Notes under the pieces: generated by a model
What the model was told of the DNA's origin: nothing
Databases searched by the model: none
What the model saw: only the letters and a program-made list of their open reading frames with translations
Made by a program: the position numbers and the translations under genes
NCBI GenBank assembly: GCA_015661185.1
Contig: JACVXU010000003.1
Coordinates: 1-45,312, forward strand
DNA: 45,312 bases
DNA from: Bacteroidota bacterium
GTDB lineage: Bacteria > Bacteroidota > Ignavibacteria > UBA10030
Reading direction: 5' to 3'
Part shown: positions 1-45,312 of the stretch, in pieces
Layout of the letters: each line of letters starts with the position of its first letter
Position numbering within the stretch: position 1 is the first letter of the stretch

Positions 1-80
1 AGCTGTTGGCTGTTAGAACTTGAAACCTCAAGCCTGAAACTAGAAACTCAAAACTTGAAACTCTCAACTCAAAACCATCT
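1..80. repeat. Degenerate short repeats (GAAACT-like units)
   Basis: Positions about 13-75 consist of loosely repeated 8-10 base units around GAAACT/CTCAAAAC, such as cttgaaac, cctgaaac, tagaaact and cttgaaact. No open frame or promoter is apparent. Low-complexity stretches like this are common between genes in this bacterial group; no function is visible. The block abuts the stop codon of the next minus-strand gene. Confidence 0.5.
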
Positions 81-1841
81 TTACGCCATTCTCCACATAA
101 ATCCCGGATCGATGTACGGTTCATCATCGATGTGCTGCTGCATCAACGCAATCTTGTGGCGAACATGATCGCCAAAGTTCTCGCCATAGATGTGCAGTGA
201 TTCAGTTGTACGCGAGACGGGCATCCAGTCGACACCACTTTCATTCCAGAGCTTCAAGAGATTTTTTGCATTCTCCAACTCGCTCGTTACCATCGCACGA
301 CACAGCGACCGATTCCGTTCCTTCTCGCTTTGCGACTGAGCCTCCATATACCCGTGCACGGATTCGGTCCACGCCAGGCTGTTTCTCATTGTCGCATAGA
401 AACACCTTGCCGCACGGAGGCGATCGCGCAAATCTTCAAAAACCTTGCGGGGAGAGGCGGTGCGATCGAAACCCTGGATCAGTTTCGTCACACGTTCGAG
501 AGCTTCATTCAGCGGCGGAGTCACGGTTCGATCGATCGCCTCTTTCTTCTCGCCGGCTTCCCTTACCGTGAGGAAGTTCCACATCATATCGTTGTTGAGA
601 TCGATGCGGGTCGGATTGTTAAACGTCGCAAGAAGATTCCGTTCATAGTACGAACGGTCGGATTCCGGAATAGCATCGATATTCGGGACGAAGGGCCGGA
701 TCCATAGCCGGAACCACGGAAAAGAGAATGTGCTGAATGGAATACCGGCGGGATAAGATCGGACGGCGGCATCGGAGAGCTTCCACAGCTCCACAAGATG
801 GTGCGAGTACGAAGCTCCGGCCCAGCGCTCGGCCGCTTCGGTCAGGACGCTCTCGAGTGGTTGTTCCCGGTATGTCTGAAAAGACCGCAGGACCTCGCCG
901 TTGATGTCATAGGGTGCCAAAGATCGCGGTGACACGCCTACCAGCAGACAGGTCACGCCGCTTTCATAGGCCGCTTGAAGGCGTTCGGACACCAGCACCG
1001 GATACGGCACACCCAAAATGTTGTTGTCGCCAAGATCGAGCTTGTTGTGAACAAGTGCACCGGCCTTCTGTAACATCTCATGCTCTTCCAGGCTTTCTGT
1101 TCCTTCAAAGCTACCGAACGCCCCAGCATCGAGTCCATCGCCGAGACCGGGAGCGATGTACTTCCGCTCGGCGTAGAAAGGACCAAGGTCGCAGATCACG
1201 CGGAAGTCGGGATTCACGCGTGTTGTTTCGTCCCGCAGGAGGCGATAGTACGTCAGCACGTTCTCTGCTGCTTTGCGGGCGATCTCGTCGTCTCCCTTCC
1301 ATTCACGAATCAAGTACGGCCCCCCATTCCGGCCTGCATACAGGGAGGTGACAAACTCAAAACCGGATCCACTGTCATTCGTCCAGATGTGGATGAAGCC
1401 AAGCTGCGGAACCTCCGTCATCAGGTTGCGGATCAACTCCCGGTAATGTTGCTGAACAACGGGGTGCGCCATCGCTGGCGTGTAGCGGGGACGAAAGCTC
1501 TCCCTCGGATGATCGATCCGTGCCCCTCGCAGGAAGGGATACTTAGCCCAGAATTCTTCGGGCATTGAGCGAGGCGAGTTGATGTGCAGTCCAGGAACAA
1601 GCCCGTGCTTCACTGCTATCACTGCATTGGATTTAAGGAAATCGAGGTTTCGTTTAAGATAGTCTTTGGGGTAGTATCCTTCGATGAGCGAGCTCGAAAC
1701 AAACTGATCGAGATCGGGACTGTAGTCGTAGAACCACGAGTAAACGTCTCCCGGCGGACCCGTCTCAAACGGCCGCTCTCCAGCAAGGCCATTGACCGTG
1801 ACGTGCGTGAATCCCTGTTCCGAGAGCTGGCGAATATACAC
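81..1841 (-). CDS. Hypothetical TIM-barrel/glycoside-hydrolase-like protein, 5' end apparently lost
   Basis: This is a 586-residue frame from the first possible start, a GTG at 1841. I cannot name the family. Segments such as GFTHVTVNG, LVPGLHINSP and FIHIWTNDSGSGFEF (Trp-Thr-Asn-Asp near a strand end), together with the length, suggest a TIM-barrel carbohydrate-active enzyme; this is inference. The start is suspicious. No SD precedes the GTG, and the same frame stays open another 30 codons, to a TGA at 1932-1934, with protein-like sequence (FLWLRNLSDFL, RTARHFDREV) but no ATG, GTG or TTG. The N-terminus therefore looks cut away, and no signal peptide remains. The region where it should begin is occupied by a hairpin cluster at 1991-2151. 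It may be a pseudogene or an N-terminally truncated product. The C-terminal third is helical and ends normally at TAA. Confidence 0.6.
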   Translation of the reverse strand: MYIRQLSEQGFTHVTVNGLAGERPFETGPPGDVYSWFYDYSPDLDQFVSSSLIEGYYPKDYLKRNLDFLKSNAVIAVKHGLVPGLHINSPRSMPEEFWAKYPFLRGARIDHPRESFRPRYTPAMAHPVVQQHYRELIRNLMTEVPQLGFIHIWTNDSGSGFEFVTSLYAGRNGGPYLIREWKGDDEIARKAAENVLTYYRLLRDETTRVNPDFRVICDLGPFYAERKYIAPGLGDGLDAGAFGSFEGTESLEEHEMLQKAGALVHNKLDLGDNNILGVPYPVLVSERLQAAYESGVTCLLVGVSPRSLAPYDINGEVLRSFQTYREQPLESVLTEAAERWAGASYSHHLVELWKLSDAAVRSYPAGIPFSTFSFPWFRLWIRPFVPNIDAIPESDRSYYERNLLATFNNPTRIDLNNDMMWNFLTVREAGEKKEAIDRTVTPPLNEALERVTKLIQGFDRTASPRKVFEDLRDRLRAARCFYATMRNSLAWTESVHGYMEAQSQSEKERNRSLCRAMVTSELENAKNLLKLWNESGVDWMPVSRTTESLHIYGENFGDHVRHKIALMQQHIDDEPYIDPGFMWRMA

Positions 1842-1990
1842 TTCCCGGTCGAAATGCCTCGCAGTTCGGAGGCTTCCGACGAGGAAATCACTCAGGTTGC
1901 GTAGCCAGAGAAAGGTGGAAATTTGTACACCTCAAAGGATAGATCCTAAGGACGAAAATCGAAGCACCCTGTTGTCCGACAGTTGACTCA

Positions 1991-2151
1991 TCCGAGAGTT
2001 TCACTCTCGGACCTTGGCCAAGGCGTCAGTCTTTTCGAGCAAAACACCTGTGCGCGCGATTGCGCCGCGAAGAGTCACTCGACAAGCTTATCAGGCCTCC
2101 TGGAGTGTAACTCCAGCTTGGGCCTTCTTCGACAGTACAACTGTCGAAGAA
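1991..2151. repeat. Cluster of perfect trinucleotide-loop hairpins
   Basis: Three perfect inverted repeats share one design, a stem ending AGT, a 3-base loop, then ACT. They are 1991-2011 (9-bp stem, loop TTC), 2100-2116 (7-bp stem CTGGAGT, loop GTA) and 2125-2151 (12-bp stem, loop ACA). A loopless palindrome CCTTGGCCAAGG lies at 2012-2023. The stem sequences differ, so these are not copies of one repeat, yet the loop architecture is the same. The stretch 1842-2246 has no convincing gene. The hairpins resemble REP/BIME-type intergenic palindromes in general form; no RAYT transposase gene is present in this window. Confidence 0.7.
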
Positions 2152-2179
2152 CAGCAGGCGGACTGTCGAATGAGATTGA

Positions 2180-2218
2180 TTAAAAATGAAACCCAATAGA
2201 ATTCTGAAATTGTTTCAT
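2180..2218 (-). terminator. Probable intrinsic terminator after the MetE-like gene
   Basis: On the minus strand ATGAAAC (2212-2218) pairs with GTTTCAT (2186-2192) and is followed by TTTTTAATC. An inner CAAT/ATTG pairing tightens the loop. It lies about 30 bases past the stop of the MetE-like gene. A second AT-rich inverted repeat, TTCGAAA-N6-TTTCGAA, sits between them at 2221-2240. The stems are A+T rich, so strength is uncertain. Confidence 0.45.
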
Positions 2219-2246
2219 GGTTCGAAATTAGTGTTTCGAATTTGAC

Positions 2247-3281
2247 TTACGCCGCCCCGAGTTCCTTCCTCACAATTCTCGTTCCCTCCACCATCGCTTT
2301 GAGCTTTCCGAACGCTCGTACGCGCGGCATAAACTTCATGCCGCAGTCCGGGACAATCGACATCTTCTCTGCGGGGATGAGTTTCAGCGCCTGGCGAATA
2401 CGCTCAGCGACGACCGCTGCCGTCTCGACGCTCTCGTCCTTCACGTCGATCACGCCGACGGCAATTTCTTTGTCTGTTGCGTGCTCTTTGAACAGCTCCA
2501 GTCCTACTCCGTTTGAGACGGCAAATTCGAGACACAACTGGTGGGCCTTTGTCTCCAGAATCGCCGGGAACAATTCTGCGTACTGGCCTTTGAACAGCTT
2601 CTTAAGCTGATAATTGCCATAACAGACATGCAGCGCAATTTTCGCGTTGACTCCCTCAACAAGCCTGTTGAACGCTTGCACCAGCCAGGGCATGTCCTGC
2701 GGATATCCGACCCACACCGGCTCGTCGATCTGGATGAAGTCACATCCTGCTGCGACGAGTCCCTTTAACTCTTTGTTCAGGACGTCGGCAAGGTCGAAGA
2801 TCAGCTCCTTTTCATCTTTGTAGTACTCGTTCGTTGCTCGTTTGGCAAGCATTTGCGGACCCGTCACGCAGACTTTTGTACCAGCCACAGTGTGTTCCTT
2901 CAGGTACTTGAAGTGCTTGTCCATGTTCAGACTTTGGACCCATTTTACCTTGTCATGAATGACCGGGTCTGACATTTGAATCGACGAATCGAGATTCCCG
3001 ATAGCGTGCATCTTCGAGTGTTCAAAATCGAAGCCGTGTATGCGTTTCGAGAAGAAGTACACCATCGTCTCGCGGCGTATTTCCCCATCTGTAATGATGT
3101 CGACGCCTGCGAGCTCGTGGTCCTTGATGACGGACTTAACGGCGTTATCATGAGCTTCTTGTACTTGGTCGGGCGTCAGAAGGTTTTTCGTCCCCAGCTC
3201 ACGCACCTGATCGAGCCAGCGTGGAAACGAATAGCTCCCGATGACACTCGTTGGAAGCAGGGGAAGTTTCTCCGGGGTCAA
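2247..3281 (-). CDS. Cobalamin-independent methionine synthase-type protein (MetE C-terminal domain only)
   Basis: This 344-residue protein corresponds to the catalytic C-terminal barrel of MetE (PF01717), which transfers a methyl group to a zinc-bound thiol. The zinc ligand pattern is visible: His218-x-Cys220 (LHVCYG), Glu252 (LEFA) and Cys313 (PDCGM), with the family motif QIDEP at 184-188. It lacks the N-terminal MetE half, so it belongs with the stand-alone 'short MetE' proteins. In such proteins the methyl donor may be something other than methyltetrahydrofolate-triglutamate; which donor or acceptor is used here cannot be told. The start is TTG at 3281, supported by GAAAGGA eight bases upstream; no ATG fits better. 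It is cytoplasmic and appears monocistronic. No SAM or cobalamin riboswitch was recognised upstream. Confidence 0.85.
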   Translation of the reverse strand: MTPEKLPLLPTSVIGSYSFPRWLDQVRELGTKNLLTPDQVQEAHDNAVKSVIKDHELAGVDIITDGEIRRETMVYFFSKRIHGFDFEHSKMHAIGNLDSSIQMSDPVIHDKVKWVQSLNMDKHFKYLKEHTVAGTKVCVTGPQMLAKRATNEYYKDEKELIFDLADVLNKELKGLVAAGCDFIQIDEPVWVGYPQDMPWLVQAFNRLVEGVNAKIALHVCYGNYQLKKLFKGQYAELFPAILETKAHQLCLEFAVSNGVGLELFKEHATDKEIAVGVIDVKDESVETAAVVAERIRQALKLIPAEKMSIVPDCGMKFMPRVRAFGKLKAMVEGTRIVRKELGAA

Positions 3282-3330
3282 TAGTTTTTCCTTTCGATGA
3301 ATGGGATGGTTTCAATAATAGTACAACAAC

Positions 3331-3386
3331 TCAGCCACAAAGTCACAAAGGATTAGATTCCTTCGTGTCTTCGTGCCTTCGTGGCT
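3331..3386. repeat. Short degenerate direct repeats (CTTCGTG / CACAAAG type)
   Basis: Positions 3361-3382 contain three near-tandem copies of an 8-base unit (cttcgtgt, cttcgtgc, cttcgtgg). The neighbouring 3334-3350 carries agccacaaa/gtcacaaag. This low-complexity intergenic motif is common in environmental genomes. A frame through it would encode a protein with no recognisable features, so I call it non-coding. Confidence 0.5.
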
Positions 3387-3404
3387 CCCTCTTTCAAAAA
3401 TGTC

Positions 3405-3478
3405 ACAAAAATGGGGTAATCCCGTTCGGGTGAATCCCCGCGACCTCCGGGGCGAACCTGAAGTGGAGATTACCCCAT
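3405..3478 (-). terminator. Nested hairpin followed by a T-run, probable terminator of the PorV-1 operon
   Basis: Three nested stems are visible: outer ATGGGGTAATC 3411-3421 with 3468-3478 (11 bp), middle GTTCG 3424-3428 with CGAAC 3453-3457, and inner CCCCG 3436-3440 with CGGGG 3448-3452. On the minus strand the structure is followed by TTTTTG. It lies about 120 bases past the PorV-1 stop and before the MetE-like gene. The multi-stem form is larger than an ordinary terminator and could also be a mobile palindromic element. The remaining intergenic sequence, 3479-3597, shows nothing further. Confidence 0.5.
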
Positions 3479-3597
3479 GTTGATTCTCTATCACCTGACT
3501 TCAGCGGCGAGCAGAGGGGCGCAGCCTTCAAGAGAGGGGTGGCGCCTTCCCTATTCAACCCGCGCTTGCCGCGATGTCGACTTTGTGCAGCGGCAGC

Positions 3598-4626
3598 CTA
3601 TTTCATGCCTACCGTCAGGGTGACGCGATGGACGGAATCCAATATGTCCATTGACGTCATTGCATAGTCAAAGCGGAGAAGATAGCCACTCATTTCGACT
3701 CGCACACCGCCCCCGATCGAAAGTCCCTCGATCGATTGCTTTATGGCCGCCCTGGCACTCGTTCCATCGTCCTGAGCGCCGGAGTAGTTCAGCTTATATC
3801 CGCCTCGTACGGCAAGGAAGCCGCCAAACGTGTACTCACCCCCAACGTAGAACAACTGCGGGCTGTCTTGTGGCTTGACGGCATCAAGAGCTATCAGAAG
3901 ATCGCCGGCACTTTCATCCTTAAGAACTTTGAAGGAGGTGCCGACTCCGAATGTGATCGGGATTGGCGATTCGACGTCATAGTACTTTATTCCTGAGCCC
4001 ATATTGCTGAGTCGCGCCGAGATTTTCCAATCGTGGATCATACCACCCAGCGAACCGATGGTATAAATAGAGCCCACATCCACTGCAAACGCGCTTTTCG
4101 TCATGTCGTCAAGGCTCTCGCTGATGTACTTCACTGTGGCACCCAAAGCAAGTTGATCTGAGAAGTTGCGGGCAAACGTCGCCTGAAGAGCGAGGTCTTG
4201 ATAGTTATAAGTGCCCGACGTTGCGTTGTCAATTTGCTGTGATACCAATGCAGCCGGTGCGATGTCGCGATAGGCCGGAATATCATTGACACCGAACATG
4301 ATCGCGCCGATGCCAACGGTCCCGATATCTCCCAGCTTGTACGATATGCCGAATGCGTTGTGACTTAGGTCGGCTATCCATTTGTTGTATGAGACTGTCC
4401 CTTGCATCTGGTCGTCCTGGAGGGCGATACCTGCCGGATTCCAGAACATCTGGCCAACATCCCCGGTGATCGAGTTGCTCGCGGAACCCAATCCAACGTT
4501 ACGAGCCCCGACTCCCACCTTGAGGAAGGCAGCTGCGTTGAGACCAGCCTTTCGGACCTGTGCCGGAGCATCAAAAACGAGCACAAGCAATGATAGGACG
4601 ATCAATGCAGATCTTAATGATTTCAT
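3598..4626 (-). CDS. PorV/PorQ-family outer-membrane protein, copy 1
   Basis: 342 residues from ATG 4626. The ATG is preceded by AGAGGA at 8 bases and followed at once by a signal peptide (MKSLRSALIVLSLLVLVF, cleavage after APAQ). An in-frame ATG seven codons earlier (4647) would place charged residues before the signal peptide and is rejected. The N-terminal family block KAGLNAAAFLKVGVGARNV, then GDVGQMFWNPAGIA, marks the PorV/PorQ (FadL-like) beta-barrels. PorV in the type IX secretion system carries C-terminal-domain cargo from the translocon to the attachment complex. It is third in its operon, 58 bases after an exported T9SS-type protein, its likely cargo. It is paralogous to the protein at 10691-11731, with nearly identical length. 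The specific cargo role is inferred from position. Confidence 0.85.
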   Translation of the reverse strand: MKSLRSALIVLSLLVLVFDAPAQVRKAGLNAAAFLKVGVGARNVGLGSASNSITGDVGQMFWNPAGIALQDDQMQGTVSYNKWIADLSHNAFGISYKLGDIGTVGIGAIMFGVNDIPAYRDIAPAALVSQQIDNATSGTYNYQDLALQATFARNFSDQLALGATVKYISESLDDMTKSAFAVDVGSIYTIGSLGGMIHDWKISARLSNMGSGIKYYDVESPIPITFGVGTSFKVLKDESAGDLLIALDAVKPQDSPQLFYVGGEYTFGGFLAVRGGYKLNYSGAQDDGTSARAAIKQSIEGLSIGGGVRVEMSGYLLRFDYAMTSMDILDSVHRVTLTVGMK

Positions 4627-4684
4627 GGTTGTTTTCCTCTTAGACACTTTGGTTAGAAAGTCATAGGTCGATGGTTCGTTCTTT

Positions 4685-7252
4685 CTATCTCATGATCGCC
4701 AGATAATTGCGCACCATGCCTCCCGGATATTCCACAATGTAGATGTATAATCCGTTGGCAACCTCCATACCGTCTTTCGAGAACAGATCCCAGAAGAATG
4801 TTCCATTGGTCGGATTCAGAATAGTCTGCTGGAAAACGATTTGCCCGGCGACATCCAGAATCGTGATCTTCGTGTTGTTCGGTATGTTGTTGAACGCAAC
4901 CTTGTGTTCAAGTCCGACGTCAAAGAGCGCTGTTCGTTTATACGGATTGGGTTTCACAAAGATTTTCACTGCCCCGCTTGCTACATCGGACGCCTGAGGC
5001 ACATCGGGCGCAAGAACGAACGCTGCTCCGACAAGCTTCTGGGAAGCGATATCCTTGGGGAACCACGCATTGAATGAGCTGTTTGCGAATGGGTACGTCC
5101 CCATCCACAAGCCGCTGCGTCCGTTGATATTCACTTTATGAGATTCTATTCTTGTCGTCGTCGCGCCGCCCGGTCCGGCAAACGTCCCCTCCTTGTAGGC
5201 GGAGACATAATACCAGTATGTAAATCCTTGCAGCACGTCTGCGTCCGCGTCTTCATAGGCATACTTAAAGCTGCCGCTTGCGCTTGCATACTGCGAGAGA
5301 TTCGCCTTCGGTATGACCTTCACAAGACGGTACGGGCCCCATGAATCCGCCTGCATCAGAGTCTGGACTTCCGAAACAGCGTCAAACTTGGGGTTGACTG
5401 GCTTCAACAGATCTGACGTCGTTTCACCCGGAGTCATTTGTTCCTGGTATCGGTCCATGCCGCGCATTCCACCGTCGATCATTTTGAACTTCGGGAACGG
5501 CTGTGCACGCCAGATCTTGTATCCCTGGAACTGCGGATCCGTTTCGGCTCGGTTATCCCAGCGAACCATGGTCTTTCCTGACGGCGCACCGGCAACCGAG
5601 ACAAGTGGTGCCGGAGGAGGCGTCGGCAGAGAGTTTGCCCCAGTCTCCTTATAACCTCCGGGTGCAGCACCCCAGGCGTTTTCGTACGCCCATCGTGCAG
5701 CCAGCAGGGAGCGTTGGACTCCTTCGAGCCTGTAACCGCCTCCTTCGACCCAAACGATGGTGATCGACTCGCCGACATCCAGTGAAAAAGGACCGACGCC
5801 GTTCATGATATCACCACCGAAGGTGTGTTCGAAGATGAACCCCTTCGTCCATGTGCCGAATCCAGCCGGGTAGTTCGCGTTCGCGTCAGCCTTTCCGTTT
5901 TCCCACGGACCCTGACTAAACGCTGCGACCCCAATGTCCTCGGAATATAACTTTCTGTCACCATTTGGCCGGGTTGCTCCAGTTGTCTTCGGCACAAACG
6001 TCAGGGGTTTGGCGGCATCGCCGCTCGTAAAGAAATTGGAATTGGGAGTGAAAGCCTGGGTGGCGGCATTATTATCTTTCCCTGCGTTCGTATACCACGC
6101 GCCCATGAAGAGCTTGTGCAAACCCTCGGGAGTGCTGGATCCCGGAGGAGCATCACCACCGAATCCACCAATGCCGTTCCCCTGCATTACCGAGTGGTAC
6201 CATCCTCGTTGCGCTGCCGTACCAATCGGGTGCGACCCGAAGATCGTTGGCTTGTCTGCATTCGCAGGGTTCCCATCCCCCTTTTTCACAGAAACAAACG
6301 AGTTGAAGGTCCAGACGTCGGTGTAGGATTTGAGCACTTGCGCGCCATTCACGCCAAGGTTGTACTTGCCCGCATCAACTGTACGATCGGCCTTGACGCG
6401 CGTCGGATCGACTCCCGGGAATGACACAACCATATCCCAGGGTGCCCCCGTCGGGTCGTTGTCACCTACGTAACCGGTATTACGGCCAACGTTGAAGTCG
6501 TTTCCACGGCCGCCGGTGGGGGTCAGGTAGTACGAAATCATCGGCGTACCGTTCCATCCCATCGTGAGAGCGTTGATCTTGTTGTTGGTCTTGTCCACAA
6601 CACCGTCCTTATTCAGATCAACGGCACCCGTGTTCGTCAGTGTAATCTCGTAAATGATGAAGTCATTAAGGTTGGCCCAGTTGACGGTAAATTGTCGGGC
6701 AACGATTTTGATGTCGACGCCAAGGGCTGTAGGAAAACCGACTTCATACATAGCCTGTGTCCGCGAGTTTGCATCAACCCACTTTGTCAGGCGAGCATAG
6801 TCTCTGCTCGCGACTCCCGCCCCTGGTATCTTCGTGCCATACGTTCCAAAAGCGTAGTTTGCCTTGTTTGCACTATTATGAGGTGATGCTGGGAAAAAGG
6901 TCGGATCGGGATTGTATTCGACGATACGCATGTTATGTGACCAGTACTGCCCGTAGTTCCAGCCTCCGGGCCACATTGTCGTCGGCACGTTCCAGTTCCT
7001 GTCCTGGTTGCCCATGTGCATGAAGGTGTGGTTGTTAACCGCATCAGCGCCGGTTTCCCGCCACCACCGATTTGCCGTAGCCGGCGTCATATTATCCGGC
7101 GTGATTCCATCCCAGTAATCGCCCGCTACAAACACCCCCGTGCTGGCGGGTGCAGAGCCCTGCCGTGTATCAGTCTGACCATACGCTGCCGAGGCAAGCA
7201 AGAGTATCAGACCAAAGGCGACAAGCACTGTTGTTAGCTTCTTGTAAACCAT
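4685..7252 (-). CDS. Large T9SS-exported surface protein, copy 1
   Basis: 855 residues from ATG 7252, which has a strong SD (AAGGAGA, 8 bases) and opens a signal peptide (MVYKKLTTVLVAFGLILLL, cleavage near AYGQ). The longer frame, starting 42 codons earlier inside the receptor gene, is rejected. The C-terminal about 85 residues form a type A sorting domain: KPNPYKR, then ITILDVAGQIV, then WDLFSKDGMEVANGLYIY, ending AIMR. Such domains direct T9SS export and are removed or used for anchoring. A fibronectin-III-like segment (about 580-640, SGKTMVRWDNRAETD) precedes it. An Asp-rich loop DLNKDGVVDK at about 212-221 matches a calcium-binding pattern. The main body (about 30-560) is not recognisable to me. 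It lies 37 bases after its TonB receptor and before PorV-1. Function is unknown; ligand capture for the receptor is a hypothesis. Confidence 0.85.
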   Translation of the reverse strand: MVYKKLTTVLVAFGLILLLASAAYGQTDTRQGSAPASTGVFVAGDYWDGITPDNMTPATANRWWRETGADAVNNHTFMHMGNQDRNWNVPTTMWPGGWNYGQYWSHNMRIVEYNPDPTFFPASPHNSANKANYAFGTYGTKIPGAGVASRDYARLTKWVDANSRTQAMYEVGFPTALGVDIKIVARQFTVNWANLNDFIIYEITLTNTGAVDLNKDGVVDKTNNKINALTMGWNGTPMISYYLTPTGGRGNDFNVGRNTGYVGDNDPTGAPWDMVVSFPGVDPTRVKADRTVDAGKYNLGVNGAQVLKSYTDVWTFNSFVSVKKGDGNPANADKPTIFGSHPIGTAAQRGWYHSVMQGNGIGGFGGDAPPGSSTPEGLHKLFMGAWYTNAGKDNNAATQAFTPNSNFFTSGDAAKPLTFVPKTTGATRPNGDRKLYSEDIGVAAFSQGPWENGKADANANYPAGFGTWTKGFIFEHTFGGDIMNGVGPFSLDVGESITIVWVEGGGYRLEGVQRSLLAARWAYENAWGAAPGGYKETGANSLPTPPPAPLVSVAGAPSGKTMVRWDNRAETDPQFQGYKIWRAQPFPKFKMIDGGMRGMDRYQEQMTPGETTSDLLKPVNPKFDAVSEVQTLMQADSWGPYRLVKVIPKANLSQYASASGSFKYAYEDADADVLQGFTYWYYVSAYKEGTFAGPGGATTTRIESHKVNINGRSGLWMGTYPFANSSFNAWFPKDIASQKLVGAAFVLAPDVPQASDVASGAVKIFVKPNPYKRTALFDVGLEHKVAFNNIPNNTKITILDVAGQIVFQQTILNPTNGTFFWDLFSKDGMEVANGLYIYIVEYPGGMVRNYLAIMR

Positions 7253-7289
7253 GATAGTATCTCCTTTAGTTTGGCTGACACTTTGCACG

Positions 7290-10277
7290 TTAGAACTCGA
7301 AGTATGCCCCAAGATATACCTGTCGTGGCATATCGTAGACGCTTGTGCCTTCCTCGAGAATCGCTCTGTTGTATTCACCTGTCGGGTCGCCTGTTTGATG
7401 GAACTTTAACTGGCTTGCTCCAGTCGCCGTCGCATACGCGAGGATGTTCTCCTTGTTGAATATGTTCTTCACATCCATGAAAATGCCGATTCGTTTGCCG
7501 GCGATGGCAAAAGCCTTCTCAAGCCGCAGATCAACCATGCTGTTTGACGGAGCGGTCTCAAGTTGACGCGCGGTTCGGTTGTCCACTGTTGGGTTTGTAT
7601 ACAGGAAGCCACTCGCATACGTTCCAACGACATTCAGGTTAATATCAAACGGGAATTGGAAGGAGAGGGCGTACCCCACCCGATGTGTCCGGTCAAAGCC
7701 AGCGCCGAGCACCGAAGCTCCGCCGCCAACATTGATCTCATATTGTTTGAAGCTCTTTGCATCACCAAATGGAAGCTGGGTAAACACGCTGTCCACCGTA
7801 CCTCTCGCGAACGCGGTCTTGTTCGGTGCAGGTCCGCCTGCCGGCTGCTTGATGACGCTCCATGCATAATTGACGCGTCCCGTTATCTTTACGATATCCT
7901 CAACCGAGTATTGACCGACGTTGAGTGTTACCTCGACTCCTCGTGCGTCGGCGTACCCCGAATTGAAGAAGACGTTGTACGTTGTTACAACCTGTCCCTG
8001 GAGACCCTGCAATGTGTACGCATATCGTGCGAAGTTTTCAACTTCTCTGAAATATGCGTTTGCGTTGACCGAGATGCGCGGTATGAATTCCCAGCTCGCG
8101 CCGAATTCGTAGTTGGTGGACTTGTAGGGGTCCTGGTCCGCACGCATCTGGTTCGGGAGTGACGGGTTGTTCACATTGTTGTAGCCCATGTAAATCTGAG
8201 AGAACGGAAGCGGCTGGCTCGTCCGAGAGAAGGAGAAATACATGGTTGCGTTCTCCGTGATCGGGTGACTTACGCCAATACGCGGCGAGAAGAACCACTT
8301 CAATGCAACCTTGTCGCCACGATAGGGCGAGAAGGCGGCTCTCGGACCGACGTTGAAGCTTCCGGTAGGTGCGTAGACATACGGCGTGTAGAAGTTCGCG
8401 AACTCACTTGCATCAGGATCGAAGCCGTCAATTCTGGCGCCGATATTCATGATGAGGCCGGCAAACTCTATCCTGTCTTGGGCATACGCCCCCACTTCCA
8501 TCGGCTTCTTGTCATACTGCTCAAGCAGTACGCCAACCGAGGGGTCAATATCGGCCGGGGAGATGACGGTCGACCGCCGGTCTTGCTTTACACTGTGCAT
8601 CCGAAGCTGTGCGCCCCCGCGCAGCTGATGGTTGGCCGTGACCTGGCTTGTGAAATCTGCCTTCAGCGTTGTAACACTTGTTTGGAGGTTCTCATGATAG
8701 TAGGTCGGATTTGCAAGCACATTGCCGCCGCCAAAAATGGTGGTAATCGTCGGATCAAGCCCTTGTGTATCGTCGTTGTTGTTGTTAAAGAATTTGCCTG
8801 AACCGATCGCTCCTATGTAGCGCCGGACCTTTGCTGTATCCACACCAAGTACAAGAAAATCTGCGGATCCATTGGTTTGATCGTACTTGTCGGGGATACC
8901 GTCGTTATTAGAGTCGGTGAAGCTGTCCAAGAACCCGATGCGTCCGGATTTGCTGACGCTGCTCACCTGGAGTTCGTAGAAGGTCTCAGGTGTCAGGAAG
9001 TGCGTAAATTTCGCACTGGCCACCAGAGAATATCCATCATTGACAGGCACGCCCTCAAGGAAATACCTCGAAGCATCATTGTATTGCCGATTCTTCCAGC
9101 CGAAGATCTGTCCACGATCCTGGAACACTCCGGTCACGGCGAGTTTCATGCTCTTGGTAAAATCATAATTCGATTTCAAAGAGATATTTGCTTCGCGCGA
9201 GAATTCATTTGGCATGAATCCGTGCGTATCGAAGAGTCTTCCCGTCAAGAACAGACCGAAGTTCTCCATCACCGATCCACCCAACGCAAGTTCACCCTCG
9301 ACCGTTGGCGATTCACCAATCGCGTACGGCTTGCCCGGCGACCAGATATAACGGGCTGACTTCGCAGGAGATGATATCAGAAGTGATCGCTTGTTGCCAA
9401 GGTACTTTGCCGTGTCGGTCGCAGGATAGAACGCGGGACCGAAGTATCCGACCCCCTTCATGAACCGATCAAAGCCCCCACCCCCCATCCGATAGAACAG
9501 TCGTCCCGTCCATGCTCCCCGTCCCTCACGCAGACTTGCGTTGTAGATACCCGCCGATGCCGCCACGTACTCTGCGTTCGCAGCACCCGCGATGACGTTG
9601 AGTTCGGACAAACCGGAGGTGTTGAGATTCACCGTTGTTCCGTTGGCTTCGTAGGGCTTGGTGACACGATTGTAGCGCTTAGCAGCGCTAAGGTCCCCTG
9701 AACCGTCGTAGTCGGTATTTCGAAATTGGTCTGTAACGTCAATTCCGTCCAGCAGGGTTTTTGTCTCTTCCCTCTGGCTGCCACGAATGCGCCCCCTGAA
9801 CACGCTCGCTGTCGTATTCAGTAATTCCTGAACCGAATACACGGGAAGAGCGTTGTTCAGCTCACCCGAGGAGATAACGGTTCGTGTTGAAGTAAGAGTT
9901 TTATCAACAAGCTTTCGCTCAGCCTCCACCACGACTTCTTTCAATCCAATTGCTTCGCTCCGCAGGCTGATGTCAAGGGAAACGGTCTGGTCGGACCGGA
10001 CCTGGACGCCCTGCACAACAGCGCGGGCGTATCCCACCGCCGAGGCGACAACATTGTAGGTACCAGGAGACACAGCAAGGATGACATAGACGCCTTTCTC
10101 ATCGGCTGCGGCGCCCATCAATGTCCCCTCGATAACGACGTTGGCACCCACGACTGGTTCGCCAGTGGCCGCGTCCTTGACGACCCCGGTGATCTTACCG
10201 TTTCCCGCGAACGCCACAAGCGTCGATAGGATCCCGAGGATCAACAGAAGGAGAACTTTGCACCAGGAGTGTTTCAT
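7290..10277 (-). CDS. TonB-dependent outer-membrane receptor, copy 1
   Basis: 995 residues with signal peptide (MKHSWCKVLLLLILGILSTL) and SD CCAAGGAGC. Order of parts: signal peptide; a carboxypeptidase-regulatory-like Ig fold at about 27-110 (GKITGVVKDAATGEPVVGAN, GTYNVVASAVGY), as in SusC-type receptors; a plug region at about 120-250 (LKEVVVEAER, ETKTLLDGIDVTDQF); then a 22-strand-type barrel ending in an aromatic residue (GAYFEF), as expected for BamA-dependent insertion. An insertion DSNNDGIPDKYD resembles a calcium loop. No SusD gene is present; instead the next genes encode a T9SS cargo and a PorV-like protein. It is driven by a near-consensus promoter at 10544-10572 and a long leader. 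It should import an unknown substrate using TonB energy. Confidence 0.9.
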   Translation of the reverse strand: MKHSWCKVLLLLILGILSTLVAFAGNGKITGVVKDAATGEPVVGANVVIEGTLMGAAADEKGVYVILAVSPGTYNVVASAVGYARAVVQGVQVRSDQTVSLDISLRSEAIGLKEVVVEAERKLVDKTLTSTRTVISSGELNNALPVYSVQELLNTTASVFRGRIRGSQREETKTLLDGIDVTDQFRNTDYDGSGDLSAAKRYNRVTKPYEANGTTVNLNTSGLSELNVIAGAANAEYVAASAGIYNASLREGRGAWTGRLFYRMGGGGFDRFMKGVGYFGPAFYPATDTAKYLGNKRSLLISSPAKSARYIWSPGKPYAIGESPTVEGELALGGSVMENFGLFLTGRLFDTHGFMPNEFSREANISLKSNYDFTKSMKLAVTGVFQDRGQIFGWKNRQYNDASRYFLEGVPVNDGYSLVASAKFTHFLTPETFYELQVSSVSKSGRIGFLDSFTDSNNDGIPDKYDQTNGSADFLVLGVDTAKVRRYIGAIGSGKFFNNNNDDTQGLDPTITTIFGGGNVLANPTYYHENLQTSVTTLKADFTSQVTANHQLRGGAQLRMHSVKQDRRSTVISPADIDPSVGVLLEQYDKKPMEVGAYAQDRIEFAGLIMNIGARIDGFDPDASEFANFYTPYVYAPTGSFNVGPRAAFSPYRGDKVALKWFFSPRIGVSHPITENATMYFSFSRTSQPLPFSQIYMGYNNVNNPSLPNQMRADQDPYKSTNYEFGASWEFIPRISVNANAYFREVENFARYAYTLQGLQGQVVTTYNVFFNSGYADARGVEVTLNVGQYSVEDIVKITGRVNYAWSVIKQPAGGPAPNKTAFARGTVDSVFTQLPFGDAKSFKQYEINVGGGASVLGAGFDRTHRVGYALSFQFPFDINLNVVGTYASGFLYTNPTVDNRTARQLETAPSNSMVDLRLEKAFAIAGKRIGIFMDVKNIFNKENILAYATATGASQLKFHQTGDPTGEYNRAILEEGTSVYDMPRQVYLGAYFEF

Positions 10278-10315
10278 GATGTTGCTCCTTGGATGTAGAA
10301 GTAAATCAGTGATTT
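10278..10315 (-). promoter_or_regulatory. Conserved 5'-UTR block A, copy 1 (contains SD)
   Basis: The 38 bases directly upstream of the receptor start are identical except for one base to 17425-17462, upstream of the paralogous receptor. They contain the SD AAGGAG. The conservation extends a little into the signal-peptide codons (TCCTGGTGCA), while the remaining coding sequences have diverged. This suggests selection on translation control or recent conversion. Confidence 0.7.
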
Positions 10316-10400
10316 GTGTTGTAGACAGAACTACAGAGGAACTCGAGATAAGACCGTGGCCCCGGATTGGAAATGTTCCGGAGAGGGTACAGCGAAAGTT

Positions 10401-10472
10401 CGTAGCACTTTGGTTTTTCTCAACACCTCCCTTCGGCTTTGGATCAGAATGATGCAGTCAAGATGCCGGAGG
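10401..10472 (-). promoter_or_regulatory. Conserved mid-leader block B, copy 1
   Basis: Within the 5' leader, minus-strand sequence GGGAGGTGTTGAGA followed by AAAGTGCTAC (10401-10432) recurs at 17549-17579 as AGGAGGTGCTGAGA and AAAGTGCTAC. In both copies a CCTCC lies upstream in the transcript (10468-10472 and 17602-17606) and could pair with the GGAGG. This is a candidate structured RNA or a hidden leader SD. No credible leader peptide was found, because the only GTG overlaps the SD itself. Confidence 0.5.
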
Positions 10473-10522
10473 AGCTATGACCTGCGGCAGTTGGGTGTCA
10501 GGAGAAACCCGGTTTTACTGGT

Positions 10523-10572
10523 GAAACTTGGTTTCTTTGGCGAATTATAAACTTTTTTGGAAGGAATGTCAA
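10523..10572 (-). promoter_or_regulatory. Near-consensus promoter with start-site palindrome, operon 1
   Basis: The minus strand reads TTGACA (10567-10572), 17 bases, TATAAT (10544-10549). Eight bases further comes GAAACCAAGTTTC (10523-10535), an inverted repeat covering about +2 to +14. The same three elements with the same spacing (17 bases, then 9) occur upstream of the paralogous operon. The palindrome is a good candidate operator. The transcript would have a leader of about 260 bases. Confidence 0.8.
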
Positions 10573-10614
10573 GCGGCGGCCTTGCCACCGTTTGGCGCAG
10601 GTGTGGAAATGGCC

Positions 10615-10654
10615 AAAAACACAACGGTCAGGGCGATAACCCTCGCCCTGACCG
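10615..10654 (-). terminator. Strong intrinsic terminator of operon 2
   Basis: A perfect 12-bp stem, CGGTCAGGGCGA 10625-10636 with TCGCCCTGACCG 10643-10654, has a 6-base loop. On the minus strand it is followed by TTGTGTTTTTGG. It lies 36 bases after the PorV-2 stop and separates the upstream operon from the promoter of operon 1. Confidence 0.85.
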
Positions 10655-10690
10655 CTTGTTATAGAAATAGCAAGAGGACGTACGGTCCCT

Positions 10691-11731
10691 CTACTTCATT
10701 GAAACGTGGAGCGTAATCCGGTGAACGTCGGAGAAGGAGGTGAAAACCGTATACGAGTAGTCAACGGAGAGCATATACTCCGCCATCGGAACGCGCACGC
10801 CGGCACCCAACGATCCCTTTTCAAGGCTCGTCCTGACTCCTAGCCGCTGTGAGGTCCCCTCGTCTATGCCATCACCCGCCAGTCCGAGGTAGCTGTAGTT
10901 CATTTTCCATCCACCGCGCAGGAAGATCATGTTGTTGAAGTTGTACTCCATCCCCGTATAGTAGTACTGCTGTCCGTCCTGCGGCTTCACCGCATCCACG
11001 GCAAAGGTGACAGCGCTTTCGCCGATGCGAATCGGCGTCATCGATGTTCCCATGCTGAATGTCAACGGGATCGGGGAAGCATAATCATAGAACTTCACAT
11101 CACTTCCCAGGTTGCTGATGCGGGCACCAATGTTCCAATTGAGAAGCCCGATGTTGTACACCGAGCCCAGATCGAACCCAACCGCCGTGGCATTCATGTC
11201 GTCGATCTTCTCGCTTATCAGTTTTACCGACGCACCAAGTGCGAGGCGATCCATGACGTACGTGGAGTATGTCACCTGGGCGAGCAGGTCCATGTAGTCA
11301 TAGGTACTCGCAGTGCCCTGGTCGATTTGCAGTGCCTGGAGGACGGCATTTCCGGGGTACACATCACGGTCAGCCGGGATGCCGGTCATTCCAAAGGTCA
11401 TCACACCGACGCCGATCGTGCCGATACCTTCCATTTGGTAGGCTCCGGCGAACGCGTTCTGTGTGAGGCCTCCGATCCAGGAATTGTACGTAAACGATAC
11501 CTGTGCCTTTTCGTTGTTCATCGCAACACCGGCGGGGTTCCAGAACATGTTCGTCACGTCTCCATTCATGGATGTGACGGCGGAGCCCATGCCGACCTGC
11601 TTTGCCCCAACGCCGACTTTCAGAAACGCAGCGCTGTTGATTCCAGCTTTGCGCGTCTGGCCGGTCACAATCCCGGTGGCAAAAACCACGAGGAGCAAAG
11701 CCGCAATAGATGTTGAAGAGATCTTTTTCAT
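10691..11731 (-). CDS. PorV/PorQ-family outer-membrane protein, copy 2
   Basis: 346 residues from ATG 11731, with GAGGG about 8 bases upstream and a signal peptide (MKKISSTSIAALLLVVFATG, cleavage near VTGQ). The ATG five codons earlier overlaps that SD and is rejected. It carries the same family signature as copy 1: KAGINSAAFLKVGVGAKQV and GDVTNMFWNPAGVA. The rest reads as alternating beta-barrel strands ending in a hydrophobic strand (RITLHVSMK). It lies 25 bases after its presumed T9SS cargo gene and is followed by a perfect terminator. Two PorV-like genes this close, each paired with one cargo, suggests dedicated shuttles rather than one general PorV; that is inference. Confidence 0.85.
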   Translation of the reverse strand: MKKISSTSIAALLLVVFATGIVTGQTRKAGINSAAFLKVGVGAKQVGMGSAVTSMNGDVTNMFWNPAGVAMNNEKAQVSFTYNSWIGGLTQNAFAGAYQMEGIGTIGVGVMTFGMTGIPADRDVYPGNAVLQALQIDQGTASTYDYMDLLAQVTYSTYVMDRLALGASVKLISEKIDDMNATAVGFDLGSVYNIGLLNWNIGARISNLGSDVKFYDYASPIPLTFSMGTSMTPIRIGESAVTFAVDAVKPQDGQQYYYTGMEYNFNNMIFLRGGWKMNYSYLGLAGDGIDEGTSQRLGVRTSLEKGSLGAGVRVPMAEYMLSVDYSYTVFTSFSDVHRITLHVSMK

Positions 11732-11756
11732 AGATCTTGCCCTCATAGTTATTTGA

Positions 11757-14336
11757 TTATCGTAAGATGGAGAATTGCCCTATCTTCTTGTCGCCGGTTG
11801 GTGATTCGACGACGTAAAGATAAACACCGCTTGCCACTTCGAGGCCATCCTTGGAGAACATATCCCAGAATGTGCTGCCGCGATTTGCATCAGTGGAGCT
11901 GAAGTTGATCACATCGATGATCTGACCTGCGACATCAGCGATAGTGATGGTGCACTGCGGAGGCAGGTTGTAGAACAGGAGCTTGTGATCATACACGTTT
12001 GCTCTGTTGTCATGCAGTGCCGCGCGCTTGTACGGATTCGGGCGGACACTGACATTCGCGACCGAGCCGGCGGGGGCAAGCGCCGAGTAAACCACCTGCA
12101 CCGCGCCTATGTCTTTCAATCCCTGCGCTGGAGCCGTAATGTCGGTGGTTGCCAGCTTGCCGAAGTTGGCATTCTGAGTCCCAAACGGGAAGGTAAAGCG
12201 CCATAATCCGGTTGCACCATTCCTGTTTGTCGAGTGTGTCTCGATGCGGGTCGTTGTTTCACCATCCGGACCGGTATACGTGCCTTCTTTGTATGCCGCA
12301 ACGTAATACCAGTATGAGAACCCGAGCACAACGTCCTTATCTTCGTATCTATATTTGTAGCCGGTCGTGGTTGCTGCCGGATAGCTGACCAGCGAGCCCT
12401 TGGGAATCACGGCAACCAGATCCCATGTTCCCCACGTGTCGGGCTGATAGGTCCCTTGAGCGACTGTTGAATTGACCTGGCCGAACGCGTCAAACTTCGG
12501 GTTGACGGGCTTCTTGAGGTTTGCAGGAATCGGCCCCGGTGTCATGTTTTCCTGATACCGGTCGACAACGCGCATCCCTTCCTCAAGGTAACTCTTCTTC
12601 AGATACTGGGATGACTTATAGATTTTATAGCCGGCGAATTCTGCATCGGTCTCGGCCCGGACATCCCACTCAATCGCCACCGACTTGGCTAGCGTGTTGG
12701 TGACCTTCACATCGGGCATCGGCGGAAGCACGGGTATGTTGTAGTTTTGCGCATACGCCCAGCGCGCCGCACGGACCGCCTTCTGAATGCCTTCCAGGCG
12801 GAAGCCCGCTACGGACGCCACCACGATGGTGATGGAGGAATCTTTTGGAATGCTGAACGGACCAACGCCGGCAATCATATCACCATTGAAATTCTCGGTG
12901 TTGCTGGCTCCTTTGGAGAATGTTCCCCAACCGTTGGGATAGTTCGTGGTTGCATCGGCTTTGCCGTCTTCGAATGATTTCTGGTCGAAAATGCCAGAGC
13001 TCTTAAAGTCTCCATCCGGTCGCAATCTGCTTCCCGCCGGCTTGGGGACAAACGTCGTTATGTCACCAGATGTACCGCTGGCAAAGAAGTTCGGATTGGG
13101 ACCCAAATTCATGTTTGCGGTGGACGTTTGACGACCTTTGCCGCCATCCGCGTACCATGCACCGACGGTTGTGACAAACATACCTTGCGGATTTCCGAGG
13201 GTCCACGTCAACGGACTGCTGCCGCCGGAGGCGTACCAACCGCGCTCGGGACCGATACCAATCGGGTCGGTTCCAAAAAGCGTTTCTTTTTTGGGATTGG
13301 TCACAACGGTCTTTGAGCGATCTGCTGGCAGGCCGCCTCTTCTCACATCGATCATTAGCACGCCGCTCCAAACGTCGGTATAGACTTTCTGGGCGCCGGT
13401 ATTGAATCCGAGATCAACGTTTCCGGCTGTTGGGTTTATCACCGACGCACTGCAAAACATGCTGCTGAAGGCCCAGGGCGATCCGTTCTGATCAAGGTCG
13501 TCCACCCATGCTGCCTGGCGGGCGACTGGCGTTGCAACAATATCGTTCCTGTTCCGTCCGCCACCGAGCTGGCTACCAATGGACATATAGGACTCGGTGC
13601 TATATTGCAGCGCGATCGCCTTAATCTGGTTTGTCAGTTTCTCGGCAACACCATCCAGATTCATATCAAGCACGCCGGTATTCTTCAGTTCGATTTCGAT
13701 TATGACGAAATCGTTCAGGTTGTTCCAGTTTGGTCCCTGAAATCCATGCGCCCGGAGCTTCACGTCGACGCCCATGTTTGTGGGCCACGCTGCTTCGTAG
13801 ACCGCGTGCTGACGCCGGTTGCCATCGACCCAATACGGATCGATGGAATAGTGACGGTTCGGATCGGTCGCTCCGCTCAACAACGCTCCGTAGGTGAACT
13901 GCCCATAGTTGGGGCCGGAGTTCGCGAAATAGCTCGGATTTGTCTTCCCGGCAATGGTCGCTGGGTTGAATGTAACATCCGGGTCGTACGCGAGCACGGC
14001 GATGTTCTTGAACCAATAGGTGGTGTACGGATATGCATTCGGCCAGTGTGTACCTGGCGTGCTCCATCCACGCTCGAAATTACCCAGGCGGATAAAATTG
14101 CGGGCACCCAGGGTTGTGTATGTTCCTGCGTCGCTGTAGCTCAGGGCTGTCGTGCCTACTGGGTAGCCTTGCGGCAGGAACGATTCCCACGCATCGCCGG
14201 CCTGTATCACACCCGCACCGGGATAGTTCGCCACCGAGGTGGCGGGGGAGGTCTGGGCGAACATCGTGAGCGGAACGACAGCGAGCAATAGAGCAAGAAC
14301 TGCGAGGAGCAATTCTTTTTGTCTTGTCATGTTCAT
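11757..14336 (-). CDS. Large T9SS-exported surface protein, copy 2
   Basis: 859 residues from ATG 14336 (GGAG seven bases upstream), with signal peptide (MNMTRQKELLLAVLALLLAV, cleavage near MFAQ). An earlier in-frame ATG at 14366 gives a hydrophilic leader and is rejected. It parallels copy 1 throughout: similar early Trp/Asn-rich motifs (NWNNLNDFVI against NWANLNDFII), an Asp-rich loop LDMNLDGVAEK at about 223-233, a fibronectin-like segment (SVAIEWDVRAETDAEF), RVVDRYQENMTPG near 620, and a type A sorting domain (RPNPYKR, TITIADVAGQI, FWDMFSKDGLEVASGVYLY, FSILR). It should be exported by T9SS and displayed at the surface. It lies 46 bases after its receptor gene. Biochemical role is unknown. 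Confidence 0.85.
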   Translation of the reverse strand: MNMTRQKELLLAVLALLLAVVPLTMFAQTSPATSVANYPGAGVIQAGDAWESFLPQGYPVGTTALSYSDAGTYTTLGARNFIRLGNFERGWSTPGTHWPNAYPYTTYWFKNIAVLAYDPDVTFNPATIAGKTNPSYFANSGPNYGQFTYGALLSGATDPNRHYSIDPYWVDGNRRQHAVYEAAWPTNMGVDVKLRAHGFQGPNWNNLNDFVIIEIELKNTGVLDMNLDGVAEKLTNQIKAIALQYSTESYMSIGSQLGGGRNRNDIVATPVARQAAWVDDLDQNGSPWAFSSMFCSASVINPTAGNVDLGFNTGAQKVYTDVWSGVLMIDVRRGGLPADRSKTVVTNPKKETLFGTDPIGIGPERGWYASGGSSPLTWTLGNPQGMFVTTVGAWYADGGKGRQTSTANMNLGPNPNFFASGTSGDITTFVPKPAGSRLRPDGDFKSSGIFDQKSFEDGKADATTNYPNGWGTFSKGASNTENFNGDMIAGVGPFSIPKDSSITIVVASVAGFRLEGIQKAVRAARWAYAQNYNIPVLPPMPDVKVTNTLAKSVAIEWDVRAETDAEFAGYKIYKSSQYLKKSYLEEGMRVVDRYQENMTPGPIPANLKKPVNPKFDAFGQVNSTVAQGTYQPDTWGTWDLVAVIPKGSLVSYPAATTTGYKYRYEDKDVVLGFSYWYYVAAYKEGTYTGPDGETTTRIETHSTNRNGATGLWRFTFPFGTQNANFGKLATTDITAPAQGLKDIGAVQVVYSALAPAGSVANVSVRPNPYKRAALHDNRANVYDHKLLFYNLPPQCTITIADVAGQIIDVINFSSTDANRGSTFWDMFSKDGLEVASGVYLYVVESPTGDKKIGQFSILR

Positions 14337-14382
14337 AGTGTTACTCCATTTAATAGTATGGTTCACAGCCAGTGTCGTTCTC

Positions 14383-17300
14383 TTAGAAATCGATCCTCAC
14401 GCCAAAGTAGTACTCGCGCGGAATGTCGTAGAACGGGCTTCCATCCGCAGCAACGGCGCGACGATAGGTGCCTGTCGGATCGGGTGTTCCGTCATTCAAC
14501 TTCGCTATTCCGGCATTGGAATACTCCCAAAGCTGGGCACCCGAGACTGAGTTGTCGTAGCCGATGATATTCTTCCAGGCAAACAGGTTCTTCATATCGA
14601 AGAAGACTGCGAAGCGAATATTCTCAATCGTGAATCCTTTCTCGATTCGCAGATCGACCATTTTGTTCCATGGCGCTTTGCCCAGCTCTCGCCCGGCAAC
14701 GCGTGGATCGGCTGTGACAGACAACGGATAATAGAATCCGCTTTGGAATGTTCCAATGGACGAAAGCATGACCTGATATGGAAACTCCAGGAAGAGAACG
14801 TAGCTGATTCTATGCGCCCTGTCGTAACCTCCCGTCAGAAGATTGTTGCCGCCGGAGACATCGTTCTGTACCTTGTTATAGGACCAGAAATCGTCGAACG
14901 GCAGGAGTTGGCCGTATTTGAGAGTGTCTGGACGCGAGAAGGAACTTTGCTGCGCTGGATCGTTTCCTACCCAGCCAGATGCCTTCACATAGCTGTACGT
15001 ATAGTTCACGCGTCCATAGAGGGTCAGGAAATCAAAATACGTCTGCCGCAGGGCTTGAATCCCAAATTCAACACCCCGCGCGTCGGCATACTGCGAAGAG
15101 ATCCACATGGCGTTCTGACCGTTCGCGAGGAACAGGGAGATTTGGTTCTGGCTGTAGTTTTCAATATCCCGCATGTACGCTGTGAACGTGAAACCGAACT
15201 TTCTCGGGATGAATTCCCACTGCGCACCGAGCTCATAGTTCGACGATCTGACGGGTTCCTGCCGCAAGCTCGCGTACTGCGGAAGTCCGCCGGCCGAACC
15301 GAGAACTTCGTTGTAGCTTGCATACAGACGCGAGAACGGCGGCGGAATGAAGTTACGGGAGTACGAGAAATACATCGCCGCTTCGTCCGAGATCGGGTGG
15401 GAAACACCAATACGCGGAGAGAAGAAGTAGTACGGTTCCACATCACTCTTGGCCCGAATCGGAATGAGATCCGCACGGACGCTGTCGTCAACATAGACCT
15501 GCTGATTCAAAAATAGATTGTAGTAGCTCGCCCAGTCGGCTGCTTTGGGATCCCACCGGTCGAGCCTGGCGCCGAGGTTGATCACAAGCCCCGCATACTC
15601 CATGCGGTCTTGCAGGTAGACACCGTACTCGGTTGGCTTGAATTCCCATTTCTCTACAAGGAGCCTTCGCCTCACGTCCGTTGCATCGGCTCCCAACGTT
15701 GAGTTCCGCTGCACCTTGCTGATGTCGTGGAACCGGAGGGAAATACCGCCTTTGAGCTGGTTATGGAAATCAACCTGGCTCGTGATATCGAATTTCACCG
15801 TGTTGACGGTGTTCGTCGTGTTCTCATAATAGAACTGCGGCCGGGTGATGATGATCTGCGTGTTGCCGGCGCTCATAGGCTGAGTGATCATGCTTTCGTT
15901 CTGCTCGTTTCCAACCCGGAAGAACTTGTACAGCTCGAGGCCGGAACGGGAGATGTACTTATCGGCATCGGTCGTCTTCTCGAGTGTCAGGAAATCCCCG
16001 TCTTCATTGAGTGAAGCGATGCCGTCGCCATTGTCGTCAGAGTATCCCATCCGGTCGTTGCGGTAGGTCTGGCTGAGTTGTACCTCATAGAAGGTTGAAG
16101 GCGAGAGCACATGCGTTGCTTTGAGACTTCCAATAATCTTGACACCATCGCTCTTCGGAACGCCTTCGAGGAAGAGCCTCGCATTGTCATTGTAATAGCT
16201 GTTCTTCCATCCAAACAACTTGCCTTTGTCGTTGACGATTGCAAAGGCGTTGAGCTTGAACTCGCGGCCCAGGTTGTACGTTGTCTTGAATGTAAAGTCA
16301 GCCTGGCGTTCCCGCTCGTTCGGAAGACGCCCGTGTGTATCGAAATACTTGCCGCTGAGCAGGAATCCCCAATCATCGTTGATGCTTCCGCTGATCATTC
16401 CATCGACTTCGATTTGCGGCGAGTCCTGGTTGAGGTATTTTCCTTTGCTGTAGGTATACTTCGAACCTTTTGTGCTGTCCCGTGCGATAAGCGCTACACG
16501 GGCTGAACTCCATGCTGTCGTCTGGAGTGTCCGCATGGAGTCGAGTCTTCGGAGTGTTGCGCCCTTTTCATCCAAGTACACCTGATCATTCCAATAGAGG
16601 TCTGGACCGTCGTACTTGAGCCCCGTCGGTTGGCTCGAGCGGGCGCTGAAACTGCCTGTCATTTTCCCGCGGCCTTCACGGAGGGAGTAGTTGATCAAGC
16701 CGGCCGTTGCCGATGCATTGTCTGCACCGACAGCTCCGGTGTTCACCGACAACTGCTCAACCGAGTTAAAGTTGACTGAGGCAGATGTGCTCAACTGATT
16801 GTCTCTGTAACGGGTCACATAGGCACCAGTCAGGATGCCCTGGTTTGCCTGGTCGCCGCCAATTGCGTAGTACTGATCGCTGACATCAACACCGTCAACG
16901 ATGGTCTTGGTCTCTGTAATCTTGCCGCCGCGAATAAATCCCTTGAAGGCGCCGGGCGTGGTATTGAGAATTTCCAGCGTTCCTGAGATCGGCAGCTTAT
17001 TGGACAACTCATCTTTGCCAATTGTCGATTTGGAAGATGTTTGTGATTTATCAACAACTCTCATCTGCGCCTGCACGACAACTTCCTTCAGCTCGATTGT
17101 TTCTTGACGCAACTCGAAGTTGAGATCTGTTGTCTGATCAGCTCGCACTTGGACACCGCTGATCTCCGTACGAGCGTAACCCACGACGGACGCCTGCACC
17201 GTGTATGTCCCCGGAGGAACGTTGAGAATGTAGTATCGTCCCTCGGGATCCGTTGCTGCTCCCATCGTCGTCCCTACAATCACCACATTCGCGCCTACAA

Positions 17301-17424
17301 CAGCGTCTTTGTTGGAGGCGTCTTTCACGGTCCCGGAGATCTTTCCGTTCCCGGCAAAGAGGAGCGCAGGGATGGTGAGGCTAATCAAGAGAATCAGGAG
17401 AACTGTGCACCAGGAGTATCTCAT
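14383..17424 (-). CDS. TonB-dependent outer-membrane receptor, copy 2
   Basis: 1013 residues with signal peptide (MRYSWCTVLLILLISLTIPA) and SD CCAAGGAGC. It has a carboxypeptidase-regulatory-like domain (about 28-110, GKISGTVKDASNKDAVVGAN), a plug (IELKEVVVQAQ, ETKTIVDGVDVSDQY) and a long barrel ending GVRIDF. A calcium-type loop, YSDDNGDGIASLNEDGD, lies in an extracellular-loop region at the place matching the DSNNDGIPDKYD insert of copy 1. It heads operon 2 (receptor, T9SS cargo, PorV-2). It is preceded by a near-consensus promoter at 17791-17819 and a leader of about 360 bases. Substrate is unknown; there is no SusD partner. Confidence 0.9.
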   Translation of the reverse strand: MRYSWCTVLLILLISLTIPALLFAGNGKISGTVKDASNKDAVVGANVVIVGTTMGAATDPEGRYYILNVPPGTYTVQASVVGYARTEISGVQVRADQTTDLNFELRQETIELKEVVVQAQMRVVDKSQTSSKSTIGKDELSNKLPISGTLEILNTTPGAFKGFIRGGKITETKTIVDGVDVSDQYYAIGGDQANQGILTGAYVTRYRDNQLSTSASVNFNSVEQLSVNTGAVGADNASATAGLINYSLREGRGKMTGSFSARSSQPTGLKYDGPDLYWNDQVYLDEKGATLRRLDSMRTLQTTAWSSARVALIARDSTKGSKYTYSKGKYLNQDSPQIEVDGMISGSINDDWGFLLSGKYFDTHGRLPNERERQADFTFKTTYNLGREFKLNAFAIVNDKGKLFGWKNSYYNDNARLFLEGVPKSDGVKIIGSLKATHVLSPSTFYEVQLSQTYRNDRMGYSDDNGDGIASLNEDGDFLTLEKTTDADKYISRSGLELYKFFRVGNEQNESMITQPMSAGNTQIIITRPQFYYENTTNTVNTVKFDITSQVDFHNQLKGGISLRFHDISKVQRNSTLGADATDVRRRLLVEKWEFKPTEYGVYLQDRMEYAGLVINLGARLDRWDPKAADWASYYNLFLNQQVYVDDSVRADLIPIRAKSDVEPYYFFSPRIGVSHPISDEAAMYFSYSRNFIPPPFSRLYASYNEVLGSAGGLPQYASLRQEPVRSSNYELGAQWEFIPRKFGFTFTAYMRDIENYSQNQISLFLANGQNAMWISSQYADARGVEFGIQALRQTYFDFLTLYGRVNYTYSYVKASGWVGNDPAQQSSFSRPDTLKYGQLLPFDDFWSYNKVQNDVSGGNNLLTGGYDRAHRISYVLFLEFPYQVMLSSIGTFQSGFYYPLSVTADPRVAGRELGKAPWNKMVDLRIEKGFTIENIRFAVFFDMKNLFAWKNIIGYDNSVSGAQLWEYSNAGIAKLNDGTPDPTGTYRRAVAADGSPFYDIPREYYFGVRIDF

Positions 17425-17462
17425 GATGTTGCTCCTTGGATGTAGAAGTATATCAGTGATTT
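17425..17462 (-). promoter_or_regulatory. Conserved 5'-UTR block A, copy 2 (contains SD)
   Basis: The 38 bases immediately before the receptor start match 10278-10315 with one mismatch. Intervening leader sequence between block A and block B is not conserved, so A is a discrete element. It contains the SD AAGGAG at normal spacing. Confidence 0.7.
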
Positions 17463-17547
17463 AATAATCGAATCGTAAGAAATGCAGAAGAGCGCAAGAA
17501 AAATGGGCAGCGCGTTGATGTTTCCCGTAGGAGATACTGCGAATACC

Positions 17548-17606
17548 GTAGTAGCACTTTGTCTGTCTCAGCACCTCCTTTCCGGTTTTGTTTTGAACGA
17601 CGGAGG
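17548..17606 (-). promoter_or_regulatory. Conserved mid-leader block B, copy 2
   Basis: Minus-strand AGGAGGTGCTGAGA and AAAGTGCTAC match the block at 10401-10432. Here CTCA-x-CCTCC just upstream in the transcript can pair with GGAGG-xxx-TGAG, giving a two-part stem. Just downstream, TACTACG and CGCAGTA (17535-17553) can form a 7-bp stem with one mismatch. It is a candidate cis-acting RNA; ligand or factor unknown. Confidence 0.45.
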
Positions 17607-17768
17607 ATGAGATCAACTGCTTCGTTGTCCGCGGTGCGGCTGCAACACTCTCTCACCAAGCGGACAGCGCTGGGTTTGATAACTACACTGGAGATCTCTT
17701 GCGGAGTACTACTGCACAAGAGGGGTTGGCCCGAGGGGGCAATCGTTCATGCACGAAGTTTCATTACT

Positions 17769-17819
17769 GAAACTTGGTTTCATCGGGGTTAGTATAGAAC
17801 AATTTGCCGGAAATGTCAA
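17769..17819 (-). promoter_or_regulatory. Near-consensus promoter with start-site palindrome, operon 2
   Basis: The minus strand reads TTGACA (17814-17819), 17 bases, TATACT (17791-17796). Nine bases further is GAAACCAAGTTTC (17769-17781), identical to the palindrome of operon 1. An extra GAAAC half-site lies at 17758-17762. A shared regulator for both operons is likely. Confidence 0.8.
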
Positions 17820-18207
17820 GCTGAGACCTCTGCGTTATGGAGAGAACATGGGAGTGCTCCATCTAACGCGTTGGGGTTTCAGGGATGGAACAATCCGACC
17901 TTGTTTTGCAGACTCCAACGAACATTTCATCAAAAATTACTAAATTAAGTTCTGGCCAATCCTTCCGGCGGTAGGCATAACCGTGAAGTTCTGAATCTTC
18001 GCATACATCTCCCCCCCAGAAACAAAAGCCGGTTCTTTTCCGTAAGACGGAAAGGGCCGTCATACGCCGAAAACGATAACGCCTCATGAATACCGAATAT
18101 GAATGATGACGGGAAGATTGACCCGCCTCAACATTCGACGTTCGGCGATCGATATCATCAACGATCCATCCAGTCGGTGGCAATTCCATTTCTTAGGAGG
18201 CATGCAC
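17820..18207. other. Divergent intergenic region without a supported gene
   Basis: This lies between the divergent operon-2 promoter and the plus-strand repeat protein. A GC-flanked inverted repeat (CTTTTCCGT, AAG, ACGGAAAG) occurs around 18034-18054. No clear plus-strand promoter was found. The SD TAGGAGG at 18194-18200 belongs to the next gene. A 108-codon minus-strand frame here has no protein-like features. Confidence 0.5.
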
Positions 18208-19926
18208 ATGAAACGAGTGGCTCTTGTACTTCCCTTCATCATCGCTTTCTCCGCCTCTCCCCTGTTTGCCCAGGGAGACCTGCTTACCGAAATCCAGCGG
18301 GTAGGCGCATACGAAGTCAAAAGCGACGGCTTCGTTCTGGAAGCCAACCAGGATATCTCCATCCATGCGGTTGCAGCAAGCGAACGGTACCGCGGGGTTG
18401 GCACTTCAGCGTGGATTCTGGACAAAGCCTCCCGCAATGTGGTCTGGAAGCTGAGGAATGCCAAACAGCGCAACCGAAGCCGTGGACTTGCTGATTACGA
18501 TGACGTTGTTCAACTCCCCAAAGGAGATTACGAGGTTTACTACGCCGCGTACCCGGAGCCGTCAGACGGTATAGAGAGCTTTGGTGAGTTCATGGAGTTT
18601 CTCTCCAGCAGGATTTTCGATGGAAGGCGCCGGAGTCGCGAGTATGACGATCTGACAATCGCGATTCACGGACGCGGTCGGCGGGTCGGTCCTGAGGGTG
18701 TCGATCGGTGGCATCAAGACTTGAAGAAGAACGCCGTTCTCTCGCTCAGCGCTCTTTTTGATAATGACTATATTCACCAGGGATTCATCCTCGAGAAACC
18801 GACCGAGGTCACCATCTATGCTCTCGGAGAGAATCAGGATGGCGATCTCAATGACTACGGATGGATCATCAATGCGAAAACCGGCAAGCGGGTGTGGGAA
18901 ATGAACGATGGTAACATGATAAACGCGGGAGGCTCCCGAAAGAACAGGATCGCGCAGGAAACCGTTTCCCTCCCTGCCGGCCAGTATGCAGCCTATTTCG
19001 TAACCGATGGCTCGCATTCGTACCGGGAGTGGAACGCACCACCCCCCTACGATCCGGCATTTTGGGGACTGACTGTTTGGCTCAAGGACGAATCTCAGAG
19101 AAAGTATGCAACGTTGTTCGAGTACAAAGCTACCGAGGACAAGAATATCATCGTTGACCTGGCGCGGATGGGCGATCATCAATCAAGATCGAAATCATTC
19201 ACCCTCAAGAAAGGAATGGATGTCCGCATCTATGCTCTTGGGGAGGGTCGCGATCGGGAGATGTCCGATTATGGCTGGATTGTTGACGCCTCAACGCGTA
19301 GGAAGGTCTGGAAGATGGAGTATGACGAAACGGACCATGCGGGCGGAGACAAGAAGAACCGCATTGCGGACAAAGTGATCCACCTTGAGAAAGGAAGTTA
19401 CGTTGTTCATTTTGTCACTGACGATTCCCATTCGTATCGTCATTGGAACACATCCGCGCCATTCGATCCCGAGCATTGGGGTATTACTCTCAGCGGTGTC
19501 GATGATCGTTTCGATCCGAAAGATGTTGCCGCATTTGAAGACCGTGACAATCCTTCGGTGCTGGCGAGTATCATCCGCGTGGGAAGCGACGAGCGACGGC
19601 GAAAAGAGTTCACGCTTTCTCAAACAAGGGACATTCACATTTACTCGGTTGGTGAAGGGCGGAACGGCGACATGTTCGACTTCGCCTGGATTGAAGATGC
19701 CAACTCAGGAAAAGTTGTTTGGAAGATGAAGTATCGGAGCACAGACCCGGCTGGCGGCACAGACAAGAACCGACTGTTCGACGCAACAGTCTCTCTTCCG
19801 AGCGGCAGGTACGTTGTCTTCTATGAGACAGACGATACCCATGCGTACAACGACTGGAACGACACTCCCCCCGACGATCCAGAGGGATGGGGCGTAACCG
19901 TTTCTCTTGCGAAGGGAGAGCGCTGA
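18208..19926 (+). CDS. Secreted protein of four tandem about 130-residue repeats, function unknown
   Basis: 572 residues from ATG 18208, seven bases after the SD TAGGAGG. The ATG at 18202 is too close to the SD, and the longer frame from 18103 has no signal. A signal peptide (MKRVALVLPFIIAFSAS, cleavage near LFAQ) precedes four repeats beginning near residues 22, 190, 325 and 448. Repeats 2-4 share IYALGE or a variant, then DYGWI-x-DA or a variant, VWxM, an AGG-xx-KNR or GG-xx-KNR patch, L-xx-G-x-Y, TD-x-(S/T)H-(S/A)Y-xx-WN, and DP-xx-WG. Repeat 1 has lost the KNR and HSYxxWN signatures. Alternating strand-like hydrophobics suggest a beta-sandwich such as the PPC type, but I do not recognise the family. 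No T9SS sorting domain is evident. It converges on the CtpA-type gene with 41 bases between. Confidence 0.8.
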   Translation: MKRVALVLPFIIAFSASPLFAQGDLLTEIQRVGAYEVKSDGFVLEANQDISIHAVAASERYRGVGTSAWILDKASRNVVWKLRNAKQRNRSRGLADYDDVVQLPKGDYEVYYAAYPEPSDGIESFGEFMEFLSSRIFDGRRRSREYDDLTIAIHGRGRRVGPEGVDRWHQDLKKNAVLSLSALFDNDYIHQGFILEKPTEVTIYALGENQDGDLNDYGWIINAKTGKRVWEMNDGNMINAGGSRKNRIAQETVSLPAGQYAAYFVTDGSHSYREWNAPPPYDPAFWGLTVWLKDESQRKYATLFEYKATEDKNIIVDLARMGDHQSRSKSFTLKKGMDVRIYALGEGRDREMSDYGWIVDASTRRKVWKMEYDETDHAGGDKKNRIADKVIHLEKGSYVVHFVTDDSHSYRHWNTSAPFDPEHWGITLSGVDDRFDPKDVAAFEDRDNPSVLASIIRVGSDERRRKEFTLSQTRDIHIYSVGEGRNGDMFDFAWIEDANSGKVVWKMKYRSTDPAGGTDKNRLFDATVSLPSGRYVVFYETDDTHAYNDWNDTPPDDPEGWGVTVSLAKGER

Positions 19927-19967
19927 CGAACCCTTGCGACGAAACCAGATTCTACTCTGTGAGCGCC

Positions 19968-21602
19968 CTAATTCACCTTGGCGAATTTCACTGCCTCGGG
20001 CAGAAGTGTCATCGCCTTCTTGAATTGCGGGTCAACGTCCAGCATCACGCGATACGATCCGTTATTGCCCCAGAATGATCGCGCGACCTCCGCCTTCAAC
20101 CGCGCATGGACGAAGACAAGATCTTTCTGAAGGTCTTTCTCTTCAACCTTCAGGCCTTTCGTCGTAACGAACGTACGAAATTCCTGCAGCATTTCGTCTG
20201 TTACTGCAAACGTCTTTACGAATCGAAGTATGTCCTCTCCATAGGTCGACCGCAGAGCTTGCCCGCGGGCATCGAGGTAGCTTGTTACGAATTGATAGAA
20301 CAAGTCGCGCCGCTGGAGATTCTGCATAAACTCTGTCGCGGCCGGTGGTTTCACAATGTAGTCCGGCGAAATACCTCCCCCGCCGTACACAACCCGTCCG
20401 CTGTTGGTATGAAAAACGGGGCGTCCTGAATCTGCCTTGGCTGTTGCATCCTTTTTGTGTTCCAGATTGTCCCCTTCCTGCTCGTCGCGTTCAAACGCCT
20501 CCCTCGCGTATGCCGCCTTGTCCTTTCCTTCGTACGATCGTTGGATCAGGCGTCCGGTCGGAGTATAGTAACGGGCAATTGTCAAACGGAATGCGGAGCC
20601 GTCGCCAAAGGCCCACTGTCGCTGCACCAATCCCTTGCCGAAGCTCGTTTCTCCGACGATGAGACCGCGGTCCCAATCCTGGATCGCTCCCGCAACAATC
20701 TCGCTTGCACTTGCCGATGCATGGTTTACCAGGATGATGAGGGGGAGCTTCTCATACTCCTGACCGCTGGTGGCGACGAAGTTCTCTTCCAGCTCTGCGG
20801 CGCGACCCTTGGTATAGACAATTTGCTTCGGCTTTGGTTTCGTACCGGCATCGAGGAAGAGATCGGCCATCTTCACGGCTTCCTCCATCACGCCACCCGG
20901 ATTCCACCGGAGATCCAGAATAAGCCGTTTCATTCCGCGGCCACGGAGATCGCGCATGGCAACCTGCATTTCATCGTTTGTTTTCGTCGAGAACTTGTTC
21001 ACGGCGAGATACCCTACTTCATCGTTGATCATCAGGGCGACATCGATGCTGACGATGGAGATTTCTGCCCGCGTAATCTCGTACACCAGGTTCTCTTTGA
21101 CCCCGGGGCGTGCGATCGCAATCTTCACTTTGGTGCCTTTGGGACCCCTGAGGCGTTGAGACGCCTGGTCGGAGGTGAAGCCAATCGATGTGCTGTCGTT
21201 GATCCGCACTATTCTGTCATTGGCAAGGATGCCGAGTTTCGCGGCCGGTCCTCCCCCCATTGGCTCGACGACAATGATCGTGTCGTTCAATGCGCGGATC
21301 TGCAATCCGACTCCCTGATAGTTTCCCTGCATTTCCTCCGCGGCTTTTTCGAATAGTTTCGGCGGGAAATACACCGAGTGGGGATCAAGCTGTTCGAGCA
21401 TGCCTGTGATTGCACCTTCGGTGAGTTTGCGTGCGTCGACGGGATCGACATAGTACTTATCCGTTAACACAAGAATATCCTGGAACTTCTTGAACTGGTC
21501 ATAGATATTGTCTGCAGAGACGAGGTTCCTTCCCTGAAACCCGACAAGCATCCCCACCAACATCATCGCAGCTACGATCCACGCCGAAAACTTCCTTTTC
21601 AT
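19968..21602 (-). CDS. S41 C-terminal processing protease (CtpA/Prc type)
   Basis: 544 residues. N-terminal signal anchor or signal peptide (AWIVAAMMLVGMLVGF), a helical N-terminal region with the family block LDPHSVYF near 72-79, a PDZ domain (about 90-170, GVGLQIRALNDTIIVVEP), then the S41 core. The catalytic pair is visible: Ser298 in NHASASASEI and Lys323 in TSFGKGLVQ, 25 residues apart as in E. coli Prc. The core also has LILDLRWNPGG. A C-terminal extension of about 150 residues follows the core. It acts in the periplasm on C-termini of exported proteins. SD GAGG lies before ATG 21602. It is apparently a single gene with its own promoter. A link to T9SS cargo maturation cannot be shown. 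Confidence 0.92.
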   Translation of the reverse strand: MKRKFSAWIVAAMMLVGMLVGFQGRNLVSADNIYDQFKKFQDILVLTDKYYVDPVDARKLTEGAITGMLEQLDPHSVYFPPKLFEKAAEEMQGNYQGVGLQIRALNDTIIVVEPMGGGPAAKLGILANDRIVRINDSTSIGFTSDQASQRLRGPKGTKVKIAIARPGVKENLVYEITRAEISIVSIDVALMINDEVGYLAVNKFSTKTNDEMQVAMRDLRGRGMKRLILDLRWNPGGVMEEAVKMADLFLDAGTKPKPKQIVYTKGRAAELEENFVATSGQEYEKLPLIILVNHASASASEIVAGAIQDWDRGLIVGETSFGKGLVQRQWAFGDGSAFRLTIARYYTPTGRLIQRSYEGKDKAAYAREAFERDEQEGDNLEHKKDATAKADSGRPVFHTNSGRVVYGGGGISPDYIVKPPAATEFMQNLQRRDLFYQFVTSYLDARGQALRSTYGEDILRFVKTFAVTDEMLQEFRTFVTTKGLKVEEKDLQKDLVFVHARLKAEVARSFWGNNGSYRVMLDVDPQFKKAMTLLPEAVKFAKVN

Positions 21603-21703
21603 CGAGAGACCTCTTTTGGTTGAACAACGCTACCTATTCCTTCAACGCTTGGCGGGAGAGGCTGGTTCCTCCCCCGAAACCCTTCACCATCTTCAAGATA
21701 ACT

Positions 21704-21733
21704 ATAATAGACGAGAGAAAAACGCCGATTCAA
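21704..21733 (-). promoter_or_regulatory. Probable promoter of the S41 protease gene
   Basis: On the minus strand TTGAAT (21728-21733), 18 bases, TATTAT (21704-21709), leaving a leader of about 95 bases before ATG 21602. It follows the stop of the small frame at 21751. Confidence 0.6.
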
Positions 21734-21750
21734 GGAGGGTGTGATTGGCA

Positions 21751-21882
21751 TCAAAAACGAAATGGTCTCTGTTCGGAGGGCTTCTGATGCTGCGGTTGCG
21801 AATTTGCGTCAACGATCAACATGGCCAAAAGGAGTGCGCAGGTTGGAGCGAGGCGTCGTGCAGTTTTCCTTTTGATGGTCAT
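21751..21882 (-). CDS. Possible small exported peptide (43 residues)
   Basis: A short frame starts at ATG 21882, just after GGAGG (4-base gap), and ends with TGA at 21751. The product begins MTIKRKTARRLAP, continues with a hydrophobic run CALLLAMLIVDANS, and ends in a Gln/Pro/Arg-rich tail (PSEQRPFRF). This is signal-peptide-like, with a mature part of only about 15 residues. It lies 132 bases after the histidine kinase stop, on the same strand. It could be a secreted peptide, a leader, or chance; no homologue is known to me. The rest of 21603-22014 holds only the promoter of the next gene. Confidence 0.3.
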   Translation of the reverse strand: MTIKRKTARRLAPTCALLLAMLIVDANSQPQHQKPSEQRPFRF

Positions 21883-22014
21883 CGAACCTCCTTCACCAAC
21901 CCGATCATGACTCTCTTCAGATACGACCCTTGGAGAGGATTGTTACGCAGCGATAGGGGGTTTTGCCGGAGTTCGGAATTGGAGATTCTAGCCGGGTGTT
22001 GAAAAGGCAAACCG

Positions 22015-23139
22015 TCAGGAAGGACGAATCGGAATGACAATAGCCACTTCCAGGCCTTTGGGCGACTTGTTTGAGAGCATAAACCTGTAATTCTCGCCAT
22101 AGAGTTGTTCAAGGCGATCCTGTGAATTCCGCAGCCCGATACCTTCATGGGCTAGCACGTCATATCCTTCCGGCAACCCTGGCCCATCATCGACTACCGC
22201 TATTCGCAACGACCCAATGACCTGCCGTGCCGAGATCTCGATACACCCGCCGCTCGCACGCGGCGCTACCGCATAACGAATGGCGTTCTCCACGAGCGGC
22301 TGCAGAATCAGGTTCGGAACTTTGAAGTCCAACACTTCGGGCTCAACGCTTATCGTAACCCTGAGACGGTCTTCGAAGCGGGTCTGTTCAATCTCAAGGT
22401 AGCTTCGAAGAAAGTCCAACTCCTCCCTCAACGGCACTTCCTGCACGCCGACATTGTGTAAAGTATACCGCAACAGATCTCCGAGCCTTGTAAGCACGCG
22501 ATCCGCGTCATCGACATTCCTGTGCATGAGCGATGAAATGGTGTTGAACGTGTTGAACAAGAAATGAGGGTGAAGCTGCATCTTCAGTGCTTGCAGTTGG
22601 GCTTGGGTAAGTTGTGTTTTCAACTGCGCCGCACGTACTTCGCGTTCGCGAAACTTGCGGTAGTATTCGCGTCCATACCCAATGCCGAGGATAGCCCAAT
22701 ACGTGAGCAGGTTGATGTGGAAGTACACGACAAACGTGTGCTGGATCGCCCCGAAGGCCTCATACATCTGTAACGGCTCGGGGCTGAACGATTGTACAAC
22801 AATTTCCGCGATCAGCAGTTGAATGGTCGAGAGGAGAACGCTCGTCGGAACGTGAACAAAGAAAGAGATTGCCCTCGATCCACGCTCAAATCGAAATCGT
22901 TTCCCGAGCCAGAGCACCAAGGGCGCAATACAAGCCCAGATATAATAGAAGGAAAGATTGGTCTTGAGGGCAAGATCCCACGTGACGGGAGTGCGGAACA
23001 CATAGCGCCCCCAGAGGGAGGATTCAGAAGCGAAGAACAAGCCGACCGCGGTCCAGATCAGGAAGTAGAAAACCCACTGGAGCCATCGGCGCTCGAGCAG
23101 TCCGCTTCTTGAATCTACGCGGTGACGAGGGTCTTTCAT
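22015..23139 (-). CDS. LytS/YehU-type sensor histidine kinase
   Basis: 374 residues. About four hydrophobic segments between 20 and 160 form a membrane domain (WVFYFLIWTAVGLFF, NLSFYYIWACIAPLVLWLG, VLLSTIQLLIAEIVV, YFHINLLTYWAILGIGY). A short coiled linker is followed by the His-kinase domain of this family, with phosphoacceptor His192 in LHPHFLFNTFNTIS. Then come the ATP-binding motifs LILQPLVENAIRYAV, DDGPGLP and GIGLRNSQDRL. It presumably phosphorylates the LytTR regulator at 25683-26462. It starts 4 bases after the decarboxylase stop, so the two are translationally close. There is no extracellular sensor domain; the signal is probably read in the membrane. Confidence 0.9.
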   Translation of the reverse strand: MKDPRHRVDSRSGLLERRWLQWVFYFLIWTAVGLFFASESSLWGRYVFRTPVTWDLALKTNLSFYYIWACIAPLVLWLGKRFRFERGSRAISFFVHVPTSVLLSTIQLLIAEIVVQSFSPEPLQMYEAFGAIQHTFVVYFHINLLTYWAILGIGYGREYYRKFREREVRAAQLKTQLTQAQLQALKMQLHPHFLFNTFNTISSLMHRNVDDADRVLTRLGDLLRYTLHNVGVQEVPLREELDFLRSYLEIEQTRFEDRLRVTISVEPEVLDFKVPNLILQPLVENAIRYAVAPRASGGCIEISARQVIGSLRIAVVDDGPGLPEGYDVLAHEGIGLRNSQDRLEQLYGENYRFMLSNKSPKGLEVAIVIPIRPS

Positions 23140-23143
23140 TGAG

Positions 23144-24634
23144 TCAGGGAAGCAGTTTTTTCAGTTCGTTTTGCATTTGCTCCCACACCTGGTGTGCGTG
23201 TGATTCGCGGGTTTTGAGGTGACCAATGACCATGCGAATGGTGTACCGCGTCCCAAGTTTGGTGTGGGAGAGAAATGTTTCCCGGCTTCCGTTCACGGCA
23301 TTGATCAAATCTTCGTTGAGTTTGTTGAGGACAACCTCGTCATCCGTACCTTTTGGGTGGGCACGAAAGCATACCGCACCAAAGTGCACAGGGGCGAGAA
23401 CTTCGAAATCCGGATCGGCTTCAACCCAATGCTTGAAAACCTGGGCGATGCGCAGATGCTCGCGAAGCCGGGCCGCGAGGCCATCCCATCCAAAATATCG
23501 GAGAACAAACCAGAGCTTGAGAGCGCGGAACCTCCTGCCGAGCGGGACACCATAGTCCATCAGATTGTGGACAACGTCGTCGTGTGCTGTGCGAAGATAT
23601 TCTGGCACCAGGCTAAATGCCCGACGCATGATGTCCGGCTTTCGGGTGTAAAGAACGCTCAGATCGACTGGAACGAACATCCATTTGTGGGGATTCACGA
23701 CAAAGGAATCTGCGCGATCGCAGCCCTCAAGGACCCAGCGCATCTCCGGAACAATTGCAGCACTTCCGCCATACGCCGCGTCAACGTGGAGCCAGATTTT
23801 TTCCCGCTCGCAGATGTCGGCAATTGCGGGTATCGGATCTATGCTAGTACACGATGTCGTTCCGACGGTCGCGACAACACAAAACGGCCGCATGCCATCC
23901 CGCCGATCCTGCGCAATCGCTTCAGCAAGTGCTTCCGGTCGCATGCAAAATTTTTCGTCGACCGCAACCTTCCGCATGCCATCCATGCCGAAGCCGAGTG
24001 TAATCACAGCCTTTTCTACCGATGAGTGAGCAAAATCTGACAAGTAGACGCGCAATCTGGGTAGCTCACTGCGGCCGGCCATGCCTCGTTCGCGTGTTTT
24101 CAGATCGGTCAACGATTCTCGCGCAGCGGCAATGCCATGCAGCGTGCTTGTTGACGCGGTGTCGAGAATCATCCCCCAATATTCCTTTGGAAGCCCAAGC
24201 ATTTGACGCAGCCAGCCAAGTGTTACTTCTTCCAGTTCCGACACGGCCGGGCAAGACTTCCATACCATTCCGTTTGCGTTGAGCCCCGCGCTGAGCAACT
24301 CTCCAAGAATTCCCGGGCCGCTGGCGGATGAATTGAAATACGCATGGAAGCGGGGGTGGTTCCAGTGAGTCATGCCGGGCATGATGATCCGATCGACGTC
24401 AGCAAGAATCTGTTGCATCGGCTCGCCGGTTTGTGGGGGCAGACTCGGAAGCGAGCGAATGATGTCACCCGGATGAATGCTGGGGAGAACTGGTTTCTGC
24501 TCGACGGTGTCCAGGTAATCGGCCACCCAGTCCACGAGCTGATGGCCAAACTTCCGAAACTCGTCCGTTGGCATATCACCAAGGGCAACGTGCATTTCCT
24601 GCGTGTCGAGGTTCTTATTCACAGAAGTATCCAT
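23144..24634 (-). CDS. PLP-dependent aromatic amino acid decarboxylase-like enzyme (group II)
   Basis: 496 residues, the usual length for aromatic-L-amino-acid decarboxylases (PF00282). Family marks: SCPAVSELEEVTLGWLRQML at 127-146, AHSSVEKA with the cofactor-stacking His203, HVDAAYGG with Asp285, and NPHKWM with Lys317 as the Schiff-base lysine. It is expected to decarboxylate an aromatic amino acid (Tyr, Phe, Trp or DOPA) to an amine in the cytoplasm; the substrate cannot be assigned by eye. An SD is not obvious at ATG 24634. It lies between an NTF2-like secreted protein (20-base gap) and a LytS kinase (4-base gap), inside what looks like a two-component operon, an unusual partnership. Confidence 0.88.
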   Translation of the reverse strand: MDTSVNKNLDTQEMHVALGDMPTDEFRKFGHQLVDWVADYLDTVEQKPVLPSIHPGDIIRSLPSLPPQTGEPMQQILADVDRIIMPGMTHWNHPRFHAYFNSSASGPGILGELLSAGLNANGMVWKSCPAVSELEEVTLGWLRQMLGLPKEYWGMILDTASTSTLHGIAAARESLTDLKTRERGMAGRSELPRLRVYLSDFAHSSVEKAVITLGFGMDGMRKVAVDEKFCMRPEALAEAIAQDRRDGMRPFCVVATVGTTSCTSIDPIPAIADICEREKIWLHVDAAYGGSAAIVPEMRWVLEGCDRADSFVVNPHKWMFVPVDLSVLYTRKPDIMRRAFSLVPEYLRTAHDDVVHNLMDYGVPLGRRFRALKLWFVLRYFGWDGLAARLREHLRIAQVFKHWVEADPDFEVLAPVHFGAVCFRAHPKGTDDEVVLNKLNEDLINAVNGSRETFLSHTKLGTRYTIRMVIGHLKTRESHAHQVWEQMQNELKKLLP

Positions 24635-24654
24635 CTATAGTAATAGAGAGCGAT

Positions 24655-25578
24655 TTATTTCTTTGTCTTGGAGGGTTTTGGCGGCAAAGGGCTTGTAACT
24701 TCAGCCACCAGTTTCCATCGATTCGATACATCCCGCCTCCATGCGTGGAGGTAATATCCCTTCTCATCATCGCCGGATTTGTTGCCATTCCTAACGGTGT
24801 AGCTGCCGTACGAGTATCCCAAATCTCCTGCTTCCGCCACGCTTCCCTCAAGAGGTTCCCACGTCGAAAGATATGGCTTGTTCGAAAAGTACGCTTGGAT
24901 TGGATCGATTCCAACAATCGGTTGCACTTTTTGCCGATAGATGCGCGCCTCTTTATCGAGAATTTCGCCGAGGGCTTTTTGAACCCCGGCCTTCCGGGCT
25001 GATTCCAGGAATCTGCGTTCGGCATCCATCAGGCTTAAACGCCGTTCCTCTGCACCCAACTTCTTCACGACCCCGTTATGTTTGACAGCAACGGGAGACT
25101 GAAGCGTTTTCGGACCGTCGTACGGTCCTGGTAGTTCCGTTCCAACGTCAAAGACAACCTTCCATTCGCCTGTGGGCTGCTTTTTCCAAAAGGAAAAGTA
25201 GAAACCATAATAGGTGGGACGATTGGCGGGGCTGTGGTCTGTCCATACGGATGGACCCGTCGTGTAGCCAAAATCACTGCCGCGAGATACGTCCGCCCAA
25301 AGTGGTTCCCATTCGAGCGTCGCTTCGGTCGGATTCTTTGGGAGAGGCACATTCTTCATCGCTTCTTTGTACTTTACCGGATGAGGGCGAAAGACGACTG
25401 CGTCGTCGGCGAAGTACATCATGAACGATGGACGCGTTCCTATCTTGACACTCGTCTTGGCAAACGCTCGCTCTGATTCCACAAGAGATATCAAGGATGT
25501 ATTATCATGCTTCGATTGCGCGACACAGGGTGAACACAGAAGAACGGAAAGGAAGAAAGCGATGGCTGCTCTTATCAT
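24655..25578 (-). CDS. Secreted protein with two NTF2-like (DUF4440/SnoaL-type) domains
   Basis: 307 residues from ATG 25578, with AAGAGGG just upstream and a signal peptide (MIRAAIAFFLSVLLCSPCVA). The longer frame adds 22 residues before the signal and is rejected. Two similar halves, about 25-150 and 165-300, each follow the NTF2-like plan: an N-terminal helix (LVESERAFAKTS, LMDAERRFLESARKAG), a hydrophobic segment (FMMYFADDAVVFRP, ILDKEARIYR), a GD-x-GY strand (SDFGYTTG, GDLGYSYG), and a closing W-K-V/L strand (EWKVVFDVG, RWKLVAEV). The cone-shaped fold may bind a small hydrophobic or aromatic molecule. Association with an amine-forming enzyme next door is suggestive only. Its SD is masked by an inverted repeat. 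Confidence 0.75.
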   Translation of the reverse strand: MIRAAIAFFLSVLLCSPCVAQSKHDNTSLISLVESERAFAKTSVKIGTRPSFMMYFADDAVVFRPHPVKYKEAMKNVPLPKNPTEATLEWEPLWADVSRGSDFGYTTGPSVWTDHSPANRPTYYGFYFSFWKKQPTGEWKVVFDVGTELPGPYDGPKTLQSPVAVKHNGVVKKLGAEERRLSLMDAERRFLESARKAGVQKALGEILDKEARIYRQKVQPIVGIDPIQAYFSNKPYLSTWEPLEGSVAEAGDLGYSYGSYTVRNGNKSGDDEKGYYLHAWRRDVSNRWKLVAEVTSPLPPKPSKTKK

Positions 25579-25584
25579 GGGGCC

Positions 25585-25635
25585 CTCTTGTTGGTGTCTT
25601 ACCATAAGAAGCTGCGGGATAAAAAGCAACAAGAG
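25585..25635 (-). promoter_or_regulatory. Inverted repeat overlapping the SD of the NTF2-like gene
   Basis: Minus-strand CTCTTGTTG (25627-25635) is complementary to CAACAAGAG (25585-25593), with a 33-base loop. The second arm runs into AAGAGGG, the SD of the gene starting at 25578. Folding would hide the ribosome site. It lies in the 104-base gap after the response regulator, so it could set differential translation within the operon. Confidence 0.45.
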
Positions 25636-25682
25636 TTGTGTCAAGGGGTCGCTGCTTGCGCCGCGGGACGAAGCGGAAGACC

Positions 25683-26462
25683 TTACAGTGTTGTCCCAAG
25701 CAGCTCCGGCAGAGTGCTGCGATAGCTTCTGCTCATCGTCAATTGTGTTCCATCCCGCATGATGACCACGTATTCTCCGTGGAACCAGGGTTGCAGCTCT
25801 TTGATTTTTTCGATGTTCACGAAGGTCGAGCGGTGGATGCGGATGAAGAGGGCGGGATCGAGTTTCTTCTGTATGGCGCTCATCGTTTCCCGGAGCAGGT
25901 GTGTTTCGTTTCCAATGTGCAAGCGCACGTAGTTACCGGCTGCTTCAATCCAATCGATTTCATCGTTCTTCAGGAAAAACAGGCGCCCCCCGGATTTTAC
26001 GACGAATCTCTCGGCCTGCTTCCTCGGTCCCTTCAACTGACGCAGGAGGGTGTTCAACTGTTGATTCAGCTCATCACGATGATTCGAATGCAGGTGATCT
26101 TTTACCCGATTCACCGCCGTTTGAAAACGTTGCCGGTCAAAGGGTTTGAGCAGGTAATCGATTGCATGAACCTCAAACGCGTGCACTGCGTATTGATCAT
26201 ACGCCGTTACGAAAATCACCGCCGGGAGCTGTTCGGGACCAATCGCCTCGATCACTCCAAAGCCATCGAGCTCGGGCATTTGAATATCAAGAAAGACCAG
26301 GTCTGGCGAGTTGGTCGTGATCGACTGCACGGCCTCGCGCCCGTTTGAACATTCGTCGATGATCTCAACGTCGGCATCGGATTTGAGCAGCTCACGGATT
26401 TTGTTCCTGGCGGGCGGCTCATCGTCCACAATGATGACCTTGAGTCTTTTCGAGTCTGGCAT
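25683..26462 (-). CDS. LytTR-family response regulator
   Basis: 259 residues. Receiver domain 8-125 with acidic pocket Asp13/Asp14, phosphoacceptor Asp59 (VFLDIQMP), Thr86 and Lys106 (LLKPF). A linker follows at about 125-150, then the LytTR DNA-binding domain (about 155-257: FFLKNDEIDWIEAAGNYVRLH, FIRIHRSTFVNIEKI). These regulators usually bind paired direct repeats upstream of target genes. Start ATG 26462 follows AGAAGAGAG. Its kinase partner is probably the LytS-type protein at 22015-23139, three genes downstream in the same direction. I could not identify binding sites or a promoter in 26463-26615. Confidence 0.92.
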   Translation of the reverse strand: MPDSKRLKVIIVDDEPPARNKIRELLKSDADVEIIDECSNGREAVQSITTNSPDLVFLDIQMPELDGFGVIEAIGPEQLPAVIFVTAYDQYAVHAFEVHAIDYLLKPFDRQRFQTAVNRVKDHLHSNHRDELNQQLNTLLRQLKGPRKQAERFVVKSGGRLFFLKNDEIDWIEAAGNYVRLHIGNETHLLRETMSAIQKKLDPALFIRIHRSTFVNIEKIKELQPWFHGEYVVIMRDGTQLTMSRSYRSTLPELLGTTL

Positions 26463-26615
26463 ACTCTCTTCTCTTGTTCTTTTGAGTTAAAGAAGCAACC
26501 CGCGGGAAGCGATAGTACGGAGCACCTACACGGGCTTGGGCAGCATGAAGTAACTTTCATTCTACTGTGAGACGACTCCGCCGGCGAAAAAGTTGCACAC
26601 CGGACACCCGGAGAC

Positions 26616-26671
26616 ATAAAAGAAAGTCCCGGAGAGCTCCTCGTGTTCGAGAGAACTCACGGCCGGGACTT
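26616..26671 (-). terminator. Probable terminator of the BNR-repeat gene
   Basis: AAGTCCCGG (26663-26671 on the minus strand) pairs with CCGGGACTT (26624-26632); the minus strand then reads TCTTTTATG. It lies 28 bases past the stop of the 26699-29956 gene. The 30-base loop contains a further short inverted repeat. Confidence 0.65.
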
Positions 26672-26698
26672 GACGATATCACGAGTTTTCAGAGTATT

Positions 26699-29600
26699 CT
26701 ACTCTTTCTTTGTTGGCCTCCAGTTCACGTCGAGCGTGTCGCCTTCCGGAAAGAGGGAGAGCTTTGCCTGTTCCACTTTCGCTTTGTACGCAGGGACTGC
26801 ATCGGAGAAGGTCTTGTTGAAATCCCTGAGTGCCCCTTCAAAAATCGATTCTGCTTGTCGCAGAGAGGTCAACTGAGTCGGCGTCGGCGCATCCCATGAC
26901 GAACCGAGCGAGCGAAGAACGGAGCCGAGCCTCGACGACACCGTATTTGGCCTTCGTGTCAATCCCTGAACTGCGGCCGGATCGTCGATGAACTTGTCCG
27001 CAACCTTTGTCAGCGTCTTCTTCAGATCTGTTGATTCTTTCCTGAGATTTTTCGACACCTCATCTTTTCGTTCTTTCAGCTGGCTCAGAGCCGCATCGAT
27101 TGCCTTGCGCGTTTTCTGTATCCGGTCGACGGCCTCTGCGGCAACCTCGAGATGTCTGCCAAGCCTCAGAATTGTTTCAGATTTTTGTTGACGCTCTTCG
27201 GATAGAACCAACACGCGCGGATCCGGAAACACTTCAACCGTTTGTGTTGCTTCTTCTTTACCCATCTTGATCCGAACGGTGTATTTCCCGGGAAGCACTT
27301 CCGGACCTTGCGGTGTAAACTCCTCATCTTGCTGTTGCGGTGGCGTAAGCTGCGGGCGCTTGAAACCGTCCCTTCGCAAGTTCCAGGCTACTCGGTTGAT
27401 CCCTTTCTCCATCGGGCCGTCCATCTTGCGGATCATAGCTCCACTCAAGTCCAGGATTTCAATTTTTACCTTTTTCTCTTTCGCGTTGGGGCGGCCCCTT
27501 TCCGCCGGCTCACTCCCGTCATCCCTTCGTGTTTCTTCATCAACGCCTTCTTCCGCCGTGCTCTCTTTCTGCTCCTTCAACGGATTGGTGATATAGGTAA
27601 TGAGCGCGCCATAAGGACGGTTATCACCCCTGAACATTGCATCGCCGGGGAAGTGATAGCCATCCATTTGTTTCACCTGGTGTTGGTACGTTGCGGGTAT
27701 GCCGAACATATGCAATGGCTTCCCGAGGAGTTCGTTCGTGACAGTCCGAAGCGGCCGAATGTCGTCGAGTATATATGCTGAGCGACCATGCGTACCGATC
27801 ACCAGATCATTGTCACGGGGATGAACCATTAGCGCCATGGTGGAAACGGTGGGAAATCCATGCGTCCATTTCATCCAGTTTTTTCCATCGTCGACACTCA
27901 TCCAGAGGCCGAACTCCGTACCCAAATAGAGAAGTTCTTTCTTCACCGGATCCTGCTCAATCACCAGCGCGTACCCCCACATCGATTTTGACCCTGTGGT
28001 GGGGTCGTTTTTCGTCAGGCTCTTCCAACTCTTTCCAAAATCCTCGGTCTTGAACACGTACGTTTTCCAGTTGCTCCGCCGATGATCGTCGAAGATTACG
28101 TACGCTGCTCCCGCGTCAAATCTGGATGCTTCAACGTGAGGAATCCATGTGTTTTTCGGAACGTCCGGGATCCGCTCAATCACGTTGGTCCATGTCTTTC
28201 CTCCATCCTGCGTGACCTGCAGGTTCCCATCATCGGTTCCAACCCAGAGGACACCGCGTTGCACGGGACTGGGTGCGATCGTTAGAATCGTCGTATGGTT
28301 CTCTGCGCCGGTGACATCCTTCGTAAGGCCGCCGCTCTCATCCTGTTTTTGTTTTGATGCATCGTTGGTCGTCAGGTCGGGGCTACTGATCGTCCAACTA
28401 TCGCCCCGGTCTGTGCTCTTGTGAACAAATTGGCTCCCGTAGTAGATCGTCTTCGGGTCAAACGGATCGCTGGCAATCCCGGCGTTCCAATTGAAGCGCA
28501 GTTCGACTTCATCGGGTCCCCATGGCCGGATGTCTTTTCGCTCACCGGTTTTCCGGTTGAAGCGAATGAGCCCCCCAGCCTGCGACATCGCGTAACCACA
28601 GTTTGCATCGGACGCGTCGACAAGTGTTGCGAACCCGTCTCCGAAGCCAACTTCGTTCCAGTGCCAATTCCGGATCCCGCCATTTTCCCACAATTCACCG
28701 GGACCACGCCACGAACCGTTATCCTGCATACCCCCATAGATGTTGTACGGGATTTCCATGTCGACATTGATGTGATAGAATTGCCCGAGCGGGAGGTTCT
28801 CGACAAAACGCCACGTTTTCCCCCGGTCGTTGCTGATTGCCAGGCCGCCGTCGTTGCCGTCAATCAGCTGGCTCCCGTCAAGCGGGTTAATCCAGAGTGC
28901 ATGGTGATCAGAATGGACGCGATTACCCGGAGTAATATTGCTGAACGTTTTTCCACCATCGGTGCTTACGGAGAGGTTTGTTTGCAAGCTGTAGATGCGA
29001 TTTTCATTCTGAGGATCAACGCGGATGTCGGCATAGTAGAATGGACGGCCATTTATGTTGCGGGAATCGTTCACCATTTTCCACGATCGTCCGCCATCCT
29101 CTGATCGATAGAGGGCGTTGCGCTTCGCTTCCACAAGTGCATAGACAACATCGGGATTCGATTTTGCGATGCCTATGCCGATTCGCCCCAGTTCTCCCTT
29201 TGGCAACCCTTCATCGGAGCCCAACCGTTTCCAGGTTTCTCCGCCATCGTACGTACTATAGAGGCCGCTCCCCGGACCACCGGATTTGAAGAACCATGGC
29301 CAGCGACGGTACTCCCACATCGCCGCGATGAGTTTGTTTGGATTAGCCGGGTCCATCACCAGCTCTCCGCAGCCGGTCTTCTCGTCAACAGAGAGCACTT
29401 TTCTCCAGGTTTTGCCTCCATCGGTTGTTTTGTAAACACCCCGCTCCGGATTTTCTCCCCACATCTGGCCCATCGCCGCTACGTAGGCCACATTTTGATC
29501 GCCGGGGTGAAGCAGAATGCGATGGATGCGTTCGGTTCGATCCAACCCAAGATGGCTCCAGGTCTGACCGCCATCGATACTCTTGTAGATGCCGTTGCCG

Positions 29601-29956
29601 ACGCTTACGCTGTTGCGCGCATTTCCCTCCCCCGTTCCGACCCAGACGACGGCGGGGTTTGGTTGAAAGATCGCGACCGATCCGATGGCGGCGACCGGCT
29701 GCGTGTCAAACAATGGTTTCCAGGTTGTCCCACTGTTTGTGGTCTTCCAGACACCTCCGGTCGACACACCGACATACATGATTTCTGGATTCGCAATGAC
29801 TGCATCGATACCGCCGATCCGTCCACTCATGCCGGCCGGTCCGATGCTGCGAGCCTTCATACCGGAGAATAGCGCCGTGTCAAGCTGTGCCTGCGCAAGG
29901 CTCACAGCGCAAAGGAGAAGGAAACAACACAGGGCGCGAAGTGGGTTGGTGTTCAC
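26699..29956 (-). CDS. Large secreted BNR/VPS10-type beta-propeller protein
   Basis: 1085 residues from GTG 29956, with SD CTGGAGG about 5 bases upstream and a signal peptide (LRALCCFLLLCAVSLAQA). Many Asp-box/BNR repeats are visible in residues 30-720: STGGVWKTTNSGTTW, IYKSIDGGQTW, VYKTTDGGKTW, LYSTYDGGETW, LYRSEDGGRSW, VSTDGGKTF, VTQDGGKTW. These indicate one or two beta-propellers of the sortilin/xyloglucanase-like group. An acidic low-complexity stretch (about 785-830) is followed by a FlgD/Fn3-like segment (VKIEILDLSGAMIRKM, KGINRVAWNLRRDG) and a C-terminal coiled coil with a helical region. Proteins of this type are often labelled 'glycosyl hydrolase', but no catalytic residues are evident and the function is unproven. 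No T9SS sorting domain is seen at the C-terminus. Confidence 0.85.
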   Translation of the reverse strand: MNTNPLRALCCFLLLCAVSLAQAQLDTALFSGMKARSIGPAGMSGRIGGIDAVIANPEIMYVGVSTGGVWKTTNSGTTWKPLFDTQPVAAIGSVAIFQPNPAVVWVGTGEGNARNSVSVGNGIYKSIDGGQTWSHLGLDRTERIHRILLHPGDQNVAYVAAMGQMWGENPERGVYKTTDGGKTWRKVLSVDEKTGCGELVMDPANPNKLIAAMWEYRRWPWFFKSGGPGSGLYSTYDGGETWKRLGSDEGLPKGELGRIGIGIAKSNPDVVYALVEAKRNALYRSEDGGRSWKMVNDSRNINGRPFYYADIRVDPQNENRIYSLQTNLSVSTDGGKTFSNITPGNRVHSDHHALWINPLDGSQLIDGNDGGLAISNDRGKTWRFVENLPLGQFYHINVDMEIPYNIYGGMQDNGSWRGPGELWENGGIRNWHWNEVGFGDGFATLVDASDANCGYAMSQAGGLIRFNRKTGERKDIRPWGPDEVELRFNWNAGIASDPFDPKTIYYGSQFVHKSTDRGDSWTISSPDLTTNDASKQKQDESGGLTKDVTGAENHTTILTIAPSPVQRGVLWVGTDDGNLQVTQDGGKTWTNVIERIPDVPKNTWIPHVEASRFDAGAAYVIFDDHRRSNWKTYVFKTEDFGKSWKSLTKNDPTTGSKSMWGYALVIEQDPVKKELLYLGTEFGLWMSVDDGKNWMKWTHGFPTVSTMALMVHPRDNDLVIGTHGRSAYILDDIRPLRTVTNELLGKPLHMFGIPATYQHQVKQMDGYHFPGDAMFRGDNRPYGALITYITNPLKEQKESTAEEGVDEETRRDDGSEPAERGRPNAKEKKVKIEILDLSGAMIRKMDGPMEKGINRVAWNLRRDGFKRPQLTPPQQQDEEFTPQGPEVLPGKYTVRIKMGKEEATQTVEVFPDPRVLVLSEERQQKSETILRLGRHLEVAAEAVDRIQKTRKAIDAALSQLKERKDEVSKNLRKESTDLKKTLTKVADKFIDDPAAVQGLTRRPNTVSSRLGSVLRSLGSSWDAPTPTQLTSLRQAESIFEGALRDFNKTFSDAVPAYKAKVEQAKLSLFPEGDTLDVNWRPTKKE

Positions 29957-30036
29957 GAAAACCTCCAGGGAAATGTTGAACGTACGAGGAATGATGTAGT
30001 CGTGTTGCCTTCGAAGTCTGCTGGCGTGTGGCGTTC

Positions 30037-30065
30037 AGGTTATCCAATTCTCCATAGAAAATCAA
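30037..30065 (-). promoter_or_regulatory. Possible promoter of the BNR-repeat gene
   Basis: Minus strand TTGATT (30060-30065), 17 bases, TAACCT (30037-30042), leaving about 75 bases of leader. Hexamers are only partly consensus. Confidence 0.45.
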
Positions 30066-30156
30066 GTACTCCGCCGGACGACTCACCGTTGCTTTCCTGG
30101 TTATTCTTCGTATCTTTCCGACATTATTCCGGCCGGACAATTCTCAGGCAGACCAC

Positions 30157-31098
30157 ATGAAGACCTTGAAACCTCCCCGCCTCCGTAGGGGCGATCTCAT
30201 CGGGATCATCTCTCCCGCAAGCGCCCCGTCCGCTCAAGAAAAGATCGACAAGGGGGTGCAATATATTGAACGTTTCGGCTACCGCGTGAAGGTCGGCCGG
30301 CATGTCATGGCTCAGCATGGGTACCTTGCCGGTACTGATGAGCAACGAGTGGAAGATCTCAACGATATGCTCCGCGATCCGGGCGTAAAGGCCATTTTCG
30401 CGATCCGGGGCGGCTACGGAACGCCCCGACTGCTTCATCTGGTGGATTACAAAGCCGTCCGGCGCAATCCAAAGATTCTCGTCGGCTACAGTGATCTCAC
30501 CGGCCTGCAGCTTGCTCTCTATAGTAAGACCGGTTTGGTCACGTTTTCCGGCCCCATGGTCGGCGTGGAAATGTGGGACAATATTGACCCATTCACGGAA
30601 GAGCATTTCTGGCGTGTCGTCACATCGGCGTCGCGCATCGGCAATCTTCAGAATCCTGACGGGGAGTTGTTGGTCACTCATAATAGAGCAAAGGCCACCG
30701 GTACGCTTATCGGTGGCAATTTCTCTCTTCTTGCTTCGCTGTTGGGAACTCCCTACCTGCCAAAACTCCGCGACGCGCTCCTCGTGCTAGAGGATGTCGA
30801 TGAAGCACCTCATCGCGTCGACCGCATGTTCACGCAGCTGCATCATGCAGGCATCACAAAGTCCATTGGCGGCCTCATCCTCGGCAAGTTTACGGACTGT
30901 GTTCCATCTGATCCTTCCAAACCGCACTTGACCATCGAGCAGGTCATCGAGGACGCTGTGCAACGGATCACCTGTCCCGTTCTCGCGAACCTCCAATATG
31001 GACACATCGCGAAGAAGCTAACGCTGCCGTTCGGCGTTCAGGCGCTTCTTGACTCACGAAACGGCGTGTTGAAGATTCTCGAGGGGGCCGTTTCCTAA
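30157..31098 (+). CDS. ldcA: LD-carboxypeptidase (peptidase family S66)
   Basis: 313 residues, without signal peptide, so cytoplasmic. It removes the terminal D-alanine from muropeptide tetrapeptides during peptidoglycan recycling. The catalytic triad of the family is visible: Ser112 in GYSDLT, Glu212 in LLVLEDVDE and His283 in QYGHIAKKLTLP. The nucleophile is preceded by the usual IRGGYG (83-88). The start ATG 30157 directly gives the family N-terminus KPPRLRRGDLIGIISPAS; no SD is obvious. Divergent from the BNR gene. It stands just before the purN promoter and is probably transcribed separately. Confidence 0.92.
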   Translation: MKTLKPPRLRRGDLIGIISPASAPSAQEKIDKGVQYIERFGYRVKVGRHVMAQHGYLAGTDEQRVEDLNDMLRDPGVKAIFAIRGGYGTPRLLHLVDYKAVRRNPKILVGYSDLTGLQLALYSKTGLVTFSGPMVGVEMWDNIDPFTEEHFWRVVTSASRIGNLQNPDGELLVTHNRAKATGTLIGGNFSLLASLLGTPYLPKLRDALLVLEDVDEAPHRVDRMFTQLHHAGITKSIGGLILGKFTDCVPSDPSKPHLTIEQVIEDAVQRITCPVLANLQYGHIAKKLTLPFGVQALLDSRNGVLKILEGAVS

Positions 31099-31137
31099 CC
31101 GGCAGGCATTCCCGAGTCCACGCCCCATTGTACTTCA

Positions 31138-31166
31138 TTGACTATCCTTCAACTTATCGCTACATT
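31138..31166 (+). promoter_or_regulatory. Promoter of the purN-to-rodA gene run
   Basis: TTGACT (31138-31143), 17 bases, TACATT (31161-31166). The element coincides with the 5' part of the longest purN frame, which begins with that same TTG. This argues that translation starts further in. Confidence 0.6.
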
Positions 31167-31194
31167 TTGTTCAACGTTGCGGTGTGATTCTGGC

Positions 31195-31812
31195 TTGATA
31201 AACATCGGTGTTTTTGCTTCCGGACGCGGGTCAAACTTTCAGGCAATTCTCAACGCTATTCAAGAGGGCCTTCTCCCGGCGCGCGTAGTGCTTGTTTTGA
31301 GCAACAAGGGGGATGCCGGCGCGTTGGAGATTGCGCGTGCATACTCTCTTGCCGCCGTCCATCTCAGCCAAAAGCAGTTTCCGGATGAGGGTTCCTTTGC
31401 TGCAGCGATGCTTGATGTGCTGAAAAAACACAACGTGCAGATCGTTGCACTCGCCGGATACCTTAAGAAGATCCCGTCGAACGTTGTGCGGGAATACAGA
31501 AACCGCATTCTCAATATCCATCCCGCATTGTTGCCCTCTTTTGGAGGAGCCGGGATGTATGGACATTATGTGCACGAGGCAGTCATCGCCTCCGGTGCGA
31601 AGTTCAGCGGGGCAACGGTTCATCTTGTGGACGAGGAATACGATCGCGGGCTGATTGTCCTTCAAAAAGCCGTCGCGGTGGAGGTCTGTGACACCCCGGA
31701 AACATTGGCGGAAAAAGTGTTGACGATTGAGCATGAGATTTATCCTCTTGCGCTCAAAGCCTTCGCTGAAAACAGGGTAACAATCAACGAAAGGTCTGTG
31801 TGGATACGTTGA
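31195..31812 (+). CDS. purN: Phosphoribosylglycinamide formyltransferase
   Basis: About 205 residues. It formylates GAR to FGAR with 10-formyl-tetrahydrofolate, the third step of purine synthesis. Seen: IGVFASGRGSNFQAIL (phosphate-binding loop), RILNIHPALLPSF with the catalytic Asn and His, GGAGMYG and VH, and VDEEYDRG with the catalytic Asp. The 'GMYG' form is the one I associate with Bacteroidota PurN. Start: I choose TTG 31195, which gives the family N-terminus INIGVFASG and lies downstream of the promoter; the frame extends to TTG 31138, but that overlaps the -35 box. There is no good SD, so the exact start is uncertain. It is followed by purH after 59 bases. Confidence 0.9.
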   Translation: MINIGVFASGRGSNFQAILNAIQEGLLPARVVLVLSNKGDAGALEIARAYSLAAVHLSQKQFPDEGSFAAAMLDVLKKHNVQIVALAGYLKKIPSNVVREYRNRILNIHPALLPSFGGAGMYGHYVHEAVIASGAKFSGATVHLVDEEYDRGLIVLQKAVAVEVCDTPETLAEKVLTIEHEIYPLALKAFAENRVTINERSVWIR

Positions 31813-31871
31813 CAACGTTTAAGGTTCCAATCCTTGAACACGGTACATGGAGTGGGACCAAGGAGGAATCA

Positions 31872-33410
31872 TTGCTTAAGGTTCGACGGGCGCTGATCAG
31901 CGTCTCCGACAAACGCGGCATCGTCGAGCTGGCGAAGGTTCTTCGCGGCTTCGGCGTAGAAATTATTTCAACCGGCGGCACACACCAGGCATTGAAGGAC
32001 GCGGGTGTTAAGGTTAAATCTGTTTCTGAGGTCACCGGATTTCCCGAAATACTCGACGGCCGCGTGAAGACCCTTCATCCGGCAATCCACGCTGGCATCC
32101 TTGCCGCCGCCGACAACCCGCTTCACCTGAAACAGCTTTCCGAACACCACATCGATCCGATTGATCTTGTTGTCGTCAACCTGTATCCGTTCGAGCAAAC
32201 CGTCACACGCGAGAATGTCACGATCGATCAAGCCATCGAGCAGATCGACATCGGCGGGCCGGCGATGCTCAGGGCGGCAGCAAAGAACTATCGCCACACG
32301 ATCATCGTGGTCAACCCGGACCGTTATTCGTCGTTCCTTGAAGAACTGACGAAGAACGGCGGCGCTGTTTCATCCCAGACGCGGTTTGAGCTGGCACGCG
32401 AAGCGTTTCAGCACACGGCGACGTACGATACGATTGTTGCAGCCTACTTCAGTGGACTTCAGTCGACGCAGAGCCTTCCCGATGTTGTCACGCTCTCGAT
32501 GAAAAAGTCCACCGCGCTCCGCTACGGAGAAAATCCTCATCAGGCTGCTGCGCTGTACGGGAAATTCGATACTTATTTCAAAAAGCTCCATGGAAAAGAA
32601 CTTTCATACAATAACATTCTCGATATCAACGCCGCGGCTCTCCTGAGCGCCGAGTTCGAAAAGCCAACAGCCGTCATCATCAAACACAATAATCCATGCG
32701 GAGTCGGTTCAGGCGAGACGCTACTCGACGCGTACAAGAAAGCTCTTGCGACAGACCCGAAGTCGGCTTTCGGCGGCATCGTTGCAGTGAACCGGGTTCT
32801 CGATGCCTGCACGGCTGAAGCGATCAACGAGATCTTCACGGAGGTGGTGGTTGCCCCGGACTTTGCCGATGGTGTGCTCGACGCGCTGATGAAGAAGCGG
32901 GATCGCCGTTTGATCCAGCAGTTGATTGATATTCGCTCGATGAAATCGTTAGACATCCGCAGTGTCACCGAGGGACTCCTGGTACAAGAACAGGACCAAC
33001 ACAGGATCACGCGAGAGAATCTTCGAGTCGTCACCACGCGAAAACCCACGGAAGAGGAGTTTGAAGCGCTCGTCTTCGCCTGGCGAGTTGCGAAACACGT
33101 CAAGTCGAATGCCATTGTCTACGCGCGCCGGGACCGTACGCTGGGCGTTGGAGCGGGGCAGATGTCCCGCATTGACTCCGCAAAAATTGCCGTTTTGAAG
33201 GCTGCTGAAGCTGGTTTGGACCTCACCGGCTGCGCGGTCGCTTCTGATGCCTTCTTCCCGTTTGCAGATGGGCTCCTGGAGGCAGTCAAGGGCGGAGCAG
33301 CATGCGTGATTCAGCCCGGCGGATCGGTGCGCGACGAGGAAGTTATCAAAGCTGCTGACGAACACAAGGTAGCCATGGTGTTCACGGCCATGAGACACTT
33401 TAGACACTAA
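31872..33410 (+). CDS. purH: Bifunctional AICAR transformylase / IMP cyclohydrolase
   Basis: 512 residues, catalysing the last two steps to IMP. The N-terminal IMP cyclohydrolase (MGS-like) domain has ALISVSDKRGIVELAK, IISTGGTHQAL and RVKTLHPAIHAGIL. The C-terminal AICAR transformylase domain has LRYGENPHQAA, the Lys-His of IIKHNNPCGVG, SDAFFPFADGLL and the typical C-terminus AMRHFRH. Start: TTG 31872 with a strong SD AAGGAGG five bases upstream gives the normal family N-terminus. A GTG at 31800 would overlap purN and add 24 unusual residues. It stands 38 bases before mreB. Confidence 0.93.
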   Translation: MLKVRRALISVSDKRGIVELAKVLRGFGVEIISTGGTHQALKDAGVKVKSVSEVTGFPEILDGRVKTLHPAIHAGILAAADNPLHLKQLSEHHIDPIDLVVVNLYPFEQTVTRENVTIDQAIEQIDIGGPAMLRAAAKNYRHTIIVVNPDRYSSFLEELTKNGGAVSSQTRFELAREAFQHTATYDTIVAAYFSGLQSTQSLPDVVTLSMKKSTALRYGENPHQAAALYGKFDTYFKKLHGKELSYNNILDINAAALLSAEFEKPTAVIIKHNNPCGVGSGETLLDAYKKALATDPKSAFGGIVAVNRVLDACTAEAINEIFTEVVVAPDFADGVLDALMKKRDRRLIQQLIDIRSMKSLDIRSVTEGLLVQEQDQHRITRENLRVVTTRKPTEEEFEALVFAWRVAKHVKSNAIVYARRDRTLGVGAGQMSRIDSAKIAVLKAAEAGLDLTGCAVASDAFFPFADGLLEAVKGGAACVIQPGGSVRDEEVIKAADEHKVAMVFTAMRHFRH

Positions 33411-33448
33411 TTCTTTTCAACTCTCAATCTAACCACTCAACGTTCACA

Positions 33449-34474
33449 ATGGGCCTCTTTTCTTTGTTTTCTGCAGACATCGCCGTCGATCTCGGCACAG
33501 CTAACACCGTCATATGGATGAAGGGGAAGGGTATTGTGCTCAACGAACCCTCCATTGTCGCATATGACCGCAACACCAAAAAGATTATTGCCATCGGTCA
33601 TGAAGCGCGGGAGATGCTCGGTCGAACCCATCGCGACATTCGCACGATTCGCCCGATGAAGGACGGCGTCATTGCGGACTTTGAGATCGCCGAAGGAATG
33701 CTTCGTGAGTTTATCCGGAAAACCAGTGTTGGGTGGGTGCCCAGCCGGCGTATCGTAGTATCTGTGCCATCGGGGATCACAGAAGTAGAGAAGCGCGCGG
33801 TCCGCGACGCGGCCGAACATGCGGGAGCCAAAGAAGTTCATCTGCTCGCCGAACCAATGGCCTCTGCCATCGGCATCGGGCTCGACGTCGACGCACCGGT
33901 AGGCAACATGGTCGTGGACATCGGCGGGGGAACAACCGAGATCGCAGTGATCGCTCTTTCCGGCATTGTCACTGAAGAATCTGTTCGAGTTGCGGGCGAC
34001 GAAAAGAACAATGCCATCATCCAGTTCTTTAAACGGAACCATAATATTTTGATCGGCGAGCGAACGGCTGAAGCTATTAAATGCGAAGTCGGATCGGCCA
34101 TGCCTTTGAAAGAAGAGATCACGATCCAGGTCAAGGGCCGCGATCTTGTCAACGGTGTCCCCAAGACAACGGAAGTAAGCTCCGTGGAAATTCGAGAAGC
34201 GCTTAACGAGCCCATCGCACAAATCGTTGAGGCGGTCAAAATCACTCTCGAGCGAACTCCACCAGAACTCTCTGCTGATATTCTTGACCGTGGCATCATG
34301 TTGACGGGCGGCGGCGCGTTGCTCAAGGGCCTTGACGAGCGTATACGACTCGAGACGAATCTTCCCGTGCATGTTGCTGAAGATCCTCTGACAGCTGTGG
34401 TGCGCGGTACGGGACGGGTGCTGGAGGACCTCAGGCATTTTTCGAAAGTTCTGATCAAGAGTAAACGGTATTAA
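33449..34474 (+). CDS. mreB: Rod shape-determining actin homologue MreB
   Basis: 341 residues. A cytoplasmic actin-fold ATPase forming filaments that direct lateral wall synthesis. Visible: phosphate-1 loop DIAVDLGTANT (10-20), SVPSGITEVEKRAV, phosphate-2 loop VDIGGGTTEIAV, and adenosine motif LTGGGALLKGLDERI. The N-terminus MGLFSLFSADIAVDLG fits the membrane-binding amphipathic start. No SD precedes the ATG, unlike neighbouring genes. First of the elongasome genes, after purH. Confidence 0.96.
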   Translation: MGLFSLFSADIAVDLGTANTVIWMKGKGIVLNEPSIVAYDRNTKKIIAIGHEAREMLGRTHRDIRTIRPMKDGVIADFEIAEGMLREFIRKTSVGWVPSRRIVVSVPSGITEVEKRAVRDAAEHAGAKEVHLLAEPMASAIGIGLDVDAPVGNMVVDIGGGTTEIAVIALSGIVTEESVRVAGDEKNNAIIQFFKRNHNILIGERTAEAIKCEVGSAMPLKEEITIQVKGRDLVNGVPKTTEVSSVEIREALNEPIAQIVEAVKITLERTPPELSADILDRGIMLTGGGALLKGLDERIRLETNLPVHVAEDPLTAVVRGTGRVLEDLRHFSKVLIKSKRY

Positions 34475-34562
34475 GCCGTGCCCTCTCGGCCCGTCGATAT
34501 AGAGTACGAGCCCTCTTCCCGCCTGCGATGGCTCCTCCCTGACAGAACACACAACGAGCGGC

Positions 34563-35402
34563 ATGTTCAAACGCATCTATAATCTCGCGCTTGTCTTCAA
34601 GGAGTACGCTGTCCTGTCTGTGCTCCTCGTTGTCTCGCTCATCCTCATGGCGCTCGGTGACAACGCGCAGCTGCGTCATGTCCGGGGTGTAGCGACGGTG
34701 GCATTCGGCGTTGTGCAGGAACAACTTTCCTTTATTCCCCGCTATTTCGGGTTGCGCGGCGAGAACGACATTCTGCGCCGCATGAATGTTGACCTCGCCG
34801 ACGAAGCAAGCCAGTTGCGTGAAGCGAGACAAGAGAATGACCGACTCAAGAAACTGATCGGCTTGAGGGAATCGTACCGTTACCCCGTGATTGCCGGCAA
34901 GGTCATCAGCAAGAATCTGACCCTGCTTCGCAACACCATCACGCTCAACGTCGGAAAGTTCAACGGCGTACTTCCCCATATGCCTGTTGTCGGTGACGGT
35001 GGCCTCGTCGGCATTGTATCAAGCGTGAACGACCATTACTCCGTCGTGCGGATTTTGCTCAACACGGATTTCCGCGCCAGTGCAAAACTCGAACGCAGCC
35101 GCGTGGATGGCATCCTCGCCTGGGACGGCAACAATTTGATTCTTGGCAACGTTGCGAAAACTCTCGATGTGATGGCCGGCGATACGGTCATCACCTCCGA
35201 CTACAGCAGTACGTACCCCCCGAATATCCGAGTTGGCGTCGTACAAGAAGTGAGCGAACAGCAGGGTTCCTTGTTTAAGGCGGTCTATGTTTCACCAGGC
35301 GTGAATTTTGTGAGACTGGAGGAAGTGTTCGTTCTATTATACCTCCCCGACTCCGAGCGGCTGGATCTGGAGCAACCCGCGCCGCAGAAAACAAGACGCT
35401 GA
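34563..35402 (+). CDS. mreC: Rod shape-determining protein MreC
   Basis: 279 residues: one N-terminal transmembrane helix (AVLSVLLVVSLILMALG, about 15-31), a coiled coil (about 65-105, ENDILRRMNVDLADEASQLR and following), then the two six-stranded barrels of MreC with GGLVGIVSSVNDHYSVVRILL and GDTVITSDYSSTYPPNIRVG. The periplasmic scaffold links MreB to PBP2 and RodA. 88 bases after mreB. MreD is not next: the thr genes intervene. Confidence 0.94.
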   Translation: MFKRIYNLALVFKEYAVLSVLLVVSLILMALGDNAQLRHVRGVATVAFGVVQEQLSFIPRYFGLRGENDILRRMNVDLADEASQLREARQENDRLKKLIGLRESYRYPVIAGKVISKNLTLLRNTITLNVGKFNGVLPHMPVVGDGGLVGIVSSVNDHYSVVRILLNTDFRASAKLERSRVDGILAWDGNNLILGNVAKTLDVMAGDTVITSDYSSTYPPNIRVGVVQEVSEQQGSLFKAVYVSPGVNFVRLEEVFVLLYLPDSERLDLEQPAPQKTRR

Positions 35403-35450
35403 CCTGCAAGAAGAAATTCACTGCTTCACTCAACGATACTGGATTGCTCT

Positions 35451-37913
35451 ATGAAAGTACTCAAGTTTGGCGGCTCGTCAGTCGCCGATCCCAAGCGCAT
35501 TCGCTCTGTAGCACAAATAGTGTTGAGCGCCGCAAAACGGGATCGTGTTGTTATCGTTGTTTCCGCTTTTCAGGGAATCACCAATCAGTTGCTACACTGT
35601 GCCCGCATTGCCGAAAAAGGGGATGCCGGCTATCAGCAGGTCTATGATCAGATTGCACACAAGCATCGAGAGTCGATCGATGCTCTCCTCAAAAAGGGTA
35701 GACGCAAGAGCACGCTGGCTGCCGTTGAGGAGCTTCTGGATGAACTCCAAAACGTTCTCCATGGAATTTCCCTTCTCCGTGACTGTCCACCCAGGGCGCT
35801 CGATCTGACCGCCAGTTTCGGTGAGCGGCTCTCCGCTTTGATCATCGCAGCCTATCTGGAGCAGTTGCACCCTTCTCTCTTTGTCGATGCGCGCCAGTTT
35901 ACCATCACCGACGATCAGTTTACGCACGCGGCGGTGCTCTTCGATCAAACAAACAGAAAAATTCGTTCCTACTTCAGCAGGCTCCTGCGCAAAGGGAGCC
36001 CGGCTGTCATCCCGGTCGTAACGGGATTTGTCGGCGCAACAGAGGATGGTCGCACGACGACCATCGGTCGCAATGGATCGGATTACACCGCTGCCATCGT
36101 GGGGGCGGCGCTGAACGCATCGCTCATCGAAATCTGGACCGACGTCGACGGCATCCTGAGTGCAGACCCTCGCGCTGTCCCATCGGCATTCGTGCTTTCT
36201 CAGATGTCCTATGAAGAAGCGATGGAGTTGTCCTATTTTGGCGCGAAGGTTCTCCACCCTGCAACAATCGCTCCAGCTGTCGCGAAGAAGATCCCCATCG
36301 ACATAAAGAATACATTGAATCCCACGGCACCTGGCACCCGCATTTCAGAAAAAGCGGAAAATTGGGAGGGTGCTGCGAAGGGAATCGCGTCTGTTGACGA
36401 CATAGCGTTGATGACCTTGCGCGGCATGGGCATGGTGGGTGTTCCCGGTACAGCAGAGCGCCTGTTCCGTTGCCTTGCATCTCATCGTGTGAATGTGATC
36501 CTCATCTCGCAGGCTTCGTCCGAGCATACGATCTGTTTCGCGGTGATCACGTCCGACATCACGGCTGCCCGACGGGCCGTCGCCGGTGAGTTTCACTACG
36601 AACTCCAGAGCAAGCTGACGTCACTCGATGAAAAATCAAACCAGACCATCGTGGCAATTGTCGGGGAAGGAATGAAGGGGGCACCCGGGGTGGCGGGGAA
36701 GGTCTTCCAGGCTCTTGGTCGAAACAGCATAAACGTCTCCGCGATCGCACAGGGAGCTTCCGAGCGCAACATTTCGTTCGTCATCGATTCCGCGCAGAAG
36801 AATCGCGCTTTGAATGTCATTCACGAAGCGTTCTTCGAGAAGAACAAACACCTGGCTGTCATTGTCGTTGGCGTTGGAAACATCGGCGCAGCCCTGCTCC
36901 GTCAGCTTCACCAGCAGCGAACGTTTCTCTTGTCCCAGGGATACGACGTCCATGTCTGTGGTATCGCCAACAGCAAGCGGTATATCCTGGACGCGGGGGG
37001 AATCGATCTTACGGCGTGGAGCGAGAAACTCCATCGGTCGCAACGAAAAATGTCTCCTGGTGAATTTGCACGCCAGATAGCCCGACTCGAGTTCGTCAAC
37101 GCTGTACTTGTGGATTGCACTGCCAGCTCGGACGTGGTGGATGCATATCCTGAGTTTGTCAACGCCAATCTGCACATCGTCACGCCAAATAAGAAGGCAA
37201 ATGTCCTGCCGTGGAAGCGTTACAGCTCGCTGATGGATCTTATGAAGAGCCGTCAGAAACATTTCCTGTATGAAGCCAATGTCGGTGCCGGTCTGCCCGT
37301 GATTTCGACACTGAGCGATCTCATCGCCAGTGGTGATCAAATTGTGAAAGTCGAGGGCGTTTTCTCGGGCACGTTGAGCTATCTCTTCAACCATTTCGAC
37401 GGGGGCAAACCCTTCAGCGAGTTTGTTCGTGAGGCACACCAATTGGGGTTTACGGAGCCGGATCCGCGCGAAGACCTGTCGGGTGGCGACGTTGCACGCA
37501 AGCTGCTGATTCTCGCGCGCCATCTTGGGGTGAAACTGGATATGAAAGATATTCGGGTCGATAATTTAGTTCCACCCTCGTTACGTAAGGGCTCTTTCTC
37601 GGACGATTTCTTCACACGGTTTGCCCGGTTTGACTCCGCTGTTCAGCGACGACTTCGGAAAGCCCGAACGCGCGGTACAGTTCTTCGATATGTTGGGACG
37701 CTGCGAGGTCGCGAGGCTTCAGCAGAATTGAAAGAGGTTCCGATGGATCACCCCTTCGCAGGAACAAAGGGAAGCGACAACATCATTGCTATCACGACGC
37801 ACCGCTATTCACGCACCCCTCTTGTTGTTCAGGGTCCAGGAGCAGGAGCTGACGTCACGGCGATGGGAGTATTCTCCGATATTCTCAAGCTCCTTCATTA
37901 TCTCCCATATTGA
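35451..37913 (+). CDS. thrA: Bifunctional aspartate kinase / homoserine dehydrogenase
   Basis: 820 residues, the normal size of the fused enzyme. The kinase half (1 to about 300) starts KVLKFGGSSVADPKRI and contains TASFGERLSA and TTIGRNGSDYTAAI. Two ACT regulatory segments (about 315-465) include GMGMVGVPGTAERLF and GEGMKGAPGVAGKVF, likely sites of threonine feedback. The dehydrogenase half (about 470-820) has the nucleotide loop VVGVGNIGAALLRQL, NKKANVLPW, and the family signature GTLSYLFNHFDGGKPFSEFV through LGFTEPDPREDLSGGDVARK. It catalyses the first and third steps of the aspartate pathway to threonine and methionine. First of thrABC; no SD visible at the ATG. Confidence 0.96.
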   Translation: MKVLKFGGSSVADPKRIRSVAQIVLSAAKRDRVVIVVSAFQGITNQLLHCARIAEKGDAGYQQVYDQIAHKHRESIDALLKKGRRKSTLAAVEELLDELQNVLHGISLLRDCPPRALDLTASFGERLSALIIAAYLEQLHPSLFVDARQFTITDDQFTHAAVLFDQTNRKIRSYFSRLLRKGSPAVIPVVTGFVGATEDGRTTTIGRNGSDYTAAIVGAALNASLIEIWTDVDGILSADPRAVPSAFVLSQMSYEEAMELSYFGAKVLHPATIAPAVAKKIPIDIKNTLNPTAPGTRISEKAENWEGAAKGIASVDDIALMTLRGMGMVGVPGTAERLFRCLASHRVNVILISQASSEHTICFAVITSDITAARRAVAGEFHYELQSKLTSLDEKSNQTIVAIVGEGMKGAPGVAGKVFQALGRNSINVSAIAQGASERNISFVIDSAQKNRALNVIHEAFFEKNKHLAVIVVGVGNIGAALLRQLHQQRTFLLSQGYDVHVCGIANSKRYILDAGGIDLTAWSEKLHRSQRKMSPGEFARQIARLEFVNAVLVDCTASSDVVDAYPEFVNANLHIVTPNKKANVLPWKRYSSLMDLMKSRQKHFLYEANVGAGLPVISTLSDLIASGDQIVKVEGVFSGTLSYLFNHFDGGKPFSEFVREAHQLGFTEPDPREDLSGGDVARKLLILARHLGVKLDMKDIRVDNLVPPSLRKGSFSDDFFTRFARFDSAVQRRLRKARTRGTVLRYVGTLRGREASAELKEVPMDHPFAGTKGSDNIIAITTHRYSRTPLVVQGPGAGADVTAMGVFSDILKLLHYLPY

Positions 37914-37994
37914 GTTGTATCACGCTGTCGTCTGAGAGCCGGAGAAACTGGCCGGAACGCACAGAGGACTTCACAAATCCACCATCGAGCAGTT

Positions 37995-38942
37995 ATGATC
38001 CCACGGTCGGTCAAAACGTTTGCACCTGCGACAATTTCCAATCTCGGCCCCGGATTCGACGTCCTGGGGGTCGCGGTACATGCACCGGGGGACTTTGTCC
38101 TCGCGAGCCGCCAGAAAGAACGCGGTCTTTCGTTCTCTGTGAAGACTGATCAGACTCATGTTCCGCAAGATCCGGAGAGAAACGTTGCGGCGTACGTCGC
38201 ACAGTTGATGCTTCGGGAACTGAAACCTTCATTTGGCGTTCAGATGATCCTGCAAAAGTCCATGCCCATCGGGTCGGGGCTCGGAAGCTCTGCTGCGAGC
38301 AGCGTCGCTGCAGCAATGGCCGTCAACGAGCTGCTCCCGAAGCCGCTCAAGAAATCCAAGCTGTTAAGGTTTGCCCTGGAGGGTGAACTGTTTGCCTGCG
38401 GTTCTCTGCACGCGGATAATGCAGCCCCATCCTTGTTCGGAGGGGGGTGCCTCATTCGGAGTTATGATCCTCTCGATGTTGTTCCCATCACGATCGACAG
38501 TTCTCTTGTCTGGATCGTCGTTCATCCTCACGTTGTTGTTCTTACCAAGAAGGCCCGAGCGATTTTACCGCGGAGCATACCGTTGTGCTCGGCAGTTCGC
38601 CAGTGGGGAAATGTTGCGGGTCTTGTCCTGGGCCTTGCTCGTGGAGATCGGGATCTGATCAAGCGTTCGGTAGAAGATGTAATCATGGAGCCCGCCCGCG
38701 CCCGGCTCATCCCGGGATTTGACGACGTGAAGCGGGCAGCCTTGAAAGCGGGAGCGCTGGGATGTTCGATCTCCGGATCCGGTCCTTCCGTCTTTTCGAT
38801 TGCACCCTCCATGCGGGCAGCGCGGATTATCAGCACGGCAATGACAACATCATTTCGCCGAGCAGCCGGTGTGAGTAGTGACGTCTTCATCTCTCGCACC
38901 AACCTTTGCGGCGCGAATGTCGTGTGGAGAAAAGACGCATGA
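37995..38942 (+). CDS. thrB: Homoserine kinase
   Basis: 315 residues, GHMP kinase family. The N-terminus VKTFAPATISNLGPGFDVLG is characteristic of ThrB. The ATP loop PIGSGLGSSAASSVAAA lies near 90-106, and the C-terminal glycine motif GCSISGSGPSVFSI near 257-270. It phosphorylates homoserine for ThrC. It follows thrA by 81 bases and overlaps thrC by 4 bases (ATGA), implying translational coupling. Confidence 0.94.
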   Translation: MIPRSVKTFAPATISNLGPGFDVLGVAVHAPGDFVLASRQKERGLSFSVKTDQTHVPQDPERNVAAYVAQLMLRELKPSFGVQMILQKSMPIGSGLGSSAASSVAAAMAVNELLPKPLKKSKLLRFALEGELFACGSLHADNAAPSLFGGGCLIRSYDPLDVVPITIDSSLVWIVVHPHVVVLTKKARAILPRSIPLCSAVRQWGNVAGLVLGLARGDRDLIKRSVEDVIMEPARARLIPGFDDVKRAALKAGALGCSISGSGPSVFSIAPSMRAARIISTAMTTSFRRAAGVSSDVFISRTNLCGANVVWRKDA

Positions 38943-40255
38943 GATTTCGCTCGATTCTCGGCCAGAGCTCCTCGGTGAGTTTTCGCGAAGCGCTTTTCCA
39001 CGGCCTTGCGCCTGATGGAAGTCTGTACATCCCGGAGAGCATTCCACTGCTTAAAGCGCAACCTGCAGACCGCGGGATCACGCATCGGTTTCCCGACATT
39101 GCAACGGAAGTGCTGAGTGCGTTCATTGACGACCTGCCGACAGAGGAAATCCACAGCATCGCCGAACGGGCGTTCAGCTTCCCGATCCCGCTTGTCAAGC
39201 TGGAGCAGAATTTGTTTCTCCTTGAGTTGTTTCATGGCCCAACCCTCGCTTTCAAAGATATTGGGGCTCGCTTCATGGCCCGCGCACTGTCGTACTTTCT
39301 GGAACGCGAAGAACGGGATCTGACAATCGCTGTCGCAACTTCCGGTGACACCGGCAGCGCCGTGGCACACGGTTTTTTCAATGTTCCCAACATTTCCGTC
39401 TTTGTTTTTTACCCGTCCGGCAAGATCAGCCGCCTGCAGGAGCAGCAAATGACCACACTGGGGGGAAATATTCACGCTGTCGAGGTAGAAGGAACTTTTG
39501 ATGACTGTCAGCACCTCGTGAAGCGTGCGTTGGGAGACAGAGACCTGGTGCTGGCCAGGAATCTCACGACGGCAAACTCGATCAATCTTGGCAGGCTCCT
39601 TCCACAGGTAACGTACTATTTTTGGGCTACGCATCTACTCCAGCAAGCCATTGGGAGTGCGGGTCAACCGGGCACAGGATCTGTCGTCAGCGTACCGAGT
39701 GGAAATTTCGGGAACCTGACGGCCTCGGTTTACTCCAAACGCATGGGTGCGCCCATAACGAGATTTATTTCTGCAAGTAACGCGAACGAAGTAGTGCCGG
39801 AGTATTTCAAGACTGGAATATTCCGGCCGCGCCCTTCCCTTCAAACGTTTTCCAATGCGATGGATGTCGGAAACCCGAGTAACTTCGCGCGCCTTCAGGC
39901 GTTGTATGGAGACAATCTTCACGAAATGCAGCGAGAGATCGCTGCGGTCAGTGTCACGGATGGTGAGACGCTCGATGAGATGCGCCGCACATACCAACAG
40001 AGTGGCTATGTGCTCGATCCACACACAGCGGTCGGTGTGGCGGCCTCACGCAAGTCCCAATCATCGGGATCCCCCTCCAAACCAACGGTTGTCGTGGCAA
40101 CGGCCCACCCCGCGAAGTTTCCCGAGGTCGTAGCCAGAGCCCTGAATACGACCATACCAGTTCCCCATCAACTCGAAGATGCCTTGCAACGCCCGAAGCA
40201 CAGCATTCAGATCCCTGCAGATTACATGCGCGTGAGAGAACTCTTGCTTTCGTGA
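38939..40255 (+). CDS. thrC: Threonine synthase
   Basis: 438 residues from ATG 38939, which overlaps the thrB stop (ATGA) and has GGAGA eight bases upstream. An earlier in-frame start at 38906 adds 11 basic residues and is not preferred. PLP-dependent fold type II enzyme: cofactor Lys106 in FHGPTLAFKDIGARFM, phosphate loop ATSGDTGSAVAHG, and VPSGNFGNLTASVY. It converts O-phosphohomoserine to threonine. It completes the pathway module inserted between mreC and mreD. Confidence 0.95.
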   Translation: MRFRSILGQSSSVSFREALFHGLAPDGSLYIPESIPLLKAQPADRGITHRFPDIATEVLSAFIDDLPTEEIHSIAERAFSFPIPLVKLEQNLFLLELFHGPTLAFKDIGARFMARALSYFLEREERDLTIAVATSGDTGSAVAHGFFNVPNISVFVFYPSGKISRLQEQQMTTLGGNIHAVEVEGTFDDCQHLVKRALGDRDLVLARNLTTANSINLGRLLPQVTYYFWATHLLQQAIGSAGQPGTGSVVSVPSGNFGNLTASVYSKRMGAPITRFISASNANEVVPEYFKTGIFRPRPSLQTFSNAMDVGNPSNFARLQALYGDNLHEMQREIAAVSVTDGETLDEMRRTYQQSGYVLDPHTAVGVAASRKSQSSGSPSKPTVVVATAHPAKFPEVVARALNTTIPVPHQLEDALQRPKHSIQIPADYMRVRELLLS

Positions 40256-40332
40256 TCAGTTCTGCTTCAAGAAATTGCTTCTCGCTTGATTTCTCAATAA
40301 GTTTTGTCAGAAGATTCGAAGAAAGCTCTTGC

Positions 40333-40830
40333 ATGGAACATTACACCCGGTCGGCGCTCGCTGTTTTGGCCCTATTGCTGCTGCAAACCACCTTTGTGCC
40401 CTTTCTCTCCATTGGCGGATTCCTCCCCGATCCCCTTCTTCTATGGGTCGTGTATGTTGCCATCAGGCGCGGCCAGATGGAGGCGACCATCACCGGATTT
40501 CTCGTTGGGCTGCTGCAAGACGCAGTATCTATGCAGTTCTTCGGGTTGAGTGCATTGACGAAAACTATCGCTGGATTCGTCGCAGGATATTTCTTCAATG
40601 ATAACAACACAGAACAGACCCTGGGATCGTACCGATTTCTGACGATTCTTTTTCTGTCCTCCTTTGTCCACAACATCGTCTACTATGGGATTTTCCTGCA
40701 GGGCATCCAGGATTCCGTCTTTTCGACGATGATTGGATTCAGCCTCGCCACGAGCCTCTACACGGTGGTGGTGGGTGTGTTTCCAATGTTCACGTTTGTT
40801 CGCAAGTACCGTTTTTCACAATCATTATGA
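40333..40830 (+). CDS. mreD: Rod shape-determining protein MreD
   Basis: 165 residues from ATG 40333, with about five transmembrane helices (ALAVLALLLLQTTFVPFLSI, LLLWVVYVAI, ATITGFLVGLLQDAV, FLTILFLSSFVHNIVYYGIFL, ATSLYTVVVGVFPMF). The signature FLVGLLQDAVSMQFFGLSAL matches the 'GLLqD' motif of MreD. The frame extends to a GTG at 40252 that overlaps the thrC stop, but the added residues are not MreD-like, so the inner ATG is preferred; its SD is weak. It overlaps mrdA by 4 bases. Confidence 0.88.
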   Translation: MEHYTRSALAVLALLLLQTTFVPFLSIGGFLPDPLLLWVVYVAIRRGQMEATITGFLVGLLQDAVSMQFFGLSALTKTIAGFVAGYFFNDNNTEQTLGSYRFLTILFLSSFVHNIVYYGIFLQGIQDSVFSTMIGFSLATSLYTVVVGVFPMFTFVRKYRFSQSL

Positions 40831-42659
40831 TTCACGACGAACACTTCGGTTCCCCGGAGCGGCGCAGAACCCTCATCATTGTTGTCTTTGTGATGTTCGC
40901 CATGCTGATGCTGAGATTGTATCAGCTTCAGTTGTTGTACCATGTGGAGCTTGACAAGAAGTCGGAAGAGAACAGCGTCCGCGCTCTGGTCAAGGACCCC
41001 GTCCGCGGGTACCTGTATGACCGTTATGGAAAGCTCTTCGTTGACGTCGGACCATCGTACTCTGTCACTCTTGTTCCGGCTGAGTTTGAAAAACGCAACA
41101 TTGCACTCCTCTCGTCTATCCTGCAGATGGAACCTCAGACGCTTGAAGAGCGCATCGCGCGGGCGCGAGCCTATTCTCCCTTTCTGCCCGCCCGCATCAA
41201 GCGCGATGTCGACATGAGAACGCTCGCAGCCATCGAGGAGAACTTTACCACTTTCCGCGGGGTCTCGTTTCAGGTTGAGTCGAAGCGCGTGTACCCCACG
41301 AAAGCGCATGCATCACACCTTCTGGGCTATCGTCGCGAAATCTCTGACGCTCAGCTTTCGGAAACAGACGAGTACTACAGACCCGGGGACCTTGTTGGCG
41401 TCGCCGGGCTGGAAGCCCGTTATGAGTCTTTGCTCAGAGGGACAAAAGGATTTGAATATGTCTCGGTCAACTCAAAAGGACAAATCATAGGAAGTTTCGA
41501 GGACGGCAAGAGGAATGTGGAACCGAAAGAGGGTTTTGACCTCCTTCTCAGTATCGATGTCGGTCTGCAGGCGCTCGCTGAGTCGTTGATGACTACCTAC
41601 AGCGGGGCGATCGTGGCTATGGATCCAAACGGCGGTGGTCTTCTGGCCCTCGTCAGCAAACCCGACTACGATCCATCAATCATGAGCGGTGTGACACCGG
41701 CTGATCTCTGGTCCGAGCTCCAGTCCAATCCGACGAAACCGCTCTACAACCGCGCCACCCTCACCCGTTACCCCCCGGGCTCAACGTTTAAGATGGTTCT
41801 TGCTGCAGCGGCGCTACAGGAAGGAATTATTGACGAAAACTATCGAATTCACTGTACCGGTGGATTCCGCTTCGGCAACAGGGTGTTCAAGGACCTACAT
41901 GTCCATGGTTCTGTGAACGTGGTTGAGGCAATTCAGAAATCATGCAACGTTTTCTTCTACCAGCTGATGCTGAAAGTCGGATTTGATACATGGACCGAAT
42001 ACGGCCGCCGCTTCGGTTTCGGACAAACAAGCAATACCGACACAGGAGAAGAAACAACGGGACTCTTGCCTTCGACCGAGTACTATGATTCACGGTATGG
42101 CAAAGGCAAGTGGACGCAGGGTTTTCTCCTCAGCCTTGCGATTGGTCAGGGGGAAGTCGGCGTTTCGCCATTACAGATGGCCCGCTACGCCGCGGCACTG
42201 GCTAATGGAGGAACGGTATATAGGCCTCACGCTGTGGAGCTTGTTCGAAACAAGGAAACGAAGAAGATCGAGCCCATCCCGCGCGATTCCAGTCTCGTTG
42301 GTTTGTCTCCGCACGTGATGGGGTTGATCCGGGAAGGCCTGCTGCGTGTCGTCCAATCCCCTGGCGGCACCGGCGCTCTTGCCCGCGTTCAGGGCATTCT
42401 TTCGGCCGGCAAGACCGGTACGGCGGAGAACACGCACGGAAAAGACCACGCTTGGTATATCGGCTTCGCCCCATTCGACAACCCTAAAATTGCAGTCGTC
42501 GTGATGCTTGAGAACTCCGGGTTTGGCGGCGCGAAGGCGGCGCCACTCGCGGGCATGATTATGGAAAAGTACTTGTATGGCGAGTTGATACGAAACAAGC
42601 CGAAACCCGTCCCGGTGCAAAAGACCGTGGCCAGAACAATGACCCCGGTAACCGATTAG
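40827..42659 (+). CDS. mrdA: Penicillin-binding protein 2 (elongasome transpeptidase)
   Basis: 610 residues: short cytoplasmic tail, one transmembrane helix (LIIVVFVMFAMLMLRLYQLQ, 16-35), PBP dimerisation/pedestal domain (about 50-230, including DPVRGYLYDRYGK), and transpeptidase domain with Ser319 in STFK, SCN at 372-374 and KTGTAE at 529-534. It cross-links lateral peptidoglycan together with RodA. Starts within the mreD stop (ATGA) without SD, so it is probably coupled. The tail after about 590 is rich in Lys/Pro. Confidence 0.95.
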   Translation: MIHDEHFGSPERRRTLIIVVFVMFAMLMLRLYQLQLLYHVELDKKSEENSVRALVKDPVRGYLYDRYGKLFVDVGPSYSVTLVPAEFEKRNIALLSSILQMEPQTLEERIARARAYSPFLPARIKRDVDMRTLAAIEENFTTFRGVSFQVESKRVYPTKAHASHLLGYRREISDAQLSETDEYYRPGDLVGVAGLEARYESLLRGTKGFEYVSVNSKGQIIGSFEDGKRNVEPKEGFDLLLSIDVGLQALAESLMTTYSGAIVAMDPNGGGLLALVSKPDYDPSIMSGVTPADLWSELQSNPTKPLYNRATLTRYPPGSTFKMVLAAAALQEGIIDENYRIHCTGGFRFGNRVFKDLHVHGSVNVVEAIQKSCNVFFYQLMLKVGFDTWTEYGRRFGFGQTSNTDTGEETTGLLPSTEYYDSRYGKGKWTQGFLLSLAIGQGEVGVSPLQMARYAAALANGGTVYRPHAVELVRNKETKKIEPIPRDSSLVGLSPHVMGLIREGLLRVVQSPGGTGALARVQGILSAGKTGTAENTHGKDHAWYIGFAPFDNPKIAVVVMLENSGFGGAKAAPLAGMIMEKYLYGELIRNKPKPVPVQKTVARTMTPVTD

Positions 42660-42702
42660 ATGATCGCCGTACGAGCATTGAGGATTTGGCGCGAGGAGGT
42701 TT

Positions 42703-43938
42703 ATGTTCGATTACCTTAAAGAGTATTTCGACACCAAGGCTCTGCTGATCTGTCTCGGTCTTGTTATCCTCGGATTGCTCTCGGTCTACAGCGCGACATT
42801 TGATGTCGGTGCAGCTGCCGCGTTCAAGAAACAAGTCGTCTGGGCTGCCATCGGCCTCGTCGCACTTTTCATCATGGCTTTTTTCCCCCTCAAGACCCTG
42901 CAACGGATTTCGTTCCCTCTTTATATCTTGAACCTCGGATTGCTTCTTGTCGTCCTTGTTGTGGGGGAACGGGTTTCGGGATCAAAGAGTTGGTTCGGAC
43001 TGGGTGGCTCGGGTGGTCCGGCCGCCTTCGGCGGTCAACCATCCGAATTTGCGAAGGTCGCCACCGTGCTGGCGCTATCGTCGTTCCTAGCCCGGACATC
43101 CATCACATTATCCAACGCGAAGCATCTCATGCTTGCCATCGGTATTGTCATCGTACCGATGGTGCTGATCCTTGCCCAGCCCGACCTGGGAACCGCTGTG
43201 GTCTTTTTCGCAATGGTACTGCCTGTTCTTTACTGGGCGGGGGCTTCCAATTTTGTTCTCGCTGCTATCGTCGCCCCCATTGTTGCTGCGGCCGGTGCTC
43301 TGTTCGGAACGCTCGTCTTTCTCGTCTCGTTGCTTGTCGGCGGAACACTACTGTACCTCACGCGCCAGAACCGATTCGCCGTGGCGGTCGCCTTTGGTCT
43401 GACGCTTGCTGTGGGATTGTCTGTTCAGGCGGTCTACGAACGAATGCCGGCGTACCAACAAAAGCGTATTTCGACCTTCATAAACCCAGGGTCCGAACAA
43501 AAGGGGGCAGGGTACAATGTGTATCAATCGAAAGTCGCTATCGGATCGGGAGGATTTTTCGGAAAGGGCTATCTGCAGGGAACGCAAACACAATTGAACT
43601 TCATCCCTGAACAATGGACTGATTTCATCTTTTGCGTGCCGGGTGAAGAGTTTGGGTTTGTTGGCGCCTCACTGGTAATTGGTCTTTTCACGGGACTCTT
43701 GCTCCACGGAGTTAACGTGGCGGGACTTTCGAAAAACAAGTTCGCCAGTGCTGCGTCAATTGGGATTACAGGAATCTTCGGTTTTCACGTTCTCGTGAAT
43801 ATCGGAATGTCCATGGGACTGCTCCCTGTCATTGGTATCCCTCTCCCTTTCCTCAGTTACGGGGGTTCTGCCCTCGTCGCTAACATGTCGATGGTTGGCC
43901 TGTTGATGAATTTCTATGCCAATCGAAAAGAGCATTAG
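42703..43938 (+). CDS. rodA: Rod shape-determining SEDS glycosyltransferase RodA
   Basis: 411 residues with about ten membrane segments. Family marks: VYSAT, SKSWF then GGQPSEFAKVA (with a Gly-rich insertion between), QPDLGTAVVF, GKGYLQGTQTQLNFIPEQWTDFIF with Asp307 at the position I expect to be catalytic, GEEFGFVGAS, and IGIPLPFLSYGGSALV. It polymerises lipid II in complex with PBP2. The SD AGGAGG stands only three bases before ATG 42703. Last gene of the run, followed by a terminator. Confidence 0.95.
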   Translation: MFDYLKEYFDTKALLICLGLVILGLLSVYSATFDVGAAAAFKKQVVWAAIGLVALFIMAFFPLKTLQRISFPLYILNLGLLLVVLVVGERVSGSKSWFGLGGSGGPAAFGGQPSEFAKVATVLALSSFLARTSITLSNAKHLMLAIGIVIVPMVLILAQPDLGTAVVFFAMVLPVLYWAGASNFVLAAIVAPIVAAAGALFGTLVFLVSLLVGGTLLYLTRQNRFAVAVAFGLTLAVGLSVQAVYERMPAYQQKRISTFINPGSEQKGAGYNVYQSKVAIGSGGFFGKGYLQGTQTQLNFIPEQWTDFIFCVPGEEFGFVGASLVIGLFTGLLLHGVNVAGLSKNKFASAASIGITGIFGFHVLVNIGMSMGLLPVIGIPLPFLSYGGSALVANMSMVGLLMNFYANRKEH

Positions 43939-43983
43939 TCAACTCCAGATGATTGGACCATCTCTTGAATTTGCCTGATTCGC

Positions 43984-44016
43984 GAGTCGAACGCCCGCGC
44001 GGCTCGACTTCTTTTT
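43984..44016 (+). terminator. Intrinsic terminator after rodA
   Basis: AGTCGA (43985-43990) pairs with TCGACT (44004-44009); the loop is itself GC-rich (GCCCGCGCGGC). It is followed by TCTTTTT. About 45 bases after the rodA stop. Confidence 0.75.
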
Positions 44017-44031
44017 GCCAAGCTCCTCTCA

Positions 44032-44060
44032 TTGAAACTCTCCGCTCTTTTTGTTATCCT
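44032..44060 (+). promoter_or_regulatory. Possible promoter of the TauE-DUF1634 pair
   Basis: TTGAAA (44032-44037), 17 bases, TATCCT (44055-44060), with about 27 bases to the ATG. The -10 box is only partly consensus. Confidence 0.45.
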
Positions 44061-44093
44061 GATTCAATTCTTCAACGATAGAATTTCATTAAA

Positions 44094-44912
44094 ATGTCGA
44101 CGGTTTCCTTTCTTCTTCTGGTTCTTGGCGGTGGTGTAGCGGGAACGATCGGGGCAATGCTCGGCCTGGGGGGTGGCGTATTTCTTATCCCCTTCCTTGC
44201 ACTTGTGTTCGGTCTTCCGATGCACCAAGCTATCGCCACCAGTATTCTTGCTGTCATCGCAACGTCGAGCGCGGGAGCAGCGATGAACGTGGAGCGACAG
44301 ACAGTCAATTTACGGCTTGGAATGGTTCTGGAGATCGCGACAGTCCTTGGAGCAATCTTTGGCGGCGTGACCGCAAACCTTCTCAGTGGTGAGGTGTTGT
44401 CGCGTATCTTTGCCGCCCTTCTCCTCTTTGTCTCTTTCGTGATGATTTGGAGAACGGGGTCTGACGTCGAGGCGGCCTCCCCTGTCACCAACGGCGCTTT
44501 CTCCTCCAGTTACAGGGATGAGGCGACCGACAAGGTTGTAACGTACTCCGTCAAGCGCGTGCCGGCAGTTCTCCTGATCTCGCTGATTGCGGGAAACATC
44601 TCCGGATTGCTTGGCGTCGGCGGCGGCATCTTTAAGGTCCCCGCGATGCATATGGTCGCGGGAATGCCCATGAAAGCCGCAACGGCAACGAGCAATTTCA
44701 TGATCGGCGTTACAGCGGCGGCCAGCGCATTCATCTACTTTGCGCACGGCCATCTGAATCCCATGATCGTTTCGCCTGCTGTGCTCGGCGTTCTGGGGGG
44801 TTCGTTTCTTGGTGTCAGCGTGAATCGCCGCATCAAGGGAACGTTTCTTCCATGGATTTTTTCTGTTGTTCTAGTCATTGTATCAATCTGGATGTTTTGG
44901 AGAACGCTTTGA
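44094..44912 (+). CDS. TauE/SafE-family membrane permease
   Basis: 272 residues with about eight transmembrane helices in two halves. Each half has the glycine-rich family motif: GTIGAMLGLGGGVFLIPFL (18-36) and GLLGVGGGIFKVPAM (about 166-180). These (PF01925) export or import small anions such as sulfite or sulfoacetate, but the substrate here is open. Its stop codon overlaps the next start (TTGA). Pairing with a DUF1634 protein is a recurrent gene association. No SD is seen at ATG 44094. Confidence 0.9.
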   Translation: MSTVSFLLLVLGGGVAGTIGAMLGLGGGVFLIPFLALVFGLPMHQAIATSILAVIATSSAGAAMNVERQTVNLRLGMVLEIATVLGAIFGGVTANLLSGEVLSRIFAALLLFVSFVMIWRTGSDVEAASPVTNGAFSSSYRDEATDKVVTYSVKRVPAVLLISLIAGNISGLLGVGGGIFKVPAMHMVAGMPMKAATATSNFMIGVTAAASAFIYFAHGHLNPMIVSPAVLGVLGGSFLGVSVNRRIKGTFLPWIFSVVLVIVSIWMFWRTL

Positions 44913-45295
44913 ACACCGATGGGTTGACAACCGGAGAACATTCAGGCGCGCACAATCTTGTCGAGCGCTGGGTCGGACGGACGCTTCGGTTCGGCGTCTG
45001 GACCAGCGCCGGTCTTATGATTGCCGGACTCTTGCTCACGTGGTTTTCTGCCGGCTCTCTTCATCTGCCTAGCGAGAACCCGTCTCCCGGCGAAGTCTTC
45101 CGGAGCCTCTTTGCCGGCTCTCTCGACCCCGTTACGCTGATGTTTGCAGGGCTATTGCTCTTGATGTTGACCCCCTTCCTCCGGGTTCTGACAGCGGCAG
45201 TGGGATTCGCGGTAGAAAAAGATTGGCGATTCGTTCTCGTTGCGCTCGTTGTCTTCGCCATGCTGCTCGGTGAGCTTGTGTTCTCACTCCGGTAA
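44909..45295 (+). CDS. DUF1634 membrane protein
   Basis: 128 residues from TTG 44909, which overlaps the TauE stop and has GGAG about five bases upstream. The frame upstream of this runs antiphase inside TauE and is not coding. Three hydrophobic segments: FGVWTSAGLMIAGLLLTWF, TLMFAGLLLLMLTPFLRVL and FVLVALVVFAMLLGELVFSL, with RWVGRTLRFGVW before the first. This matches the small three-helix DUF1634 family often found beside TauE/SafE permeases, probably as an accessory subunit. Confidence 0.82.
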   Translation: MNTDGLTTGEHSGAHNLVERWVGRTLRFGVWTSAGLMIAGLLLTWFSAGSLHLPSENPSPGEVFRSLFAGSLDPVTLMFAGLLLLMLTPFLRVLTAAVGFAVEKDWRFVLVALVVFAMLLGELVFSLR

Positions 45296-45305
45296 TGCAT
45301 TACCG
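45290..45305. other. Perfect 16-base palindrome at the end of the last gene
   Basis: CGGTAATGCATTACCG is fully self-complementary without a loop and contains the TAA stop of the DUF1634 gene. It could be one arm of a terminator or a protein-binding site. The window ends 7 bases later, so context is missing. Confidence 0.4.
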
Positions 45306-45312
45306 AGATATC

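Follow-up and report, generated by a model that had tools for sequence, protein, structure and literature searches.

Gene Organization of the Locus

The stretch of DNA analyzed here (the window, 45,312 nt) carries two tandem operons on the minus strand, operon 2 at 17424-10691 and operon 1 at 10277-3598, with a spacer of 413 nt between them (Table 1). The same gene order is found in both: a TonB-dependent receptor (TBDR), a T9SS-type surface protein, referred to below as the cargo, and a barrel of the PorV family. The intergenic spacing within the trios is 46, 25, 37, and 58 nt, and the paralogues are similar across the two operons (receptors, E = 1e-221; cargos, 44% identity; PorVs, E = 5e-99). 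The positions, order, strand, and lengths given for these six genes in the first-pass annotation were all reproduced. Natural fusions joining receptor, cargo, or PorV, which would hint at contact, were absent among the ORFs searched.

Table 1. Features of the two operons and of the adjoining downstream genes.
Feature	Position	Strand	Description	Basis
Operon 2 promoter	17791..17819	-	TTGACA-17-TATACT, 11/12	consensus match only
Putative operator, operon 2	17769..17781	-	palindrome GAAACCAAGTTTC, directly past the -10, then third half-site TAATGAAAC	
Receptor 2	14383..17424	-	TonB-dependent receptor, 1013 aa	Pfam, profile A5
Cargo 2	11757..14336	-	T9SS-type surface protein, 859 aa; supersandwich family, type-A-like CTD	core HMM
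PorV-like 2	10691..11731	-	PorV/PorQ-family barrel, 346 aa	NF033709, 163.9 bits (cut-off 90)
Intrinsic terminator	10623..10656	-	14-pair stem past PorV-like 2, between the two operons	
Operon 1 promoter	10544..10572	-	TTGACA-17-TATAAT, 12/12	consensus match only
Putative operator, operon 1	10523..10535	-	palindrome GAAACCAAGTTTC	
Second palindrome, operon 1	10504-10516	-	AAAACCGGGTTTC	
Receptor 1	7290..10277	-	TonB-dependent receptor, 995 aa	Pfam, profile A5
Cargo 1	4685..7252	-	T9SS-type surface protein, 855 aa; predicted supersandwich + fn3-like + CTD	
PorV-like 1	3598..4626	-	PorV/PorQ-family barrel, 342 aa	NF033709, 181.8 bits (cut-off 90)
Downstream neighbour c3	2247..3281	-	Meth_synt_2 (MetE-like) protein, conserved, 27 loci	Pfam
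Downstream neighbour c5	81..1841	-	conserved, 24 loci, without Pfam family	fold of full-length relative

Promoters and Putative Operator

The palindrome beside the two promoters is identical at both operons and has no other copy in the 4.33 Mb genome. Compared with the IclR group 2 operator, TGRAACAN1-2TGTTYCA, the half-sites and the 15-bp length agree while the inner A/T differ. KdgR-type and three-box operators of IclR proteins are characterized by TGRAAC/GTTYCA half-sites, an odd-length palindrome, and a third box (PMC8222616). The putative operator in the window shares these three features but departs from the published consensuses in its inner bases and in the spacing of the third box, which is off by one. 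In Rhodothermales an IclR gene adjoins the receptor, whereas the regulator is not adjacent in the window; TGAAACCAAGTTTCA may be regarded as a candidate site for the IclR protein (G000:C159). The duplication had first been read as a sign of two substrates, and this reading had to be corrected: as both operons stand under one operator, they are probably co-induced by a single signal rather than serving two unrelated substrates. An Rfam search of the operon leaders gave no match.

The Receptors

Receptor 2 consists of a signal peptide, a CarboxypepD_reg-like domain, a TonB-box-like EVVV motif, read off the sequence, a plug, and a barrel (PF00593, E = 3.8e-20). The N-terminal CarbopepD_reg_2 domain (PF13715) is present in both receptors (E = 1.8e-22 and 3e-18). 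The Pfam match of receptor 1 to the plug is weak (E = 0.015); the receptor profile A5 matches the plugs of the colicin I and enterobactin receptors, and the plug and beta-barrel of the TonB-dependent receptor superfamily were found. Against the SusC/RagA model TIGR04056 the receptors score 61.4 and 53.8 bits, far below the cut-off of 368.25. The label "SusC-type" given to them earlier is therefore too strong: the N-terminal domain stands, but by the cut-off of the curated model the receptors are outside the SusC family.

The receptor subfamily tracks PorV. In related genomes, 44 of the 49 strong matches to the subfamily have a PorV gene downstream, while none of 30 weaker TBDRs lies near one. 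These PorV-linked receptors have diverged from SusC as well as from the remaining TBDRs that their genomes encode.

Spread of the Trio

All three genes occur in order at 62 of 69 readable loci, from Ignavibacteria, Latescibacterota, KSB1, Gemmatimonadota, Calditrichota, and Marinimicrobia. Of the 69 PorV-family genes in five contiguous relatives, 39 are the third member of a TBDR, CTD-cargo, PorV series; among relatives, copies of the trio reach 15 per genome. It had been stated beforehand that rarity of the receptor-cargo pair elsewhere would refute the proposed uptake system; instead, the receptor lies immediately upstream of the cargo gene in 66 of 73 cases. As these genomes are rich in TBDR, CTD, and PorV genes alike, three abundant outer-membrane families might have come to be grouped by chance. 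We give this almost no credence and have rejected it in view of the ordered loci over several phylum-level lineages and the distance of the other 30 TBDRs from any PorV. Judged by gene order and family assignment, the trio is a real, widespread, and conserved co-inherited unit. Its repetition within genomes and its presence in several deep lineages suggest a little-noticed sugar-uptake machine whose construction differs from that of the SusC/SusD pair.

The Cargo and Its Sorting Domain

The N-termini of the cargos are hydrophobic by eye and are candidate Sec signal peptides. With TIGR04183, the model of the type A sorting domain, their C-termini reach 19.8 and 15.9 bits, short of the cut-off of 23. 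The C-terminus of the predicted cargo model (pLDDT 85, pTM 0.88) matches the PorZ structure 5m11 with a Foldseek probability of 1.00 and an rmsd of 3.6, and the CTD profile matches PorU and PorZ chains, with the Ig-like CTD fold found. Across the cassettes PorZ is the commonest NCBIfam match of the CTDs (23/39, versus 18/39 for TIGR04183). Structure comparison of the model placed its supersandwich close to sugar-active enzymes, with Z up to 16.6, and no SusD-type fold appeared among the listed fold matches, an absence that by itself disproves nothing. The cargo is predicted to be a galactose-mutarotase-like supersandwich followed by a PorZ-like CTD. The supersandwich fold is found too in proteins that do not bind sugar, for instance the periplasmic domain of YidC.

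An HMM of the cargo core, trimmed of the CTD, matches 38 of 39 cassette cargos and only 4 of 54 other CTD proteins, and three of these four lie in loci where a TBDR directly precedes PorV. By this profile comparison the cassette cargo cores are one family. The cargo could instead be secreted to the surface as an enzyme or a binding protein that acts on a polymer at a distance; it would share operon and pathway with the receptor but form no complex with it, and PorV would be just its carrier. This would account for the co-inheritance by pathway alone, and many sugar-active enzymes contain supersandwich domains. We regard this as rather unlikely, if a serious contender: the match covers the supersandwich only and not the (alpha/alpha)6 catalytic domain that the best matches also have, and a shared pathway alone would not require one cargo family to go with one receptor subfamily in genomic settings that differ widely.

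PorV-Family Barrels and the T9SS Core

Both barrels of the window exceed the cut-off of the PorV/PorQ family model (Table 1) but not that of canonical PorV (NF033710, equivalog, at least 250), where they score 77.9 and 54.8 bits. The same genome encodes the T9SS translocon (SprA, 873.8 bits; PorU, 1002.7 bits) and a canonical PorV (280.4 bits) beside PorU, separate from the cassettes. PorV-family genes were present in all 61 relatives, in 2-25 copies, while SusD (PF07980) was present in only 18 of them.

A carrier of its own for each cargo, as first proposed, has good support from gene order and from co-divergence: the 39 cassettes have one PorV each, with a median identity of only 30%, and the three trio proteins co-diverge within a genome (Spearman 0.64-0.73, p = 0.002). 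Nearest-neighbour agreement among the three, only 20-22 of 39, counts against the mechanism proposed below. According to published work, a single PorV serves all type A CTDs (PMC12618676), and such dedicated PorVs would depart from this rule. That rule and the canonical PorV beside PorU would both fit carriers that are not dedicated, any PorV carrying any cargo and the extra copies only raising the dose; the co-divergence of each PorV with its own cargo and the scores below the canonical cut-off render this unlikely.

Genomic Setting

Gene c5 gave no match in sequence searches of Pfam, NCBIfam, and PDB; its likeness came from fold alone, as a full-length relative is predicted to fold like GH138, GH67, GH115, GH89, and GH20 glycosidases. 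Other recurrent sugar-related neighbours are GH-like proteins (clusters c4 and c7), a UgpA/MalF-like permease (sugar ABC), GFO/IDH/MocA, and IclR. LacI, GH30, chondroitinase B, alpha-amylase, and heparinase families lie near other cassettes; in a scan of cassette neighbours only, each of these CAZyme families was met only 2-5 times in the 100 proteins covered, which weighs against the glycan reading. These hydrolase-fold, permease, and IclR neighbours, with the operator, point to glycan uptake, in agreement with the uptake role suggested initially.

In Marinimicrobia the cassettes adjoin FG-GAP/ASPIC and TPR proteins, not glycosidases. This, together with the divergence of the PorV-linked receptors, would suit a barrel that imports no nutrient but displays or anchors the cargo, or signals, the cargo being an adhesin or surface-layer protein. 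Such a role appears quite improbable, since the TonB-box-like motif, CarboxypepD domain, plug, and barrel are all retained and catabolic genes with a sugar-type regulator repeatedly flank the window-type trio.

Proposed Mechanism

We propose, with a probability of roughly 0.55, that the cassette takes up glycans in a TonB-dependent manner and that the partner binding the ligand at the surface is exported there by T9SS, with a PorV-family carrier dedicated to it. The model builds on observed gene content, order, families, and conservation, the common operator, and the T9SS core with the canonical PorV/PorU locus, and on predicted folds; from these we infer dedicated carriage, CTD retention, glycan binding, receptor contact, import, the substrate, and the identity of the regulator. 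The cargo would cross the inner membrane by Sec and be exported through SprA, whereupon the PorV paralogue encoded beside it would take it from the translocon. An uncleaved PorZ-like CTD would keep it on its own PorV barrel, instead of its passing to PorU. At the cell surface the supersandwich might bind glycan and pass it to the adjacent receptor, which would draw on TonB energy to import it. Glycosidase-like enzymes encoded downstream would process the glycan, and an IclR-type repressor sensing a breakdown product would release the operators at both promoters. A stronger version is offered tentatively, at somewhat less than even odds: the receptor, the substrate-binding protein exported by T9SS, and its dedicated PorV barrel may join in one stable outer-membrane complex, a further design for active import across that membrane which would be widespread in deep FCB lineages. 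Nutrient importers would then be assembled by means of T9SS, and the type-A-like cargos would have private PorV carriers that are not recycled.

Comparison with Known Systems

Like the SusC/SusD (RagA/RagB) importers of PULs, the cassette pairs a TonB-dependent receptor bearing an N-terminal CarboxypepD-like domain with a co-encoded surface partner, has glycosidases and a regulator nearby, and occurs in many paralogous copies per genome. It differs in its receptor, far under the SusC/RagA cut-off, in its partner, where a supersandwich protein bearing a T9SS CTD stands in place of a SusD lipoprotein, and in the added PorV barrel.

PorZ serves A-LPS delivery. The cargo and its PorV may be likened to PorZ-PorQ and PorU-PorV of the T9SS attachment complex, where a surface CTD protein sits on a PorV/PorQ-family barrel; the CTD of PorZ stays uncleaved on the PorQ barrel (PMC10202324), and similar retention is presumed for the cassette. 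Unlike these pairs, the cassette encodes a receptor with the pair and is present in many copies. Type B T9SS substrates each have their own PorP/SprF shuttle barrel, whose gene often comes directly after that of the substrate (PMC12635249, PMC12618676). Each cassette cargo likewise has its own barrel, but its CTD is type-A-like and the barrel belongs to the PorV family. The cassette is best read as a probable SusCD-like importer; its surface partner would be exported through T9SS and stay bound to a PorV paralogue of its own, much as PorQ holds PorZ.

If this is true, the majority of PorV genes in these bacteria would encode importer parts, not serving secretion alone, and a function could be given to many genes whose annotation stops at "PorV/PorQ family protein" or "T9SS sorting domain protein". 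It would explain the uptake of complex carbon by those FCB bacteria that lack SusD genes or have only a few, and would break the published rule of one recycled PorV common to all type A cargos.

SusD-Like Genes and Genes Upstream of the Receptors

That there is no SusD here holds for the locus, where Pfam gave no SusD match among the trio proteins and the neighbours within the trio are cargo and PorV, but not for the genome, in which two SusD-like matches lie away from the locus. The idea that a SusD-like gene recurs upstream of the receptors was rejected, as the upstream genes of ~500 aa mostly bear no relation to one another. Their largest cluster comprises six lipoprotein-like genes, and by eye others are GH30-, GH28-, or GH88-like, an esterase, or LacI.

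Gene Organization of the Two Operons

The six genes that the first-pass annotation had placed here, including their order, lengths and minus strand, were confirmed by positions and lengths read directly from the sequence (Table). Each operon encodes a TonB-dependent receptor (TBDR), a T9SS-type surface protein with a C-terminal sorting domain (CTD), hereafter the cargo, and a PorV-family barrel, with gaps of 25–58 nt inside the trios and of 413 nt between them. The two operon leaders share 74% identity over their aligned columns, and the final 25 nt preceding the receptor start are the same in both. This identity, together with the matching gene and promoter layout, shows that the entire transcription unit was duplicated. 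A third cassette (G000:C306, L079), whose receptor and cargo belong to the operon-2 type, is truncated by both contig ends; it could be a genuine paralogue or could reflect redundant strains within the assembly. The divergent 607-aa protein has internal repeats and looks secreted (signal peptides were assessed by eye); it reached the cut-off of no family in Pfam or NCBIfam, and its relatives (cluster c14) are found close to the trio at four further loci, namely L084, L105, L109 and L128.

Table. Features of the two operons and their surroundings in the window
Feature	Position	Strand	Remarks
Receptor 2 / cargo 2 / PorV 2	17424-10691	minus	1013 / 859 / 346 residues
Receptor 1 / cargo 1 / PorV 1	10277-3598	minus	995 / 855 / 342 residues
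Terminator in inter-trio gap	10656-10623	minus	14-pair stem
Operon 1 promoter, after terminator	10572-10544	minus	perfect consensus; consensus match only
Operon 2 own promoter	17819-17791	minus	11/12 consensus; consensus match only
Candidate operator, operon 1	10504-10535		three-box, IclR-type
Candidate operator, operon 2	17760-17781		three-box, IclR-type
c3, MetE-like Meth_synt_2 protein	2247-3281		
c5	81-1841		
Divergent protein (c14)	18103-19926	plus	607 residues

Receptor, Cargo and PorV as a Three-Family System

Each of the 61 relatives has an expanded set of PorV-family genes, numbering 2 to 25, and SusD (PF07980) is present in 18 of the 61. The neighbourhoods of all 69 PorV-family genes were read in five contiguous relatives, profile hits being preferred where frames overlapped. 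The order TBDR, CTD cargo, PorV was found for 39 of them, TBDR–PorV for 5, CTD–PorV for 8 and other arrangements for 17. The CTD–PorV group includes loci in which a ~1340-aa CTD protein, whose counterpart in the window's genome is PorU, precedes PorV. A window-type cargo profile deprived of the CTD recovered 30 of the 39 cassette cargos in the first pass and 38 after iteration, as against 4 of 54 other CTD proteins of those loci, and three of these four lie in TBDR–PorV variant loci and one in a CTD–PorV locus. In the variant loci L190, L193 and L218, a cargo-family protein is followed by another gene and then by the receptor directly 5′ of PorV.

Strong matches to the receptor profile had a PorV gene downstream in 44 of 49 cases, weaker TBDRs in none of 30. 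Inside single genomes the three proteins co-diverge (Spearman 0.64–0.73; p = 0.002 by within-genome label shuffling), with nearest-neighbour agreement in about half of the cases only. Taken together, the cargo-core, receptor–PorV and co-divergence results define a three-family system, comparable to SusC going with SusD.

The window PorV proteins exceed the PorV_fam cut-off and fail both the canonical PorV and the PorQ models; a canonical PorV lies beside PorU elsewhere in the genome, which also has the SprA translocon. The receptors carry a CarboxypepD domain, plug and barrel. Their earlier designation as SusC-type found no support in the family model, since they fall far under the SusC/RagA cut-off (TIGR04056). 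The trio is not SusC/SusD: it lacks this defining feature, and a SusD partner was looked for among the trio proteins and not found. In comparisons with solved structures, the receptor profile matched N-terminal domains and, in ordinary receptors for siderophores, colicins and haem, the plug or the barrel.

Cargo Structure and Proposed Mechanism

In the predicted model of cargo 1 (pLDDT 85.3, pTM 0.88), a region within the first ~500 residues resembles domain N of GH15, GH94, GH65 and GH116 enzymes (Z to 16.6, about 240–285 residues aligned, rmsd 3.4–4.6). We read these fold matches as a probable galactose-mutarotase-like supersandwich; the catalytic helical barrel of these enzymes is absent from the match. 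The C-terminus is a PorZ/PorU-like CTD, and among the 39 cassette cargos the PorZ model was matched 23 times and the type A sorting domain model TIGR04183 18 times.

The cargo would be exported by the T9SS and captured by its co-encoded PorV, on whose barrel the uncleaved CTD would keep it; the supersandwich would bind a glycan and pass it to the receptor for TonB-driven import. Precedent for retention is provided by PorZ and PorU, which stay on PorQ and PorV, respectively, by a kept CTD, and a review proposed that CTDs are shielded from cleavage by cognate PorV-like barrels (PMC10202324). If import is correctly assumed, the trio works like SusC/SusD. Neither gene order nor homology proves such a function. 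Type B cargos are known to have dedicated shuttles, and the one PorV is said to serve every type A cargo (PMC12618676, PMC12635249); gene order and co-divergence speak against such a rule here. In the open literature searched, which takes in few subscription papers and no preprints, neither the trio nor a pairing of PorV paralogues with TonB receptors was found described.

A Shared Operator and a Possible IclR Regulator

Directly 3′ of the −10 element at both promoters lies the 14-mer GAAACCAAGTTTCA, and these are its only two sites in the 4.33 Mb genome. Among 55 related loci, 17 have the palindrome RAAAC-N3-GTTTY 5′ of the receptor (shuffled-sequence expectation 0.47), and 0 or 1 have the same half-sites with any other given spacer of 0 to 8. 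A third half-site, ACTAATRAAA, often follows. Published IclR-family motifs are TGRAAC...GTTYCA palindromes, three-box sites included, and the pectin regulator KdgR has an operator of this type (PMC8222616, PMC5559549). The window operators, whose third-box spacing is one base shorter than in those consensuses, may help to predict the regulon.

In two Rhodothermales loci, L112 and L119, Pfam identifies an IclR gene directly 5′ of the receptor; L122 and L138 appear to be arranged likewise, as judged by eye. The single IclR gene of the window's genome (G000:C159:1273-2061), flanked by LarA-like and xylose-isomerase-like genes (by eye), encodes a protein 38% identical to that of L119, and we infer that it may bind the shared operator.

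Neighbouring Genes and Probable Substrates

Window-type trios are followed in many loci by the conserved clusters c3 (27 loci), c4 (25, with a weak GH match), c5 (24), c6 (class V aminotransferase, 17) and c7 (dextran dextrinase/cellobiose phosphorylase-like, 12), and in fewer by UgpA/MalF-like permease, sodium symporter, PhyH, URO-D and GFO/IDH/MocA proteins. The most constant neighbour is c3, sometimes accompanied by URO-D/MtaA-like methyltransferases. No sequence family was found for c5. The predicted fold of its full-length relative in L089 resembles, over the entire length, GH138 (rhamnogalacturonan II), the GH67/GH115 alpha-glucuronidases, GH89 and GH20 (Foldseek E-values down to 2e-12; against GH138, Z 15.8 and rmsd 5.5 over 581 residues). 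Our best guess for the window cassettes is a uronic-acid or amino-sugar glycan.

Other cassettes probably serve different substrates. LacI regulators, GH30, alpha-amylase, chondroitinase B and heparinase families were seen near them in a tally made without a control set. Downstream of the Marinimicrobia cassettes (L142-L152, L159) lie genes for FG-GAP/ASPIC-UnbV and TPR proteins in place of glycosidases, so the substrate of these cassettes may be something else.

Distribution Across Lineages

The cargo profile search, with mechanical ORF calling and home-made profile E-values that refer to small sets, yielded 78 loci in named genomes. Receptor, cargo and PorV are adjacent on one strand in one order in 62 of the 69 loci readable on both sides; the receptor lies upstream of the cargo in 66/73 and PorV downstream in 68/75. 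Titles, from which lineages were taken and in which MAG names can be wrong, include Ignavibacteria, Kryptonia, Rhodothermales, Latescibacterota, KSB1, Gemmatimonadota, Calditrichota, Marinimicrobia and Coatesbacteria. Few genomes of the phylum have a close window-type cargo (9 of the 395 sampled, E ≤ 1e-30). One 56302-bp contig, deposited in both a KSB1 and a Phycisphaerae bin (L131, L132), is a binning error in public data. In the Calditrichota-type loci L141, L147 and L154, the trio is followed by a second cargo after PorV.
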